A DNA stretch of 64,000 bases from Desulfuromonadales bacterium. GTDB taxonomy: Bacteria; Desulfobacterota; Desulfuromonadia; Geobacterales; Pseudopelobacteraceae. Shown here piece after piece: positions 1-64,000 of the stretch. The stretch is taken from the NCBI GenBank assembly GCA_013349325.1, contig DUZX01000012.1, forward strand, positions 1-64,000, written 5' to 3'. Below the pieces are notes generated by a model. The model was not told the DNA's origin. It made no database searches and saw only the letters and a list, made by a program, of their open reading frames with translations. Both the position numbers and the translations under genes were made by a program. The first letter of the stretch is position 1. Each line of letters opens with the position of its first letter.

Positions 1-1
1 C

Positions 2-2584
2 ATCAAACGCGTTGAGATCCTGTCGGCACTTCAGGAACGGCTGCCCGGCTCGCCGGTTATCGGCCCCGAACATCTGGGTTCTCTGCACACTCTGGGTGAA
101 ATTGCCGCCCATCTGGGCGCCGGTACCGCTCCGGCGGGCTTTTCGTCCGACCGGTCTGACCAGTCGGACCGGTCGGAAGACAACCACGATACCGGTAGCG
201 CAGGTCAAACAGTTCACCGCAGCACTGTTGTACCGATACTGATCACCGGATCAACACGAAAACTGCCACTGGCTGACAGCGGCGCTATCTGGGTTACCGA
301 CGACGGCTCGGATTTCTCCTCCACGTTATGTGACCTGTTACGTGCTGCGGGACGTGACACAAAAAAGGTCGCGATCAAGGAGGCATGTATCAACGCCTCA
401 CGGACTGAGCTGGCCGGTCTTGTTATCTGCGCTCCCGTCGGCGGAACTGATAACAACTTTTACGAACAGACGTTTCCGCTCTTAAAGAGTGCCGCAGCGG
501 CGCTGCGCAGGTCCGGAGAAAACGGCGGCGCCCTGTTTGCAAGCATCTCCCGTCTGGACGGCTCATTTGGATTTGGAACCGATAGCGCTGTGATTGACCC
601 GCTTTCCGGCGGTCTTGCTGGTATGGCAAAAACGGCGGCCCATGAGTGGAACGAAGTATCCTGTAAAGCGATCGATCTCGGGACTTTTAGCGATTGTGCC
701 GCAGCAGCTGAAGCGGTTGCGAACGAACTGCTGCTTGACGGTCCGCTGGAAGTCGGCCTGACGCCTGCAGGCAGAATCGCCCTGAAAACTATTGATCTTC
801 CTGAACTGTCACACCAGGCTACAGCACCGTTTCAAGCTGGGGATGTTGTCGTCATCACCGGAGGTGGACGCGGGGTAACGTCAGCAGCAGCTATCGCGTT
901 GGCAGCCGCCTACAAACCGCAGCTGGTCCTGCTGGGACGCAGCCAGGAATTCCAGAATGAGCCGGAATGGCTGTCACCACTTGGGGATGAAAGCCAGATA
1001 AAACGGGCTATCCTTGAGCATACCGCCGAAAAGCTCCACCCACGTGAAATAGAGGAGCGCTATCGGGCTATCGCAGCCGGGCGAGAACTCAAGGAGACTC
1101 TGGCCAAGATTGCAGAGGCTGGTGGCCGGGCAATTTACCGCTCAGTGGACATTCGCGACGCTGCTGCCGTTTCCGTTCTGCTCGATAAAATCCGCCAGGA
1201 GTACGGCCCGATCCGGGGCATCGTACATGGCGCCGGAGTGCTGGCCGACCGGCTTATCAGCGACAAGACACCGGAGCAGTTCTCCCAGGTGTACGACACC
1301 AAGGTCAAAGGATTGCAGGCGTTGCTCGCCGCTACCGTGCAGGACGATCTGTGTTGTATCGTTATGTTTTCGTCCACGACGGGACGTTTTGGCCGGAGCG
1401 GACAGGTCGATTACGCCGTTGCCAACGAAGTGCTCAACAAACTGGCTCAGACCGAGGCACGCCGCCGGTCTGCCTGCCGGGCCGTCAGCATCAACTGGGG
1501 ACCGTGGGATGGCGGCATGGTGACCCCGTCGCTGAAAAAGGTTTTCGCCGGCGAAGGAATCGGCCTGATAGGACTGAAGGAGGGCTCAGAACTGCTGGTG
1601 CGTGAGATTGCTGCCGCCGGTGAAGCGGTTGAAATCATCGCCCTGGCCGGGGCATCGGCCGCTTCACTGACAGGTGCTTCATTACCACCGGAGACGCCGC
1701 TGACCGAGGCGTTCCGCCTGAACCTGACCATAGAGGATTTCCCCTTTATCCGTTCGCATGTGATTGATGGCAAGGCAGTCCTCCCGATGGCCATGGCGGT
1801 TGAGTGGCTGGCTCACGGCGCCCTGCACGGCAATCCCGGTTTCCGTTTTCACGGGTTCAACAACCTACGCATCTGCAAAGGAATCATCTTCGATCAGGGG
1901 AGCACATGCAGCCTGAGGGTCATGGCCGGGCGCGCTGAGAAACATGATTCACTCTTCGTTGTTCCGGTTGAACTGACCGGCAGCAACGCTGACGGGCACA
2001 GCTTCCTGCATGTTCGCGCTGAAATAGTGCTTGTTTCAAAACTACCGAAGGGGATCCGCTCGATTATCGATGTCCCGTCTGCACCCTACGCGCCGGGCAA
2101 CGACGCCATCTACGACCAGGAACGCCTCTTCCACGGATCTGACCTGCACGGAATCGAACAGGTCGGAGGCTGCTCTGCCAAGGGCATTACCGCCCTGGTA
2201 AAAGCGGCACCGAAACCGGAGCTCTGGATCAAACAGCCGTTACGCACTATCTGGCTGACCGATCCACTGGTGATCGATTGCGCCTTTCAGTTGATGATTC
2301 TCTGGAGTTTCGAGCGTTCCGGTTCCGGTTCGCTCCCCTCGTTTGTCGGTCGTTACCGCCAGTTCCAGGAGAACTTCCCCTCTGAGGGGGCCCAGATCGT
2401 GATCAGGGTCACCGAAGAGCGGAACCATGGCGCATCCGCCGACATTGAATTTCTTGAACGGACCAGCGGCAAGCTGATTGCCCGTCTGGAAAACTATGAG
2501 TGCATTATCGACTCGTCACTGCAAAAGGCTTTTCGGCGCAATCAACTGACACAACCGCAGTGTGTAGAGCTGGAAGTAGCCTGA
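2..2584 (+). CDS. pfaA: PUFA-type secondary lipid synthase subunit PfaA, C-terminal part (ACP end, KR, DH)
   Basis: Partial: the frame is open from base 2, so the start lies left of the window. The first residues (IKRVEILSALQE) are what follows the phosphopantetheine serine in the DSIKRVEIL motif of PUFA-synthase acyl carrier proteins. A ketoreductase follows, with a GGGRGVT nucleotide-binding loop near base 856 and FSSTTGR...YAVANEVLN catalytic Ser/Tyr/Asn near 1370-1440. The C-terminus is a hot-dog dehydratase with HVIDGKAVLP (HxxxGxxxxP) near 1757 and DCAFQ (DxxxQ) near 2275. In PUFA synthases this subunit loads malonyl units, carries the growing chain and reduces the beta-keto group in the cytoplasm. 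The KR-then-DH ending resembles myxobacterial terrestrial-type Pfa2 rather than Shewanella PfaA, which ends at KR. The stop overlaps the next ATG (TGATG). An in-frame inverted repeat sits in the ACP-KR linker. Confidence 0.88.
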   Translation: MKRVEILSALQERLPGSPVIGPEHLGSLHTLGEIAAHLGAGTAPAGFSSDRSDQSDRSEDNHDTGSAGQTVHRSTVVPILITGSTRKLPLADSGAIWVTDDGSDFSSTLCDLLRAAGRDTKKVAIKEACINASRTELAGLVICAPVGGTDNNFYEQTFPLLKSAAAALRRSGENGGALFASISRLDGSFGFGTDSAVIDPLSGGLAGMAKTAAHEWNEVSCKAIDLGTFSDCAAAAEAVANELLLDGPLEVGLTPAGRIALKTIDLPELSHQATAPFQAGDVVVITGGGRGVTSAAAIALAAAYKPQLVLLGRSQEFQNEPEWLSPLGDESQIKRAILEHTAEKLHPREIEERYRAIAAGRELKETLAKIAEAGGRAIYRSVDIRDAAAVSVLLDKIRQEYGPIRGIVHGAGVLADRLISDKTPEQFSQVYDTKVKGLQALLAATVQDDLCCIVMFSSTTGRFGRSGQVDYAVANEVLNKLAQTEARRRSACRAVSINWGPWDGGMVTPSLKKVFAGEGIGLIGLKEGSELLVREIAAAGEAVEIIALAGASAASLTGASLPPETPLTEAFRLNLTIEDFPFIRSHVIDGKAVLPMAMAVEWLAHGALHGNPGFRFHGFNNLRICKGIIFDQGSTCSLRVMAGRAEKHDSLFVVPVELTGSNADGHSFLHVRAEIVLVSKLPKGIRSIIDVPSAPYAPGNDAIYDQERLFHGSDLHGIEQVGGCSAKGITALVKAAPKPELWIKQPLRTIWLTDPLVIDCAFQLMILWSFERSGSGSLPSFVGRYRQFQENFPSEGAQIVIRVTEERNHGASADIEFLERTSGKLIARLENYECIIDSSLQKAFRRNQLTQPQCVELEVA
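147..176. repeat. In-frame inverted repeat in the pfaA ACP-KR linker
   Basis: Perfect 10-bp arms, CCGACCGGTC (147-156) and GACCGGTCGG (167-176), encode an SSDRSDQSDRSEDN stretch between the ACP and KR domains. A related palindrome built on TCTGACCGGTCTGA lies between hdrB and hdrC at 50371-50400, suggesting a shared repeat family. That relation is by eye only. Confidence 0.6.
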
Positions 2585-5500
2585 TGGCCGATTACTGTTC
2601 ATCCGTAGCCATCGTCGGGATCGGCGGCATCTTTCCCGATGCTCCCGACCTGGCGGCTTACTGGGACAATATCAGAAGCTGCCGCAGCGCCTTCCGCGAG
2701 GTTCCTGACGGACGCTGGATGGTTCCGGCCGACTCCGTGTTCGATCCGGAGCCGGGAAAAGCGGATTGCGTCTATTCCCGCCGGGGCTGTTTCATCGACC
2801 GGCTCCCATCAGCGGCAACCCTCCCGGATCTGTCCATCGATCCGGCGCTGCTCGATGGACTCGACCCGCTCTTTCATCTTCTGATCCATGCCGGAAAGCG
2901 GGCTTTTGATGATGGTGTCACCGCGCCGCTGGACCGCTCCCGCGTTGGCATCATCATCGGCAATCTTGCCCTGCCAACGGAGACTTCGGCACTCCTGACC
3001 CGCAACGGGCTCGGGCGCACCTTCGAGGAACAGCTGCTCGGATCAGCCTCGCCCTCCTCTCCCATCTCGCCGCTCAATCGCTTTCCCACCGGTCTGCCGG
3101 CCGGGATTCTGGCCCGCACCCTCGGTCTCGGTGGCGGCGCCTGCACGCTTGATGCCGCCTGTGCCTCATCGCTGTATGCCTTGAAACTGGCCATAGATGA
3201 GCTGCTGTCCGGCAGGGTCGATGCCATGCTCTCGGGAGGCGTTTCCCGTCCCGATCCGCTCTTTACCCAGATGGGATTCTCACAACTGCGCGCCCTTTCC
3301 AAACGGGGCATCTGTTCGCCGTTTGATGCAGCAGGCGACGGGCTCGTGGTCGGTGAGGGTGCCGGGCTGTTCCTGCTCAAACGGACCGAGGATGCCGTCG
3401 CCCACGGTGACCGGATTTACGGCGTCATCAGGGGTGTCGGCCTGGCCAACGATGTAGGGGGCAGTCTGCTGGCTCCCCTGTCGGAAGGTCAGCTGCGCGC
3501 CATGCGTGCCGCCTACCATCAGGCCGGCTGGCAGCCGGATGATGTCGACCTGATCGAATGTCACGCGACCGGCACCCCGGTCGGCGATGCGGTCGAAGTT
3601 GCCAGCCTCAAACAGCTCTGGACTAACGGCGGCCGGAAAGATGCGCACTGCGTCATCGGCTCCGTCAAATCCAATATCGGCCATCTGCTGACCGCCGCAG
3701 GCGGAGCAGCAGTGACCAAGGTGCTGTTGGCACTCCAGAACGAGACACTCCCCCCCACAGCCAATTTCAATACAGCACAGTCCGGCATGAATCTCGATGA
3801 GAGCCCGTTTCGCATCCTGACTTCACCGGTACCCTGGCAGCGGAGGGGCGCTGGCATTCCCCGGCGTGCTGCCGTCAGCGCCTTCGGTTTTGGCGGCATT
3901 AATGCTCATCTGCTGATTGAGGAATGGCTGCCAGCGTCCCCCCCTCCCGACCTCCCCCCGCTGGGGGGAGGAGTAAGCTCCCTCACCCAGCGGGGGAGGG
4001 TTGGGGAGAGGGAAGCCATCGCCGTAGTCGGCATGGATGCCCGTTTCGGCCCGTGGAAATCGTTGCGGGCGTTCCAGGAACGGGTGTTGGGGGGGGATGA
4101 CACCGTGCTCCCGACCCCTCCAAAAGGGTGGCGGGGCGCAGCAGAGAGCAGATGGTTCCGTGCGGAAGGGCTCGATGCGACGCCATTCGCCGGCTTTACC
4201 ATGGACGAAGTGGCGCTACCGGCCAACCGTTTCCGCATTCCTCCGCGCGAAATGGAGGAGATGCTGCCACAGCAACTGCTCATGCTGCAAACGGCGGCAG
4301 AAGCGCTGCTCAACGCCGGTTGCGACCGGGACAGCAACTCTTCTACCGGCGTCTTTATCGGCATCGCCCTTGATCTGAACAGTACCAACTTCAGTCTGCG
4401 CTGGGATCTGACCGGTAAGCTCTTACGCTGGGAACAGCACCTGGGACGGGAATTGACTACCAAGGAACAGTCGGAGTGGCTATTAAAGCTCCGCGCCGCT
4501 ACAGGACCATCCCTGAACGCCAACCGCACCATGGGAGCACTTGGAAGTGTCGTAGCCAGCAGAATCGCCCGCGAATTCCGTATCGGCGGGCCGAGTTTCA
4601 CGATCTCCAGCGAGGAGAGTTCCGGCATCCGGGCTCTGGAGGTGGCCGTCCGCCAGCTTCAGAATCGTGAACTTGATCGGGCTCTGGTCGGCGCGGTGGA
4701 TCTGGCCGGTGACCTGCGTGCGGTTCTCGGACAGCATGCCCTGCACCCCTATTCCCATTCAGGTAGCTCTGCCCCGTTTGACGAAACAGCCGACGGCGCA
4801 CTTATCGGTGAAGGCGCCTGCGCAGTGGTGCTCAAACGCCTTGAAGATGCCGAGCGTGACGGCGACCGCGTGTATGCCGTCATTCGTGGCATCGGCTCCG
4901 CAAGCGGCGATCCGGTCGCTGCCGGACAGAAAACCTATCTGCATGCCCTTGATAAAGCCTACGCTGACGCAGGCGTGCCTCGGGAATCCGTCGGTTTGAT
5001 TGAGGCGAGCGCCGACGGCACCCCTGAAGCTGACGCTCATGAAGCAGCTGCCCTGGCATCCTGGTTTGCTTCCGACAACGCTCCGGCCCGTTCATGCGCC
5101 GTCAGCAGCGTCAAGGGGGATATCGGCCACAGCGGCGCGGCTTCCGGTCTGGCGTCGTTCGTGCGTGGTTGCCTGGCCTTATACCATGAAATCATTCCCG
5201 GCTGCCGTAGTCTGACTTCAGACGCTCCGGCGCTCCCGCAGCGGTCGCCGCTTCATTTTCCCCGCTCCTCCCGTTACTGGCTGCGCAACCGCAGCGACGG
5301 CCCACGCCGCGCCGGAGTCACCGTTCAAAGCGTTGACGGTTCCTGCAGTCATGTGGTCCTCGAAGGGTACGACACGGTCATGTCCGGTGATACAGCGGAC
5401 CGCTGTGCCCCGCTCGGAGCGGGCAGTGAAGCCCTCTTTGCCATTGCCGGTGATACGACAGCCGAACTTCTGGCGCAATTGGACCTGCTTGAGGGGGCGT

Positions 5501-8500
5501 TAGAGGGTTCTTCTGCCAGCCTCTACGACCTGGCCTCTACCTGGTATCCACACTTTGCGGCAGGCGCCGGTAAAAAGCGTGCCATGGCCATAGTTGCCCG
5601 GGATCGCGCCGAATTGACTCTGTTGATTGATCTGGGCCGAACCACACTGAAGAATAACGGCACTCCCCCTGCTACCGCACCGGGGTTGCGTGACCGGCTG
5701 TTTTATTCAGCAAAACCGCTGGGATCAGCAGGAAAGGTAGCGTTCGTCTTTCCCGGCTCCGGCAATCATTATTCCGGCATGGGGATGGAACTGTTCAGCC
5801 GCTGGCCGGATGTTCTGCGTCGTCAGGATCAAGAGAACCTTCTGCTACGGGCGCAGTTCCAGCCGGAGCTGTTCTGGAACGGCGCCGCAGCATCGCGGAT
5901 CAATGACGACCATCGGTCCGTAATTTTTGGCCAGGTAGCCACCGGCTGCGCCGTCAGTGACCTGGTGCAGCGTTTCGGCGTCCACCCGGCCGCCGTCATC
6001 GGCTACAGCCTCGGTGAATCGGCGGGGCTCTTCTCCCAACGGGCGTGGCGCGACCGGGACGCGATGTATGACCGTATGCAGGAATCAACCCTCTTTAGCG
6101 ATGATCTGGCCGGCGAATGCCGTGCGGCCAAACTGGCCTGGGGCCTGAAAGATGGTGAAACTGTGCAGTGGAGCCTCGGCGTTGTCGCTGCCCCGGAACG
6201 GGCTGTGCAGGCGCTGCTGCCGAAGTTCCCGCGCACCTATCTCCTGATCGTCAATACCCCCGATGAATGTGTTATCGGCGGTGATGCCAGCAAACTGTCC
6301 CGCTTGGTGGCGGCGCTCGACAGCCCGTTTTTTCCACTGCAGGGGGTGACCACCGTGCATTGCGAGGTAGCCCAACAGGTGGCAACGCCGTACCACGATC
6401 TGCATCTGTACCCCACAAAAGCACCGACCGGTGTGGTCTATTACAGCGGCGTCAGCGGCGATTCCTATGAGGTCACCCGCGAAAGTGCCGCCGCATCGAT
6501 CCTCGGTCAGGCGCTGCACGGCCTCAACTATCCGCAGGTGATTGAATCGGCCTATCGTGACGGTGTCCGGCTGTTTCTGGAGATGGGACCGGGCGCATCC
6601 TGCAGCCGCATGATCGGGCGCATCCTCGGCGATCGTCCGCATCTGGCCCGCTCGGCCTGTCATGCCGGTCAGGATCCGGTATCCGTCGTTCTGAAGATGC
6701 TGGCCAACCTGATCGCCGAACGGCTGCCGGTTGATCTGTCACCGTTGTTTGATCTCCCGCACAGAATTGATGCTGAGGCACATAGCGGAGCAATGGTGCG
6801 GGTCGTACTCGGCGGCGCTCCATTTCAGCCGCCGCAGCCTGATGTACCCTGTAGGGGCGACGCCGTTGGCGCGCCCATCGCTGCAATAGCCAATGATGCG
6901 GTATTGCCAGACAGGGCGACCCGCCGGGATCGCCCCTACGGAAACGATAATTCTTTAATTTTTACGCCCGATTCGCTGATATCCGAACTGGCCCGCTCCC
7001 AGCAGTCCCATTCGGAAGCCCATGCGGCCTTCCTGACTGTCAGCGAGACCGTGACCGCTGCCATGGCGCAGGCACTGACCCTGGAAATGTCGCTGCGTCA
7101 GGCGCTGGGGGATGATGCTCCTTTTGAAACCAACCGCTCCCGGCCTGACCTTATCAGGGGAGGCGACATACCCTTGAGCCCCCCTGATAAGGGGGGGTGG
7201 GGGGTTGCCTTCAACCGCGAGCTCTGCTTCGAGTTTGCGCGTGGTTCGGTGGCTCGCATGCTGGGTCCCGATTTTACCGAAGTGGACGCCTTTCCGACCC
7301 GTGTCCGCCTGCCGGATGAACCACTGATGCTGGTAGACCGGATCATGAGCGTCGAGGGGGAACCACGCTCCATGTCTCATGGCAGGGTTGTCACTGAACA
7401 TGATATCCAGCCGGGCGCCTGGTATCTGGATGGCGGTCGCATCCCCACCTGCATCGCCGTGGAGGCCGGCCAGGCCGACCTGTTCCTGTCCGGCTATCTC
7501 GGCATCGACTTCATGACCCGGGGTCTGGCGGTCTATCGCCTGCTCGACGCCGTGGTCACCTTCCATCGCGGCCTCCCCGGACCGGGAGAGACGATCCATT
7601 ACGACATCCGCATTGAACGGTTCTTCCGTCAGGGGCATACCTGGCTGTTCCGCTTCTTCTTCGAGGCCACCATCAACGGCCAGCCGCTTTTGTCGATGCG
7701 CGACGGCTGCGCCGGGTTCTTCAGCCAGCAGGAACTTGATGCCGGCAAGGGCATCGTTCGTCCGGTGCTTGATCTGCGCCCCACATCCGGCATCCGCCCG
7801 GCTGACTGGCAGGATCTGGTGCCGCTGGCGCGCGAAGGGTACGATGCTGCTCAACTGGATAGGCTGCGCAACGGCGATCTGGCCGGCTGTTTCGGGCCGT
7901 TGTTCGCCCGCCTGCCGCTCTCCCGTCCGCTGACGATTCCGGGAGGCAGAATGCGCCTCGTCCACCGCGTCAATGAAATCGATCCGAACGGCGGGCGCTG
8001 CGGAATCGGCCTCATCAGGGCCGAAGCCGACATCCACCCTGACGACTGGTTTATCACCTGTCATTTCGTCGATGACCGGGTCATGCCGGGCACCCTGATG
8101 TACGAGTGCTGCATGCACACGCTCCGCATCTACCTGCTGCGGATCGGATGGGTTGCCGAAGCGGCTGGTTCGGTCTGGGAGCCGCTGCCGGGTGTGGCCA
8201 GCAAGCTCTGCTGCCGCGGACAAGTACTCGAAAGCACCCGAGTCGTTACCTATGAGGTCACCATCCGGGAAATCGGCTACCGTCCGGAACCATACGTAAT
8301 CTGTGACGCCCTGATGTACGCCGACGGCAAACCGATTGTCGAGATCACCAGCATGTCGGCCCGCCTGACCGGCACAACCAGAGAACAGCTTCAGGCACTC
8401 TGGAGTGGACAACATACTTCCGCAGACAGTCCCCTCCCCCTTGGCGGGGGAGGGTTAGGGAGGGGAGAGACTTGCCAGAACCAAAGCCAGTCGCACCTTC

Positions 8501-9627
8501 ACCCATCCCCTACCCCCCTCCCGTCAAGGGTGGGGGAAATCAAACCGTCCATCTACACCAAAGAGCAGATTCTGGCCTACAGTAACGGCAACCCCTCTGA
8601 AGGATTCGGTGACCGCTACCGCATATTCGACAGCGGGCGCAAGATTGCCCGCCTGCCGGGGCCGCCGTTCCAGTTCATGGACCGGGTCACCGCCCTGCGC
8701 GGCGAACCGTGGCAGATGACCGCCGGTGCCATGGCGGAAGCACAGTATGACCTGCCAGCCGACGCCTGGTTTTTTGCTGCTGAGCGGCAGCCGCGCATGC
8801 CGTTTTGCGTCCTGCTGGAAGCGGCGCTGCAGCCGTGCGGTTGGCTGGCTGCCTACGTGGGCTCGGCGCTGACCAGCCCGAATGACATCTCCTTCCGCAA
8901 TCTGGGGGGCACCGCCGTGCAGCACCGGACCGTGACTCCCGACAGCGGCGTCCTGACCTGCTGCGCCACCATGAACAAGGTTGCCACCAGCGGCGGCATG
9001 ATTATCCAGGAGTTTGACTTCAGCGTTGCCGATCGGCATGGCATCCTCTACGAGGGAGATACCATGTTCGGCTTCTTTGCCAAGGAAGCGCTGGCTAATC
9101 AGGTCGGTCTCCGCGACGCTAAGCCGTATCAGCCGACTGAGTCGGAGAGCAGGCGGGGCCGAAGCCTCCTGTATCCGGACGGTGCGCCGTTCCCGGAAAA
9201 ACAGTTGGCTATGATCGACCGGATTGAGCTGTACGTTCCCGACGGCGGGCCGAACGGACTCGGTTACATTCGCGGCATTAAGGATGTCGATCCGGATGAA
9301 TGGTTCTTCAAGGCGCACTTTTACGAGGATCCGGTCACACCCGGCTCTCTGGGACTGGAATCGTTCATTCAATTGATGAAGTTTGCAGCTGTGGAGCGCT
9401 GGGAATGGAAAAATGGAACGGTCGTTGCGGCAGTGGCATTGGAACGGAAGCACCACTGGCTCTATCGCGGTCAGGTTGTGCCGACTAACAGCCGGGTAAC
9501 GGTTAGCGCCTGGATCACCGCTGTGGACGACCAAAAACGAATTATGACCGCAGATGGCTTTCTGTCTGTGGATGGAAAGTTGATTTATCAGATGATGGAT
9601 TTCACTGTAACCATGGAGCCACTATGA
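2584..9627 (+). CDS. pfaC: PUFA-type secondary lipid synthase subunit PfaC (KS-CLF-AT-DH-DH)
   Basis: 2347 residues; the ATG overlaps the pfaA stop. Domains in order: an active ketosynthase (about 1-450; Cys193 in DAACASS, His327 in CHATGT, His367 in NIGH); a chain-length factor (about 480-960; Glu678 replaces the catalytic Cys in SSEESSG); an acyltransferase (about 1050-1400; GYSLGES with Ser1142); then four hot-dog folds forming two FabA-like dehydratase regions (about 1575-1930 and 2020-2345), with CHFVDDRVMPG and KAHFYEDPVTPG motifs. The subunit should elongate the chain and dehydrate/isomerise it to place double bonds. The AT is a separate PfaB protein in Shewanella; the fused order matches myxobacterial Pfa3 without its acyltransferase tail. 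No enoyl reductase (PfaD) is in the window. Four linkers contain repeat-derived, proline/glycine/arginine-rich sequence. The stop overlaps oleA (ATGA). Confidence 0.9.
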   Translation: MADYCSSVAIVGIGGIFPDAPDLAAYWDNIRSCRSAFREVPDGRWMVPADSVFDPEPGKADCVYSRRGCFIDRLPSAATLPDLSIDPALLDGLDPLFHLLIHAGKRAFDDGVTAPLDRSRVGIIIGNLALPTETSALLTRNGLGRTFEEQLLGSASPSSPISPLNRFPTGLPAGILARTLGLGGGACTLDAACASSLYALKLAIDELLSGRVDAMLSGGVSRPDPLFTQMGFSQLRALSKRGICSPFDAAGDGLVVGEGAGLFLLKRTEDAVAHGDRIYGVIRGVGLANDVGGSLLAPLSEGQLRAMRAAYHQAGWQPDDVDLIECHATGTPVGDAVEVASLKQLWTNGGRKDAHCVIGSVKSNIGHLLTAAGGAAVTKVLLALQNETLPPTANFNTAQSGMNLDESPFRILTSPVPWQRRGAGIPRRAAVSAFGFGGINAHLLIEEWLPASPPPDLPPLGGGVSSLTQRGRVGEREAIAVVGMDARFGPWKSLRAFQERVLGGDDTVLPTPPKGWRGAAESRWFRAEGLDATPFAGFTMDEVALPANRFRIPPREMEEMLPQQLLMLQTAAEALLNAGCDRDSNSSTGVFIGIALDLNSTNFSLRWDLTGKLLRWEQHLGRELTTKEQSEWLLKLRAATGPSLNANRTMGALGSVVASRIAREFRIGGPSFTISSEESSGIRALEVAVRQLQNRELDRALVGAVDLAGDLRAVLGQHALHPYSHSGSSAPFDETADGALIGEGACAVVLKRLEDAERDGDRVYAVIRGIGSASGDPVAAGQKTYLHALDKAYADAGVPRESVGLIEASADGTPEADAHEAAALASWFASDNAPARSCAVSSVKGDIGHSGAASGLASFVRGCLALYHEIIPGCRSLTSDAPALPQRSPLHFPRSSRYWLRNRSDGPRRAGVTVQSVDGSCSHVVLEGYDTVMSGDTADRCAPLGAGSEALFAIAGDTTAELLAQLDLLEGALEGSSASLYDLASTWYPHFAAGAGKKRAMAIVARDRAELTLLIDLGRTTLKNNGTPPATAPGLRDRLFYSAKPLGSAGKVAFVFPGSGNHYSGMGMELFSRWPDVLRRQDQENLLLRAQFQPELFWNGAAASRINDDHRSVIFGQVATGCAVSDLVQRFGVHPAAVIGYSLGESAGLFSQRAWRDRDAMYDRMQESTLFSDDLAGECRAAKLAWGLKDGETVQWSLGVVAAPERAVQALLPKFPRTYLLIVNTPDECVIGGDASKLSRLVAALDSPFFPLQGVTTVHCEVAQQVATPYHDLHLYPTKAPTGVVYYSGVSGDSYEVTRESAAASILGQALHGLNYPQVIESAYRDGVRLFLEMGPGASCSRMIGRILGDRPHLARSACHAGQDPVSVVLKMLANLIAERLPVDLSPLFDLPHRIDAEAHSGAMVRVVLGGAPFQPPQPDVPCRGDAVGAPIAAIANDAVLPDRATRRDRPYGNDNSLIFTPDSLISELARSQQSHSEAHAAFLTVSETVTAAMAQALTLEMSLRQALGDDAPFETNRSRPDLIRGGDIPLSPPDKGGWGVAFNRELCFEFARGSVARMLGPDFTEVDAFPTRVRLPDEPLMLVDRIMSVEGEPRSMSHGRVVTEHDIQPGAWYLDGGRIPTCIAVEAGQADLFLSGYLGIDFMTRGLAVYRLLDAVVTFHRGLPGPGETIHYDIRIERFFRQGHTWLFRFFFEATINGQPLLSMRDGCAGFFSQQELDAGKGIVRPVLDLRPTSGIRPADWQDLVPLAREGYDAAQLDRLRNGDLAGCFGPLFARLPLSRPLTIPGGRMRLVHRVNEIDPNGGRCGIGLIRAEADIHPDDWFITCHFVDDRVMPGTLMYECCMHTLRIYLLRIGWVAEAAGSVWEPLPGVASKLCCRGQVLESTRVVTYEVTIREIGYRPEPYVICDALMYADGKPIVEITSMSARLTGTTREQLQALWSGQHTSADSPLPLGGGGLGRGETCQNQSQSHLHPSPTPLPSRVGEIKPSIYTKEQILAYSNGNPSEGFGDRYRIFDSGRKIARLPGPPFQFMDRVTALRGEPWQMTAGAMAEAQYDLPADAWFFAAERQPRMPFCVLLEAALQPCGWLAAYVGSALTSPNDISFRNLGGTAVQHRTVTPDSGVLTCCATMNKVATSGGMIIQEFDFSVADRHGILYEGDTMFGFFAKEALANQVGLRDAKPYQPTESESRRGRSLLYPDGAPFPEKQLAMIDRIELYVPDGGPNGLGYIRGIKDVDPDEWFFKAHFYEDPVTPGSLGLESFIQLMKFAAVERWEWKNGTVVAAVALERKHHWLYRGQVVPTNSRVTVSAWITAVDDQKRIMTADGFLSVDGKLIYQMMDFTVTMEPL
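3937..4012. repeat. Palindromic repeat inside pfaC, KS-CLF linker
   Basis: A C-rich arm ending CCCCGCTGGGG faces a G-rich arm beginning CCCAGCGGGGGAGGG: an imperfect inverted repeat of about 25 bp per arm. It encodes the PPPDLPPLGGG...QRGRVGERE linker after the first KS. The composition is that of common bacterial intergenic repeats of the CCCTCTCCCC type, yet the reading frame is kept. Confidence 0.75.
6851..6939. repeat. Palindromic repeat inside pfaC, AT-DH linker, copy 1
   Basis: Perfect 10-bp ends GTAGGGGCGA (6851-6860) and TCGCCCCTAC (6930-6939) bound an 89-bp unit ending in the widespread GGGCGACCCG...TCGCCCCTAC pattern. It is translated in frame as an Arg/Ala/Asp-rich linker after the acyltransferase. 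Confidence 0.75.
7149..7205. repeat. Palindromic repeat inside pfaC, AT-DH linker, copy 2
   Basis: Perfect 12-bp arms CCTTATCAGGGG (7149-7160) and CCCCTGATAAGG (7181-7192) are followed by a G-run. Translated in frame as DLIRGGDIPLSPPDKGGWG just before the first dehydratase region. Confidence 0.8.
8430..8538. repeat. Palindromic repeat inside pfaC, between the two DH regions
   Basis: A left arm, CCCCTCCCCCTTGGCGGGGG and the G-rich run after it, faces a right arm of C-rich sequence ending CCGTCAAGGGTGGGGG. The arms are about 60 bp apart. In frame it gives a SPLPLGGGGLGRGE...PSPTPLPSRVGE linker separating the two double-hot-dog regions. Confidence 0.75.
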
Positions 9628-10667
9628 AATACCGTAACGTTGTTATCGAAGCAATGGGCTACGAACTGGCTCCGGTTGTCGTTACCACGGCAGAACTTGA
9701 AGCACGGCTGGAACCGCTGTACCGCTACCTGCGCATCGTACCGGGGCAATTGCAGGCTCTGACCGGCATTCGTGAAAGGCGCTGGTGGGAGCCTGGCTAT
9801 CCACTGTCATACGGAGCGATTGCCGCTGCGCGGAAGGTTCTTTCGGTAACCGGTATTTCGCCAGGCGACATTGGGGCTCTGATTTACACCGGGGTCTGTC
9901 GCGAGCAGTTTGAACCTGCCACGGCCTGCAGGGTCGCCGCCAAAATCGGCATCGGCGGCAAAGCCGCCGTATTTGATCTCTCCAACGCCTGCCTGGGCGT
10001 TCTTAACGGCATTCTGGATGTTGCCAACAGAATCGAACTTGGCCAGATAAAGGCCGGCCTCGTGGTTTCCTGCGAAAGCGCCCGCGAAATTAACGATATC
10101 ATGATCGAGAGAATGCTGGAAGAGCGCACCATGCAGCACTTCGGCGCTTCACTCGCAACTCTGACCGGCGGCTCCGGCGCTGTTGCCATCCTGCTGACAG
10201 ACGGTTCGTTTTCAGGCTCGTCGCGGCGCCGTCTGCTGGGCGGCATAACACAGGCGGCTCCGGAGCATCACCGGCTCTGTCTCTGGGGGATCACCCCGGA
10301 CGGCAAGGGGGGGTATCTGCAGAACATGTCAACTGACGGCGTCAATGTCATGAACTATGGCGTTGAACTTGGCCGGACAACCTGGGACACGTTCCTGCCG
10401 CATATCGGCTGGAAAACCGGGGATGTTGATCAGGTGATCTGCCATCAGGTCGGCTCTGCCCATCAAAGCGCCATTCTCAAGACACTCGATATCCCTGCCG
10501 AAAAAGACTTTAGCACCTATGAATATCTGGGTAATATGGGAACCGTATCCCTGCCGCTGACAGCCGCTATTGCCGATGAACGGGACATATTGGAAGCGGG
10601 CGACAAGGTGGCGTTTCTGGGAATCGGCAGCGGCTTGAACTGCCTGATGCTGGGGATAGAATGGTAA
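9624..10667 (+). CDS. oleA: OleA-like acyl-CoA/acyl-ACP condensing enzyme (thiolase superfamily)
   Basis: 347 residues. The fold is FabH-like, but the details are those of OleA, which joins two fatty acyl chains head-to-head into a beta-keto acid, the first step of long-chain olefin synthesis. Visible residues: Glu97 in EPATA (the OleA-specific second-channel glutamate), nucleophile Cys123 in SNACLG, His274 in CHQVGSAH and Asn304 in YLGNMGT. The ATG overlaps the pfaC stop and the 3' end overlaps oleB by 7 bases, so all are probably one transcript with coupled translation. Its position suggests it takes acyl chains made by the Pfa synthase, as in Shewanella where Pfa plus Ole give a C31 polyene; that coupling is inference. 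A FabH-type elongation starter is less likely. Confidence 0.83.
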   Translation: MKYRNVVIEAMGYELAPVVVTTAELEARLEPLYRYLRIVPGQLQALTGIRERRWWEPGYPLSYGAIAAARKVLSVTGISPGDIGALIYTGVCREQFEPATACRVAAKIGIGGKAAVFDLSNACLGVLNGILDVANRIELGQIKAGLVVSCESAREINDIMIERMLEERTMQHFGASLATLTGGSGAVAILLTDGSFSGSSRRRLLGGITQAAPEHHRLCLWGITPDGKGGYLQNMSTDGVNVMNYGVELGRTTWDTFLPHIGWKTGDVDQVICHQVGSAHQSAILKTLDIPAEKDFSTYEYLGNMGTVSLPLTAAIADERDILEAGDKVAFLGIGSGLNCLMLGIEW

Positions 10668-11578
10668 ACGCCCGGCTGAAAGTTGAATACCCGTTCAACG
10701 GGAAGCACCTCGATATTGACGTCCCTTCGACTTCGCCCAGGGCAGGCCTCTCCTGTCATTATCTGGATGAAGGTACCGGCTCACCGGTGGTAATGGTGCA
10801 CGGCAACCCCTCCTGGTCGTTCTATTACCGCAATTTGGTTTTGGCGCTGCGTGACCGCTATCGCTGCATCGTGCCCGACCATATCGGCTGCGGCCTGTCC
10901 GACAAACCGAGTGACGATCGCTATGAGTACACCCTCTCCCGTCGCGTTGATGATCTGGAACGGTTGCTTGATACGTTGGAGGTTACGGAGAACATCACGC
11001 TCGTTGTGCATGACTGGGGCGGAATGATCGGCATGGCCTACGCTGTGCGCCACCCCGAGCGGATTGTACGACTGGTAATACTCAATACCGGGGCTTTCCA
11101 CCTGCCGAAAGCCAAACCGTTTCCACCCGGCCTGCGCATCTGCCGTGACACGGTTCTCGGCACGCTGCTGGTACGCGGCTTCAACGCCTTCAGCGTCGGT
11201 GCATCCTATGTCGGCTGCAAACGCAATCCGATGTCCAAGGATCTTCGCGCGCTCTACCAGCTCCCCTACAATTCGTGGCAGAACCGCATAGCCACGCTCC
11301 GCTTCGTGCAGGATATTCCGCTCACCCCCGGTGACCGTGGTTATGATCTGGTCACCGCCGTTTCTGACGGCATCGGACAATTCAGCAATCTGCCAATGTT
11401 GATTCTCTGGGGCGAGCTGGATTTTGTCTTTGACCGGCATTTTCTGGCCGAATGGAAGCAGCGTTTCCCGGATGCCGAACTCCATAGCTACCCGGATTGC
11501 GGGCATTATATCCTCGAAGACGCCAAAGAGGAGGTCGTGCCGCTGATATGCCGGTTTCTTGAGCGAACAGGAGCATAA
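10661..11578 (+). CDS. oleB: OleB-like alpha/beta hydrolase (haloalkane dehalogenase-type fold)
   Basis: 305 residues. HGNPSWSF at 47-54 is the oxyanion region, Asp118 in HDWGG the nucleophile, and His282 in CGHYILED the general base: the Asp-nucleophile pattern of the dehalogenase subfamily to which OleB belongs. OleB decarboxylates cis-beta-lactones to alkenes in the OleABCD route. It starts inside the end of oleA (ATGGTAA overlap). OleC (beta-lactone synthetase) and OleD (reductase) would be expected next, but a gene of the opposite strand follows. The N-terminal DVPSTSPRAG segment is encoded by sequence resembling half of a TTCGACTTCGCCCAGGG repeat. A generic hydrolase cannot be excluded. 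Confidence 0.78.
   Translation: MVNARLKVEYPFNGKHLDIDVPSTSPRAGLSCHYLDEGTGSPVVMVHGNPSWSFYYRNLVLALRDRYRCIVPDHIGCGLSDKPSDDRYEYTLSRRVDDLERLLDTLEVTENITLVVHDWGGMIGMAYAVRHPERIVRLVILNTGAFHLPKAKPFPPGLRICRDTVLGTLLVRGFNAFSVGASYVGCKRNPMSKDLRALYQLPYNSWQNRIATLRFVQDIPLTPGDRGYDLVTAVSDGIGQFSNLPMLILWGELDFVFDRHFLAEWKQRFPDAELHSYPDCGHYILEDAKEEVVPLICRFLERTGA
10723..10746. repeat. Possible half-unit of an intergenic repeat inside oleB
   Basis: CCCTTCGACTTCGCCCAGGG then CAGG resembles the left arm of the repeat inside rnr (CCCTTCGGCTCCGCTCAGGG at 34131-34150). It encodes residues about 21-29. Only one arm is seen, so chance similarity is possible. Confidence 0.4.
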
Positions 11579-11640
11579 GCGGTCTGCCCTTGACACGAGA
11601 TAATTTACCGCAATATACGTTGGTTTCAAATGCCATACCA

Positions 11641-11667
11641 ACAAAACGAGCGGCATCGCTGCCGCTC
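11641..11667 (-). terminator. Rho-independent terminator of the diguanylate cyclase gene
   Basis: On the minus strand, GAGCGGCA-GCGA-TGCCGCTC is a perfect 8-bp stem with a 4-base loop, followed by GTTTTGTT. It begins about 40 bases after the stop. The plus strand has no T-run after it, so oleB has no clear terminator here. Confidence 0.7.
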
Positions 11668-11707
11668 TCGAAAACCACGGGCACATCTCTGATTCGCAAG
11701 CGATCCA

Positions 11708-13645
11708 TCAACATACTATGCGATTTTTACCGCTGCTTTTAGCAGCGTACATCAAGTCGTCTACACGTTTGAATATAGTATCAAGCGTGTCGTCTGCCCG
11801 GCAGGAGGTCATCCCGAAGCTCGCTGTTACATTGTCCATTTCACCTGCTCTATGACGTGCCAGGGCTATACGCAATTTCTCAGCAACTAATGCGGCCTCA
11901 GAATGATTAGTCCCTGACAACAAAATCATGAACTCCTCACCTCCCCAACGACCAACCGCGTCGAGAGTCCTGATGTTTTGGCCCACAATTTCAGCGATGT
12001 CTTGTAGCACCCTGTCTCCAATATTGTGGCCTAAATTGTCATTTATGCTCTTGAAATTGTCTACATCAAACATGATCAACGAGAATGAACTGCCGTACCT
12101 CCTGGAACGTTCCAGTTCCGCCTCAATTTTTTCTTCAATAGATTTCCTGTTAAAAATGCCTGTCAGGCTGTCATAGTTAGCAGCCCGGACCAGTTCCCTT
12201 TCCATTTTTTTCCTGTCGGTGATATCGCGAATAAAGCTGAAGAACCGTCCACCATTTTCGTCAAGATATGTTATCGTGACTTCAACGTCGATTTCCGTTC
12301 CATCCCTGCATTTATGTTTTGATATAAAAGAGTCGGAACCGGCTTTAATGATCTTATCTATATGCGCTGCTACCATCTCGGGGTTTTCAATAGCTTCAAT
12401 ATCTTCAATTTTCATGGTCACGAGCTCTTTGGCGGTATAGCCGACCATTTTACAGAATGAGCCGTTGACCTCCAGTATTCTGCCATGGGCATCACTCATA
12501 TTGAACCCGTCTGAAGTCGTTTGCACAATTGTCCGATATTCATCTGCCTTATGTTGGAGCTCCCTGACACTATCTTCCAGTCGTTGTGCCATCTTGTCAA
12601 AGGTCTGCCCCAGCTTTCCAAGTTCGCCTCCTCCGACCTCATCAGCAATTCTGGTATGCAGATCTCCGACAGCCAAACGCAGGGAGGCACGCTCCAGAGC
12701 AAGAACCCTGTTAATGATATATTTCTTGCCAATCAGCCATGAGATAAAGAAGGCGACGACGAGAGAGACGGAATAAATCATCAGGTTTTTGCCAAGGGCG
12801 GCATTCGTTTCGAGCATGACTGCGGCTGACGGAATACCGGCTCGAACGTACATGTATGGCGTTGATTCACTCTCAAGACGTAATTTGCGATATGTTTGAA
12901 TGCGATTATCGCCAACAGCACTGCTTGCACCGGCGGAAGTCTCTTCTTCCGGTCCCTCCATCATATATCTGAATATTTCCGGGTTTGCCTGCTTACCCAC
13001 GTATTTTTCAGGATCAACCGCTCTTGTCAAAATAATACCTTTATGGTCAATGAGCGCATAACTTGAGCCTTGAGGCAATTTGAATGCTCTGAAAATATGC
13101 TGGTAGTAGTCCAATGAAAGAGCGGCGCAAATGACCGACGTCACCCTGCCGGCTTCATCCATCAATGGATACCCAAGGATAAACGAAGCTTTATCGGTGA
13201 CTCTTCCGATGTTGTACTCGCCCGAAGACAATGTACCACGTGCCAGTGCATTCTTGAAATATCGTTCGTCTGACACCGAAATAGACTCTCTCAATGGGAC
13301 TGCCGACGCCCAGACCACACCGGTCGGGCCCGCTATGAATATATTTATGTACTGTGGGCTTAGTTTCAATATTTCAGCTAAAATGGCCTTGACTTCGACT
13401 TGTTTACGGAGTTTGACATCGGGTAACTGTGACAAGGCAATAAATAATTGACGAGTTGACGCAACAAGATTTTTTTGTTCACTGACAATTGCTTCAGCCA
13501 ACTTTTGTGTTTCTGTCTGTGCATTGTGGATGGCGTTCCTTCTTTGTTGAAGCCCCGAGTTGATGATTATACAGATGGCGGGCAAGGCAATGATGGAAAC
13601 GATTATGAATAGTTGATATTTTATTGAAAGTCGAGATAAGAACAT
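11708..13645 (-). CDS. Membrane diguanylate cyclase (Cache-HAMP-PAS-GGDEF)
   Basis: 645 residues. A first membrane segment at about 8-28, a periplasmic Cache-type sensor of some 240 residues, a second membrane segment at about 290-310, then HAMP, PAS (about 365-485) and GGDEF. The active site reads GGEEF at 568-572, and RTLD at 559-562 is the inhibitory I-site at the correct five-residue spacing. It should make c-di-GMP in response to an external small ligand and be product-inhibited. It is a lone gene converging on oleB. The PilZ protein at 36.8-37.5 kb is one possible receptor in the window, but nothing ties them directly. Ligand unknown. Confidence 0.93.
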   Translation of the reverse strand: MFLSRLSIKYQLFIIVSIIALPAICIIINSGLQQRRNAIHNAQTETQKLAEAIVSEQKNLVASTRQLFIALSQLPDVKLRKQVEVKAILAEILKLSPQYINIFIAGPTGVVWASAVPLRESISVSDERYFKNALARGTLSSGEYNIGRVTDKASFILGYPLMDEAGRVTSVICAALSLDYYQHIFRAFKLPQGSSYALIDHKGIILTRAVDPEKYVGKQANPEIFRYMMEGPEEETSAGASSAVGDNRIQTYRKLRLESESTPYMYVRAGIPSAAVMLETNAALGKNLMIYSVSLVVAFFISWLIGKKYIINRVLALERASLRLAVGDLHTRIADEVGGGELGKLGQTFDKMAQRLEDSVRELQHKADEYRTIVQTTSDGFNMSDAHGRILEVNGSFCKMVGYTAKELVTMKIEDIEAIENPEMVAAHIDKIIKAGSDSFISKHKCRDGTEIDVEVTITYLDENGGRFFSFIRDITDRKKMERELVRAANYDSLTGIFNRKSIEEKIEAELERSRRYGSSFSLIMFDVDNFKSINDNLGHNIGDRVLQDIAEIVGQNIRTLDAVGRWGGEEFMILLSGTNHSEAALVAEKLRIALARHRAGEMDNVTASFGMTSCRADDTLDTIFKRVDDLMYAAKSSGKNRIVC

Positions 13646-13843
13646 ATGTGATAATCCGCCTGGATTCGGTATGAAAAAAAGTTATCCGGTTATTGAACGG
13701 TCTTCCCTGCCATCGCAGAGCTTCATGGCAGTCAGGATGACATTACATACTAAAGGAGTAATGTTGGCACGCCGCAACGGGGCGCGTCATTTTAGTGAGA
13801 ACTATCGTATATCACCCAGAGAGTGATTCCGAAAACCAATGAA
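13646..13843. other. Intergenic region upstream of the diguanylate cyclase gene
   Basis: About 200 bases between two leftward genes. It holds a short inverted repeat (CTGCCAT/ATGGCAG, 13707-13731) without a T-run and no clear promoter match. I saw no GEMM (c-di-GMP) riboswitch core here. Confidence 0.4.
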
Positions 13844-15106
13844 TCAAGATTTCTCCGTGCCGATATAGCGCACACCACCGACAAAAACCTCCTGCACGCT
13901 CCCCTCAAGCAGGATCCGATCCAGCGACGCTTCTGCTCCGCCACTGCACCCCGAAACGACCTGAAAATCAGCACGTTTTCCAACCTCCAGCGTACCGCAG
14001 GCAGCTGAAATACCGAGAGCTGCGGCGCCGCTGCTTGTAACCATGCGGAAGACGTCCTCTGCACAAAGGTCGTTCGGGAAGCAGCCCAGCGCAAAACGGA
14101 TCTCATCCCACAGCGAGAGCGAATCATTGCTGGCCAGCGAATCGGTTCCAAGTGCCAGCGGAATTCCGAGCTTTTTGAAGAGGGCAACCGGAGCACTCCC
14201 GACGTCCAGACAGGTATTGCTGCGCGGGCAGAGCACAACGTGTACCCCGCGATCCTTTAAAATGCGGGCATCGCTGAGCGATACGTGAACGCAGTGCACC
14301 GCCAGTGTACTCGACGTCAGGAGACCGTGCCGCTCCAGTAGCTGCGTGGAACTGCAGCGGTGCGGCGCCGTTAGAAATCGCTCCCAGTCGACAAAAGGAT
14401 AAAACTCCGTCGCAAGCTGACCGCTGCTGTCGAAAATAAAATCGGTTTCAGCAGAGGATTCCGACACGTGGATTGACAGCGGCAGGTTGTGCAGTGAGGA
14501 CATCTCTCGAATGACGGACAGGTGCTGCTCGGCAACCGTATAGAGTGAATGTGGTGAAAGACCGGTCACCAGCCTGTCTGAAATTGTGTGCGCGGCGGCC
14601 AATGCAGCCCTGGATGTCACGTTAAAGTGACTCCGTTCCTGTCCCAGCATTTCAAAGTAGAGTCGTCCGCTCAACAACGACTCATGATAAAGAGCAGTCA
14701 AGTCGGGATAGGTGACGATTTCTGCAACCGCTGTTGTTCCGGATTCCAGACAGAGGCGGATACCTTCACACAGCGACGATGGATAGTCGGCAGCTGTCAA
14801 CCCGCGCTTGATCTTGATCAACTGGATAATCCAGTCAGTGAAATGTCGCGGGTTATAGGCCACATTCGTTCTCAGTTTCCAGGCCGGAAAGTGTGTCAAT
14901 TCCAAATGCGTGTGGGCATTGACGAAGCCCGGCAGGATCGAGCAACCCGGGAATTCAACCACCGGGGCCGAATGTGCCCGGCGCAGTTCCTCAACGCTTC
15001 CGGTGGCAACGATCGTACCGTTATGCACCAGCAGTCCACCTCCGTCAACAGGCGGGACATCAGGATTAATCAGCCGGGAAGCGGCATAAATAGAGGGTGC
15101 CGACAT
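13844..15106 (-). CDS. Metal-dependent amidohydrolase, possible aminodeoxyfutalosine deaminase (MqnX type)
   Basis: 420 residues. The start at 15106 is chosen over an in-frame ATG 27 bases upstream because GTGGAGG lies 7 bases before it. Amidohydrolase signatures: NAHTHLE (His65, His67), SPHSLYT, IHVSES and GTDSLASND, the metal- and substrate-site pattern of the TRZ/ATZ, S-adenosylhomocysteine and methylthioadenosine deaminase group. Geobacter relatives make menaquinone by the futalosine route and use such a protein to deaminate aminodeoxyfutalosine, so that is the best guess. No other mqn gene is nearby, so a nucleoside deaminase of another specificity remains possible. Confidence 0.72.
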   Translation of the reverse strand: MSAPSIYAASRLINPDVPPVDGGGLLVHNGTIVATGSVEELRRAHSAPVVEFPGCSILPGFVNAHTHLELTHFPAWKLRTNVAYNPRHFTDWIIQLIKIKRGLTAADYPSSLCEGIRLCLESGTTAVAEIVTYPDLTALYHESLLSGRLYFEMLGQERSHFNVTSRAALAAAHTISDRLVTGLSPHSLYTVAEQHLSVIREMSSLHNLPLSIHVSESSAETDFIFDSSGQLATEFYPFVDWERFLTAPHRCSSTQLLERHGLLTSSTLAVHCVHVSLSDARILKDRGVHVVLCPRSNTCLDVGSAPVALFKKLGIPLALGTDSLASNDSLSLWDEIRFALGCFPNDLCAEDVFRMVTSSGAAALGISAACGTLEVGKRADFQVVSGCSGGAEASLDRILLEGSVQEVFVGGVRYIGTEKS

Positions 15107-15292
15107 AGTGTAACCTCCACAACGAAGTGGCAAAAAATCAAAGAATACCCTAAAAACATCCGTTAGCCATCAATTAAAAAACAACCCTGCCGACTTTACA
15201 ATGTTTCGAATCAGCCTCTCGTTGAATTCCTGATGGTATCATGCTATAGAATCTCTCCGGCATTCAAATACTTCAACAGCAGGTATGCTCCC

Positions 15293-16243
15293 ATGTCACT
15301 TGCAGAGCAGGTTTTAGAAGGCAATATTCGCGCCGCAGCCCGTCTGATGCGCGATATTGATGACGGTCGACCACAGGCGATTGATGAGTTAAAAGCCCTG
15401 TATCCGCATTCGGGCAAAGCCTATATCGTTGGCATTACCGGCCCCCCCGGCGCAGGAAAGTCAACGCTGGTCGATCAATTGACCGCAGCGTTCCGCGCTC
15501 AGGGCAAGCGGGTCGGGGTGGTTGCCATTGATCCCAGCAGCCCTTTTACCGGCGGCGCAATTCTGGGCGACCGGATCCGGATGAACCGGCACGCCTGCGA
15601 CGAAGGGGTGTTTATCCGCAGCCTGGCAACGCGCGGCTCTCTGGGCGGGCTGTCACGCTCGACCTCGGATGTCGCTCTGGTCATGGATACCATGGGAATG
15701 GACATTGTCATCATCGAAACGGTCGGCGTCGGCCAGGATGAAGTTGATATCGTCAAGACAGCGCATACCACCTGCGTTGTCATGGTTCCGGGGATGGGTG
15801 ACGATATTCAGGCCATCAAGGCCGGTATTCTCGAGATCGGCGACATCTTCGTCGTCAACAAGGCTGATCGGGATGGATCCGATCGAACGGCTCGTGAGCT
15901 CTCAAATATGCTGGAGATGCGCAACGCCACAGAAGGGTCATGGAGTCCACCGGTAATGAAGACGGTGGCCCAGCGTGGCACGGGCATTCCAGAGCTGGTT
16001 GCCGAGATTGATGCCCATCGTGAATTTCTCTTTACAAGCGGCTGTGGCACCGATTTCCTGCGCGAGCGCAATGAACGACACTTTATGGAAATTCTGCGCG
16101 ACCGACTCTTTAAGAACGCTCTGGCGTATATGGAATCGGACGGCCTGCTTGAACAGATTGTGACAGGTATGGGTGCTCATACTCTTGATCCCTATTCAGC
16201 TGCGGAAGAAATCATGGCCAGCATAATGCCTGGGCGTAAGTAA
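15293..16243 (+). CDS. meaB: MeaB/ArgK-family G3E GTPase
   Basis: 316 residues from the ATG at 15293; longer in-frame starts lack family similarity. Walker A is GPPGAGKS at about 50-57, followed by the MeaB-specific VVAIDPSSPFTGGAILGDR region, the switch/Walker B ETVGVGQDE and the NKAD guanine-specificity motif. MeaB loads and protects the B12 cofactor of methylmalonyl-CoA mutase, which fits propionate/acetate metabolism in Geobacter-like bacteria. The mutase genes are not in the window. It diverges from the amidohydrolase gene. The ribosome site (AGCAGGT) is weak. Confidence 0.92.
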   Translation: MSLAEQVLEGNIRAAARLMRDIDDGRPQAIDELKALYPHSGKAYIVGITGPPGAGKSTLVDQLTAAFRAQGKRVGVVAIDPSSPFTGGAILGDRIRMNRHACDEGVFIRSLATRGSLGGLSRSTSDVALVMDTMGMDIVIIETVGVGQDEVDIVKTAHTTCVVMVPGMGDDIQAIKAGILEIGDIFVVNKADRDGSDRTARELSNMLEMRNATEGSWSPPVMKTVAQRGTGIPELVAEIDAHREFLFTSGCGTDFLRERNERHFMEILRDRLFKNALAYMESDGLLEQIVTGMGAHTLDPYSAAEEIMASIMPGRK

Positions 16244-16248
16244 TTCCA

Positions 16249-16361
16249 ATTCCAGATCAAGGATGATATCAAGGCGGCGAGGATTGAGGCTGCGAGGCGT
16301 GCATGTCCGTACGTTGAGCAGCCGAAGACGAGTCAACGAAGAGAGTGCCTTGATATGGAAT
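16249..16361. repeat. Intergenic element with inverted ends, about 113 bp
   Basis: ATTCCAGATCAAGG (16249-16262) and CCTTGATATGGAAT (16348-16361) are inverted copies with one mismatch. A second ATATCAAGGC (16266-16275) also pairs perfectly with the right end. The interior (GGCGGCGAGG...) has no reading frame. It looks like a non-autonomous miniature element or structured repeat. Copy number elsewhere cannot be judged here. Confidence 0.65.
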
Positions 16362-16450
16362 AGGTATAACATGCTTTAGAGATTGAATTATCTGATTTTT
16401 GTTATATACTCGCAGCTGTTCGAACTAACCTTGAATCTGGAGAACTTGTG

Positions 16451-16846
16451 ATGTCGTTGACCGGAATAGCACTTATCATCATTGCTGTTGCTTTCTGTAT
16501 CCTGGTGCTGACTTTGGTGCCGGCCATTCTCGCCTTCAAGCGCACCACCGAATCCGTCACATCGCTGTCAGAGATGATCAAGACCGAATTGAAACCGACC
16601 TTGCAGGAGTTAACGGAAGTTCTGTCAGAATTGAAAACAGTCGGTGGCGGGATAGCTGAGCATACAGACGATGTCCTGCACTTCATGTCGGCACTGGGCG
16701 AAACCGGCACCAACCTTCAGACCATCAACCAGTCAGTCGGTGTGGTTACCAACATTCTTAACACCACCTCGGTCTGGGCGACCGGGGCCAAGGTGGCAGG
16801 AAAATACATGCTTGATCATTATCTTAAAAAACGGGGAGGTAAGTAA
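16451..16846 (+). CDS. DUF948 membrane-anchored protein
   Basis: 131 residues. One N-terminal membrane helix (about 5-27), then a predicted coiled coil rich in Thr, Ser, Glu and Leu, as in DUF948 proteins. CTGGAG ends about 9 bases before the ATG. The next gene, YtxH-type, follows after two bases. Such pairs occur together in many Gram-positive bacteria and Geobacter relatives and are linked to envelope or general stress, but no biochemical role is established. Confidence 0.8.
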   Translation: MSLTGIALIIIAVAFCILVLTLVPAILAFKRTTESVTSLSEMIKTELKPTLQELTEVLSELKTVGGGIAEHTDDVLHFMSALGETGTNLQTINQSVGVVTNILNTTSVWATGAKVAGKYMLDHYLKKRGGK

Positions 16847-16848
16847 CC

Positions 16849-17142
16849 ATGTCTGACAAATGTGAAATATCCGCTGGAGCCGTATTGGTGTCGTTTGTAG
16901 CAGGAGCAGCTATGGGTGCTGGATTGGCCCTTTTGTACGCCCCCAAAAGCGGGCGGGAAATGCGTGAGGACATTGCTGATCTTACTGAAGATGCGGTCGA
17001 CCGGATCAAGGAATACGCCAAAGATGCCCAGGACAAGATCAAGACCGCTGTTGAAGAGGGTAAAGACGTTTTTGAAGACAAAAAGTCTGTTCTCGCTTCT
17101 GCTCTTGAGGCCGGACGCGATGCTATGAAGAAAGTCATCTAG
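16849..17142 (+). CDS. YtxH domain protein
   Basis: 97 residues. A glycine-rich membrane segment (VSFVAGAAMGAGLALLYAP) is followed by the YtxH signature SGREMREDI and an amphipathic helix of acidic and lysine residues. GGGAGG precedes the ATG. Co-transcribed with the DUF948 gene and closed by the terminator at 17171. Probable small envelope stress protein; function not known. Confidence 0.82.
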   Translation: MSDKCEISAGAVLVSFVAGAAMGAGLALLYAPKSGREMREDIADLTEDAVDRIKEYAKDAQDKIKTAVEEGKDVFEDKKSVLASALEAGRDAMKKVI

Positions 17143-17170
17143 GTCTGAGACACGGCATTCGTCTGAATTC

Positions 17171-17209
17171 CCAACAAAAAACCACCTGAAGCGGGTGGTT
17201 TTTTGTTGG
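17171..17209. terminator. Bidirectional rho-independent terminator
   Basis: A 16-bp stem, CCAACAAAAAACCACC pairing with GGTGGTTTTTTGTTGG around TGAAGCG. It has A and T runs on both sides and so can serve the rightward YtxH gene and the leftward TPR gene that converge here. Confidence 0.92.
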
Positions 17210-17230
17210 CGAGAGTAAACAGGAAACGGA

Positions 17231-18343
17231 TCAGGTGCCTTTTGCCTGCGAAATATAGGCTTCTATCGTCTGCAGAGCCGCTTGTTTAACGCTATAGCAC
17301 TTCTTCACGTGCGTGAAAAAAAACAGAGCGGTTTCCCGGTCGGCCTGCCGCAGCAGCAGTTCTGCCAGTTTCGGCATAAACTGAATATCATCCCCTTCCC
17401 TGCGCAATAGTTCATCGTAACAATCACAGGCTGCCTGCGGCTGGTTCTGAAGACAACGTATTTTAAGCATCCCCACGAGTGATAACATGTCGTAGGCACT
17501 GTCCAGATTTTTTGTATAGACACGTGCGGCAGCTTCAAGCTGTCCGAGGGTGCAGTAGGCATCACCCAATCGCACCATAACATTAGCCGTGCCCGGACTT
17601 CGTTCCAGAATACGCTCCCACATATCAACAGCACGTTGATAGTCGCATTTCCAACGGTAATAATTACCTAAACCATACAGTGCATATGAGTTGTAGGGAT
17701 CCTGCACAAGGGCTTTCTCGTAGTATTCACGGGCCTGTTCGTAGTGTTCATGCCGCCAGTGCAGATTGGCGACAATAGTCAGGATATTAATCAGGGTGAC
17801 ACCATTGGCCAGCGCCTTCTCATAATATTCAATCGCCTGCAGCTCATGGCCCCGCTTATGATAGAGATCAGCCAGCCCCATCAGTGCATATCGATCACGA
17901 GCGTTTAACACCAGTGCCTTGTGATAATAGTCTCGTGATGTATCATAATTATCTATAGTTTTGTAACTGTCCGCGATTCTGGTGAGAACGCAGATATCAT
18001 TGCCGTTATGCAGCCTGAGATACGTCTCCCAAAACCCGATCGCTTCCCGATATTCCCCAAGACCGCGCAGGGCATCTCCCAGTCCGCGTAATGAGAATAT
18101 ATTGCCCGGATCATCCTCAAGCACCTGCCGGTAATAGGCAGCTGCCCCGGTGAAATCTTTCTGTTGACGCAGCAGATCCCCCATACCGGTCAGCACATGT
18201 GCGTTCCGGGTGCCCAACGAAATGGCCTCTTCAAACAGCAGACGCGCCTCGCTGCTGCGACCGGATTTAAGCAAGGCATGACCCCGCTTTGAAAGGTCAA
18301 ACACTTTATTTTTTATAGCATACTGCTCGTTAGGTGCGTTCAT
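17231..18343 (-). CDS. Tetratricopeptide repeat protein
   Basis: 370 residues from the ATG at 18343; a GTG five codons earlier is an alternative and neither has a strong ribosome site. About nine consecutive TPR units (for example YYRQVLEDDPGN, YYHKALVLNARD, YYEKALVQDPYN) fill the protein. No signal peptide or catalytic domain is seen. TPRs bind protein partners, but none is indicated. It stands alone, converging on the DUF948/YtxH pair and diverging from the GIY-YIG gene. Confidence 0.82.
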   Translation of the reverse strand: MNAPNEQYAIKNKVFDLSKRGHALLKSGRSSEARLLFEEAISLGTRNAHVLTGMGDLLRQQKDFTGAAAYYRQVLEDDPGNIFSLRGLGDALRGLGEYREAIGFWETYLRLHNGNDICVLTRIADSYKTIDNYDTSRDYYHKALVLNARDRYALMGLADLYHKRGHELQAIEYYEKALANGVTLINILTIVANLHWRHEHYEQAREYYEKALVQDPYNSYALYGLGNYYRWKCDYQRAVDMWERILERSPGTANVMVRLGDAYCTLGQLEAAARVYTKNLDSAYDMLSLVGMLKIRCLQNQPQAACDCYDELLRREGDDIQFMPKLAELLLRQADRETALFFFTHVKKCYSVKQAALQTIEAYISQAKGT

Positions 18344-18501
18344 ACTGACTCTTTTCACTCAAGGAATACCAGCTGTTCAGCCCTGCGTGACAAATTTATC
18401 GTATACACTACAGTTGTGCGCATTCTTGTCTAATTTTCATTTTTATGTCAAGCTGAAAGCCTTTTGATACACCGATTAATTCTACGTGCGAGCTCTGCTA
18501 C

Positions 18502-18798
18502 ATGCCGGACAAAACGGACACCCATTCGAAAAACTGGTTCCTGTATATGATTCTCTGTTCCGATGACTCGTTGTATACCGGCATCACGACCGATGTAGAG
18601 CGCCGTTTCCGTCAACACGCTGACGGCTTCGGTGCCAAATATTTCAGAGGCCGCCAACCACTTCGCATTGTGTACATGGAGGATGGTCACAACCGCAGCA
18701 GCGCGAGCAGTCGCGAGTATCAGATCAAACAGATGACAAAAGCAGAAAAACAACTTTTACATCTCTCCACCGATGACTCAATCACCAGAAGGGCATGA
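18502..18798 (+). CDS. GIY-YIG domain protein (UPF0213 type)
   Basis: 98 residues, the whole GIY-YIG fold: the first motif is represented by FLYMILCSDDSLYTGIT, followed by the RRFRQH arginine/histidine region and a final SASSREYQIKQ glutamate region. This small-protein family is related to the UvrC/SLX1 nuclease module; members have undefined DNA-related roles. The 3' end overlaps nothing if the transglycosylase begins at 18860. No strong ribosome site. Confidence 0.85.
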   Translation: MPDKTDTHSKNWFLYMILCSDDSLYTGITTDVERRFRQHADGFGAKYFRGRQPLRIVYMEDGHNRSSASSREYQIKQMTKAEKQLLHLSTDDSITRRA

Positions 18799-18820
18799 AT
18801 ATCTGCGATTTTTAGCGCCG

Positions 18821-18849
18821 TTGACATTCAGAACAGCTTCCTTTATACT
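18821..18849 (+). promoter_or_regulatory. Consensus sigma-70 promoter for the MltD-like gene
   Basis: TTGACA at 18821-18826, a 17-base spacer, TATACT at 18844-18849. The predicted transcript start (about 18856) is only about 4 bases before the ATG at 18860, giving an almost leaderless message. Confidence 0.75.
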
Positions 18850-18859
18850 CCCGCGACTT

Positions 18860-20344
18860 ATGAAAAAACACCCCCAACATATCTACATTGCTTCATTACT
18901 GTGCGCTGTACTCTGCAGTAGTCCGGCATCCGCTGTCGAACAGGTCAAACCGCTGCTGACGGAACTTGTCAGCCCGAGTGCCCCGCAGATGGCGCAGCCG
19001 GAGCTGGTTCCCGCCGATCAAGCCTTAGAGGACGAAGCCGCATCAGAAACACTGGTCACGGACCTCTTCTCACTTGAGGACCTGCACGATAAACCGGGTG
19101 CCGGGAGCGAACTGGCACTGCCCGATGTTGATCTGCCGATAGCCGATATTCCGCTGACCCTCAACAGTCAAGTCGAATACTTTCTGTATTACTTCCAGAC
19201 CAGCGGCAGGCTTGCCTTTTCCCGCTGGCTGTCACATTCATCACGCTATATACCGCTGATGAAAGACATTCTGAAACGGGAAGGGATGCCGGAAGATCTG
19301 GTCTACGTTGCCATGATCGAAAGCGGCTTTCAGATGCATGCCCGATCGTGGGCCAATGCAGTCGGCCCGTGGCAGTTTATTTCGGAGACCGGAAGACGGT
19401 ATGACCTGCGCATCGATCAATGGATTGACGAGCGTAAGGATCCGGTCAAGGCCACCACCGCAGCTGCTCTGTATCTGAAGGAACTGTACGAAATGTTTAA
19501 CGGAGACTGGTATCTGGCGGCAGCCGGCTATAATGCCGGTGAGAACAAGATTCTGCGGGCCATCACGATGTACAACACCAGCGATTTCTGGGAAATTTCG
19601 CGTGGATCATACCTGAAGAAGGAAACCAAAGAGTATGTCCCCAAACTTCTGGCGGCCGCCATTATTGCCAAAGATCCTGCCCGCTACGGCTTTACCGACA
19701 TAGCTTATCTGACCCCGATCGAATACGACACGGTTACGATTCCGTCCCGCACAGACCTGGAACTGGTTGCACGGCTGTCCGGCTACAGTTATGAAGCAAT
19801 CAAGGAACTTAACCCTGACCTGCGCCACTGGTGTACCCCCCCCAACTATCCCGATTACCTGCTCAAGCTACCCAAGGGGAGCAAAAAGGGTTTTGAGGCG
19901 GAATTCGCCAAAATAGCCGCCGATCAGCGCTTTACGGAAAAGGTTCTGTACAGCCGCTACAAGGCCCGCAAGAAGGATACGCTTGCAAGCGTTGCCCACC
20001 GTTTCGGGACAACCCCGGCTGTCCTGGCAGAATTGAACAGCCTGAATGCGAAGAGCCGCTTGAGTGGCAAGACCGTCATCGTACCGGTAAAGCAGACCGT
20101 GGATTTTGGTCATGAAGGGCGGACTCACAAGACAGCTGCTGCCGCGCCCAAGGGGACTTTTGCCAAATATTATACCGTTAAAAAGGGTGATACACTGGCT
20201 GCAGTGGCCAAACGTTTCAACGTATCAACCCAGCTGCTCTCCGCCTGGAACAACCTGAAAACCAAAGTTGCCCTTAAGCCGGGGCGCCGGATAATTATCG
20301 CCAAATTCAGCGAGAAAAACGGCAAGATGGTTCCGGCAGCATAA
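18860..20344 (+). CDS. MltD-like lytic transglycosylase with LysM domains
   Basis: 494 residues. The start at 18860 gives a standard signal peptide (KKHPQHIYIASLLCAVLCSSPASA). The SLT lysozyme-like domain spans about 125-270, with catalytic Glu154 in MIESGFQ, then GPWQF and the AAAGYNAGE motif. Two LysM modules follow (about 380-430 and 445-490). It should cleave peptidoglycan glycan strands with 1,6-anhydro product formation in the periplasm. No Shine-Dalgarno is visible before the ATG, in keeping with the promoter placed a few bases upstream. An in-frame ATG at 18773 would remove the signal peptide from the N-terminus and is disfavoured. Confidence 0.9.
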   Translation: MKKHPQHIYIASLLCAVLCSSPASAVEQVKPLLTELVSPSAPQMAQPELVPADQALEDEAASETLVTDLFSLEDLHDKPGAGSELALPDVDLPIADIPLTLNSQVEYFLYYFQTSGRLAFSRWLSHSSRYIPLMKDILKREGMPEDLVYVAMIESGFQMHARSWANAVGPWQFISETGRRYDLRIDQWIDERKDPVKATTAAALYLKELYEMFNGDWYLAAAGYNAGENKILRAITMYNTSDFWEISRGSYLKKETKEYVPKLLAAAIIAKDPARYGFTDIAYLTPIEYDTVTIPSRTDLELVARLSGYSYEAIKELNPDLRHWCTPPNYPDYLLKLPKGSKKGFEAEFAKIAADQRFTEKVLYSRYKARKKDTLASVAHRFGTTPAVLAELNSLNAKSRLSGKTVIVPVKQTVDFGHEGRTHKTAAAAPKGTFAKYYTVKKGDTLAAVAKRFNVSTQLLSAWNNLKTKVALKPGRRIIIAKFSEKNGKMVPAA

Positions 20345-20398
20345 CAGCGACACGTTTACCCCATCCCCCATTTGTCACACGCATGAAAGGAATTCTCG

Positions 20399-21142
20399 AT
20401 GTATAACATGCTCATCTCTGCAGCCGCCGCCATTGCGATGCTGCTGACCATGGTTTTTGCCCTCAAACTCCCGCTGTGGGGTTCTCTGATTGTCGGCCTG
20501 ATCATCTTTGCCATCATCTTTGTACTTATTTCCAAAGCCATCATGAAAAAGGTCATGGCGTCCATGGAGTCAGCCGGTAAAGATCTCCAAGCTCAGCCGC
20601 CCCGCTTTGAAAAAGCGATCCGCGAACTGAAGGAGGCCCTGCAGTACAGCCGCTGGCAGTTGTACGTTGAGGGTCAGGTCAACTCACAGATCGGCATGAT
20701 CTACTACATGAAACGGGATTTTTCGAACGCCTTTCCGTATCTGGAAAAAGCCTTCTTCAAGAATTGGGCCGCCATGGGCATGCTGGCCATCTCATACATG
20801 AAGCGCCAGAAAAAGGAGCTGATGGTCAAGACCTTTGACAAAGCAGTGCAGTGGAACGCTAAGGAGCCGATGCTCTGGGCTCTCTACGCCTACTGCCTTA
20901 ACGAAAACGGCGATATCAGCAGGGCCAAAGAGACGCTTGATAAAGGGTTAAAAAAGATTCCAGGTGATGAAAAGCTGAAGGATCTCAAGGAAAGCTTGGA
21001 GAAGGGTAAGAAGATGAATATGCGCGCCTATGGCGATATGTGGTTCCAGTTCCATCTGGAAAGCCTGGGGGCTCTCCAGCGCCACCAGATGGCGTCGATG
21101 GGTGGCCGCATGCAGCAGCGCCGGAGTGGCGTCAGAAGGTAG
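20399..21142 (+). CDS. Membrane-anchored TPR protein
   Basis: 247 residues. Two N-terminal hydrophobic helices (about 4-22 and 27-48) followed by a cytoplasmic or periplasmic helical-repeat domain with TPR-like units (YFLEKAFFKNWAAM-like and AKETLDKGLKKIPGD). AAAGGAA precedes the ATG. It follows the transglycosylase by 54 bases and may share its transcript. Conserved in Geobacter-like genomes as far as I recognise; function unknown. Confidence 0.75.
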   Translation: MYNMLISAAAAIAMLLTMVFALKLPLWGSLIVGLIIFAIIFVLISKAIMKKVMASMESAGKDLQAQPPRFEKAIRELKEALQYSRWQLYVEGQVNSQIGMIYYMKRDFSNAFPYLEKAFFKNWAAMGMLAISYMKRQKKELMVKTFDKAVQWNAKEPMLWALYAYCLNENGDISRAKETLDKGLKKIPGDEKLKDLKESLEKGKKMNMRAYGDMWFQFHLESLGALQRHQMASMGGRMQQRRSGVRR

Positions 21143-21324
21143 TTAAGATTCTACAATCGCTCCTTTAAAAACCGAAGGTCAGTTCCGGGATAATTTTTCC
21201 AGCGTCAAGCGGCTTCTTGCCTTTTGATACGAGTGTTTTTGCTTCTTGCATTTTGTCGATTCCCTGCGGAATTCATACAACAATTGTGAAAGGAGGTTTG
21301 TACAGAAAGACATTTTCATCGGGA

Positions 21325-21360
21325 ATAATAACGGGGGCCGACACGTTGGCCTGCCCCCGC
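21325..21360 (-). terminator. Terminator of the cytochrome gene
   Basis: On the minus strand, CGGGGGC and GCCCCCG form a GC stem followed by TTATTATT, just after the cytochrome stop codon. Confidence 0.65.
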
Positions 21361-21369
21361 AGAAGGGAA

Positions 21370-21669
21370 CTATTTTTTGAAGGTTGTAATGATATAATCA
21401 GCCAACAGTTTTGCATCGGCATCGGAAATAGATTTAGCATCAAAAGCAGGCATACCGCCGCCGCCCTTACGGACCTTTTTGATTACTTTTTCCGGTTTAC
21501 TAATACCTTTAATGGTATGAGTCGGCTTCATGATGTTACCGCCATTCGGGTGACAGGATGCACATTTTGCTTTGAAAACTGCCTCACCACCTGCCTCGGC
21601 AGCAAAGGCGGCTGCTGACAACAAACAGACTGAGAGTACTACAACAACGTTTGAAATAACTTTTTTCAT
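21370..21669 (-). CDS. Periplasmic monoheme cytochrome c (class I)
   Basis: 99 residues from the ATG at 21669, which has AGGAG six bases upstream; a TTG one codon earlier is not needed. A signal peptide ending AAAFA-AEA, one heme site CASCH (36-40), and Met73 in GGGGMPAF as the likely sixth heme ligand. Short cytochrome c6/c553-like proteins of this kind shuttle electrons in the periplasm of metal-reducing bacteria. It is monocistronic with its own promoter and terminator. The reductase partner is not evident. Confidence 0.9.
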   Translation of the reverse strand: MKKVISNVVVVLSVCLLSAAAFAAEAGGEAVFKAKCASCHPNGGNIMKPTHTIKGISKPEKVIKKVRKGGGGMPAFDAKSISDADAKLLADYIITTFKK

Positions 21670-21732
21670 CAAATTCTCCTTTCATACGGGTATCTATCCA
21701 CCAGAACGGGGATAACTATTTTTTCGTGCAAC

Positions 21733-21761
21733 ACAATAGCATTCTAAAACCAATCAGACAA
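21733..21761 (-). promoter_or_regulatory. Promoter of the cytochrome gene
   Basis: Minus strand: TTGTCT, 17-base spacer, TATTGT with a TGC extended -10 element, about 65 bases before the cytochrome ATG. Confidence 0.6.
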
Positions 21762-21808
21762 GCAGAGGTTTCGCTTACTCTCCGGATAGCATCTCAAAAA
21801 AACGACAT

Positions 21809-22990
21809 TCAGGGTAAAAACCGGTTAAAAACCTGGTTTGAGAGCAGCATGCCGCGCCGAGTCAGCTGAAAACACCCTTGAGACTTCCGGACCAGTTCCA
21901 GCCGAATCAGGTCTGCGAAGATCGTCCCATAGTGCGCGTCCCAATTTGCGTGGAATTCTTGTTCAAACCGTCCCGGCTTGATGCCATCAATCAGTCGCAA
22001 CCCTAAAAACATATATTCAGCCATGGCATCCTCTCGGCTCAGGTACTGCACATCAACCGGCTGCTGAGAACCCAACGTAACCTGACGGGAATACTCTTCC
22101 AGCGTAGCAGGATTACCACATCGGAGACCATAGCCATCTCGAAGCAGCGAATGGGCACCGACGCCGATCCCCAGATAACCGTCACGCTGCCAGTAGCCGC
22201 TATTGTGGCGCGAGCGGAATCCCGGCCGAGCATAACTGGAGATTTCATAATGCTCAAAACCGGCTTGTGTCAGCAGGTCGTCTGCCAGCTCGAACATGTC
22301 TGCCGACAGATCCTCATCCGGCAGTTCCAGCGCGCCTTCATCATACCGCCGGGCTAAATCGGTTCCCTCTTCCAGCGTCAGGCCGTAGACCGAGATATGC
22401 TCGGGTTCCAGATCAACAGCCGCCAGCAGATCGGACCGCCAGCTATCGAGCGACTGACCCGGCAGCGCATACATCAGATCGATGCTGACATTCTCAAAGC
22501 CGGCCTGCCGGATATCACCATACGCCTGGCGCGCCTGGCGGGCGTTATGGATACGCCCCAGAATAGCCAGAAAACGATCGTCAAGTGACTGGACGCCCAG
22601 AGAAATCCGGTTTACTCCGGTGTCATGCAAAGCCAGCAGGCGTAGGGCGTCAATCGTACCGGGATTGGCCTCCAGCGTGATCTCGGCAGCCTCCACCAGC
22701 GAAAACAGATCTCTTACCGATACGAGTACGTGTGCGACCTGCTCCGGCTGCAATAGTGACGGTGTGCCGCCGCCAAAATATATCGAATCAAGCGTTCCAC
22801 CCGTGATCCCCCGTCCGGCAACAGCATTCAGCTCCTGCTGCAACAACGTATGATAGGCCTCAAGCTCGCCATCCTGCGGAGGCCGTGAAGCAAAGGCGCA
22901 GTACGAACATTTCTTGTGACAAAACGGGACATGAATATAGAGTCGCCTGAACATGGTAGAGTCCATTTTTTTGAGTGCCGTATCTATCAT
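21809..22990 (-). CDS. hemW: HemW, radical-SAM heme chaperone (coproporphyrinogen oxidase-like)
   Basis: Up to 393 residues. The radical-SAM cluster motif is CHKKCSYC (Cys24, 28, 31), preceded by LYIHVPF; GGGTPS and the NRISLGVQS region follow, and the HemW-type C-terminal domain is present. The three-cysteine motif lacks the fourth cysteine typical of true HemN, so a heme chaperone delivering heme to respiratory enzymes is more likely than a decarboxylase. Starts at 22990, 22966 and 22954 are all possible and none has a clear ribosome site; family length favours 22954 or 22966. It diverges from the OB-fold gene. Confidence 0.88.
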   Translation of the reverse strand: MIDTALKKMDSTMFRRLYIHVPFCHKKCSYCAFASRPPQDGELEAYHTLLQQELNAVAGRGITGGTLDSIYFGGGTPSLLQPEQVAHVLVSVRDLFSLVEAAEITLEANPGTIDALRLLALHDTGVNRISLGVQSLDDRFLAILGRIHNARQARQAYGDIRQAGFENVSIDLMYALPGQSLDSWRSDLLAAVDLEPEHISVYGLTLEEGTDLARRYDEGALELPDEDLSADMFELADDLLTQAGFEHYEISSYARPGFRSRHNSGYWQRDGYLGIGVGAHSLLRDGYGLRCGNPATLEEYSRQVTLGSQQPVDVQYLSREDAMAEYMFLGLRLIDGIKPGRFEQEFHANWDAHYGTIFADLIRLELVRKSQGCFQLTRRGMLLSNQVFNRFLP

Positions 22991-22999
22991 TCTTATGCT
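22970..22999 (+). promoter_or_regulatory. Possible promoter of the OB-fold protein gene
   Basis: TTGAGT (22970-22975), an 18-base spacer, TATGCT (22994-22999). It overlaps the 5' end of the divergent hemW frame, another reason to favour a shorter hemW start. Confidence 0.45.
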
Positions 23000-23041
23000 A
23001 GTATCCCAAAAATTGAACGTACATCCAAAAAAGGGGAATTC

Positions 23042-23830
23042 ATGAAAAAGAAACTTTTAGTGTCACTTTCCTGTGCTATAGCACTATCTTCAGCAACTGT
23101 GTCCATGGCAGCACCTGACAAAGCGGCTGTACCCGCATCACCTGCTGCTCCTGCCGGGCATGCCGCCCCTGTGGCAGATAAAGTTGCGGCAAAACCAGCT
23201 GAAGTCCTGAGCGGTAAAGTTCTACAGACTATGAACAGCGGCGGCTACACGTATGTCAACCTTCAGAAAAAAAACGGTGACAAAATCTGGGTAGCGGTCA
23301 TGGAAGCAGCGGTCAAAAAGGATGCTCAGATGAGCTTCAAGGGTGGCATGGAGATGACCAACTTTGAGAGCAAGAGCCTGAAGCGCACCTTTGAAAAAAT
23401 CGTTTTTTCCGATGGAATCATTGCTGACTCTTCTGCCAAAGCAACCGTCAGCGAGGGTAAAAAATCCCTCGGCAGCAAAGGCTCTACGGCAGCCAAAGAC
23501 ACCAAAGTCAGCGTAGCCAAGGCGACCGGTGCGGGTGCAATAACGGTTCAGGAGGCTTTTGCCAACAAAGCCAAGCTGAACAAGAAGAAAATCGTCGTTA
23601 AGGGAAAGGTTGTCAAGGTTTCATCGCAGATCATGGGTAGAAACTGGATCCATATTCAAGACGGTACCGGTTCACAGGCCAAAAGCAACCACAACCTGGT
23701 CTGCACATCCAAAGGCACTGCCGAAATCGGCGATGTTGTCACAATCAGCGGCACGCTGATCAAAGACAGGGATTTCGGCGCCGGCTACAAATATGCCGTC
23801 ATCATCGAGGACGCTGTCATCAGCAAATAG
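23042..23830 (+). CDS. Exported protein with two OB-fold-like domains (NrfJ-like N-terminal part)
   Basis: 262 residues with AGGGG-type ribosome site (AAAAGGGGAATTC) before the ATG. Signal peptide to about residue 23, an Ala/Pro/Lys-rich spacer, then a first domain (about 55-130; SGKVLQTMNSGGYTYV) like NrfJ-type periplasmic proteins, a Lys/Ser/Thr-rich linker, and a second OB-fold-like domain (about 165-260; IVVKGKVVKVS...WIHIQDGTG). Such proteins are common near respiratory or heme genes in deltaproteobacteria; their ligand is unknown. Monocistronic, with terminator at 23870. Confidence 0.75.
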   Translation: MKKKLLVSLSCAIALSSATVSMAAPDKAAVPASPAAPAGHAAPVADKVAAKPAEVLSGKVLQTMNSGGYTYVNLQKKNGDKIWVAVMEAAVKKDAQMSFKGGMEMTNFESKSLKRTFEKIVFSDGIIADSSAKATVSEGKKSLGSKGSTAAKDTKVSVAKATGAGAITVQEAFANKAKLNKKKIVVKGKVVKVSSQIMGRNWIHIQDGTGSQAKSNHNLVCTSKGTAEIGDVVTISGTLIKDRDFGAGYKYAVIIEDAVISK

Positions 23831-23869
23831 CATAAATTCAGTACAAGTCCAAAGACCGTTTCTGACACA

Positions 23870-23897
23870 AGAGCCCCTGACCAGGGGCTCTTTTTAT
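23870..23897 (+). terminator. Rho-independent terminator after the OB-fold gene
   Basis: AGAGCCCCTG and CAGGGGCTCT form a 10-bp stem followed by TTTTATTTT on the plus strand. On the minus strand it also sits just past the lptD stop, but with a poorer T-run. Confidence 0.88.
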
Positions 23898-23898
23898 T

Positions 23899-25938
23899 TT
23901 ACATGCCGGTCAGTCCGGCCAGATTAAAGCTGACTGTGAATGAAAAATTACCGGGACGCTGGTGCAGCGCCGTGGTGACACTCCAGCACTGATGGCGATA
24001 TTCGGCTGCGTAGACCGACTCAAGGAAGTCGCCACGATCAAAGGAGTAGCGGGCGGTATAGCTCAGATTAAGCGGCTTTATGATTTTGGTCGCCAGACGC
24101 GCCTCAAGGTATTCCAATTCGTTGCGCGCCATGCGGTAACCGGCAGCAACGACATTCCCCTGACGGTCGTCAGCTTCCACGCCGAGCGCCAGAGTCGAAA
24201 TAAGATGATCGTACAGGTTATAGCGAGTCTCAAAAGTCGCCCGTACGGTGCGGTTCAGCCAGACATCGTTTTCAAGTATCAGATCTGTCCAGTGTCTGCC
24301 TGCATCAACCAACGTCAGCAGGTCACGCCGTCCCCCCTCAAAACTGTACCCCAGCATCAACTTTGTCCGGGACAGATCACGATACTGCATGGTATCGCCC
24401 GTGGAAGATCTTCCATTCAGCAGACTGGTGACGGAAAAGGTGACTATATTCTGCCATACGTTACGATCAGCATAATCATAGAAGGGTAGACGCTCCTGAT
24501 TCCGTTCCGGAATATAGCGATAGCTGATCTCAGGAATTATCTCGTGGCGCAGTTTTTTGAGGCTCCCTTCGTGCAGTTCATAGACGCGTGTCAGAGAGGT
24601 TGAGACACGGGTACCGATCTCCGGCAGGAGATCCCCATCGCTTGAGTGCAGAGTCGTGCCACGTGCATCAGTTGTATAGCCGCGCAGATGCGCGCCCGCA
24701 TACAGCGAAGCCTGCAGATACGTCGGGAGTGACGGCAGCAGCGTCAGGCGCGGGAACATGTTTAGTCGTTGACCACTTGTTCCGCTTTCACGGTAAAAAT
24801 TCGCCAGGTCGGCATCCACATCAAAAAAGAGTGGTACTCGTGGAAGACGTTGGCGCACACCGGCAACTGAAATTGAAGGGAGCGTCTGCACGGTGCTCTG
24901 ATTGTCGGTCGCATACAGATTGTCACTATAACGCAGATACATACTCAGGGCATACTGCTGCCACGCTTTAAGGGCGTTGACAGTCGAATCGCTGGTCTGA
25001 CGGTTGTAGTCGCCACTCTTTTCGCCGTAATCACCCAGAAACGTCCGGTCACCGGTACGATTGACATCCATACGCAGATTCATATCCGGCGATATAATTT
25101 CTTTATGGCTCTGAGTAAGTTGCCAGCGCCAGCGATTCTCTACCAGGTCGTAAATCTGATAGCCCCCCAGATGCCCTTCGCTGCCGCGTTGGCGGATATA
25201 GCGATAGTCAAGCGCCGTACCGACACCGCGCCGCGACAGCATATCCAGATCAAACTGCAGATCCTGACTGGGGGAAATGACCCAGTAGAGCGGCAGATCA
25301 AGTTGCGCTCCGCGCGATTTTGAGTAACCGACACGCGGAAAGAGCAGCCCCGAGCGCTTTTCCCGCACGACCGGAAAGGCTATCCAGGGGAGATACAAAA
25401 CCGGTACATTCTTGACGTAAAAGACAACGTTCCGTCCGGTCGCATACCCCATGATATTGACGCTGAGCTCGTCAGCCCCGAATTTCCAACTTGGATCAGG
25501 CAGTTCACAGGTGGTTAATTCTGTGGAACTGACCTCAAACTCATGTTCATTCAAACGAACTATCTTATCTCCGCTAACATTCAGGCTTGAATCAGGCGAC
25601 GAGAGTGAGGCCTTGTCCATTTCAGCATGCCCGCTCTCCATGTTCAGAACCAGAGTTTCCCCTTTGAGAACATCATTTCCCTTTGAGAGAACAACATTCC
25701 CGCTGGCCTGCAGCGTATGCCGGACCGTATGGTACTCGGCCCGGTCGGCAACCAGACGCATCCCCTGCCAGGTGACCACAACGTTGCCGCTGGCGCTGAA
25801 AACGTCTGATTCGCCATGTTGCATGCTGTCAGCGTTGATATGAATAGTGTCATCAGAAAAGGGGGTATCGGCGGCAAAAGCAAGACCGGCAGCGTGCAGA
25901 ACCAGTATGAGAAAGGCAAGACAGGTAGATAGTTTCAT
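23899..25938 (-). CDS. lptD: LPS-assembly outer membrane protein LptD
   Basis: 679 residues. Signal peptide to about 22, an OstA/LptA-like periplasmic domain (about 30-130, with INADSMQHGESDVFSASG), then the large C-terminal beta-barrel that includes VYLPWIAFPV-like and KSGLLFPRVGYS-like segments of LptD. It inserts lipopolysaccharide into the outer leaflet with LptE. Fewer cysteines than E. coli LptD are visible (one near residue 143 and one near the C-terminus), so the E. coli disulfide network is not conserved. Last gene of the trpA-accD-folC-lptD run, 8 bases after folC. Confidence 0.93.
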   Translation of the reverse strand: MKLSTCLAFLILVLHAAGLAFAADTPFSDDTIHINADSMQHGESDVFSASGNVVVTWQGMRLVADRAEYHTVRHTLQASGNVVLSKGNDVLKGETLVLNMESGHAEMDKASLSSPDSSLNVSGDKIVRLNEHEFEVSSTELTTCELPDPSWKFGADELSVNIMGYATGRNVVFYVKNVPVLYLPWIAFPVVREKRSGLLFPRVGYSKSRGAQLDLPLYWVISPSQDLQFDLDMLSRRGVGTALDYRYIRQRGSEGHLGGYQIYDLVENRWRWQLTQSHKEIISPDMNLRMDVNRTGDRTFLGDYGEKSGDYNRQTSDSTVNALKAWQQYALSMYLRYSDNLYATDNQSTVQTLPSISVAGVRQRLPRVPLFFDVDADLANFYRESGTSGQRLNMFPRLTLLPSLPTYLQASLYAGAHLRGYTTDARGTTLHSSDGDLLPEIGTRVSTSLTRVYELHEGSLKKLRHEIIPEISYRYIPERNQERLPFYDYADRNVWQNIVTFSVTSLLNGRSSTGDTMQYRDLSRTKLMLGYSFEGGRRDLLTLVDAGRHWTDLILENDVWLNRTVRATFETRYNLYDHLISTLALGVEADDRQGNVVAAGYRMARNELEYLEARLATKIIKPLNLSYTARYSFDRGDFLESVYAAEYRHQCWSVTTALHQRPGNFSFTVSFNLAGLTGM

Positions 25939-25946
25939 GACGCGGG

Positions 25947-27224
25947 TTAGCCTCGAATGCCGTTGTAATCACTGTTTTCAAGCCAGGCTTTTACTTCTCC
26001 GACCAGAAACAGTGAGCCACAGACCAGGATCAGATCTCCCGGTCGAGAGTCAGCGCGTGCCGTCTGAATACCGCTGACAACCGCTCCGCAGCAGCGGGAC
26101 GCTCTGCCCATGTCTGAAAAAATCCGGGAGAGAGCCGTATCATCCAGCGCACGTTCAACTGCCGGAGATACGGTGTAAATCTGAGCTACGAGCGGTAAAA
26201 TCGGCACATAAATAGTGCGGATATCCTTGTCGGCGCACGCTCCGGTCACCAGCAGGATACGGGCAGGCGCGTAGTCGGCCAGCGCTTCGGCCAGCGCTGC
26301 GGCTCCAGCCGGATTGTGGGCACCATCCAGAAGTAGCGGCGGAGCGCCGGCGATCAACTCCATTCGACCCGGCCAGTGAGCTGTTGCAATGCCGTTCACA
26401 CAAGCCGCTTCCGAAATGTGCGTTCCATGGGCGATCAGCTGCTCTGCTGCCGCCAGCGCCACAGCGGCGTTTTGGCTCTGATAGCGCCCCGGAATTCCAG
26501 GTTTCAGGTTGCCGAATGCACGGGAACTACCACGGTAATCAAGACCGGACTGCTGGTTCCAGTCAGCTGAAAAATCAGGGCCGAACACACGGAGCAGATT
26601 TCCACCAACTCGGCATTGCTGCTGTATTTGCAGGAGAACCTCGTCCGACTGGGCAGCCGAGATAACCGGCGTACGCGGCTCAATGATGGCGGCCTTTTCT
26701 CGCGCAATTTCCACCAGGGTCTCCCCCAGATATTCGGCATGATCCAACGCAATCGGAGTCACTATCGTCATTTCTGCCGCGAGAGCCGCCGTAGCATCGG
26801 AGACCCCCCCCATTCCCGCTTCAACTACCGCAATTTCGACCCGTTCCTCACAGAAAACGGCACAGGAAAGCGCTGTGGTAATTTCGAAAAAAGTGGCTTC
26901 TTCGGGCGCCGCTTCCAGAACAGTTTTCAGAATAACAGCCAGTTTATCAGCCGGATATTCTGAGCCGTTTATGCGGAATCGCTCGGTGAATCGTATCAGG
27001 TGTGGAGAGCTGAACTGGGCAGTGCGAAGTCCGGAGCAGGACAGGATGGATGTCAGAAAGGCTGCAGTGGAACCTTTGCCGTTTGTGCCGACAACGTGAA
27101 TACTGCGAAATGTTCGTTCAGGATTGCCGAGGCGCGCCAGCAGAACCGCCACCCGATCGACGCCTGGACGTATTCCAAAGCGCCGACGGGCGTACAGCTT
27201 TTCCAGCAGAGCGGCCAGGGGCAT
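25947..27224 (-). CDS. folC: Bifunctional folylpolyglutamate/dihydrofolate synthase
   Basis: 425 residues from the ATG at 27224, one base after the accD stop (TGACATG); longer starts would run into accD and add unrelated sequence. No Shine-Dalgarno is visible, so translation is probably coupled to accD. ATP-binding loop GTNGKGST at 46-53, followed by SPHL and ITTALSCAVF segments and the C-terminal ligase domain (LLDGAHNPAGA). It adds glutamates to folates. The accD-folC pairing is common in bacteria. Confidence 0.94.
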   Translation of the reverse strand: MPLAALLEKLYARRRFGIRPGVDRVAVLLARLGNPERTFRSIHVVGTNGKGSTAAFLTSILSCSGLRTAQFSSPHLIRFTERFRINGSEYPADKLAVILKTVLEAAPEEATFFEITTALSCAVFCEERVEIAVVEAGMGGVSDATAALAAEMTIVTPIALDHAEYLGETLVEIAREKAAIIEPRTPVISAAQSDEVLLQIQQQCRVGGNLLRVFGPDFSADWNQQSGLDYRGSSRAFGNLKPGIPGRYQSQNAAVALAAAEQLIAHGTHISEAACVNGIATAHWPGRMELIAGAPPLLLDGAHNPAGAAALAEALADYAPARILLVTGACADKDIRTIYVPILPLVAQIYTVSPAVERALDDTALSRIFSDMGRASRCCGAVVSGIQTARADSRPGDLILVCGSLFLVGEVKAWLENSDYNGIRG

Positions 27225-27225
27225 G

Positions 27226-28080
27226 TCAGGCGACGGGACGGTGCAGCATACGCAGGATTGAAGCCAGCTTTGAGCGGATTTCTGTTCGTGGGATAATGGC
27301 ATCTATCATACCGTGGTCCAGCAGATATTCGGCACGCTGGAAACCTTCCGGGAGTTTCTGACGAATGGTCTGTTCAATCACACGTGGACCGGCAAAACCG
27401 ATCAGCGCCTTCGGCTCGGCAATATTCACATCTCCCAGCATGGCAAAACTGGCTGTTACGCCGCCGGTTGTCGGGTCGGTCAGCAACGACACAAACGGAA
27501 TGCCGACGCTTTTCAGTTTTGCCAGAGCAGCAGATGTTTTGGCCATCTGCATCAGCGAGAGGATACTCTCCTGCATACGGGCGCCACCCGAAGCCGAGAT
27601 GATGATAACCGGCTGCCGCTTCTGTAGGCCGCGCTCAATCGAGCGGGTGATTTTTTCGCCGACCACGCTCCCCATGCTGCCCCCCATGAAGGCAAAATCA
27701 AAACAGGAAACCTGTACCGGTTGCTGTTCGATGGCCCCTTCAACACAGATAACGGCGTCTTTGGAACCACCCTTTGCCAGGGCTACATCGATGCGATCCT
27801 GATAGCTTTTGGCATCTTTGAACTTCAGAAAGTCGACCGATGTAATATCGGCATCAAACTCCTGCCAGGTTCCACCGTCGAGAAGGGCTTCCAGTCTTTT
27901 CCGGGCCGAGATGCGATGATGATACCCGCATTTCGGACAAACCTGAAGGTTGACCTCGATCTCTTTTCCCTGAAGGGTTGCCGAACATCCCGGGCACTTT
28001 ACCCACATCCCGACGGGAAATTTGATTTTATTACTGTCTGATTTTTCTACTCCGGCTTTTTCTTTTGTAAACCAGCTCAT
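27226..28080 (-). CDS. accD: Acetyl-CoA carboxylase carboxyltransferase subunit beta
   Basis: 284 residues. An N-terminal zinc ribbon with Cys29, Cys32, Cys48 and Cys51 (CPGC...CPKC) precedes the crotonase-like carboxyltransferase domain, with SASGGARMQE and TDPTTGGVTASFA in the CoA-binding region. Forms malonyl-CoA with AccA, BC and BCCP; malonyl-CoA would also feed the Pfa synthase at the left of the window. Lies between trpA (48 bases upstream) and folC. Confidence 0.97.
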   Translation of the reverse strand: MSWFTKEKAGVEKSDSNKIKFPVGMWVKCPGCSATLQGKEIEVNLQVCPKCGYHHRISARKRLEALLDGGTWQEFDADITSVDFLKFKDAKSYQDRIDVALAKGGSKDAVICVEGAIEQQPVQVSCFDFAFMGGSMGSVVGEKITRSIERGLQKRQPVIIISASGGARMQESILSLMQMAKTSAALAKLKSVGIPFVSLLTDPTTGGVTASFAMLGDVNIAEPKALIGFAGPRVIEQTIRQKLPEGFQRAEYLLDHGMIDAIIPRTEIRSKLASILRMLHRPVA

Positions 28081-28128
28081 GATTGGCCTCGTGCCTTTCG
28101 TAATTTCAGTTATTCGAGTAGGTATTGA

Positions 28129-28920
28129 TTATTGTATCGCCCGCTTCAGATCACCGACCAGGTGCCGCAGTTCACGCTTCAGCTCATCACCGCTGTGGCG
28201 TTCAAACAGTTTGACGAGTGCACTTCCCACCACAACACCATCCGCCAATCCGGCCACCTCGGCAGCCTGCTCTGGTGTAGAGATGCCGAAGCCCGCCATG
28301 ACCGGCAGCGATACTTGCTGCATAATCGCCGTCAGCTCGCTGGCCAGACTCTCCGAAACAACCTGACGGGCTCCGGTGACGCCGGTCACGGTCACATAAT
28401 AGACGAAGCCACGACCCAAGCTCGCTACCGTAGAAATCCGGGTGGCGTCAGAGGTCGGCGTCAGCAGAAAAATGATATCCAGACCATGCGCCCGTGCGCT
28501 CGGCAGCAGTTCCTGCGCTTCTTCAGGTGGCATGTCAACCAGCAGAACGCCGTCAATACCGGCCTCGGAAGCATCACGGCAAAAACGGTCATAGCCATAG
28601 GCATAGATCGGATTCAAGTATCCCATGACGATAATCGGGATCTGCGTACGGGCACGGATGTTTGTAACTGATGCCAGAATATTCGATAACGTTGTTCCGG
28701 CAACCAGGGCACGCTCGGAAGAAAGCTGGATGGTCGGCCCGTCTGCCATCGGATCGGAGAATGGCACCCCCAGCTCAATCACATCGGCGCCGGCTTCCTC
28801 CAGGAGAATGACCATCTCTTCCGTTGTTGCCAGATCAGGATCGCCTGCGGTGATAAAGGTCACCAGAGCCTTGGACTGACGGGATCGAAGTTCAGTAAAA
28901 CAGGTATCGAGTCTGCTCAT
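28129..28920 (-). CDS. trpA: Tryptophan synthase alpha subunit
   Basis: 263 residues from the ATG at 28920; a TTG five codons upstream has no better ribosome site. Catalytic Glu49 in [10 protein letters not shown] and Asp60 in PMADGP are present, as is the [15 protein letters not shown] loop. It cleaves indole-glycerol phosphate to indole and glyceraldehyde-3-phosphate and passes indole to TrpB. Unusually, the gene directly upstream in this run is a chemoreceptor, 21 bases away, rather than trpB. Confidence 0.97.
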
Positions 28921-28941
28921 AATAGTATATCGCAACCGGCT

Positions 28942-31101
28942 TCAGATCGTAAAACCGGCCATCTCCTTTTCAAGCAGTTCTATCTGATGCGTCAAATCAG
29001 CTACCGATGCATCCATAATTTTGGCCGTGGTGCTGTTGGCGGTTGTCACGTCCTGAATATTATCAACAGATTTTGAAATCATGCCGCAACTCTGTTCCTG
29101 AGACCGGCACGCCTCACGAATCTGCTCCACCATGGCGGTCACATCTTCGGTTGACTTGGCGATCAAACTGCTGGCACGACTCTGTTCACGGGTCGAAGTA
29201 CGAACATGGACCGTAAGCTCTTTCATTCGTTCAACAGCCGAGGTAATCATTTCGGTACCGTGCGAATGTTCACGGGCTGAGGTTGCAATATACCCAACCA
29301 TCTCGGCAATACTCTCCATGGCGTTCCTGATACTCTGACTTCCGTAGGCCTGCTCAACGGCCGCCCTGGCGATTTCACCCGCCTGAACGCCGGCCCGTTG
29401 CGCACCGGTAACGATTTTTTCCAGCGCGGCACCGGAACGCTGCGACAGTTTTTCACCTTCGGAGATGCTCCCCTCGGTCTGATTAATGGCCGCAACCGCA
29501 CGTCCGGTTTCTTCCTGAACCCCTTTGATGACGCCCGCAATTTCACGGGTGGAACTGCTGGTACGCTCGGCCAGCTCCCTGATTTCATCGGCGACAACGG
29601 CAAACCCCTTACCATGTTCTCCGGCCTGAGCCGCTATTATGGCGGCATTGAGTGCCAGCAGATTGGTCTGATCAGCCACTTCGTCAATAACCGAAAGAAT
29701 CGTACCGATATCGTGAACCCTCAAGGAAAGATTCTCTACCACCTCCGCCGTAATTTTTGACGCTGCCAGAATGGCCTGCATACCGGCAATCGTCTCAAGA
29801 ACTGCGTTTTTACCAGTCTCGGCATCGCTTCTCACCGATTCAGAAATAGCGGCCGAAGCCATGGCATTCTTTTCTACCTGCTTAATAGTGGCATCCATCT
29901 CTGCAACCGACGACGCAGTGGTACTGGAGGCGTCCAGCAGATTGACGATGCTCTCCCCGATCGCTTTCAGGGAAGCGGCCATCTGGATAATAGAGGAACT
30001 GACCTCCTCTACAGCCTGCTCCAGATTTTCGGCACTGAGGGCAACCTCTTCAATTGTCGCAGCCATTTCCAGGGTTGACGAAGAGGTCTCCGTAGCGGCT
30101 GACGAAAGCGTTTCAACTCCGGCTGCAACTTCGCGCACCGACTGATCGATCCGAATGACCGACTCAGACGCTTCCCGTACGGAACCTTCCTGCTTCTGCG
30201 CGGAGCTGACCACCTGACGGGCTGACGTTTCAATTGTCGTGTCGATCTTCGTCAAAATCTCGGAAGCGGAGGAAATTCGTGTCACCATACTATGCAGACT
30301 TTCTGCCATGCAGTTCATTGCGGCCGCCAGATCAGCCGTTTCGCCCCCCCCCTTAACGTCCAGACGGGCATCAAGCTTGCCACCGGCAACATCCTGGGCA
30401 AAGGTTACACAGGCACTGAGCGGTGCCGTGATAGATGTGGTGATATAAAACGAGAACAGGGCGATCAGCCCGATCACAACCAAGGTGACTGCGGAAGAGA
30501 TGGCAATCTTGACGCGGATACCGGCGGCAACCTGCTCTTCCGTCGTTTTGACATCAGCGTGAATAAGGCTGACCATGCGGGCAACAGCCTTGCTGAAAGA
30601 GCTGAAACGTTCTGTCTGAATGCCGGTGAGCAGATAACTGGCCTTGAGCACATCGCCTGAAACAGCCGCCGGCAGAACTTCGTTCAGCAGTGTGGCGCGA
30701 TACTCTTTCCAGATGGTTTCAACTTTATTGATCGCGTCACGTTTCTGCGGTGATTCTACCGACTCAAGCACGATTCCGAAATTGAGTTCAATATCATTGG
30801 TGAGATCTTTAATGGTGGCTATGTTTTTTTGAGCGGTAGCCGCATCAGATTCAAGCATGAAATTCTGAATTTCACTGTTGATCTGAAACAGGTCCGACTT
30901 CAGGAGCGCAATACCTTCAAGCGCGTCCTTGTTCTTCTGGATAGATACATAGGTAGAACCACCGATCCCGACCTCGCGCATCATAAACATGCTGATCGAT
31001 GAAACCAGCAGAATTCCAAGAAACGCCGCTGCCGAAAGCAGGAGCATCTTGGTGCGAAGGGTCAGGCCGCTCGGGCTGCCGGCGTACGTTCCACGCTTCA
31101 C
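28942..31101 (-). CDS. Methyl-accepting chemotaxis protein (4HB-HAMP-MCP signal)
   Basis: 719 residues, GTG start at 31101 with AAGGAG nine bases before it. Membrane helices at about 18-40 and 200-222 flank a four-helix-bundle sensor of about 160 residues; then HAMP (about 220-275) and a long signalling coiled coil. The hairpin tip reads [22 protein letters not shown], split here as NLLALNAAI then IAAQAGE; the usual NAAIEAARAGE has Ile in place of Glu. No CheR-docking pentapeptide is seen at the C-terminus. It likely signals to a CheA array, ligand unknown. It may be co-transcribed with trpA. Confidence 0.92.
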
Positions 31102-31133
31102 GAAAACACTCCTTGCAGATTAGAATAAAATGG

Positions 31134-31174
31134 CCCAAAAAAAGCCGCCCGACTATAGCAGAGCGGCAGCTTTC
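31134..31174 (-). terminator. Terminator after the transglycosylase lipoprotein gene
   Basis: Minus strand: AAGCTGCCGC pairs imperfectly with GGGCGGCTT around TCTGCTATAGTC, followed by TTTTTT. It separates this gene from the chemoreceptor gene downstream. Confidence 0.75.
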
Positions 31175-31228
31175 TTATCAAGCTAAATCAGGGCCGCCGG
31201 GGGCGTGACAAGTTTCCCCAGAGCTGAC

Positions 31229-31858
31229 TCAATGAAACTTCGACAGCGTTTCAGCCAAGGCGACTTTCTCGTTCTGACGTTCGAAATCAGTCTGCATTTC
31301 GCGACGAACTTCGCGAACCTTTCTCATATAGGCATCGGCTTGCGGTCCCTGTCCGCAGTAATACTTTTTGGCCCGTTCCAGGTTTCCCTGAGCCATTTCC
31401 AGCTTGGAATAGAGCTCCCGCACTGCGGCCTCGGCGCAGGTGGCATCATCTTTCATATCTCTCGGCAGGTACCCGTGGCTTCTGGCGCGTGTCGGCATCA
31501 ACTGCCAGACTCCCAGAGCACCCCTGGAAGAAACCGCCGTTCCGGACAGCCTGTGTCCGCCGGTCTCTGCCAACGCAATTTCAGCCAGATCAAACGGCAT
31601 AAAAACGGTACCGTCCGTCTTGTCGTAACAGATGGTAGCCAGTCGTCGAGCGCGCAGAGGAGTGGTTCGGCGTGCAAAAGCCGATTCAATGACCATTTGT
31701 TGTTTTTTTCGCTGGATAAGGAGAAGAGTGTTGCTGTCAGGGAAGGAGGATTCTGTGGCCAGCGCAGTGGTCGATTGCATTTCCGTCATTTTCAACGGGT
31801 CATTTTCGCATGCTGCAAGTAAAAGCATGCATGACAGATAAATTAGTTTTTTTCGCAT
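31229..31858 (-). CDS. Lipoprotein lytic transglycosylase (SLT fold)
   Basis: 209 residues. A lipoprotein signal with lipobox LLLAAC (Cys17), then an SLT lysozyme-like domain with probable catalytic Glu98 in ALAETGGH and the RGALGVWQLMPTRA segment. Shorter than MltC/MltE-type enzymes with their extra domains. It probably trims peptidoglycan from the inner face of the outer membrane. Alone between terminators. The usual ES motif reads ET here (as in some family members). Confidence 0.82.
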   Translation of the reverse strand: MRKKLIYLSCMLLLAACENDPLKMTEMQSTTALATESSFPDSNTLLLIQRKKQQMVIESAFARRTTPLRARRLATICYDKTDGTVFMPFDLAEIALAETGGHRLSGTAVSSRGALGVWQLMPTRARSHGYLPRDMKDDATCAEAAVRELYSKLEMAQGNLERAKKYYCGQGPQADAYMRKVREVRREMQTDFERQNEKVALAETLSKFH

Positions 31859-32115
31859 AATAAAAGAGTAGGGAAGTGGTATCGGCTTTGCCGGAGCGGC
31901 GTCGTTGCCCAGAAAACTAACGGGGCGTATCTCCGGCGGGGAACTCCTTTCTCAATGAATTTACCTTCTGAACGTCAAAATCCCGAATACTCGGGATATC
32001 GAAAATACAGTTTAATTTCCCACAGATTAAAACACCACTACGTCATTGTCAATCACATTCTATTTTTGATCTTAAAAATCAATATATTACGAGCATAAAA
32101 ACTGCTTATCCGCTC
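31859..32115. other. Intergenic region, no gene seen
   Basis: About 257 AT-rich bases between the Rrf2 gene end and the transglycosylase start. No convincing reading frame, terminator or repeat was found; it presumably contains the transglycosylase promoter. Confidence 0.4.
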
Positions 32116-32520
32116 TTATTCGCTCACCAGATCTTTAAGAGTCACTGCCGACAGAACATCACGAACCTGGTTCTGGACTCGCTGCCATACCGGGTGAATA
32201 TGGCATGTTACCGACCGCTCACACTCGTCCCTTCCGGCCACACAACGATTCGGAACGATCCTGCCTTCAACCGCCTCGACTACCTCCAGAAGCGTGATTT
32301 TATCCGGTGAACGCGCCAGCACAAACCCGCCACCGGTACCGCGAAACGACTTTACCAGACCGATTTTACTAAATTGCTGAAATATTTTGGCCAAAAAGGT
32401 GGCCGGCACATCAACGGCAGTGGCAATATCGTTCAGCAAGCAGATACAGTCGGTCGGTTGCCCCGCCAGATACACGATGCCACGAATAGCATATTCTCCC
32501 TTGCGGGTAAGCTCCATCAT
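32116..32520 (-). CDS. Rrf2-family transcription regulator, probable Fe-S sensor
   Basis: 134 residues. Winged helix with the MELTRKGEYAIRGIVYLA start and GLVKSFRGTGGGFVLAR wing typical of the family. Cys93, Cys100 and Cys106 followed by His107 (CVAGRDEC...CHIHPVW) fit an IscR-type cluster site, although the first spacing is six residues instead of IscR's five. It probably senses iron-sulfur status, redox or nitric oxide. Its own ribosome site (TAGGGG) sits in a hairpin at 32521-32562, so autoregulation or coupling to tatC read-through is likely. Confidence 0.88.
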   Translation of the reverse strand: MMELTRKGEYAIRGIVYLAGQPTDCICLLNDIATAVDVPATFLAKIFQQFSKIGLVKSFRGTGGGFVLARSPDKITLLEVVEAVEGRIVPNRCVAGRDECERSVTCHIHPVWQRVQNQVRDVLSAVTLKDLVSE

Positions 32521-32562
32521 AAAAAACCCCTAAAAAGACATTATTTATCCTTTTAGGGGTTT
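32521..32562 (-). promoter_or_regulatory. Perfect 12-bp inverted repeat, terminator-like, enclosing the Rrf2 ribosome site
   Basis: Arms AAACCCCTAAAA (32524-32535) and TTTTAGGGGTTT (32551-32562) around a 15-base AT-rich loop. On the minus strand, the TTTAGGGGTTT arm runs into TTTTTT and then the ATG of the Rrf2 gene. The hairpin could end tatC transcripts, hide the AGGGG ribosome site, or be a dimeric operator for the Rrf2 protein. Confidence 0.8.
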
Positions 32563-32592
32563 CCATCTGAAATGTCAACGTAATACTTTGTT

Positions 32593-33459
32593 TTACGACT
32601 CTTCTTCCGGCAGCTCATCTTCGACTACGACTCTCTTTTTGCCAAAAACAAGTGCGACCCAAACGCTGATTTCATACATCGTGTACATCGGGATCATGAT
32701 GACAAACATGGTAATCAGATCGGCATGAAACGCAGCTACGATAGAGCTTGCCAACAGGGCATACTTCCGTTTGGGAGCCAGAAACTGATAACTGACAATC
32801 CCGAAGCGGGACAAAATCAGCGTCAAAACCGGAAGTTCAAATATCAGACCAAAAATCAGGATCAGTCGCAGGCAGAAATTAACATAGGCGCTGATATTAA
32901 ACCAGCTTTGCAGCCCCTCGGATTCGTACGAAAGTGAAAAATTGATAATGACCGGCCAGATAATAATAAGAAAGAACATGGCGCCGACGCAAAATGTAAC
33001 GGTAGCTGCAGAAACAAACGGAACCACCATCCGTCGTTCCCGCCGAGTCAGTCCCGGCGCTATAAACACCCAGACCTGATAAAACACGACCGGAAGAACA
33101 ATCACAAACCCGGCCAGCATCGCTATTTTGCACTGCATGAAAAAAGGTTCCAGCGGCGCACTATAATTGAGAACACGCAGCTTTTGAGGTGCATTAACCT
33201 CTTTGTCCAGCTTGTAATATGCATACAGCGCCGGCGCACGTTCCTTGACCTTGACATAGACCATCTTCTTTACTTCGGTAAGGTACGTTGCTCCGGTGAG
33301 CGGTTTTTCTATAAAGCGAAGAATATCATTGGAAAAGTTCCAGGCGACACCCATACCGATGATGATGGCGACTATAACAATCACCAACCGTTTGCGTAAC
33401 TCAACAAGATGCTCCATAAACGGGACTACTTTTTCTTCCGTGCTTTCTTCCGTCATCAT
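32593..33459 (-). CDS. tatC: Twin-arginine translocase subunit TatC
   Basis: 288 residues with AGGAAAG before the first of two adjacent ATGs. Six membrane helices; the N-terminal FMEHLVELRKRL and the SAPLEPFF glutamate region mark TatC. The first periplasmic loop is long (about 50 residues, LTEVKKMVYVKVKERAPALY...), and the family's PPDxxTQ loop reads HADLITM. It recognises twin-arginine signals and exports folded redox proteins. tatA/B are not adjacent. Sits between rnr and the Rrf2 gene. Confidence 0.94.
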   Translation of the reverse strand: MMTEESTEEKVVPFMEHLVELRKRLVIVIVAIIIGMGVAWNFSNDILRFIEKPLTGATYLTEVKKMVYVKVKERAPALYAYYKLDKEVNAPQKLRVLNYSAPLEPFFMQCKIAMLAGFVIVLPVVFYQVWVFIAPGLTRRERRMVVPFVSAATVTFCVGAMFFLIIIWPVIINFSLSYESEGLQSWFNISAYVNFCLRLILIFGLIFELPVLTLILSRFGIVSYQFLAPKRKYALLASSIVAAFHADLITMFVIMIPMYTMYEISVWVALVFGKKRVVVEDELPEEES

Positions 33460-33548
33460 TCTTTCCTGTTTGAATTACTGCCCATTATTGTAATTTCAGC
33501 AGGTGAATTCCTACCACAGCTTTTGACACTCATGCAACCCGAATCAGC

Positions 33549-35786
33549 TTAACGCCGCTTCCGCCCGCCCGTTTTCCTCTGCCCGCTGCGACCTTTTTTT
33601 GCGCCACCCGTCGTATCCTGCCGATCACTCCGAGGCTGGAGGCCCGTCAGACGCTTGCCTCGCAGTGGTATCCGCGGGTACTCGTGCGCAGTAACCGTCC
33701 CGTCGACTGACCGCTTTGCGGCAACGGAAGCGGTATGAGCAGCCAGAACAAATTCAATCCGCCTTGTGCCGGGGGTCACCGATGCTACGGATACCCGTGC
33801 TGCGTCTCCTATCCGGAAAACGCGCGCACTGTGGCGACCTATCAGTGAATGCTGTTTCTCTGCATAACTGTACTGGTCGTCCTCCAGGGTCGTAATATGC
33901 ACCAGACCCTCCACAAACAGCTGCTCCAGCTCCACAAAAAATCCGAAGCCGGTCACGCCGCTGATATAGCCGTCAAACTCTTCACCAACATGCTTCTGCA
34001 TATACTGCAGCTTCTTCATCTCGACCACATCACGCTCTGCTTCCATAGCTACCCGTTCACGTTTGCTGGTATGTTCGGCAACCTCGCCCAATCGTTCAGT
34101 AGCCAGAGCAAGTTGCTTTGACATGCGCTTCCCTTCGGCTCCGCTCAGGGAACGATCTGGGCGCTGAGCGGAGTCCGCCGCTGGTTGAGCGAAATTGGGC
34201 GTTAGCTGGGCGGAGTCGAAGCCAGCCAGGAGCGCCGCCTTCAGAATCCGGTGTACAACCAGATCCGGATAGCGCCGGATGGGTGAGGTAAAGTGACAGT
34301 AGCAATCTGACGCCAGTCCGAAATGACCATGGTTTTCAGCCGCATAGCGCGCCTGTTTCATACAACGCAGCAGAGCGTAGTTGATCGTGCGCTCCTCCGG
34401 CTGCCCATCAGCCTGCAGCAGCAGACGTTGCAGCTCGGCCGGATTGACACGTTCATTCTCCAGACGGAACTCGTACCCGAAGCCATAGACAAACTCATGA
34501 AAACTAAGCAGTTTTGCCGAGTCAGGGTTTTCATGAACGCGGTACAGGAACGGGATCGACAGTCCCGTTATGTAGCGTGCGACCGCTTCATTGGCTGCCA
34601 GCATGAACTCCTCTATCAGCTGATGGGCAAGGTTGCGTTCAGCACGAATAATCCCTTCTGTCTGGCCAGTCAGGCCGATAACAATCTCCGGCTCAGGCAG
34701 GTCAAAATCAATACTGCCCCGCTTTTTACGCATCCCCTGAAGAATCAGAGCCAACTCTTTCATCTCCCGCAACATTGGCACAACAGGCCGGTATGTCTCT
34801 GCCAACTCACGGTCATCATCGACAATAATTTGCTTTACAATTGTATAGGTCAGACGGGCGGCGCTCTTGACAACACTTGGATAGAAGTTCGACGCCAACA
34901 TAATTCCGGAAAGGTCAAAGAGCATCTCGGCTGTCATTGTCAAACGATCCAGATCCGGATTGAGCGAGCAGATGCCGTTTGAAAGCCGCTCCGGCAGCAT
35001 CGGAATGCAGCGATCCGGAAAGTATACCGAAGTTCCGCGCAGGAAGGCTTCACGATCCAGCGGGCTTTCTTTGCGCACATAATGCGATACATCGGCGATC
35101 GAGACCCACAGCCGGAAATTCAGCCCTTCCCGCTTGAGCGATACGGCATCATCAAAATCACGGGCGGTCTCGCCGTCAATGGTCACGGTCGGCATGCTGC
35201 GCAGATCAACGCGCCCGATCAGGTCCGCCGGCGAGACAATTGCGGCAACTTTGTCCGCTTCTGCCAGTGCATCCGCAGGAAAAACGTGTGGCAGATCGAA
35301 ACGCCGTATGACCGACTGCACCTCAACCTCAGGATCATCCGGCCATCCCAGCACTTCCACGATCCGGCCTTCAGCCGGACGTCCGCCGATTGGATAGGAC
35401 GTCAGCTCAGCCACCACCTGATGGCCATCCTGAGCGTTACCACGACCTGCAACTGGAATTGAGACGACAACATTGAGGCGTTGGTCTTCGGGGATCACAA
35501 CCGCCCCCCGGCGGGTCTCCTCATAGCGTCCGACCACACGGCTGGTAGCATGTTCAAGCACCGCCAGTATCCGCCCGTCCAGTTTACCGCCCCCCATGCG
35601 GCTCGGAGAAAAACTGGCCTCGACCAGGTCTCCATGCAAGGCGCCTTTCAGCAGTTTTGAAGGGATGAAGACATCCTCACCACCCGCCTCAGGTGTTACA
35701 AATCCGTATCCGTCACGATGTACCGATATCCGTCCTCGAATAATCCTGTCAGCTGTCGGCAGCGTATTTTTCTTCCTGAATTTCAT
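33549..35786 (-). CDS. rnr: Ribonuclease R
   Basis: 745 residues from the ATG at 35786, which has TGGAG seven bases upstream; an upstream in-frame start adds 28 unrelated residues. N-terminal cold-shock domains (GRISVHRDGYGFVTP, EDVFIPSKLL), a central RNB exonuclease domain with the metal aspartates in TIDGETARDFDDA, HFTSPIRRYPDLVVHR, then an S1 domain (FDGYISGVTGFGFFVELEQL) and a basic Lys/Arg/Gly tail. A processive 3'-5' RNase for structured RNA. Residues about 521-553 are an extra loop encoded by a palindromic repeat, inserted after the RNB signature. Confidence 0.95.
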   Translation of the reverse strand: MKFRKKNTLPTADRIIRGRISVHRDGYGFVTPEAGGEDVFIPSKLLKGALHGDLVEASFSPSRMGGGKLDGRILAVLEHATSRVVGRYEETRRGAVVIPEDQRLNVVVSIPVAGRGNAQDGHQVVAELTSYPIGGRPAEGRIVEVLGWPDDPEVEVQSVIRRFDLPHVFPADALAEADKVAAIVSPADLIGRVDLRSMPTVTIDGETARDFDDAVSLKREGLNFRLWVSIADVSHYVRKESPLDREAFLRGTSVYFPDRCIPMLPERLSNGICSLNPDLDRLTMTAEMLFDLSGIMLASNFYPSVVKSAARLTYTIVKQIIVDDDRELAETYRPVVPMLREMKELALILQGMRKKRGSIDFDLPEPEIVIGLTGQTEGIIRAERNLAHQLIEEFMLAANEAVARYITGLSIPFLYRVHENPDSAKLLSFHEFVYGFGYEFRLENERVNPAELQRLLLQADGQPEERTINYALLRCMKQARYAAENHGHFGLASDCYCHFTSPIRRYPDLVVHRILKAALLAGFDSAQLTPNFAQPAADSAQRPDRSLSGAEGKRMSKQLALATERLGEVAEHTSKRERVAMEAERDVVEMKKLQYMQKHVGEEFDGYISGVTGFGFFVELEQLFVEGLVHITTLEDDQYSYAEKQHSLIGRHSARVFRIGDAARVSVASVTPGTRRIEFVLAAHTASVAAKRSVDGTVTAHEYPRIPLRGKRLTGLQPRSDRQDTTGGAKKGRSGQRKTGGRKRR
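34130..34225. repeat. In-frame palindromic repeat inside rnr
   Basis: CCCTTCGGCTCCGCTCAGGG on one side faces CGCTGAGCGGAGTCCGCCG and GCTGGGCGGAGTCGAAGCC on the other, a nested imperfect inverted repeat of the TTCGACTCCGCTCAG type. It encodes FDSAQLTPNFAQPAADSAQ and the residues that follow, absent from typical RNase R. Confidence 0.78.
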
Positions 35787-35881
35787 GTATGGCTCCAGCT
35801 TATTTTCTGTTGTTCGATTCAGGGTGCAATGATATTCTTTCCCGCCACACATTACGATCTTTTTCCTCATGGGAAACCTGA

Positions 35882-36697
35882 ATGCTCACCCTTATACGAC
35901 AAGCTTTTATTCTGATTTTACTATCGCCGCAACTGCTCCAGGCAACATTAAACATTCCAGCGCCGGATTTACGGGAACTGACAGACGACGTTGCGACCAC
36001 GGCAGGTGTACCGGCACGTTCAGCATCAGCTGCGGTGTGCGAAGATTTTAACCGGCTGAACAGCCTGATCCGGGATGGTAAAATCCATAAAGATGCCGCC
36101 AAAAGAGTACTTGTCACACTCTTGGACAGAGTTCGGAATGAGTATTATCTACGCGGCGGTCGTGATTTTCAACCGAGTGCCTGGGCTTTCCCGCTGGCCG
36201 GCTACGATATCCGCTCCATTGATACCGGTAGACAGCATGGATTCTCCGCATCAGGCTATGATTTTTTCAGCGGGAATCGTCATGGCGGTCACCCGGCCCT
36301 TGATCTCTTCATTCACGATCGTGATCAGGACAGTCGTGACGATCAGACCGGAAAACCGGTGGCAGTGCTTTCCATGACAGGTGGCGTTGTAGTAGCTCTG
36401 GAACGGGAGTGGAGCTCAGACAGCGGCTTGCGAGGCGGTAAATATCTCTGGATCTACGATCCTGCTAACCAGCTGCTGGTCTATTATGCCCACAATCAGG
36501 AGTTGCTGGTCGACATCGGTACCATCGTCAAGCCGGGCGACCTGCTGGCTAGAGTCGGCCGTAGCGGGCTCAACGCTGCGAAAAAACGTTCCCCGACCCA
36601 CCTTCATTTTAGCGTGCTCCAACTGAGAAACGGCCTGCCGATTGCGCGAAATGTTTATAAGGAGTTAGTTGACGCCAGAGTACTGGAAGCCCGCTAA
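35882..36697 (+). CDS. Exported M23 (LytM-type) metallopeptidase
   Basis: 271 residues. Signal peptide to about 21, a helical region of about 80 residues, then the M23 domain with zinc ligands His137 and Asp141 in GGHPALD and the HLHF motif near the C-terminus. It should cut peptide cross-bridges of peptidoglycan, or activate amidases if degenerate; the zinc residues are intact. The domain holds a DRDQDSRDDQTG insert typical of some family members. Divergent from rnr, closed by the terminator at 36701. Confidence 0.85.
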   Translation: MLTLIRQAFILILLSPQLLQATLNIPAPDLRELTDDVATTAGVPARSASAAVCEDFNRLNSLIRDGKIHKDAAKRVLVTLLDRVRNEYYLRGGRDFQPSAWAFPLAGYDIRSIDTGRQHGFSASGYDFFSGNRHGGHPALDLFIHDRDQDSRDDQTGKPVAVLSMTGGVVVALEREWSSDSGLRGGKYLWIYDPANQLLVYYAHNQELLVDIGTIVKPGDLLARVGRSGLNAAKKRSPTHLHFSVLQLRNGLPIARNVYKELVDARVLEAR

Positions 36698-36700
36698 CGA

Positions 36701-36735
36701 AAAGGCCGTCCGGTATGTTTCCGGGCGGCCTTTCT
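36701..36735 (+). terminator. Terminator after the M23 peptidase gene
   Basis: AAAGGCCGTCCGG and CCGGGCGGCCTTT form a near-perfect stem around TATGTTT, ending in a short T-run. The A-run on the other side lets it also serve the converging PilZ gene. Confidence 0.82.
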
Positions 36736-36761
36736 ACAATCATTCAATCTGTCCAATCGCA

Positions 36762-37487
36762 TCAATCGACTGTTTCCTTCAAAATGCGGATGATCTCCAC
36801 CTGACGTTGAAATACAAAGCGGGAGAGGAGCTGTTCCTGATGCTTGGCGGGAAAAGCTTTGAATGTGTACGTATAGGGAGATCTGTCCCCTTTGATCTCT
36901 ACCAGTGTTACCGGTATATCGATCGGAACATCCTTTAACAGAACCGGGTCAGTCAGTGTAAAGCTGGCCGCCATGTCGGTTCCTGAATCAATCTGAACAA
37001 ATTCAGCAACTTTAATGGCAAATCCCTGAATAGAGATATTGTCCAACAAGCCGCGTAAGTGCTGATTCGTATCAAACAGGAGTGATATCGCCACGGAATG
37101 ATCCAGATCCAGTCGGACAGCGGCACGCTTCTCTGCCAGAATATTCACATACGAAAATTTGTTGAGCGATACCACATGTTTCTTTATGTTGACGTACTGA
37201 ACGTGAGCGATCAGGGGATGCGTGAAGAGCCTGCTGCGAACCATCGTATAGTGGTCGGTTGAAATGGCGGCCGCCTGTTGTGGATGAATATCAAGATCCA
37301 GATTGCTCCCTTCAACTCCCAGAAGAGTGGCAGGATAGCTGATAGGCAGACCTTTAAAGTAATTAATCAGGGTAAACGTGGCAGCGTCACGTGATTTTTT
37401 CGCCGTACGAAGAATACCCATTATATCAGTCAGATCCTCGTTGAACGACTTTTTAATGCAGCTGGAATAGAGACTGGTGTAATCCAT
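36762..37487 (-). CDS. PilZ domain c-di-GMP receptor protein
   Basis: 241 residues with AGGAACC before the ATG. The C-terminal half carries the PilZ c-di-GMP motif: RAAVR (Arg121, Arg125) and, 25 residues on, NISIQG (Asn150, Ser152, Gly155). The N-terminal 110 residues look like a YcgR-type flanking beta domain but I do not recognise them firmly. No membrane segment. A monocistronic effector, possibly of motility or exopolysaccharide output. Confidence 0.85.
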   Translation of the reverse strand: MDYTSLYSSCIKKSFNEDLTDIMGILRTAKKSRDAATFTLINYFKGLPISYPATLLGVEGSNLDLDIHPQQAAAISTDHYTMVRSRLFTHPLIAHVQYVNIKKHVVSLNKFSYVNILAEKRAAVRLDLDHSVAISLLFDTNQHLRGLLDNISIQGFAIKVAEFVQIDSGTDMAASFTLTDPVLLKDVPIDIPVTLVEIKGDRSPYTYTFKAFPAKHQEQLLSRFVFQRQVEIIRILKETVD

Positions 37488-37621
37488 TGGTTCCTGTTTG
37501 AAAATGGTATATTCGCTGAAGTAATTGACCGCTTTTGTAGCATAGTGTTTGAAAAACGTAAAATGAAATCAGAGGTTACCCAAAAAAGTTTCTTCACAAT
37601 ACAAGTATTTCCAAATTCCGA

Positions 37622-38617
37622 TTATACGACCTCGTTGGCAGCCAATCTGCTCTCCCAACGCCAGGCGTCGGCAACGATGGTTTCAAGGTCGTCGTAACGG
37701 GGATGCCAACCGGTTAACTGCCTGATTTTAGATGCAGCGGCAATTAATGAAGCCGGATCTCCGGGACGGCGATCCTCTTCAAAGACCGTAAAATCGATGC
37801 CACTGATCTTTTTGACAACGGCCAGGACCTCACGCACACTGCTGCCACGACCATAACCGACGTTCATGGCGGTCGGTGCTCCCCCTTTTTCGAGATATTC
37901 CAGGGCATACAGGTGCGCTGCGGCCAGATCTTCTATGTGTATATAGTCGCGGATACCGGTCCCATCAGGTGTGGGATAGTCGGTACCATAGACACTGATG
38001 CTTGAACGCATTCCCAACGCGGCCTGACAGGCAACCTTGATCAGGTGTGTCGCTTCGGGAGTACGCTGCCCTATACGTGCCTGGGGATCTGCTCCGGCCA
38101 CGTTAAAATAGCGCAGCGCCACGTACTGCATGCCATGAGCTGTCGAAACGTCGCGCAGCATCCACTCGCTCATCAGCTTGGAGGTGCCGTAGGGATTGAT
38201 TGGCGCCTGAACACTCTCCTCGGCAGCCACACCCCCCTCCGGCATGCCGTATACCGCCGCCGTACTCGAAAAGATGAACCGTTTGACGCCATGCTTGACA
38301 CAGGCCTCCAGCAGTCCCAGCGTATTACGGGTGTTGTTACCGTAGTATTTGAGTGGCAATGAAACCGATTCCGGAGCAATAATAGCTGCGGCAAAGTGCA
38401 GCACCGTCGTAAAGCGGTGCGTAGCAAAGAGCTCGTCCAGCTTGTCACGTTCAGCCAGGTCACCTTCCACAAGCACTTCACCATGAATCAGTGCCGTGCG
38501 GAAACCGGTTGAAAGATTATCGTAAACCACGACCGTGCGACCCGCTTCGGACAGTTGACGGACAACGTGGCTGCCGATGTAACCACAACCACCCGTGACA
38601 AGAATAGTTTCAGACAT
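37622..38617 (-). CDS. galE: UDP-glucose 4-epimerase
   Basis: 331 residues from the ATG at 38617, with AAAGGAG six bases before it. Extended SDR: NAD-binding GGCGYIGSH at 9-17, catalytic Ser/Thr in FSSTAAVYG and Tyr143/Lys147 in YGTSK, and the GTGIRDYIHIEDLA epimerase segment. It interconverts UDP-glucose and UDP-galactose for LPS or capsule sugar supply. Third gene of the leftward channel-isomerase-galE run, 10 bases after the isomerase. Confidence 0.95.
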   Translation of the reverse strand: MSETILVTGGCGYIGSHVVRQLSEAGRTVVVYDNLSTGFRTALIHGEVLVEGDLAERDKLDELFATHRFTTVLHFAAAIIAPESVSLPLKYYGNNTRNTLGLLEACVKHGVKRFIFSSTAAVYGMPEGGVAAEESVQAPINPYGTSKLMSEWMLRDVSTAHGMQYVALRYFNVAGADPQARIGQRTPEATHLIKVACQAALGMRSSISVYGTDYPTPDGTGIRDYIHIEDLAAAHLYALEYLEKGGAPTAMNVGYGRGSSVREVLAVVKKISGIDFTVFEEDRRPGDPASLIAAASKIRQLTGWHPRYDDLETIVADAWRWESRLAANEVV

Positions 38618-38627
38618 GCTCACTCCT

Positions 38628-39422
38628 TTAGGGGGCCAATTCTGGCGGATGTACAGCGAGAAACTTCTGAATGTTCATCAGTGCCCGCTGAAGATGTTCG
38701 GTGCTATGGGCTTCAAGTGTCCAGACAGCATCCGGTGCGTAACTTCTCAGCAACGGAAAAAACTTCAGGAAGTCAATGGCCCCCTCTCCGACCGGCAGGT
38801 GTTCATCGTTCTGGCCGAAATTGTCGTGGATATGGGTCTCGACGATGTAGGAACCAAGCTCACGAAACCACTCTTCCAATGTACCAACTGTAAACATGTT
38901 CCAGTGCCCGATATCAAAACAGTGCCGGAAACAGGGGTCGTCAATCGCCTCCAGCAGGGCCTTGAGTGTGGACGGTTCCTTTTCGAAAATATTCTCAATC
39001 GCCAGCACGGTTCCCAGTTGTCGAGCCTGTGGAACAAACTCCTGCCAGAAATCGATGCTGTTTTTGAGCCAGACCATTTGATTGTCACCATAATGCAGAT
39101 CGTCATAGCCGGGATGAACGACAATAGCCCGTGGACGCAGCAGCGCGGCAGCCTGCATGACCTGGCTGATGCGATGACGACTTGCGGCGCGGATGCTGCT
39201 GTCGGTAGAACCGGGGTTGAGGTCGATAAACGGGGCATGGATCGTAGTTCTCAATCCGGCGTCATGAAGCGTCGTCGCCAGAAAGGACAATTCCTCCCAT
39301 ACCAGCATATCAAGCGTTTCACCCTGAAAGAACACCTCTGGATTGATGCGATGTGCAATCGCGTACTCCAGATGTTCTGCCAGACGTGAGTAGGGAACGT
39401 GGGCGTGAATGTTATGGTGCAT
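38628..39422 (-). CDS. Sugar phosphate isomerase/epimerase family TIM-barrel protein
   Basis: 264 residues. Xylose-isomerase-like (AP endonuclease 2) barrel: IHAPFIDLNPG, VVHPGYDDLHYG, LAIENIFEKEP, HCFDIGHWNMF and VETHIHDN hold the His/Glu/Asp metal ligands. Substrate not predictable from sequence. It begins inside the end of the K+ channel frame (11-base overlap), so the two are co-translated, and galE follows. Adjacency to galE weakly suggests a carbohydrate substrate. Confidence 0.82.
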   Translation of the reverse strand: MHHNIHAHVPYSRLAEHLEYAIAHRINPEVFFQGETLDMLVWEELSFLATTLHDAGLRTTIHAPFIDLNPGSTDSSIRAASRHRISQVMQAAALLRPRAIVVHPGYDDLHYGDNQMVWLKNSIDFWQEFVPQARQLGTVLAIENIFEKEPSTLKALLEAIDDPCFRHCFDIGHWNMFTVGTLEEWFRELGSYIVETHIHDNFGQNDEHLPVGEGAIDFLKFFPLLRSYAPDAVWTLEAHSTEHLQRALMNIQKFLAVHPPELAP

Positions 39423-40461
39423 GAAAATCCCTTCTATGTTTTTTGATTATTTCATCACTGGCAGGGCGTGCGACCAGATCCTCAAGTTTGTGAATGGCGG
39501 TCGGGTCACCAAGTACAATCAATGTATCATTACTATCAATTTTGGTTTGCGAATGCGGATTAAATACCATCTTGCCGCGGCTGTTTTTAATGCCGACAAT
39601 AATTACCCCGATCTCCTTGCGAAAACCTGAACTGACGAGTGTTTCTCCGACAAAAGCCGAGTGTTCGGGAATACCGATCTCCTCCATCTGCAGTTCGAGG
39701 TGTTCGCGGCCGGTGGCAATCTCAATAAAATCTACCACGTTAGGACGCAGAATTGACTGCGCCATACGGTTACCACCAATGGTATACGGCGAGACGACTT
39801 TGTTGGCTCCGGCACGCATCAGCTTGATATCGGAACCCTCTTCACCGGAACGGGCCATGATATACAGGTCTGGATTGAGCCCGCGTGCCGTCAGAGTTAT
39901 GTACACGTTTTCCGAATCAGACGTTACGACCGAGATCAGCCCTTTGGCGCGTTTGATACCGGCCTTGAGCAGCGTTTCGTCAACAGTGGCGTCCCCCCTC
40001 ATATAGAGATAGCCATCTTCATCCAGTTTTTCAGCGGCGTCGACACTTTTTTCCACGATCACAAAAGCCAGCCCGTTGGCCTTAAATTCCTTGCAGATCA
40101 GCGAACCGATGCGCCCGAAACCGCAAATGATATAGTGTTCCTTGAGCTCACTGATCTTTTTCTCCACCTTTTTCCTCCCCACAATCCGCTGAATCTGACC
40201 CTCAAACATGATCTGAGCCAGACTGCCGACAATATAACCGATGACGCTGACGCCAACGACAACCAGCCCCATCGTAAATATTTTGCCGCCATCCGAAAGA
40301 TCATGCACCTCTTTGAAACCGACCGTACCCAGCGTGATAACCGTCATATAGACAGCATCCAGCAGGCGCCACCCCTCGATTGTCATGAAGCCGGCCGTCC
40401 CCCCTGATACGAGCATAAGCAGTACTAAAAAAGATATTCTAAGGTGTCTGACCGGATCCAT
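39412..40461 (-). CDS. Two-helix potassium channel with RCK domain
   Basis: 349 residues. Helix at about 8-27, pore loop and filter at 43-50, second helix at about 60-82, then a TrkA-N Rossmann domain (ICGFGRIGS) and a TrkA-C domain, as in MthK. The filter reads TLGTVGFKEV: the usual TVGYG has Phe49 for Tyr and Lys50 for the final Gly, so selectivity may differ from classic K+ channels. Heads the operon with the isomerase and galE. Opposite promoter region shared with the GntR gene. Confidence 0.87.
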   Translation of the reverse strand: MDPVRHLRISFLVLLMLVSGGTAGFMTIEGWRLLDAVYMTVITLGTVGFKEVHDLSDGGKIFTMGLVVVGVSVIGYIVGSLAQIMFEGQIQRIVGRKKVEKKISELKEHYIICGFGRIGSLICKEFKANGLAFVIVEKSVDAAEKLDEDGYLYMRGDATVDETLLKAGIKRAKGLISVVTSDSENVYITLTARGLNPDLYIMARSGEEGSDIKLMRAGANKVVSPYTIGGNRMAQSILRPNVVDFIEIATGREHLELQMEEIGIPEHSAFVGETLVSSGFRKEIGVIIVGIKNSRGKMVFNPHSQTKIDSNDTLIVLGDPTAIHKLEDLVARPASDEIIKKHRRDFHAP

Positions 40462-40597
40462 AGCGCTGGAAGATACCCTGTAACAGGCCTTGATGACAAG
40501 CTGTTTTCTTTATACAGGATCAATCATGTCTCCCGCAAGAGCAGCTGTTACAGTACGTCAGTAAGGTTGTATCTGTATGAAATTCTACGAGGCACGA

Positions 40598-40625
40598 TTG
40601 ACAATTTACGTATACTGTATACAAT
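40598..40625 (+). promoter_or_regulatory. GntR gene promoter with overlapping palindromic operator
   Basis: TTGACA (40598-40603), 16-base spacer, TACAAT (40620-40625). GTATACTGTATAC (40610-40622), a near-perfect palindrome of the GTATAC type bound by FCD-group GntR proteins, covers the -10 region, implying autorepression. Confidence 0.65.
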
Positions 40626-40661
40626 GTTTGAAAATTTCTCCCCAGGAGTTCCTGTTCGATC

Positions 40662-41339
40662 ATGAAAAAGCCGATGGAAAAGCACCTGACCCTGCGTGAA
40701 AAGATTCTTGAAAATATCCGCGACGCCATCGTAACCGGCAGCCTCAAGGCCGGCAGCAGAGTTTCTGAACCGGAACTGGCCGAGCGCTATGGTATCAGCC
40801 GGACACCGATACGTGAAGCATTCCGCCAGCTCGAATCCGAAGGATATCTTACCGTTATACCCCGGCGCGGAGCTGTGGTAAGTTCTTTCAGCCCCAAAGA
40901 TGTTGAAGAATTTTACGCTATTAAAAGCATACTGGAAGGGTATGCAGCCCGACAGGCCTGTGAAAAACTGAGCGACAAGGATATCGACCGGCTTCAGGGG
41001 ATCAATGACAAACTGGCTGAACTGGCGCGTCAGAGCGATATCAGGCATTTTTTCAAGATCCACAGTGATTTTCATGACCTGTTCATCAAAGCGGCCGACA
41101 ATGAAAAGCTGCGCGAACTGATCGCCGGTCTGGTGACAAAATTTCAGCGGCTACGTTTCACGTCACTCAGCCTCCCCGACCGCATGACCGTCTCCGTTCA
41201 GGAGCATGAGAAGATTATCGACGCCTTTCGCAGAAGAGACGCTGATGCCGCCGAAACTCTGGTACGAAAAAATGCCGAGTATGGCGGCCACGTTTTGATG
41301 GGGGCCACGCCTGCGGTAACCACCAGTATCCTCAATTGA
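40662..41339 (+). CDS. GntR-family transcription regulator (FCD subfamily)
   Basis: 225 residues. N-terminal winged helix (LREKILENIRDAIVTGSLKAG, split as ILENIRDAIVTGSLKAG, with RTPIREAFRQLESEGYL) and a C-terminal FCD helical ligand domain (DFHDLFIKAADNEKL; His residues for metal). The ATG follows CCAGGAG at a long spacing of 12-13 bases; an in-frame ATG four codons later is an alternative. Probably responds to an organic acid. A likely operator overlaps its own promoter. ispD starts 71 bases after. Confidence 0.9.
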   Translation: MKKPMEKHLTLREKILENIRDAIVTGSLKAGSRVSEPELAERYGISRTPIREAFRQLESEGYLTVIPRRGAVVSSFSPKDVEEFYAIKSILEGYAARQACEKLSDKDIDRLQGINDKLAELARQSDIRHFFKIHSDFHDLFIKAADNEKLRELIAGLVTKFQRLRFTSLSLPDRMTVSVQEHEKIIDAFRRRDADAAETLVRKNAEYGGHVLMGATPAVTTSILN

Positions 41340-41410
41340 TCCGACTATTGACGCGCACAGCCTTTGCATCCCGGTAAGAAACTGGTACATTGCTGCCGGA
41401 GGATGAGAAA

Positions 41411-42127
41411 ATGAAACCTTTCAAGACCGTTGCCTTGATTCCTGCGGCCGGAATGGGCAAGCGCATGGGCGCCCCCATTAACAAACAGTATCTGCTGATA
41501 AATGGCCTGCCGATAGTGGCGCGAACAATCGCAGTTTTTGAAAGCTCCCCGCTGATCGATGCCATCTATCTAGTTATTCCGGCTGAAGAAATTTCGTACT
41601 GTCAGGAACATGTCATAGCAGCCTGCGGCTTTACCAAGGTGACTGCGATTATTGCCGGAGGCAAGGAGCGCCAGAATTCCGTCATGAACGGCCTGCGTGC
41701 CATGCGAGACTGCGTCGATGATGATGATATCGTGGTAATTCACGATGGCGTAAGACCCTTTGTAACGGAAGCCATGCTGCAGGACTCTATTGCGACTGCA
41801 GACATACGGGATGGTGCCCTGGTTGCGGTACCGGTCAAAGATACCATCAAGCACGTCCGTGAGGGAATTGTTGTGGATACACCGGAGCGCGAAACGCTGT
41901 GGCAAGCCCAGACCCCGCAATCATTCCGGTTTGGCATTATTTTCGCTGCCCACCAGAAAGCAGTAGAGTCCGGCTTTATCGGCACTGATGATGCGTCCCT
42001 GGTTGAAAAGTGCGGTGGTGCGGTAGCTATTGTTCCTGGAGCATATCAGAATATAAAAATCACGACGCCGGAGGACCTGATCCTGGCTGAAGCGTTTCTG
42101 GCCGGTAACAAAAAGGAACAAATCTGA
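41411..42127 (+). CDS. ispD: 2-C-methyl-D-erythritol 4-phosphate cytidylyltransferase
   Basis: 238 residues from the ATG at 41411 with GGAGG eight bases before it. CTP-binding [26 protein letters not shown] and the WQAQTPQSF signature identify IspD, third step of the MEP isoprenoid pathway. IspF, its usual neighbour, is absent; the stop overlaps the next gene, a REC-histidine kinase, by ATGA. Confidence 0.96.
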
Positions 42128-43335
42128 TGTCCATGCAATCACCAACCAAAATTCTGATCGTTGAAGATCAGCAGGATATTGCTGAACTCCTCAAACTGCA
42201 ACTGGAAGCGGCCGGATTTGACACCGCATGGGCGGCCGACGGCGAAAGTGCACTGAGTATGCTCCTGACCGGTAACTCTTTTGCACTGGTATTGCTGGAT
42301 ATCATGCTCTACGCTGTCGATGGCATCGAGGTTTTGAAGCGCCTGCAGGAGAGCCACTGTGATGCAGCGGTAATCATGATGAGCGGACACGGCAACGAAG
42401 CACTGGCCGTAGAGTGCATGAAATCCGGTGCTACCGACTATCTTACCAAACCATACGAGCTGACAGACTTGCTACAGCGCATCAACCGAGCCCTTGATCA
42501 TCGACTGGCGGTGCTTGAAAAACAGCAGCTTGAACAGGAACGGGAAGACTTTTTTCTGATGCTATCCCATGACATGAAAAACCCGATGGCTGCCGTGATC
42601 GGTTCAATTGACATTGTCCGTGAAGGGCGACTCGGTGCCGTAACTGTAGAGCAGTCAGACTATCTACAGGCGGCCATCGACAGCAGCAACGAGATTGTCA
42701 CCATGATTGACAATCTGCTCGATGTCAGGCGCTTCGAGGCGGGTAAAATGCGCATGACCATCCGCCCCCGCAATCCACATGACATTATCTGCAGGGTTTC
42801 CGAACAGTTTGCCCGGACTGCAGAACAGAACAGCATCAGACTGAACGTTATCTCTGATGGAAATGTCCCTGATGTTGCTGTCGATCAGCTTGTGCTGATC
42901 CGTGTACTTGCTAATCTGCTTGGCAACGCGCTGAAATTCTCCCTCGAAGAGGATGAAATAGTCATTGCCTGCCGCTGTGTTGAGGGGAATGAGGCGCATG
43001 CGACCCGCATTCCGATTTATGTAAAGCTTCCGCCTCACTTTACTGAAAAGAACTGTTTTGTCCGCCTGAGTGTCAGTGACAATGGCAATGGCATCCCGTC
43101 GCACGAATTGGGACGGGTTTTTGATCGTTATACCCGTTTGGCCGACCGTACGGAACGTGAGCAGAGTGGCGCCGGTCTCAGCCTGGCCTTCTGCAAACTT
43201 GCCATTGAGAGTTTTGACGGTGCCATCTGGGCTGAAAGCAAGCAGGGACAGGGCATTGAATTTATCATCCTGCTGCCCTGTTTTCCGGGTGGAGACAATG
43301 TCTGTAAAAAACATATTCCAGGAGCACGCCAATGA
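42127..43335 (+). CDS. Hybrid response regulator-histidine kinase (REC-HisKA-HATPase)
   Basis: 402 residues, no membrane segment. N-terminal receiver with phospho-acceptor Asp58 (LLDIM) and Lys108 (TKPYE), then a HisKA dimerisation helix with His148 in LSHDMKNP, and a catalytic ATPase with NLLGNALKFS, DNGNGIP and GAGLSLAFC. A soluble relay in which REC control may set kinase activity. The ATG overlaps the ispD stop and its own stop overlaps the DsbC-like gene start. The target and input are unknown. Confidence 0.92.
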   Translation: MSMQSPTKILIVEDQQDIAELLKLQLEAAGFDTAWAADGESALSMLLTGNSFALVLLDIMLYAVDGIEVLKRLQESHCDAAVIMMSGHGNEALAVECMKSGATDYLTKPYELTDLLQRINRALDHRLAVLEKQQLEQEREDFFLMLSHDMKNPMAAVIGSIDIVREGRLGAVTVEQSDYLQAAIDSSNEIVTMIDNLLDVRRFEAGKMRMTIRPRNPHDIICRVSEQFARTAEQNSIRLNVISDGNVPDVAVDQLVLIRVLANLLGNALKFSLEEDEIVIACRCVEGNEAHATRIPIYVKLPPHFTEKNCFVRLSVSDNGNGIPSHELGRVFDRYTRLADRTEREQSGAGLSLAFCKLAIESFDGAIWAESKQGQGIEFIILLPCFPGGDNVCKKHIPGARQ

Positions 43336-43814
43336 GAATGACACTACTGACCCTGATGGTTGTGACGGTTGCATTCGCATGCGAACCGACTTTCGCCGCC
43401 GATCTTGACCTTTCCAAAGCGATAACAATCGGAAGCGGTCCCAAGACGGTGATCGAATTCACCGATCCGGACTGCCCCTACTGCCGCAAGGCTTCAAAAT
43501 ATTTTGACAGCCGACCGGACATAACCCGCCACGTCTTTTTTTACCCGCTTCCACGTCATCCCAAAGCCAAAGAGAAAGCCCGCTATGCCCTTTCGCAGAT
43601 GGATCGCGCCACAGCTTATCACGCAGTCATGTCGGGAAGATTGGACAGCGTACAAAAGTTTGAAGGGATCACCGAAGCCGGCACCAAACTGCAGGAAGAA
43701 CAGCTCGAAATTGCCAGGAAGAACAAGGTCAACTCAACGCCGACCTTTATGATCAACGGCAGGATTATTGTAGGGTTTGAACAGAAGAAAATCGAAGAGG
43801 CGCTCGGAAGGTAG
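43332..43814 (+). CDS. Exported DsbC-like thioredoxin-fold protein
   Basis: 160 residues. Signal peptide to about 23, then the thioredoxin core with CPYC (Cys48, Cys51) and cis-proline in NSTPTFM. The sequence resembles the catalytic domain of DsbC/DsbG (FTDPDCPYCRKA) without the N-terminal dimerisation domain. Probably isomerises or reduces periplasmic disulfides, useful for cytochrome maturation. CAGGAG precedes the start, which overlaps the kinase stop. Terminator at 43851. Confidence 0.85.
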   Translation: MRMTLLTLMVVTVAFACEPTFAADLDLSKAITIGSGPKTVIEFTDPDCPYCRKASKYFDSRPDITRHVFFYPLPRHPKAKEKARYALSQMDRATAYHAVMSGRLDSVQKFEGITEAGTKLQEEQLEIARKNKVNSTPTFMINGRIIVGFEQKKIEEALGR

Positions 43815-43850
43815 AGAGTTAACTCTCGTGGGGAAACAGATTCAATAACA

Positions 43851-43879
43851 GGAAAAGGCGCTCCGTAAGCGCCTTTTCC
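43851..43879. terminator. Bidirectional terminator between dsbC-like gene and flxA
   Basis: GGAAAAGGCGCT and AGCGCCTTTTCC form a 12-bp stem around CCGTA, with T/A-rich flanks on both strands. It closes both converging operons. Confidence 0.92.
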
Positions 43880-43883
43880 TATT

Positions 43884-44732
43884 TTAAAATTCTAACGGCA
43901 TCGCCTTGACCTGCCGGGCGGTAAACACCGGACCATCCTTGCAGACATAGACATTACCCACATTACAACGACCGCACTTGCCTAGGCCACATTTCATACG
44001 GTTCTCCAGAGTGGTATAGACCTGGTCATCCGTAAAACCGAGCTTTTCCAGTACCGGCAGGGTAAATTTGATCATGATCGGAGGCCCGCAGACCAGCGCT
44101 ATCGTAGAGTCGGCAGAGGGGGCTGCCTCTTCCAGAACTGTCGGTACAAAACCGACCTTACCATCCCACTCAGGCCCGTTCCCACCAGGATCGACCGTCT
44201 TGACCAGGCGTACATCGGCCCGCTCCTGCCACTCCTGCAGTTCTCGCTTGTAGACCAGATCACTTTCCGTTCTGGCACCGTAGACAATCGTGATATCACC
44301 AAATTTATCGCGCCAATCCAGACAGTTCCAAATCAGCGTCCTCAGCGGCGGCAGAGCAATACCGCCGGTGACGAAGAGCAGGTTTTTGCCGAAGAATTCC
44401 TCTATCGGAAATGAATTGCCGTACGGCCCACGGACACCCATCGTATCGCCCACTTCAAGGCGGCGCAACGCCTCCGTTACGCGACCGACAGAGCGGAAAC
44501 AGCATTCAATGAATCCTTTCCGTGTCGGCGACGATGCAATGCAGAAGGTCGATTCACCGGCGCCGAAAGCGGAATATTCAGCAAACTGCCCGGCCCGAAA
44601 GCTGAAGTTTTCCCGAACCTGCTCATCCTGAAAAACCAGCTTGAGCGTGCGCACATCCGGTGTCTCGTCGATAACCTCTGAGACGGTAGCCATGTAGGGA
44701 AGGTAAATGTTTTTGTTGGTGTGATCAGACAT
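43884..44732 (-). CDS. flxA: FlxA, FAD/NAD(P)H-binding and 2Fe-2S subunit
   Basis: 282 residues from the ATG at 44732 (AAAGG upstream). Ferredoxin-reductase fold: FAD-binding FRAGQFAEYSAFG, NAD-binding GGIALPPLRTLI and CGPPIMIKF, and a C-terminal 2Fe-2S site CGLGKCGRC...VC like PyrK and sulfhydrogenase gamma. It should take electrons from NADH in the HdrABC-FlxABCD complex. A 167-bp inverted-repeat element separates it from flxB. Confidence 0.87.
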   Translation of the reverse strand: MSDHTNKNIYLPYMATVSEVIDETPDVRTLKLVFQDEQVRENFSFRAGQFAEYSAFGAGESTFCIASSPTRKGFIECCFRSVGRVTEALRRLEVGDTMGVRGPYGNSFPIEEFFGKNLLFVTGGIALPPLRTLIWNCLDWRDKFGDITIVYGARTESDLVYKRELQEWQERADVRLVKTVDPGGNGPEWDGKVGFVPTVLEEAAPSADSTIALVCGPPIMIKFTLPVLEKLGFTDDQVYTTLENRMKCGLGKCGRCNVGNVYVCKDGPVFTARQVKAMPLEF

Positions 44733-44749
44733 TTCTAGAACCTTTTTGG

Positions 44750-44916
44750 AAACACAGAGCAACGAAGATACTGAGAAAAACGAAAAAACAAAGCGTTTTC
44801 AATATTGCCAAAGCTAAAAATATAAGTGGGGGTTAGTACATTGAATTGGTCTATTGATTCTTTGCATCTCTCATTTTCATCTTTGATCTTCTCTGTTGCT
44901 CTGTTGCTCTGTGTTT
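44750..44916. repeat. Intergenic repeat with perfect 14-bp inverted ends, between flxB and flxA
   Basis: AAACACAGAGCAAC (44750-44763) and GTTGCTCTGTGTTT (44903-44916) bound an AT-rich, non-coding 167-bp stretch with ACAGAG/CTCTGT sub-repeats. Ends and size resemble a miniature non-autonomous element. It enlarges a junction inside what should be one operon. Confidence 0.78.
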
Positions 44917-44919
44917 AAT

Positions 44920-45924
44920 TTATTTTTTGCTGATCTCTTCGACGATCTGGGCGATATCGATGCCGACCGGACAGACACGGATACATCTGCCGCAGCCTGT
45001 GCAGAGGGTCTGGCCGAATTTGTCGTCGTAATATTTGAATTTGTGCATAATGCGATTGCGGTAGCGCTTGGGCTGCTGGTCACGCGGGTTGTGCCCCGAG
45101 GCATGATGGGTGAATTTCCAGAAACCGCAGGCGTCCCAGTTCTTGCGACGTTTGCCCGCCTTTTCGGTCCCTTCGTCGACAATATCAAAACAGTGGCAGG
45201 CCGGACAGACAAAGGCGCAGGCACCGCATCCGACACAGCGGAGCGCAATTTCATCCCAGGAAGAATCTTCAAAGTGCTCATCCAGCCAAACCTTGACCTT
45301 CTTCAGATCAAATTTCTCTGTGTACGGCTGGGCCAGGGGCAGCGGCGTGGCATTGTTCGGTTCATTAAAGAGACTGGTATGGTCGTTGATCAGCGCTTCG
45401 CCTTTGTCACTGAATGTTTCACAGACATAACCGCCACCCTCAAGCGGAGTCAGAAACAGATCGCTCCCTTTGGTATCAGCCGGAGAAAGGCCGACGGCGG
45501 TGCAGAAACAGGCGTCATCAGATGTGGTACAGGCCAACCCCACAATGGTGGTCTTACGGCGACGTTCCAGAAAAAATTCGTCCTTGTAGTCCCAGGAGAA
45601 GACCGCATCCAGAACCGGAATGGCACAGGCATCACAGGGACGCACCCCCACCAGAACCGTCTCGGGAAAGCGGGCCGGATCGATATCGGTGATTGAGACC
45701 TTCTGCCCCTCTTTCTCATAGGTCATGATGTCTTCGCAGACCGGAAAGTAGGCTTCTTTGGCGGAACGGCGAGGCAGTTGGTCCATGACCATTTCAGCGG
45801 AGCTGGCGAGCGGTTCATAGAGCGGAGTACCGGCATTCATGCGCGGGGCAACGACACGGGTACCGGTGGCGATCAACTGGTCCAGGAGCTTAGTAAAATT
45901 TTGCCGAGAGATGTATTTTTGCAT
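44920..45924 (-). CDS. flxB: FlxB, 4Fe-4S subunit (sulfhydrogenase beta-like)
   Basis: 334 residues. N-terminal region like the beta subunit of NAD(P)-reducing sulfhydrogenases (VGVRPCDACAIPVLD), then two clusters at the C-terminus: CVGCGACAFVCPACHC and CTGCGRCIRVCPVGID. Expected to relay electrons from FlxA toward HdrA in the cytoplasm. Nine bases after flxC in the operon. Confidence 0.88.
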   Translation of the reverse strand: MQKYISRQNFTKLLDQLIATGTRVVAPRMNAGTPLYEPLASSAEMVMDQLPRRSAKEAYFPVCEDIMTYEKEGQKVSITDIDPARFPETVLVGVRPCDACAIPVLDAVFSWDYKDEFFLERRRKTTIVGLACTTSDDACFCTAVGLSPADTKGSDLFLTPLEGGGYVCETFSDKGEALINDHTSLFNEPNNATPLPLAQPYTEKFDLKKVKVWLDEHFEDSSWDEIALRCVGCGACAFVCPACHCFDIVDEGTEKAGKRRKNWDACGFWKFTHHASGHNPRDQQPKRYRNRIMHKFKYYDDKFGQTLCTGCGRCIRVCPVGIDIAQIVEEISKK

Positions 45925-45933
45925 GTAAAACCC

Positions 45934-46857
45934 TTATTTTATAAAACTCTGATCGTCTTTTTCATTGAACATCGTCAACGGACCTTTTTCCGTTACTTCG
46001 AAACCGGCTTCGTGGTCGTAGAGTTCCTTCAGCTCTTTGGCCATTTTACGGTTTAGAAGGTTCAGCGGAATGTCCATCGGACAGACCCGTTCGCATTCGG
46101 CGCAACCGGCACAGCGACCGGCCAGATGCATGGCCCGTACGATGTGCCAGGCGGTATTGCCGGCCGGACGAGGCGTTGTCTCCACCATCTGCGGCTTGTT
46201 GCGGTCGCAAAGGCACTGTTCGCAGAAACAGAACGGACAGACTTGGCGACAAGCGTAGCACTTGATGCATTTCGCAAACTGCTCCTTCCAGTAGGCCCAG
46301 CGTTCTGCCGGGGTCAAAGCTTCCAGGCGGGCAATCTCGACGGCATACTTTTTTTCCAGTTCCGGGGTTAGCGGCGTCTCTGTCGGAACAAAATCACACC
46401 CCGTCGGCAGATGGGCGTCGCATTCGGTGCACTTAGGGGCAAGAGACTCATCCGTAAGCTCCTGAGACGGGGCAAAAGTCGAAGCGAGAACACCGGCGCA
46501 GGGCACACCAATCAGATACAACTCTTCACGCTTGAGTTGCGACTCTCCCATCAATCCGGTCAAGGCCTTCATATCACAGCCTTTAACAACTATGCCGATC
46601 TTCCCTTTCTTTGGGATATCTTTCTTGGCCTTGGTCAGATAGACGGCCAGGTTGTTGACGCAGGCCGGAGTGAAAATCAGTTTTTGTGCGTCAGAAGCGT
46701 CCGTTATCACGATCGGCTGGGCTGAACCTTTCCTCCGTGCAGCGGCGTAGCCGACAATCGTCGAGACCTGCCCGTCAGAGAGGATTCGTTTCGCTTCCGC
46801 CTGTATGGATTCCGAGATGGCGGCATAGATGGATGTTTCGATGAGTGTACTTGTCAT
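45934..46857 (-). CDS. flxC: FlxC, 4Fe-4S subunit
   Basis: 307 residues. An N-terminal domain like FlxB/coenzyme F420 hydrogenase beta (GIVVKGCDMKALTGLMGE), a Cys-rich middle (CTECDAHLPTGCDF) and clustered ferredoxin motifs CIKCYACRQVCPFCFC and CAGCAECERVCPMDIP. With FlxB it forms the electron wire of the Flx module. Ten bases after flxD, nine before flxB. Confidence 0.86.
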   Translation of the reverse strand: MTSTLIETSIYAAISESIQAEAKRILSDGQVSTIVGYAAARRKGSAQPIVITDASDAQKLIFTPACVNNLAVYLTKAKKDIPKKGKIGIVVKGCDMKALTGLMGESQLKREELYLIGVPCAGVLASTFAPSQELTDESLAPKCTECDAHLPTGCDFVPTETPLTPELEKKYAVEIARLEALTPAERWAYWKEQFAKCIKCYACRQVCPFCFCEQCLCDRNKPQMVETTPRPAGNTAWHIVRAMHLAGRCAGCAECERVCPMDIPLNLLNRKMAKELKELYDHEAGFEVTEKGPLTMFNEKDDQSFIK

Positions 46858-46867
46858 AAATTTCCCG

Positions 46868-47371
46868 TCAAATTGCGTTGTACGCTTCTTTCAGTTCCGG
46901 TGTATTGATCGCGCCGGACCACTGTTCTTCCATGGCAAGCTCCTTGAATTCCGTCATCGGCCCCATGTTCCTGACTTTTTCCGTTAGATCAGTAACGACC
47001 TCGACCCACTTGCCCCCTTCAGCAGCGGAAACCCAGGAGAACTGCAGGCGGTTCAAGTCGACTCCGACAAATTCCAGCAGCTTGCGGAATACGGCGAATC
47101 TTCTGCGGGCGTGGAAGTTGCCGGCGATATAATGGCAGTCACCCGGATGGCATCCGGAGACCAGGACGCCGTCAGCACCCTGCTGAAAAGCCTTGAGAAT
47201 AAAAACCGGGTCGATGCGACCGGTGCAGGGGAACTTGAGCACCCGCACATTGGACGGATACTGCATGCGGCTGGTTCCGGCCAGGTCGGCCCCGGCGTAC
47301 GTACACCAGGTGCAGACGAAGGCGAATATTTTGGGTTCAAAGGTATGCTGTTGCTGTGCTAGGTGCATCAT
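46868..47371 (-). CDS. flxD: FlxD (MvhD-like) electron-transfer subunit
   Basis: 167 residues; two adjacent ATGs, the second better spaced from AGAGG. CTWCTYAGADLAG and GCHPGDCHY are the 2Fe-2S-type cysteine motifs of MvhD/HdrD-delta proteins, which dock the electron donor to HdrA. Separated from hdrA by a repeat at 47383-47466. Confidence 0.9.
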   Translation of the reverse strand: MMHLAQQQHTFEPKIFAFVCTWCTYAGADLAGTSRMQYPSNVRVLKFPCTGRIDPVFILKAFQQGADGVLVSGCHPGDCHYIAGNFHARRRFAVFRKLLEFVGVDLNRLQFSWVSAAEGGKWVEVVTDLTEKVRNMGPMTEFKELAMEEQWSGAINTPELKEAYNAI

Positions 47372-47382
47372 AACCTCTTATG

Positions 47383-47466
47383 GAGACAGAAGACAGAATT
47401 CAGAAGTCAGTAAAAAATCATCCTGTCTCCTGAATTCTGACTCCTGACTCCTGAATTTTGAATTCA
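47383..47466. repeat. Intergenic repeat between hdrA and flxD
   Basis: GAGACAGAAGACAGAATTCA facing CTGTCTCCTGAATTCTGACT gives an imperfect inverted repeat, and CTCCTGA is repeated in tandem on the right. No coding potential. It has the look of the common CAGAATTCAGGAGTC-type bacterial intergenic repeat. Confidence 0.72.
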
Positions 47467-47470
47467 GCTT

Positions 47471-49468
47471 TTACAGTGCCTCGATCATTGCAATAACTTG
47501 TTCATCGGTGTAGCCGTCCAGCTCCACACATTTGGAAGGACAGGTAGCCTGGCAGGTACCGCAGCCGGCGCAGACACCCGGATTGACATAGGCGACTACT
47601 TTTATGAGATTGCCCTGACGGTCGCGAATCTCTTTTTCTTCAACGGCGCCATAGGCACAGACCTTCTTGCAGGCAAAGCAGCCGACACAACCAGCTTCGC
47701 GCACGCGGGCCACGATCGGTTCGCGTTCCAGTTGATCCTTGGAAAAGAGTGTCATGACTTTGGCGGCAGCGGCAGAAGCCTGGGAGACTGTTTCGGGGAT
47801 ATCTTTGGGGCCCTGACAGGCACCGGCCAGATAGATACCGGCCGTAGCGCATTCCACCGGACGCAGCTTGGCGTGGGCCTCGGAATAGAAGTTGTATTTG
47901 TCATAGGAGATACCCAGCTTCTGAGCCAGCAGATCGGCCCCTTTCTGGGGCTGGATGGCGGTCGCCAGCACGACCATGTCGGCCTCTATCTCGACCTGAA
48001 CACCAACGGCAATGTCACTCCCCATCACGACGATCTTGTCACCTTTCTGATAGAGACGCGAGACCATACCCCGGATATAGACGGCATCTTCTTCTTCAAT
48101 CGCTCTTCTCCAGAATTCGTCGTAGCTCTTGCCGGGGGTTCGTGCGTCCATGAAGAAAACATAGGCCTGACCTCCGTGAACTTTGTGATGATAGAGCATG
48201 GTATGCTTGGCGGTGTACATGCAGCAGACTTTGGAACAGTAACTGATCCCCTTTTCACGGGCACGCGAGCCGATACACTGAATAAAAACTATCTGTTTTG
48301 GCTCCTTGCCGTCAGAAGGGCGCAGGATTTTTCCACCGGTCGGACCGGAAGCGCTGGCCAGACGCTCAAAAGTCATACCATCAATCACGTCCGCTATCTT
48401 GCCATGCCCGAATTCACCGTAGCCTTTGATAGGTGAGCCTTTCGGCTTTTCGTCGATGGTGTAGAGGTCAAAACCGGTAGCCACCACAATTGCTCCGACC
48501 GGTTCAACAATCAGACTGTCTTCCTGCTCAAAGTCCACAGCGCCCGGCCCGCAGACCTTCTGGCAGACGCCGCATTTTCCGGTCTTGAATTTGGTGCAGT
48601 TTTCGCGATCAATGACCGGAGTATTGGGCACCGCTTGCGGAAAAGGGATGTAGATGGCCGTGCGCATACCGATATTCTGGTCAAATTTGTTGGGTATTTT
48701 TTTCTGGGGGCATTTGGTCATGCAGACGCCGCAACCGGTACATGTGTCTTCATTAACCGAGCGGGCCTTTTTCTTGATCGTGACCTGGAAGTTGCCGATA
48801 TACCCTTCCACCAGCTCGATTTCTGAATAAGTGTAGAGCTTGATCTTGGGATGGTTGGCAACATCGACCATTTTGGGGGTCATAATACACTGCGAACAGT
48901 CCAGCGTCGGAAATGTCTCGGAGAGCTGCGCCATGTGGCCACCGATCGAGGGTTCCCGCTCGACGAGAACAACTTCATGACCGGCATCGGCGATGTCCAG
49001 AGCAGCCTGGATACCGGCAATACCGCCGCCGATGACCAGCGAACGCTTGGTGACCGGTACCGTGATGGTCGGCAGGACACGGTTTTTCTTGACGCGTTCA
49101 ACCATCATGCCGACGATTTCAGTCGCCTTGATAGTCGCTTCTTCGATATTTTCGTGGACCCAGGAGCAGTGCTCACGGATATTGGCCATTTCGCACAGAA
49201 ACGGATTCAGACCGGCCGCTTCAACCGCCTTGCGGAAGGTTTTTTCGTGCATACGCGGTGAACAGGCCGCCACGACAACATGGGAGAGCTTCTGCTCCTG
49301 AATTGTTTTCTTCAGCAGCGTTTGGCCCGGATCCGAGCACATGTATTTGTAATCAGTTGAGAATGCAACGCCGGGCAGACGACCGACGTCCCGTGCAACC
49401 CGTTCGACATCAACAGTCCGGGATATGTTTTCGCCGCAATGGCAGATAAATACACCTATTCTTGACAT
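47471..49468 (-). CDS. hdrA: HdrA, FAD-containing electron-bifurcating subunit
   Basis: 665 residues. An N-terminal CHCGENI segment and DYKYMCSDPGQ cysteine region, FAD-binding GGGIAGIQAA, the HdrA-specific EREPSIGGHMAQLSETFPT, further cluster motifs CTGCGVCMTKCP and CGVCQKVCGPGAV, and two C-terminal ferredoxin sites (CVGCFACKKVCAYGAV; CAGCGTCQATCPSKC). The FAD splits electron pairs between ferredoxin and HdrBC. No selenocysteine context is needed. Ends start-to-stop against hdrB. Confidence 0.95.
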   Translation of the reverse strand: MSRIGVFICHCGENISRTVDVERVARDVGRLPGVAFSTDYKYMCSDPGQTLLKKTIQEQKLSHVVVAACSPRMHEKTFRKAVEAAGLNPFLCEMANIREHCSWVHENIEEATIKATEIVGMMVERVKKNRVLPTITVPVTKRSLVIGGGIAGIQAALDIADAGHEVVLVEREPSIGGHMAQLSETFPTLDCSQCIMTPKMVDVANHPKIKLYTYSEIELVEGYIGNFQVTIKKKARSVNEDTCTGCGVCMTKCPQKKIPNKFDQNIGMRTAIYIPFPQAVPNTPVIDRENCTKFKTGKCGVCQKVCGPGAVDFEQEDSLIVEPVGAIVVATGFDLYTIDEKPKGSPIKGYGEFGHGKIADVIDGMTFERLASASGPTGGKILRPSDGKEPKQIVFIQCIGSRAREKGISYCSKVCCMYTAKHTMLYHHKVHGGQAYVFFMDARTPGKSYDEFWRRAIEEEDAVYIRGMVSRLYQKGDKIVVMGSDIAVGVQVEIEADMVVLATAIQPQKGADLLAQKLGISYDKYNFYSEAHAKLRPVECATAGIYLAGACQGPKDIPETVSQASAAAAKVMTLFSKDQLEREPIVARVREAGCVGCFACKKVCAYGAVEEKEIRDRQGNLIKVVAYVNPGVCAGCGTCQATCPSKCVELDGYTDEQVIAMIEAL

Positions 49469-50350
49469 TTACAGTAACCCTTTTTCTTTTAATAACGGCG
49501 TCGGGTTGACGATCATGGCATTTAGGCCAAGCTGGTCAGGAGCAAGTCCGACAGAGAGCCCGACCAACTGGGTCAGGTAAAAGACCGGCAGATTGTATTC
49601 GGCGCTGTACACATTTTCGATTTCTTTCTGGCGAATATCCAGGTTGCCGTGGCACAGCGGGCAACCGACCATGATACAGTCGGCTCCGGCCGCTTTGGCG
49701 GAGTCAAGAATGGCATTGGTCAACTGTAAAACAACGCCGGGGCGTGACAGGGTAAAATTGGCACCGCAGCATTCGAGGCGATGAGTCCAGGCTACCGTTT
49801 CGGCTCCGGACGCTTCAACAACCCGCTCCATGATCGTGGGGGCTTCCGGGCAGTCAAGGTTCGGTACATCGGTCGGACGAGTCAGCAGACAACCGTAGTA
49901 GCAGGCGACTTTAAGACCGGCGAGCGGTTTACTTACAGAAGCGGCCAGGCGTTCCAACCCCAGATCTTTAGCCAGGATTTCCAGCAGATGCTTGACCTTA
50001 CCGTCCAGTTTGACCGGAGCGTCAATTGCCTTTTCCACCTGTTTACGTTTGGTGGCATTTTCTTCCAGAGTATGCTGGGTAAATTTGAGGCGCGAGAAGC
50101 AGGAAGCACAGGCCACGGCCAGGTCCCCTTCCACCTGCTCTGCCAGTTCAAGGTTTTTGGCACAGAGCGAAAGAGATAACAACTCGTCAACATTATGGGC
50201 CGGCGTGGCACCGCAGCAGAACCAGTCGGGGACTTCCGTCAGACTGATGCCAAGCGCGCTGAAAAGTTCACGCGTCGACAGGTCATATTCTCCGGCCGAG
50301 GCGTGCAGTGAACAACCGGGATAATAGGCGTATTTGAGGGTATCGTTCAT
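49469..50350 (-). CDS. hdrB: HdrB, non-cubane cluster catalytic subunit
   Basis: 293 residues. Two CCG domains: YYPGCSLHA, WFCCGATPAHN and CASCFSRL, then CYYGCLLTR, LECCGANF and GCPLCHGNL. In methanogens this subunit cleaves heterodisulfides at two non-cubane Fe-S clusters; in sulfate reducers it is thought to reduce DsrC. The physiological disulfide here is unknown because no DsrC is seen. hdrA starts on the base next to its stop. Confidence 0.94.
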   Translation of the reverse strand: MNDTLKYAYYPGCSLHASAGEYDLSTRELFSALGISLTEVPDWFCCGATPAHNVDELLSLSLCAKNLELAEQVEGDLAVACASCFSRLKFTQHTLEENATKRKQVEKAIDAPVKLDGKVKHLLEILAKDLGLERLAASVSKPLAGLKVACYYGCLLTRPTDVPNLDCPEAPTIMERVVEASGAETVAWTHRLECCGANFTLSRPGVVLQLTNAILDSAKAAGADCIMVGCPLCHGNLDIRQKEIENVYSAEYNLPVFYLTQLVGLSVGLAPDQLGLNAMIVNPTPLLKEKGLL

Positions 50351-50370
50351 GAGTAAGAACCTTTCAATCC

Positions 50371-50400
50371 TTCAGGTCAGACATATCTGACCGGTCTGAA
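50371..50400. repeat. Short palindrome between hdrC and hdrB
   Basis: TTCAGGTCAGACATATCTGACC then GGTCTGAA, read on the plus strand as GGTCAGA-CATA-TCTGACC nested in TTCAG/CTGAA. Shares the GACCGGTC core with the repeat inside pfaA. Confidence 0.6.
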
Positions 50401-50411
50401 GGCAGTTGCTT

Positions 50412-50996
50412 TTACAGCGCTTCACCTTTTTTACGCATCTCTTCAATGCGGCTGAATATCTTCTGGATTTCGGTCAGATTCTTGTTTTTCCTCTGGAACA
50501 TCTTCAGCTTGCCTTTGGCAAACAGCTTGGGACCAAGCATCATATCCTTGAGAAACTGGCCGGATTTGACGTTGAATACGGCTGCAAGCCGCATCTCGTA
50601 CTGACGCCCATAGCTGCTGATGTTCTGTAAAAAAAGTTTATTGGCTAACTGGACGTAACTTTCCTTGGAGGGACCTTCTGCGTCCCAAGAGAGTTTGCGC
50701 AGGGCATCCATGATCGAAGCCAAATGAACTTTGTTGGGGCAACGGGTAGAGCAGGTTTCGCAGGAGGCACAGTACCAGATTGATCGACCGGCCAGAACAC
50801 GCTGCCACTGACCCAGCTGAAGCAGGCGCATGACCCGGTTGGGAGGGTGTTCCATAAAAGTTGCCATCGGGCAACCAGCCGAGCATTTGCCGCATTGAAA
50901 ACAACTGCGCACCGACGTGTCAGAAAGCGTTTCAACTTTTCGGATAAAACCGGTATCCATCGTCTCCTGAGAAAGGAGCATCTTTTTCTTTTTCAC
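50412..50996 (-). CDS. hdrC: HdrC, 4Fe-4S subunit
   Basis: 194 residues, GTG start at 50996 with AAGGA six bases upstream; an ATG 12 codons on is the alternative. Two ferredoxin motifs, CFQCGKCSAGCP and CASCETCSTRCPNKV, link HdrA to HdrB. A Lys-rich C-terminal tail. First gene of the seven-gene leftward operon hdrCBA-flxDCBA. Confidence 0.93.
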   Translation of the reverse strand: MKKKKMLLSQETMDTGFIRKVETLSDTSVRSCFQCGKCSAGCPMATFMEHPPNRVMRLLQLGQWQRVLAGRSIWYCASCETCSTRCPNKVHLASIMDALRKLSWDAEGPSKESYVQLANKLFLQNISSYGRQYEMRLAAVFNVKSGQFLKDMMLGPKLFAKGKLKMFQRKNKNLTEIQKIFSRIEEMRKKGEAL

Positions 50997-51088
50997 GTTA
51001 TATCCTTGTCACTACTACTCGTTACGGAATGCATAGTACGGCACATGATAGCGATTGTCGCAGTAAGCAAAAATGTATCTATCCTGCT

Positions 51089-51119
51089 ATTATATACGCC
51101 AAAATTTCTCATTAAACAA
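51089..51119 (-). promoter_or_regulatory. Possible promoter of the hdr-flx operon
   Basis: Perfect TATAAT on the minus strand (51094-51089) with TTGTTT upstream at a long 19-base spacing. The leader to hdrC would be about 85 bases. Only the -10 is strong. Confidence 0.42.
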
Positions 51120-51199
51120 CAAGTTTAGTAATAGCAAAATAATTCGTTTTGAGTAAATGTCAACAATATTTACATAGGACAAAATAAAATCACTCGGAC

Positions 51200-51228
51200 T
51201 TGAATAGTATCAATTTTTCAGGTAGTAT
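51200..51228 (+). promoter_or_regulatory. Promoter of the small beta-barrel gene
   Basis: TTGAAT, 17-base spacer, TAGTAT at 51223-51228; about 36 bases before the ATG with its AAAGGAGA ribosome site. Confidence 0.62.
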
Positions 51229-51264
51229 CCGCGAACAAATCATGTACAAAAAAGGAGACAAACA

Positions 51265-51723
51265 ATGAAACGAAGTATTTTCAATCTGATAGCCCTGCTG
51301 GCGCTGGCGGCGCCTGCCTGTGCCTCCGACTCGATTGCCGTCGGCGTAAGGGGTGGCGTTGCTGTTGCTGAAAAGAGTTTCAGCACAGAGGTGTTCGGCG
51401 ACCTGTACCTGAACAGACTGCTTTCAGTCGGCGCAACATTCGGCTACACGATGATTGATAAGGACAAACACAGCTTCAAGCGCGACACTTCCGTTCCAAT
51501 CACCGCACTGTTCAAGGTACACGCTCCAGTTCCCTTTATCAAACCATACGCGGGACTGGGACAAGCCCTTATATTTCACAACAGCAAGGCAACCAAGGGG
51601 AGCGTAATCGGAGTTGCCGGTCTTAACCTGCCGATCGGGCCGCTTTTTCTCAATGCCGAATACCGACGCCAGTTTGACGACAAGCATGATTTCCTGGCCG
51701 GCGGTGCCGGAATCGCGTTTTAA
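51265..51723 (+). CDS. Small outer membrane beta-barrel protein
   Basis: 152 residues. AAAGGAG upstream. Signal peptide to about 20, then alternating hydrophobic strands (VGVRGGVAVAEKSF, LSVGATFGYTMI, VPITALFKVHAP, IKPYAGLGQAL, GVAGLNLPIG, FLNAEYRRQF, FLAGGAGIAF) ending in aromatic Phe, typical of an eight-stranded OmpA/OmpW-like barrel. No plug or peptidoglycan domain. Function unknown. Confidence 0.8.
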   Translation: MKRSIFNLIALLALAAPACASDSIAVGVRGGVAVAEKSFSTEVFGDLYLNRLLSVGATFGYTMIDKDKHSFKRDTSVPITALFKVHAPVPFIKPYAGLGQALIFHNSKATKGSVIGVAGLNLPIGPLFLNAEYRRQFDDKHDFLAGGAGIAF

Positions 51724-51799
51724 TCATTTCTGCCTGAATAAACTGGCCCATCTCCGCTGCTCCGGTGATGGGCCCTGTTTTGCAAAGATGTCAGAACGA

Positions 51800-51958
51800 T
51801 CAGTAAATAATTATATAGCCATGTTCTTCCGCAATTTTCCGCACTTCATCCTTCTCCTGCAGTCGATAGTTTTTTCCTTCCAGCTTGAAAACAAATCCAC
51901 CTTCACCGTCCGGAATCAAACCTTCCAGAAGCGCCTCAAAGGTTGCTGTCTTGACCAT
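51800..51958 (-). CDS. Small conserved-type protein of 52 residues
   Basis: Reads MVKTATFEALLEGLIPDGEG, then a GGFVFKLEGKNYRL beta-like core and a charged helix ending IAEEHGYIIIY. The ATG at 51958 has a strong GGGAGGG ribosome site six to seven bases upstream. It lies 24 bases after the threonine aldolase stop and is probably its co-transcribed partner. No membrane helix or known motif that I recognise; function unknown. Confidence 0.72.
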   Translation of the reverse strand: MVKTATFEALLEGLIPDGEGGFVFKLEGKNYRLQEKDEVRKIAEEHGYIIIY

Positions 51959-51982
51959 ATCGTGCCCTCCCCTCTCTTGTTC

Positions 51983-53053
51983 TCAGCATCCGGCAACAGC
52001 GGAACGAATTGCAGCTGTCAGCTGCTGGACATCCTCAGAGGTCGTTTGCCATGAGCACATGAACCGCGCCCCCCCCGAACCTATAAACGAATAGAAATGC
52101 CACCCTGCAGCACGCAGACCGGCGGCAACTTTTTCCGGTAGTTCTATAAATACCGAATTGGCTTGACGCGGATACATAACCCGCACTCCTGCAATCCCGA
52201 CGAGGTTACGCTCCAGCAGCTCAGCACAGTCATTGGCATGACGGGCGTTTTTCAGCCAGGTACCCTCTTCGAGCATGCCGATCCAGGGTGCAGAAATAAA
52301 GCGCATCTTGGAGGCCAGCTGACCGGCTTGCTTGCAGCGATAGTCAAACTCTTCGGCAAGTTCACGATTGAAAAAAAGTACCGCTTCACCCACCGCCATA
52401 CCGTTTTTAGCGCCCCCCAGACAGAGCACATCAACGCCGACCCGCCAGGTTATGTCAGCCGGGTGCACGTTCAACGAGGCTACGGCGTTGGCAAAACGCG
52501 CCCCATCCATCTGGACACGCAAACCGTACTGCCGTGCCAATGCACTGGCAGCCCGAATTTCATCCGGCGTATAAACGGTGCCGACTTCGGTAGCCTGCGT
52601 CAGACTCAGTACTCGAGGACGCGGATAATGGATATCACTGCGCCGGGTTATGGCCCGTTCTACCTCCGCCAAATCAAATTTTCCATTTTCACCCGGCACA
52701 TGCAGAATCTTCGTACCATTGGAGAAAAACTCCGGAGCGCCGCATTCATCGGTTTCGACATGCGCCAGCTCATGGCAGATGACACTGTGATACGAGCGAC
52801 AGAGAGATGCCAACGCCAGCGAATTGGCCGCCGTGCCGTTAAAGACAAAAAACACCTGACAATCGGTCTCAAAGACCTGGCGTAGCTGTTGACAGGCCCG
52901 CTCTGTCCAGGGATCATCACCGTAGGAAGACACAAAACCGGTGTTGGCGCTCTGCATGGCCTGCCACGCCTGCGGACAGATCCCGGCATAGTTGTCGCTG
53001 GCAAACTGATTATAGTCGGTTCGTGCTGCAGAAGTTTGCTCTAAAGCGTCCAT
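51983..53053 (-). CDS. ltaE: Low-specificity L-threonine aldolase
   Basis: 356 residues, GGGAG before the ATG. PLP enzyme of aspartate-aminotransferase fold: FASDNYAG at the start, FNGTAANSLA, HVETDECGAPEF, MDGARFANA and the PLP lysine Lys216 in LGGAKNG. It splits L-threonine/allo-threonine into glycine and acetaldehyde. A 52-residue gene follows on the same strand. Confidence 0.92.
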   Translation of the reverse strand: MDALEQTSAARTDYNQFASDNYAGICPQAWQAMQSANTGFVSSYGDDPWTERACQQLRQVFETDCQVFFVFNGTAANSLALASLCRSYHSVICHELAHVETDECGAPEFFSNGTKILHVPGENGKFDLAEVERAITRRSDIHYPRPRVLSLTQATEVGTVYTPDEIRAASALARQYGLRVQMDGARFANAVASLNVHPADITWRVGVDVLCLGGAKNGMAVGEAVLFFNRELAEEFDYRCKQAGQLASKMRFISAPWIGMLEEGTWLKNARHANDCAELLERNLVGIAGVRVMYPRQANSVFIELPEKVAAGLRAAGWHFYSFIGSGGARFMCSWQTTSEDVQQLTAAIRSAVAGC

Positions 53054-53228
53054 ACGTTCTCCCTCAATGAACCGGATTCATCAGACCGGTATCTGATAGA
53101 TTTGACAAATTAGCATCTGTTGTTACCGGTTGCCAGAATTTTTCTGAATACACTCGCGTCACAAGAGTTGAATAGTCGCACACAAATAGCTATTATGAAA
53201 CCGCTCGTCACCTGCGAGGTTATTTTTC

Positions 53229-54089
53229 ATGCGCTACAGCCATATGCGACTCTCACACAAGCTCGTCCTTATCGGGCTGTTCACATCCGTTTTCGTCGGC
53301 CTGACTGTGCTGCGCACGCCATCCATGACACATGAACCGGCAGCATCACCGTCGGATACGTCCAAGGAGGATCTGACGAGGATCGAATACCCAAGCCTGA
53401 AGCAGATCCGCTGGCACGGGCACTTTATCCAACCCGATCAGACCCTGGAATCGCTTTTTGGTGATAATTGGATCAGCGTCGCCCGCTTTAACCGGATTGA
53501 CCGGCGGCACGTGTATCCCGGTATGACGATCAAAGTACCGGACAACCTGGAGGAGATCCGCCACTACTGCCCGCTGCCTGAACAGTACGAACCGGCCAAA
53601 CGGCATGAAAAATACATTCTGGTGGATATTACCGAGCAGTGGCTGGCAGCCTACGAGTACGGCAAACGGGTCTTTTCGGCACCGGCAGCTACCGGGAAAC
53701 TAACTACCGAAACGCCTGTCGGCATGTTCCAGATTTCAACTCGCCATCTGACACATACCTCGTCACTCTACAAGACAGCTAATGATGAAGAGCAATATCC
53801 GATGGACAATGCCCTGCGCTTTTATATCGGCCCTGATAACGTTTCATACTGGCTGCATGCACGCGACCTGCCGGGCAAACCGGCTTCACACGGCTGCATC
53901 GGCCTGTATGATGAAGATATGCAGAAGAGAGTCTTCAACAGCCCGCAGAAACCGGTATTGCGTGACTCACAATTACTCTACGAATGGGCCGCCGGTGAAG
54001 ATGAATACGGCGATGACTATGGAGATTCAGATGAACTGGAGGACGGTCCTATTGTGGAGGTTCGCGGAACACTGCCGCAGTATATCTAA
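53229..54089 (+). CDS. L,D-transpeptidase (YkuD) with LysM-like region
   Basis: 286 residues; GAGG precedes the ATG. One N-terminal membrane anchor or signal (about 10-30), a LysM-like segment (about 66-104; DQTLESLFG...NRIDRRHVYPGMTIKVP, shown in parts), and a YkuD domain with His221 and catalytic Cys223 in SHGCIGL. It makes 3-3 peptidoglycan cross-links or attaches proteins to the wall. A very acidic C-terminus (EDEYGDDYGDSDELED). Followed by an exported protein gene that may be co-transcribed. Confidence 0.88.
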   Translation: MRYSHMRLSHKLVLIGLFTSVFVGLTVLRTPSMTHEPAASPSDTSKEDLTRIEYPSLKQIRWHGHFIQPDQTLESLFGDNWISVARFNRIDRRHVYPGMTIKVPDNLEEIRHYCPLPEQYEPAKRHEKYILVDITEQWLAAYEYGKRVFSAPAATGKLTTETPVGMFQISTRHLTHTSSLYKTANDEEQYPMDNALRFYIGPDNVSYWLHARDLPGKPASHGCIGLYDEDMQKRVFNSPQKPVLRDSQLLYEWAAGEDEYGDDYGDSDELEDGPIVEVRGTLPQYI

Positions 54090-54147
54090 AAGACAGCTGC
54101 GGCATTGAGAGGAGCTTCGGCTCCGTACGTAACTCGGGAGGAATGGT

Positions 54148-54591
54148 ATGAAGCGATATCTTTGGATTGTCATGGCACTGGTCGCAGCCGCTGAACCTGC
54201 ACTGGCAGCACGAACCGTTTATCTGAAAGAAGGGGGGACCATTACCGCCACATCAGTCTGGCGGAGCAAAGGGCAGGTGCATGTCCTGGTAAACCGCGAT
54301 ACATTGACACAGTTTCCCTCATCTGAAATCGACCTGAAGCGAACCTTTCCGCGCAGACACCGCAGCATGACAACCAGTCGGCCGTCAGCAGTCCACGCCC
54401 CGCCAACAGCTGCAACGGCAGCAGCCGTAAAAACGGAAGAACAAAAAGATGGCAAGCGCACATCACACATGACACTGCCGGAAATGCCTAAAATCAAGGA
54501 GCGGAATCCGGAAGACCTGGTTCCTTCCAGTGGTGGCGGTGGGTCCATCCGGCAGCATAAAAAAGAACTGGCGGAGCGAATTGGCGACTAA
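54148..54591 (+). CDS. Exported hypothetical protein
   Basis: 147 residues with GGGAGG before the ATG. Signal peptide to about 20, a short beta segment (TVYLKEGGTITATSVWRSKG) reminiscent of DUF-type 'KdgG' surface domains in Geobacter exported proteins, then a basic, Pro/Ala-rich tail ending in SGGGGSI and a charged helix. I do not recognise a family. Lies 58 bases after the L,D-transpeptidase gene, with a GGAGC-TTCG-GCTCC hairpin between them, and ends at a terminator. Confidence 0.65.
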   Translation: MKRYLWIVMALVAAAEPALAARTVYLKEGGTITATSVWRSKGQVHVLVNRDTLTQFPSSEIDLKRTFPRRHRSMTTSRPSAVHAPPTAATAAAVKTEEQKDGKRTSHMTLPEMPKIKERNPEDLVPSSGGGGSIRQHKKELAERIGD

Positions 54592-54609
54592 GCGGGCCGT
54601 AACTCCTGA

Positions 54610-54643
54610 CAAAAAGGGCGATCCCGATGGACCGCCCTTTTTG
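54610..54643 (+). terminator. Rho-independent terminator
   Basis: CAAAAAGGGCG and CGCCCTTTTTG pair around ATCCCGATGGAC, with T-runs on both strands, between the hypothetical gene and converging hemB. Confidence 0.9.
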
Positions 54644-54682
54644 TTTCCTTGAAGCGAGGCTGGCGCCTCTTTAGATTATCTC

Positions 54683-55657
54683 TTATCGGGCCAACCAGCG
54701 GGCGACGTCCTTGGCGTGATAGGTAATGATAATGTCGGCGCCGGCCCGTTTGAACGCGATCATCGTTTCCATGACCACCCGCTCTTCTTCAATCCAGCCC
54801 CGCTCGGCAGCGCCCTTTATCATACTGTACTCGCCGGAAACATTATAAACCGCCAGCGGCATATTGTACTCGTTGCGCAGGTCGCGCAGAATGTCAAGGT
54901 ATGGCAGACCCGGCTTGACCATGATGATGTCGGCCCCCTCTTCGATATCGGAAGCCGCCTCGCGCAGCGCCTCACGCCTGTTGGCGGGATCCATCTGGTA
55001 ACTGCGACGATCACCGAACTGCGGCGTAGACTCGGCCGCCTCGCGAAAAGGTCCGTAATATCCGGAGGCATATTTGACTGCATAGCTCATGATCGGAATC
55101 GCATCAAAGCCATGTTCATCCAGAACTTCACGAATAGCCGCTACCCGACCGTCCATCATGTCGGACGGCGCCACCATATCAGCCCCGGCCTGCACATGTG
55201 AGAGCGCCTCCCGCGCCAGAAGTTCCAGCGTTGCATCATTATCAACATCACCATCTTTTATAATCCCGCAGTGACCATGATCGGTATATTCACACATACA
55301 GACATCGGTGATAACTGTCAGTCCCGGCACCTCACGTTTAATCGCCCGGATTGTCTCCTGGATGATGCCGGTATCACAATATGCATCACTGCCGACCGCA
55401 TCCTTGGTTTCGGGAATACCGAACAGAAGTACCGCCGGTATGCCGAGTGCTTTGACCTCTTTGGCCTCGGCAACAATATGTTCAATCGACTGCTGATAGA
55501 TACCCGGCATGGAAGAGATTTCCTTATGGATACCACTACCGAATGCCGAAAACATCGGATAAACGAGGTCGTTGACCGAAAGGGTAGTCTCGCGAACCAT
55601 GCGACGAAAAGATTCATTACCTCTGATTCTACGTGCCCGGAACTGTGGAAAAAACAT
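54683..55657 (-). CDS. hemB: Delta-aminolevulinic acid dehydratase (porphobilinogen synthase)
   Basis: 324 residues from the ATG at 55657, with GGAGG nine bases upstream; a GTG closer to the site is too near. Catalytic lysines Lys195 (MSYAVKYAS) and Lys248 (IMVKPG). Cys120, Cys122 and Cys130 in [13 protein letters not shown] are the zinc-site cysteines, so this is a zinc-type enzyme. It makes porphobilinogen for the heme supply that the cytochromes need. Confidence 0.97.
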
Positions 55658-55899
55658 TAACACATCCTCCTCAACTGGTTATTTTCTGACGGGATTCTGT
55701 CGTCATATACAGCTTCGCGAAGAGTAATGCAGCTCGGATAAAATTGCAAGATTTTCCCCTTTCAGATATTCGCGTGCCGTATAGATGACGATCTCCCGCA
55801 ACGGTAAATTAAAACGGGTATACGTTTAGTTGTTGCGTTGAATAGTGTAAAAATGGTATTGACCTAAGCGATTACATCAACATTGAGGGAGGAAACATC
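55658..55899. other. Divergent intergenic region hemB/ompA
   Basis: About 240 bases holding the hemB ribosome site on the left and, on the right, the leader of the OmpA-type gene ending GAGGGAGG. No confident promoter hexamers or hairpin were found. Confidence 0.4.
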
Positions 55900-57114
55900 A
55901 TGAAAATGAAAATGAGTATCGTTCTGGCAGCAACCCTTGCCGTAGCCGCGACATCAGCACATGCAGGAGTTAAAGAAGGGGAATTTTCGGTATCTCCCGT
56001 TATCGGTGGATACACCTTTGACGGCAAACAGCACCTGGACACAAACCTGGTATACGGAGCTCGAGCAGGATACAGTTTCACAAAGAATCTCGGGGTTGAA
56101 GCGCTCTTTGATTACGCCTACACCAAATCGACCAAAAACCTGGGCAAAGCCGACCTGTATCGCTACGGCGGCGACTTGCTGTACCATTTTGTGCCTGACA
56201 ACAAACTGGTACCCTACGTTGCAGCAGGGTTCTCTGCCGTAAATTTTCACGGTGCCCATATTAACAGAAAAGCTCATGGCGCTTTTGATTACGGCGTCGG
56301 CGCCAAATATTTTGTGACTGAAAACCTTGCCCTGCGCGCTGATGTCCGCCACATTATTTACACCTTTGACAAAACGACCTTCAACAACATCGAGTATACA
56401 CTCGGCGCCTACATTCCTTTCGGCGGCGTTGTTCCGCCAGTTAAAGCGGTAGCTGCCCCGGCAGCGGCACCGGCTCCGATTCCTGAGCCCGTCCCGGTTG
56501 CAAAACCAGTACCTGTTCCTGTTCCTGTTCCCGCACCGGTTCCGGTTGTGGTACCTCCTCCTGCTCCGGTTGACAGCGATAGAGACGGCGTAATCGACAC
56601 CCTTGACAAATGCCCCGCGACTCCGGCCGGCGTTGCTGTTGACCGTAATGGTTGCCCACTCGACAGCGACAAGGACGGCGTCTACAACTATCTCGACAAA
56701 TGCCCCGACACCCCACTCGGCACAAAAGTGGACTCAGTTGGTTGCCCTCCCGTTGTTGCTGCTAAATTATGCACACCAACCGTCGTTGACATCGAGTTCG
56801 ACACCAACAAAACCGAGATCAAGCCGGCCTTTCATAATGAACTAAAAAAACTGGGAGACTTCCTGAAAGAATTCCCCACAACCAAAGGCACTATCGAAGG
56901 GCATACCGACAATGTTGGCAACAAGTCTGCCAACGTCAAACTTTCCCAACGCCGCGCCGAAAGCGTTCGGAACTATATCGTAAAAACGTTCGGTATTGAC
57001 CAAACTCGAATCGCAGCCAAAGGCTATGGCCCTTCCAAGCCGATTGCCGACAACAAAACCAAAGAAGGTAAAGCCAAGAACCGTAGAGTAGAAGCAAACT
57101 TCACCTGCCAGTAA
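55900..57114 (+). CDS. OmpA-family outer membrane protein with thrombospondin type 3 repeats
   Basis: 404 residues; GGGAGG before the ATG. Signal peptide to about 23, an eight-stranded barrel (about 24-180), a PVPVPVPVPAPVPV proline hinge, two calcium-binding type 3 repeats (DSDRDGVIDTLDKCP, DSDKDGVYNYLDKCP), then an OmpA C-terminal peptidoglycan-binding domain (EGHTDNVG, SQRRAESVRNYI). Anchors the outer membrane to the wall. The first of two tandem paralogues, each with its own terminator. Confidence 0.93.
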   Translation: MKMKMSIVLAATLAVAATSAHAGVKEGEFSVSPVIGGYTFDGKQHLDTNLVYGARAGYSFTKNLGVEALFDYAYTKSTKNLGKADLYRYGGDLLYHFVPDNKLVPYVAAGFSAVNFHGAHINRKAHGAFDYGVGAKYFVTENLALRADVRHIIYTFDKTTFNNIEYTLGAYIPFGGVVPPVKAVAAPAAAPAPIPEPVPVAKPVPVPVPVPAPVPVVVPPPAPVDSDRDGVIDTLDKCPATPAGVAVDRNGCPLDSDKDGVYNYLDKCPDTPLGTKVDSVGCPPVVAAKLCTPTVVDIEFDTNKTEIKPAFHNELKKLGDFLKEFPTTKGTIEGHTDNVGNKSANVKLSQRRAESVRNYIVKTFGIDQTRIAAKGYGPSKPIADNKTKEGKAKNRRVEANFTCQ

Positions 57115-57138
57115 TATTTCAGCAGACAGAGGCACACA

Positions 57139-57171
57139 AGAAGCCCTTCCGGCCACTCCGGAAGGGCTTCT
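57139..57171 (+). terminator. Terminator after the first OmpA gene
   Basis: AGAAGCCCTTCCGG and CCGGAAGGGCTTCT form a perfect 14-bp stem around CCACT, followed by TGCGTTT. Confidence 0.88.
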
Positions 57172-57277
57172 GCGTTTCCGGCTTTAATTAAGACTAGACC
57201 TGCCGACCTTCAAAGTTTATACTTCTCACGTGAATGGATTGCAGACACGCTATACATACTAACAGGAGGTAACAGGC

Positions 57278-58381
57278 ATGAAAAGATACGTTGTTGCACT
57301 GTTTTTCGCAACTTTGATCGGCGTAGCGACAAGCGCCGAAAGCGCTGAAACCAAGGGGCAGTTTTCAATTTCCCCGGTAGCAGGCGGCTACACATTTGAG
57401 GGGGCCCAGCATCTTAAAACCGGTCCGGTTTATGGTGGTCGCCTAGGCTACAATTTTACGCAGGATTTTGGCATTGAAGCACTGTTTGACTATGCACGCA
57501 CCAAAGACACGAAGAGCTCTGAAACTGCAACATTATACCGGTTCGGCACCGACCTGCTCTGTTACCTGTTACCTGAGAGCAGGCTTGTACCTTACCTGGC
57601 CGTCGGCATTTCAGGAATCAAGATTGATGGCAAAGGGCGGAACAATGACCTGCGTGCAGGCTTGGATTACGGCGCCGGTATCAAATATTTTGTGACCGAT
57701 GCATTTGCTCTACGCGCTGACGTCCGTCATATCATATACAATCAAAGCTCCGTGACCTTCAACAATCTGGAATACACGCTGGGTGGCTATTTCCCGTTTG
57801 GCAGTACGAAACCGGCCGTCGCTCCGATAGCTTCCACACCGGCTACGATTCCTGTCGCAGAAACAGCAGCACCAAAAGTGGAACCGGCACCAGTTCCGGC
57901 GCCCGCAACGGTTGCGAAACCTGTTGAATCGGCTGTTGTAACTCCCCCTCCCAGTCAACCGACACGTATCGTTGTACCGGTCATGACACGAAAAGCAGAG
58001 ACTTCCCAGAAAACCGTAACGGCCAAACGTTTCTGTAACAAACCTGCCACGCTTGCCATTACCTTCGACACTGGAAAGGCCGACATCAAAACGGAATATC
58101 ATCAGGAACTCGCAGTGGTAGGTATTTTTCTGAAGGAATTTCCCGAAGCACGCGGAACAATTGAAGGTCATACTGACAACGCCGGTCCGTTGGCGCTCAA
58201 TATGACCTTGTCAAAGAAACGGGCTGAAAATGTCCGTGATTTCATCGTTACCGCCTTCGGCATCGACGCCAGCCGCATTGCTGCTGTCGGTTTCGGCCCC
58301 GCAAAGCCTGTCGCAACCAACAAGAACGCTGCCGGAAAAACAAAAAACCGCCGAATAGAAGCGGTCTTCACGTGTAAATAG
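57278..58381 (+). CDS. OmpA-family outer membrane protein, paralogue without type 3 repeats
   Basis: 367 residues; AGGAGG before the ATG. Same plan as the gene upstream and clearly homologous through barrel (GQFSISPVAGGYTFEGAQHL) and C-terminal domain (IEGHTDNAG), but the calcium repeats are replaced by a Pro/Ala/Val-rich hinge and a basic RKAETSQKTVTAKR stretch. A likely old tandem duplication with hinge divergence. Confidence 0.92.
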   Translation: MKRYVVALFFATLIGVATSAESAETKGQFSISPVAGGYTFEGAQHLKTGPVYGGRLGYNFTQDFGIEALFDYARTKDTKSSETATLYRFGTDLLCYLLPESRLVPYLAVGISGIKIDGKGRNNDLRAGLDYGAGIKYFVTDAFALRADVRHIIYNQSSVTFNNLEYTLGGYFPFGSTKPAVAPIASTPATIPVAETAAPKVEPAPVPAPATVAKPVESAVVTPPPSQPTRIVVPVMTRKAETSQKTVTAKRFCNKPATLAITFDTGKADIKTEYHQELAVVGIFLKEFPEARGTIEGHTDNAGPLALNMTLSKKRAENVRDFIVTAFGIDASRIAAVGFGPAKPVATNKNAAGKTKNRRIEAVFTCK

Positions 58382-58402
58382 CACCACACCACCTGTCGAA
58401 AA

Positions 58403-58438
58403 AAAGAGGGGTCCTCCAATGGTTGAGAGCCCCTCTTT
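58403..58438 (+). terminator. Terminator after the second OmpA gene
   Basis: AAAGAGGGG and CCCCTCTTT pair across CCTCCAATGGTTGAGAG (partly self-pairing). Confidence 0.78.
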
Positions 58439-58491
58439 ACGTTTAGTTGTATGTTTACTGCCTTTGCGTGTTCTGCGGGTATGCTTTTTGG

Positions 58492-58836
58492 TTATTTCTT
58501 TCGGCGATCCTGTAATGAAATAACCTTGGGGGCCCCACCCTCCTGCCGCATCTTCTGCATACGCTCTTTTTCCAGCTTCTCTTTTTCGATCCGCTCTGTT
58601 TCAACAGGAGAGACAACCTCCTCCATCCTGATAGGAGTGCCACCCATCGTAAAATCAGCTCCCTCAATCTGATACTCATCAAGTATCCAGGTAAACACCT
58701 GCAGCGGAAACGTCAGCACCAGCAGACTGACATGCCACCACCCCGGCTTGGCGTCAGGAACCATCTCTTCAATACGGGCATAGAAACCCGGTTTGTTATC
58801 AACATGAATCAGAACTATGTCATCAGTTTTAGCCAT
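58492..58836 (-). CDS. Conserved hypothetical protein
   Basis: 114 residues from the ATG at 58836 (GAGG ten bases upstream); a longer frame adds six doubtful residues. Begins AKTDDIVLIHVDNKPGFYAR, with an amphipathic WWHVSLLVLTFPLQVFTWIL stretch, a GGTPIRMEEV segment and a highly charged Glu/Lys C-terminal helix. Looks like a small cytoplasmic protein of deltaproteobacteria whose role I do not know. Probably translated from the same message as the next gene upstream (58872-59387). Confidence 0.7.
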   Translation of the reverse strand: MAKTDDIVLIHVDNKPGFYARIEEMVPDAKPGWWHVSLLVLTFPLQVFTWILDEYQIEGADFTMGGTPIRMEEVVSPVETERIEKEKLEKERMQKMRQEGGAPKVISLQDRRKK

Positions 58837-58871
58837 ATCGTTAGTGCCTCGCACTCATAAAATATTTCACC

Positions 58872-59387
58872 TTAACTTCTTCTTTTACTTCCTGACCAAA
58901 GCAGCAGCGGCGTCGAAAGCGGGGTACCCGCAAGCTGTGAGAGCCTCTGCAGGTATTTTCTGATACGTGCTTCCCGTTCTGACAGTTCAAACCTGTCAGA
59001 CTCTGTCAGGCGTGCCTCGATTTCATCACAGACAAACAGGATACAGTCCATCGGCCGAAACCGGGGAGACAGGCAGCAGCCCCGCTCTGTCCCGTAAGGG
59101 CAGAGCGGCTTTTGATTGAAATCAGAAGACAGCAGCATCTGCTTTACGTGTAAGGCCAAGGCATCACACACCGTCAGGCGGAACTTTCCGTTCTGGCAGC
59201 ACTGCCCCGCGCATTTCCGGCAGATATCTGCGGCATCCACCGCCTGAATAACAGCGGCCAAGGCATCTTTTTCAGCGCGATACAGATCCAGAAGATCTGA
59301 TATCTGTCGTTGTTTATCGGGAGTACATGTAGCAAACAGGCTGGCAACCTGCGACAAGCCCTGCTCCAGTTTCTGTTGATCGTTCAC
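58872..59387 (-). CDS. Cysteine-rich protein, possible metal-binding (YkgJ-like)
   Basis: 171 residues from a GTG at 59387 with AGGA just before it; longer starts would lie within RNase P RNA and are rejected. A helical N-terminal half (NDQQKLEQGLSQVASLFA) then CRKCAGQCCQNGKF, VCDALAL, LCPYGTERGCCLS and DCILFVCDEI: about ten cysteines, as in YkgJ-type Zn/Fe-chelating proteins, though spacing differs. Role unknown. Begins 20 bases after the RNase P RNA 3' end. Confidence 0.7.
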   Translation of the reverse strand: MNDQQKLEQGLSQVASLFATCTPDKQRQISDLLDLYRAEKDALAAVIQAVDAADICRKCAGQCCQNGKFRLTVCDALALHVKQMLLSSDFNQKPLCPYGTERGCCLSPRFRPMDCILFVCDEIEARLTESDRFELSEREARIRKYLQRLSQLAGTPLSTPLLLWSGSKRRS

Positions 59388-59407
59388 AATTTTCCTGAAT
59401 AAATGGT

Positions 59408-59774
59408 TGAAGCAGTCCGTAAGCCGGGTTCTGTTCCCGGGTCGGGTTACCCCTTCACGGGCGATGGCCATTCATCTGGACATACCGTTACCGGCAGCCT
59501 CAAGCAGCCAACCCGGAGGCACGGGCGGGCAGCCCTTAACGCCTCCCTATTTGGCCTTGCTCCTGACGGGGTTTACCTGGCATCTGACGTCACCGCCAGA
59601 CCCGGTGAGCTCTTACCTCACCCTTTCACCCTTACCTGCCGAAGCAGGCGGACTTCTCTCTGTGGCACTTTTCCCTGGGGTCATCCCCGCTGGACGTTAT
59701 CCAGCGTCATGCCCTGTGGAGCCCGGACTTTCCTCCACCGGTAAAACCGGCAGCGGCCACCTGGACTACTTCAA
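59408..59774 (-). ncRNA. rnpB: RNase P RNA (bacterial type A)
   Basis: On the minus strand, helix P1 is TGAAGTAGTCC (59773-59763) pairing with GGACTGCTTCA (59418-59408). GAGGAAAGTCCGGGCTC near 59735 and AGAACCCGGCTTA near 59440 are the universal conserved cores; the intervening stems fit type A. About 367 bases. It processes the 5' ends of tRNA. No clear promoter of its own lies between it and the zinc-ribbon gene end at 59799; it may be cut from that transcript or use a promoter inside it. Confidence 0.95.
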
Positions 59775-59798
59775 CCAAACCCTCTGAAGGAAAGACTA

Positions 59799-60512
59799 CT
59801 ACTGCTGTTGCAGCTTGAGAATCAGAATACGCTGGCAATGCGGGCAGCTCAGTAGCTCTTCCTGCTTGTACAAATTGTTATACAACTGGGGTGGCAGCTG
59901 CATATTACACCCCATGCAGTAGCCATCCCGGGCAATCGCCAGTGCACGCCCACGCCTCTGATCGCGCAGCGTGGTAAAGCGTTTGATCAAACTGGCCGGC
60001 ATGGCACTGGTCAAGGCCTCGCGACGGACGACATCAGCGTCGATATCATGCTGGATTTTATCAATTTCAGCCTGTTTTTCGGAAGCACGTTCCGCCGAAT
60101 TTTCAGCCATCTCACCCAAAGCCGATTTTTTCGTCGTCAACTCCCCGGCAGATTCATCGATCTGGGTTATCTTCTGCAGGATCTGCTCTTCAATTTCCGT
60201 CAACTGCTTGCGGGCAGCGCTGATTTCACGACCGACAGCCTGAAATTCCTTGTTGGTCTTGATCTCCTTCATGTTGGTTTCCGAGCGGGTAATGTTTTCC
60301 AGCTCCGTCGCCTGAGTCGCTTCAAGGGCGCTCTTTTCCGACTCAAGCAGAGTCAGGCGCTCTTCCAGCCCTGCTACTTCCTGCCGGGTTGCATCCACAG
60401 CCAGACCGATATCGTCCAGTTCGCCCTGCAGTCCGCTCTGGACCGTTTTCATCCCGTCGATAACCTGCTCAATTTCCTGCAACTCTTCCAGCATTTCCAA
60501 TTTTTTTTTCAA
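59799..60512 (-). CDS. Coiled-coil protein with C4-type zinc ribbon
   Basis: 237 residues from a TTG at 60512, chosen because AGGGGGG lies six bases before it and the family starts with a similar Leu/Lys-rich sequence. A long coiled coil (about 5-180) and a zinc ribbon CMGC...CPHC near the C-terminus (DGYCMGCNMQLPPQ, CPHCQRIL). This domain (zf-RING_7/CT398-like) is often adjacent to Nif3-type genes, as here; it is thought to bind nucleic acid or secretion components. Thirty bases after the Nif3-type gene. Confidence 0.85.
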   Translation of the reverse strand: MKKKLEMLEELQEIEQVIDGMKTVQSGLQGELDDIGLAVDATRQEVAGLEERLTLLESEKSALEATQATELENITRSETNMKEIKTNKEFQAVGREISAARKQLTEIEEQILQKITQIDESAGELTTKKSALGEMAENSAERASEKQAEIDKIQHDIDADVVRREALTSAMPASLIKRFTTLRDQRRGRALAIARDGYCMGCNMQLPPQLYNNLYKQEELLSCPHCQRILILKLQQQ

Positions 60513-60541
60513 AACCGTCCCCCCTGATACTTTTTTCTGAA

Positions 60542-61672
60542 TCAACAGCTGGTTATGTTTCTGAATGGATCCGTCTGTATGCAGCATGGCAACACCTGAC
60601 ACGCTGTGCAACCTGCAGCGGAAATTGCCCGCTCAATGCGCTCTGTCACATCGCTAACCATAATTATTTCCGTCGGAAAATGCCCGGCATCGATCAGGGC
60701 TATGCCCAAATCCTCCGCATCGCGTGCTTCATGATATTTAACGTCACCGGTCACCAGCAGATCAGCCCCGTTACGCACCGCATCGCGCAAAAGGGAGGCG
60801 CCACTGCCGCTACAGAGTGCAACCTTTGAAATACGGACAGCAGGGTCACCAACGAAGCGTAAACCAGGCGCAGATAACAGTTCGCTGACCCGCCTGGCAT
60901 ATGCGGCCAGCGAGTCTACCTCTGCCAGACGCCCGATACGACCAAGGCCGAGCTTTGCGCCCTCATTCACAAGCGGATAGAGATCATAGGCCGGCTCTTC
61001 GTAGGGATGCACCGCCAGGAGAGCTTTGACGGTACGTGCCAGATTTGCACGTTCAATCAGCAGTTCAAGCCGCTCTTCCGGTTCCTTCTGTGTCGTTCCG
61101 ATTGCCCCGACAAACGGGCGGGCACCCGCCTGCGGTGTGAACGTCCCCTCTCCGGCCGAGGCAAAAGAACAGTCGCGGTAGTTACCAAGCGACTCCGTAT
61201 ACGGAAACAGCGCTGTTCGCACCCGATCCAGATGGTCAACCGGCACGAATACAACCAACTTGAGCAGTTCATGAGAGGTTGTAATGCGGAGCGGAACAGA
61301 CTCGTGCAGACCAATTGTCTGCGCCAGCAGATCATTCAAGCCGCCACAGGCGATATCGTAGTTGGTATGCATACCGACAATCGACAGACCGGATCTGATA
61401 GCGGTCTGTATCTGGCTTCCCAATGGTGTGGCGGTCGAAATTGATTTAAGTGGTTTGAAAATAAATGGATGGTGGGTTACTAGCAGTTGACATGAGGCAC
61501 TGACAGCAGCGCTGATAGTGGCTGGCGTCGCATCCAGGGCCACCATGATCCGGGTGACATTATCGCTCGGATCGCCAACCTGCAACCCCGGGTTATCCCA
61601 TGCCTCCGCCAAGTGTGGTGGGGCTATTTTATTAATGATTCCAACAATATCTGAAACTTTAAGCATCTTCAT
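60542..61672 (-). CDS. Nif3-like dinuclear metal center protein
   Basis: 376 residues. His/Asp/Glu metal sites in LVTHHPFIF and the C-terminal DAGHFPTEI, with the middle insert domain (VDHLDRVRTALFPYTES, AVHPYEEPAYD) found in longer family members. Annotated in databases as GTP cyclohydrolase I type 2 homologue, an activity that is disputed; a metal-dependent hydrolase role is all that can be said. Two in-frame ATGs (61672, 61666), neither with a clear ribosome site. Confidence 0.88.
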   Translation of the reverse strand: MKMLKVSDIVGIINKIAPPHLAEAWDNPGLQVGDPSDNVTRIMVALDATPATISAAVSASCQLLVTHHPFIFKPLKSISTATPLGSQIQTAIRSGLSIVGMHTNYDIACGGLNDLLAQTIGLHESVPLRITTSHELLKLVVFVPVDHLDRVRTALFPYTESLGNYRDCSFASAGEGTFTPQAGARPFVGAIGTTQKEPEERLELLIERANLARTVKALLAVHPYEEPAYDLYPLVNEGAKLGLGRIGRLAEVDSLAAYARRVSELLSAPGLRFVGDPAVRISKVALCSGSGASLLRDAVRNGADLLVTGDVKYHEARDAEDLGIALIDAGHFPTEIIMVSDVTERIERAISAAGCTACQVLPCCIQTDPFRNITSC

Positions 61673-61683
61673 AAGCTGAAATC

Positions 61684-61714
61684 AAAAAGAGTGCAACCTT
61701 GCGGTGTGCACTCT
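61684..61714 (-). terminator. Terminator of the tRNA transcript
   Basis: Minus strand: AGAGTGCA and TGCACTCT pair, followed by TTTTTGA; about 75 bases after the tRNA 3' end. Confidence 0.75.
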
Positions 61715-61788
61715 CGTGGTGAGGTATGATAACGGGGCGTTCCCAAATATCTGGCCGGCATCCGGCGTTTTCCCTCGTTTTTGTAAGT

Positions 61789-61865
61789 TGGTGGGCCCAC
61801 CAGGACTCGAACCTGGGACCAACCGGTTATGAGCCGGTGGCTCTAGCCAACTGAGCTATAGGCCC
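61789..61865 (-). tRNA. tRNA with CAU anticodon (Met elongator or Ile2)
   Basis: 77 bases including encoded CCA; complete cloverleaf on the minus strand. Acceptor GGGCCTA/TGGGCCC, D-loop AGTTGGCTA, anticodon arm ACCGG-CTCATAA-CCGGT, T-arm CCAGG-TTCGAGT-CCTGG. The anticodon loop reads CAT at positions 34-36, which fits elongator tRNA-Met or the isoleucine tRNA whose C34 is converted to lysidine by TilS. The GGCTCATAACC context resembles known Ile2 tRNAs of firmicutes, but I cannot decide. Confidence 0.96.
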
Positions 61866-61877
61866 GTAGGGTGGTGT

Positions 61878-61906
61878 ATAATAGAGGAGAAAGGCTCTAT
61901 CGTCAA
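61878..61906 (-). promoter_or_regulatory. Strong promoter of the tRNA gene
   Basis: Minus strand: TTGACG, 17-base spacer, TATTAT; the -10 ends 12 bases before the tRNA 5' end. Confidence 0.85.
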
Positions 61907-61931
61907 GTAATTTAAGAGCTCCCTGAAATTA

Positions 61932-61972
61932 ATACTGACGCGAAGCGCTATAGTGATATACATACTGACGCG
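61932..61972. repeat. Direct repeat ATACTGACGCG, 30 bases apart
   Basis: Two exact 11-base copies (61932-61942 and 61962-61972) whose starts are 30 bases apart, about three helical turns, upstream of radA. Possibly paired protein-binding sites. Confidence 0.6.
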
Positions 61973-62032
61973 TAAAATGGATAAAGAGACTGCGACTATT
62001 AATCTGCACACAGATGAAATAATGAGGACATC

Positions 62033-63388
62033 ATGAAACAAAAAACCGTTTTCAGCTGCCAAAAGTGTGGCAGCCAGTCTCCGAAATGGCTCGGGAAATG
62101 CCCCGATTGCGGTGCCTGGAACAGTATGGTTGAAGAGACGACCGGCGTGGCATCACCGGCTTCCGGTGCTATCGGCGGTCAGAACTCTCAACCAGTACCG
62201 ATCTGTGACGTCCCGGCACAGTCCGAAACACGGGTAGCCACAGGTATCGGGGAACTTGATCGCGTACTGGGGGGCGGCATCGTACCCGGATCGTTGATTC
62301 TCATCGGTGGTGACCCCGGTATCGGAAAATCAACGCTCCTGCTTCAGGCCATGAACCATCTGGCACAGAGTGTCGAAGAGGTGCTGTATGTCTCCGGAGA
62401 AGAATCCGCCTCGCAGACCCGTCTGCGTGGTGAGCGACTGAATGCGTCGCACAAGCGGCTTCTGATTCTGGCGGAAAACTCTCTGGAAGCGATCCTGGCT
62501 CATGCAACCAAGCTCACGCCGCAGGCGATGGTGATCGATTCCATCCAGACCGTATGGACATCGGCTCTGGAGTCTGCTCCCGGCAGCGTCAGCCAGGTGC
62601 GGGAATCGGCCGGCAAGTTGATGGTGCTGGCAAAGAGGAGCGGCATCCCGATCTTTCTGGTTGGCCACGTTACCAAAGATGGCTCGATTGCAGGCCCGCG
62701 AGTTTTAGAGCACATGGTTGACACGGTACTGTACTTTGAAGGCGACGGCAGCCACCCCTTTCGTATCCTGCGGGCGGTTAAGAACCGCTTCGGCTCAACC
62801 AATGAAATCGGGGTGTTCGAAATGAAACAGGAGGGATTGCGAGAGGTGGCCAATCCTTCCGAACTGTTCCTGTCCGAGCGACCGATCGGGGTTTCCGGAT
62901 CGGTGGTGACGGCATCGCTGGAGGGAAGCCGTCCGCTGCTGGTAGAACTGCAGGGGCTTGTCACGCAAACAACCTTCGGCACACCCCGGCGGACAACAAT
63001 AGGTGTTGACCATAACCGCCTGGCGCTTCTGGTGGCGGTCCTTGAGAAAAAGGTCGGCGTCCATCTCTCCGGCATGGATATTTTTTTAAATGCCGTTGGC
63101 GGTGTGCGCATCAATGAACCTTCTGCAGACCTGGCCATGATTATGGCGGTGGCCTCCAGTCACCTGGATAAACCGATTGACCCTCACACGATGGTGATCG
63201 GCGAAGTGGGACTGGCCGGCGAGGTACGGGCCATCACGCAGCCCGAGCAGCGCATTGCCGAAGCTGAGAAACTTGGCTTCACATCATGTATCCTGCCGTC
63301 CGGCAACCTGAAACGTCTCAAGAAAGGGCGCATCAAACTGGAAGGTGTGGCTTCGGTCGATGAGGCTATGCAACTCCTGATCGGGTGA
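62033..63388 (+). CDS. radA: DNA repair/recombination protein RadA
   Basis: 451 residues. Zinc ribbon with Cys9, Cys12, Cys23 and Cys26, Walker A GGDPGIGKST at about 91-100, the RadA-specific KNRFGSTNEIG motif, and a C-terminal Lon-protease-like domain (AGEVRAITQPEQR, GEVGLAG). Helps branch migration in recombinational repair. ATGAGGACATC precedes the ATG. Divergent from the tRNA gene. Confidence 0.97.
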   Translation: MKQKTVFSCQKCGSQSPKWLGKCPDCGAWNSMVEETTGVASPASGAIGGQNSQPVPICDVPAQSETRVATGIGELDRVLGGGIVPGSLILIGGDPGIGKSTLLLQAMNHLAQSVEEVLYVSGEESASQTRLRGERLNASHKRLLILAENSLEAILAHATKLTPQAMVIDSIQTVWTSALESAPGSVSQVRESAGKLMVLAKRSGIPIFLVGHVTKDGSIAGPRVLEHMVDTVLYFEGDGSHPFRILRAVKNRFGSTNEIGVFEMKQEGLREVANPSELFLSERPIGVSGSVVTASLEGSRPLLVELQGLVTQTTFGTPRRTTIGVDHNRLALLVAVLEKKVGVHLSGMDIFLNAVGGVRINEPSADLAMIMAVASSHLDKPIDPHTMVIGEVGLAGEVRAITQPEQRIAEAEKLGFTSCILPSGNLKRLKKGRIKLEGVASVDEAMQLLIG

Positions 63389-63517
63389 GCCCTTTTTCAG
63401 TTCAGGCGGTAAATGACGTTTAGAAAACAGGAGGTGAGCCGATAGGTTTAAGGGCGGTAAAAACCAACGTTCAATTTTTCAAAAGCTGCGCGTACAATTA
63501 TATTCCGGGGGTGGACG

Positions 63518-64000
63518 GTGAAAGTTCTGAAACATATCATGGCGGCATCAGTTTTCGTGATATCGACGACATTTCTGGCAGGTGCGTCTGAAACAGCCAA
63601 GGAACCGGAAAAAGGGGGCGCAGCAGATGCCCACTCCGTTGATCATTCCCCGAGCCATTCGGAGCCGTCCTCCATGAAGCCCGGTCGGAAAGAGAAATCG
63701 GGCACAAAAAAACCGACTGCGGAATTTGCCCACGATATTATGCCGATTGATACGGAAGAAAAGGTAAAACGGATCATTGGAAACAGCCGACACACCCCTC
63801 CCAAGAAAAAACCGGTTTCACACAAGAAGGCACCAGCTCCGGTCGTCGCAGTCCACACACCGGAATCGGCCCACGGCAGCGCTCCCATTGACGCTGAAGA
63901 GGCTGTAAAACGGCTCCTTGACGGTAATCGTCGCTATATTACAGGCACGAATTCGGCCGCTCATCGCAGCGCACAGCGTCGCACTGAAGTTGCCAAAGGT
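63518..64000 (+). CDS. Exported beta-carbonic anhydrase, N-terminal part (truncated by window end)
   Basis: 161 codons are open to the right edge. Start: GTG at 63518 with GGGGGTGG upstream; it gives the signal peptide KVLKHIMAASVFVISTTFLAGA. A His/Ser/Lys/Pro-rich spacer follows, and then AEEAVKRLLDGNRRYITG...RSAQRRTEVAKG, the typical N-terminus of beta-class carbonic anhydrases. Zinc ligands lie beyond the edge. A second degenerate copy of this motif (PIDTEEKVKRIIGNSRH, residues 76-92) precedes it (copy two at 123-139). The gene would interconvert CO2 and bicarbonate in the periplasm. Confidence 0.78.
   Translation, partial: MKVLKHIMAASVFVISTTFLAGASETAKEPEKGGAADAHSVDHSPSHSEPSSMKPGRKEKSGTKKPTAEFAHDIMPIDTEEKVKRIIGNSRHTPPKKKPVSHKKAPAPVVAVHTPESAHGSAPIDAEEAVKRLLDGNRRYITGTNSAAHRSAQRRTEVAKG

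Follow-up and report, generated by a model that had tools for sequence, protein, structure and literature searches.

The pfa-ole gene cluster of the window

The window, the whole stretch of 64,000 nucleotides analysed here, comprises bases 1-64000 of contig C12 (85,766 bases) of the source genome (G000), to which contigs C1 and C47 also belong and which totals 3.58 Mb in 72 contigs, with a completeness rated at 99.96%. Its position 1 is base 1 of C12, i.e. a contig end. Four plus-strand genes are found here (Table 1), with junction overlaps of 1, 4 and 7 bases, in line with the 1-7 bases given in an earlier note on this DNA: the TGA of pfaA (2582-2584) shares a base with the ATG at 2584, pfaBC and oleA are joined by ATGA at 9624-9627, and the oleB ATG at 10661 lies within oleA, whose TAA ends at 10667. 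These overlaps, together with the same gene order in relatives, support the proposal of that note that oleA and oleB are likely co-expressed with the Pfa synthase.

Table 1. Location of the pfa and ole genes in the window and of the second operon on contig C1.
Feature	Location	Strand	Basis or setting
pfaA, C-terminal piece (ACP end, KR, dehydratase-like region)	2..2584	+	TIGR02813 PfaA, KR PF08659
pfaBC fusion (KS, CLF-like second KS, PfaB-like AT, FabA-like dehydratases)	2584..9627	+	domain models
oleA, predicted head-to-head acyl condensation	9624..10667	+	PRK09258, 3fk5 alignment
oleB, predicted beta-lactone decarboxylase (haloalkane-dehalogenase-like)	10661..11578	+	PF00561, haloalkane dehalogenase models
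oleC-oleD-PPTase operon	C1:90968-94343		well inside a 227-kb contig

The first gene had been named pfaA in the earlier note; its family assignment stands, while the gene is not whole, as only positions 1876-2581 of the 2582 in the TIGR02813 PfaA model are matched and the frame begins at position 2, at the contig end. The second, previously called pfaC, does contain the pfaC part, not as a plain pfaC but within a pfaBC fusion with the domain order KS-CLF-AT-DH in a single frame. PF00109 and PF02801 each match it in two stretches and PF07977 in three, and a PfaB-like match to TIGR02816 at 1076-1418 falls under the cut-off of that model. The first KS carries DAACASS and the second has TISSEESS at the expected position of the Cys motif; the second KS, being without this motif, is presumably chain length factor-like. 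In Shewanella, pfaB and pfaC are separate genes.

The product of oleA scores 488.8 bits against the NCBIfam model PRK09258 (cut-off 285), aligns over its full length to structure 3fk5 and also matches Xanthomonas-type OleA structures; we take 3fk5 and 3row to be OleA of Xanthomonas. It has Cys123, Glu97, His274 and Asn304, presumably the catalytic residues, and the catalytic Cys of OleA is elsewhere given as C123 (PMC6463001). OleB is an alpha/beta hydrolase with an intact HDWGG motif including Asp118, and its nearest models are haloalkane dehalogenases, every one under its cut-off. As no OleB-named model is present among the best 25 of its 27 NCBIfam matches, gene position carries weight for the name. 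No structure named OleB or OleC occurs among the 60 solved structures listed for OleB and for OleC. Both family and catalytic residues agree with the predicted identities of OleA and OleB.

A diguanylate cyclase gene on the minus strand follows oleB in convergent orientation, and the promoter and terminator scan gave only minus-strand sites after oleB. A terminator-like hairpin (0.5 expected by chance) lies between the two genes at 11648-11667 on the minus strand. No remnant of oleC or oleD was found by tblastn (E <= 1) in window positions 11401-16500, where the same search gave one 21-residue PPTase match (E 0.98), and a decayed oleCD pair downstream of oleB was rejected. Further along the window, a scan of 53229-54089 gave sub-cut-off matches only.

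The upstream half of the synthase

The gene pfaD is encoded on C47 (606 bits, cut-off 449). It is adjoined by the N-terminal part of pfaA (KS-MAT-ACP), which runs off the end of that contig, with a 4-base overlap between the two frames. On the gene strand, C47 ends in 97 bases that recur without mismatch as the first 97 of the window, within an ACP. In all five relatives inspected, pfaD-pfaA-pfaBC is unbroken, with three to four tandem ACP motifs, and pfaBC is followed by oleA; the fifth of these is G059 (L118). The ACP repeats are most probably where the assembly was interrupted, and the full operon would then be pfaD-pfaA-pfaBC-oleA-oleB. The putative C47-C12 join is drawn from the 97-bp overlap in a repeat-prone region rather than from a spanning contig.

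With this join, the pfaBC fusion, pfaA and pfaD that define the Type I secondary lipid (Pfa-like) synthase of Shulse and Allen are all present. Type I clusters, known from Geobacter, Pelobacter propionicus and Desulfuromonas acetoxidans, have pfaB and pfaC fused and have been proposed to feed olefin synthesis; the ole genes are often linked to them but can reside elsewhere, and hentriacontanonaene (C31:9) is made by Geobacter bemidjiensis (PMC3098273). In the latter, pfaD, A, B and C, oleA, B, C and D, and pfaE are found in tandem (PMC4882568), while the pfa and ole operons of Photobacterium profundum are adjacent (PMC6463001). The linkage of pfa and ole genes, regarded as unusual in the earlier note, is thus published. 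The window cluster corresponds to the published Type I secondary lipid synthase, with the known Geobacter-type gene set.

A second operon with oleC, oleD and a PPTase gene

A single OleC over the cut-off was recovered from the genome, at C1:90968-92602, with 738.9 bits to PRK09274 (cut-off 478). Its best specific models are two olefin beta-lactone synthetase models, one matched at 675.4 bits (cut-off 900) and the other at 633.8 bits (cut-off 850), the next model reaching 210.5 bits. Directly after it, at C1:92602-93594, lies oleD, whose product outscores every other 3-beta-HSD-type reductase in the genome and has two 2-alkyl-3-oxoalkanoate reductase (OleD) models as its best matches (470.1 and 421 bits, cut-off 580; next model 161.4). 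The PPTase encoded after oleD exceeds the PF01648 cut-off and scores 138.3 bits with the HetI model, under the cut-off of 370. As OleB, OleC, OleD and the PPTase fall under the cut-offs of the strict models, the names given to them draw on broader models, on gene order and on the tandem relatives. The oleC/oleD and oleD/PPTase junctions each overlap by 4 bases, and on sequence grounds the three putative genes form a tight second operon in the same genome.

Thus OleC and OleD, like OleA and OleB, are encoded in this genome, and the four ole genes are split between an oleAB and an oleCD operon rather than joined in one. The earlier note had held oleC and oleD to be missing, which is true of the locus and not of the genome; of its two alternatives, that these genes lie elsewhere is borne out by the C1 operon, while the other, a ketone as end product or a distinct secondary-lipid pathway, finds no support here. 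The genome search it had proposed, for oleC, oleD, pfaD and a PPTase, recovered all four on C1 and C47, and so supplied the gene half, oleCD elsewhere, of what it had named as refuting its reading.

None of the neighbours of oleC on C1 (a SNF2 helicase, an amidase, an unnamed ORF, hisG and hemE) had a tblastn counterpart at E <= 1e-8 when ten loci around oleC in other genomes (L105-L114) were searched. Nine of these loci lie on a contig other than that of oleA, three of them (L106-L108) being contig-end cases, with G069 left out; the tenth is that of G059, at 273 kb. A relocation site common to the relatives was rejected on this result.

Arrangement of the ole genes among relatives

The nearest OleA relatives are encoded in MAGs named Geobacteraceae, Desulfuromonadaceae or Deltaproteobacteria, with identities of up to 96%. 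Among the best 80 of 133 related loci, pfaBC is present in 73, oleB in 79 and oleC in 58, and the single locus with no oleB match after oleA ends at a contig end. The order pfaBC-oleA-oleB-oleC-oleD occurs in 49 of these 80 loci, with the PPTase gene next in 29 of the 49, so that oleB sits between oleA and oleC in the tandem relatives. In G046 (OleA 96%; L117), pfaBC-oleA-oleB-oleC-oleD-PPTase is found in one piece. With the tandem cluster common and G046 whole, the split in the source genome is best read as a rearrangement. The remaining 22 of the 80 loci have no oleC; in 14 of them the sequence extends 2500 bases or more past oleB, and in all 14 OleC is present in the genome, outside the examined stretch around oleA, which can mean on the same contig (e.g. 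L043 of the cultured Pelotalea chapellei DSM 13688, with oleC 11.6 kb from oleA). This check covered 20 loci picked by eye, including all 14; the other six genomes also have OleC, and in L027 and L030, which are among the 20, oleC is present further on.

Across 76 genomes of the family, OleA was found in 44, OleC in 47, OleD in 45 and OleB in 43. OleC is present in 44/44 genomes with OleA, both OleC and OleD in 42/44, and 29 of the 76 have neither OleA nor OleC (Fisher p 6e-18 for OleA/OleC co-occurrence, a value that ignores kinship). The three genomes with OleC and no OleA (G035, G047 and G061) are each in more than 150 contigs, and in the two OleA genomes with no OleD match (G002 and G005) oleC is next to a contig end. 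These counts omit a weak second OleC-like row in G010 (34% identity) and, where an OleD match is split, its additional fragment (G050, G055 and G072).

The gap between oleA and oleC is below 1500 bases in 19/44 genomes and 1.5-4.3 kb, still clustered, in nine. Both genes are on one contig at least 8.6 kb apart in five (G004, G032, G054, G057 and G059) and on different contigs in 11, seven of these well inside contigs; the other four (G025, G027, G042 and G069) are contig-end cases and may be mere breaks. In 40 of 45 genomes oleC and oleD lie within 400 bases of each other. These two genes can come apart too, as in G037 (OleA 95%; L105, L119), where oleAB, oleC and oleD are on three contigs (C166, C414 and C339). 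The single-contig genome G059 (L118, G059:C1:1522000-1538000) is a well-assembled example of a dispersed ole set, with oleB ~10 kb after oleA and oleC 273 kb away. In G004 (L121, G004:C15:47000-66000), oleB-oleC-oleD are together and oleA is ~11 kb off, with pfaBC. The oleB match of G002 (L034, G002:C219:5158-6042) contains an in-frame TGA and the oleD match of G050 (G050:C76:22631-23571) is broken in two and contains a TGA; these are either decaying genes or assembly errors.

Proposed pathway and alternative readings

The source genome very probably encodes the standard route from Pfa chains to an Ole polyene hydrocarbon, with the ole genes split over two operons by rearrangement of a tandem cluster, and not a new pathway. 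The gene content, gene order, families, catalytic residues and co-occurrence are directly observed. For the activity of the system, we infer co-transcription, chain length, product and flux as follows. The pfaD-pfaA-pfaBC genes would be co-transcribed with oleA and oleB, and the PPTase would arm the ACPs of PfaA. The synthase may then make an acyl chain with several double bonds, 16:4 if Shewanella is taken as the model, and OleA would join two such chains head to head. The beta-keto acid would be reduced by OleD, the beta-lactone closed by OleC and decarboxylated by OleB, giving a C31 polyene such as hentriacontanonaene.

The same genes are known from G. bemidjiensis, namely pfaD, pfaA, pfaBC, downstream oleA and oleB, and oleC, oleD and a PPTase gene (PMC3098273, PMC4882568), but oleC, oleD and pfaE are reported there in tandem (PMC4882568), whereas in this genome oleC, oleD and the PPTase gene make up a separate operon, located on a different contig. 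The scheme proposed here is also that described for Shewanella, where OleA connects the Pfa and Ole pathways and the chains made by Pfa are converted by OleABCD to C31:9; the Shewanella pfa genes are named pfaABCDE and its oleABCD genes are given as an operon of their own (PMC6463001), whereas here oleAB is tied to pfa and pfaBC is fused. Clusters with oleACD and no oleB share the OleA, OleC and OleD families with this genome and make beta-lactone natural products, whereas the presence of oleB here points to a decarboxylated olefin rather than a lactone (PMC7064751).

Separate regulation of the two operons, such that flux sometimes goes no further than the OleA product, whether ketone or beta-keto acid, or another lipid takes up the Pfa chains, is a very unlikely alternative in which the split is itself functional. 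Detached layouts do recur, as several relatives have oleA and oleC placed on separate contigs or at least 8.6 kb apart, some of them being contig-end cases. However, the neighbours of oleC on C1 were not found at the ten other oleC loci, which fits repeated neutral rearrangement, and in G004 it is oleA that is set apart while oleB stays with oleC, so that no single split pattern emerges. It is similarly improbable that the repeated detachment of oleCD from pfa-oleAB has been selected, with separate control switching between a polyene ketone, made by OleA alone, and a polyene hydrocarbon; were this true, the polyene ketone would be a physiological product.

A truncated pathway, in which OleA condenses Pfa chains to a long-chain ketone and OleB is idle or acts on another substrate, would accord with oleC and oleD lying outside the window operon and with the 31:8 ketone formed by E. 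coli carrying the Pfa operon and OleA (PMC6463001). It is extremely improbable and was rejected, as oleC and oleD are found in the C1 operon, OleC accompanies OleA in all 44 of the 76 family genomes that have OleA, and the OleB, which in the known pathway is described as acting only after OleC (PMC6463001), retains its Asp.

The preferred reading, the standard polyene hydrocarbon pathway over two operons, carries little meaning beyond annotation: one candidate for a new pathway is removed. For the family, OleA never occurs without OleC among the 44 genomes that encode it, though the operon is often broken up, and the absence of a gene should therefore be judged per genome rather than per contig.
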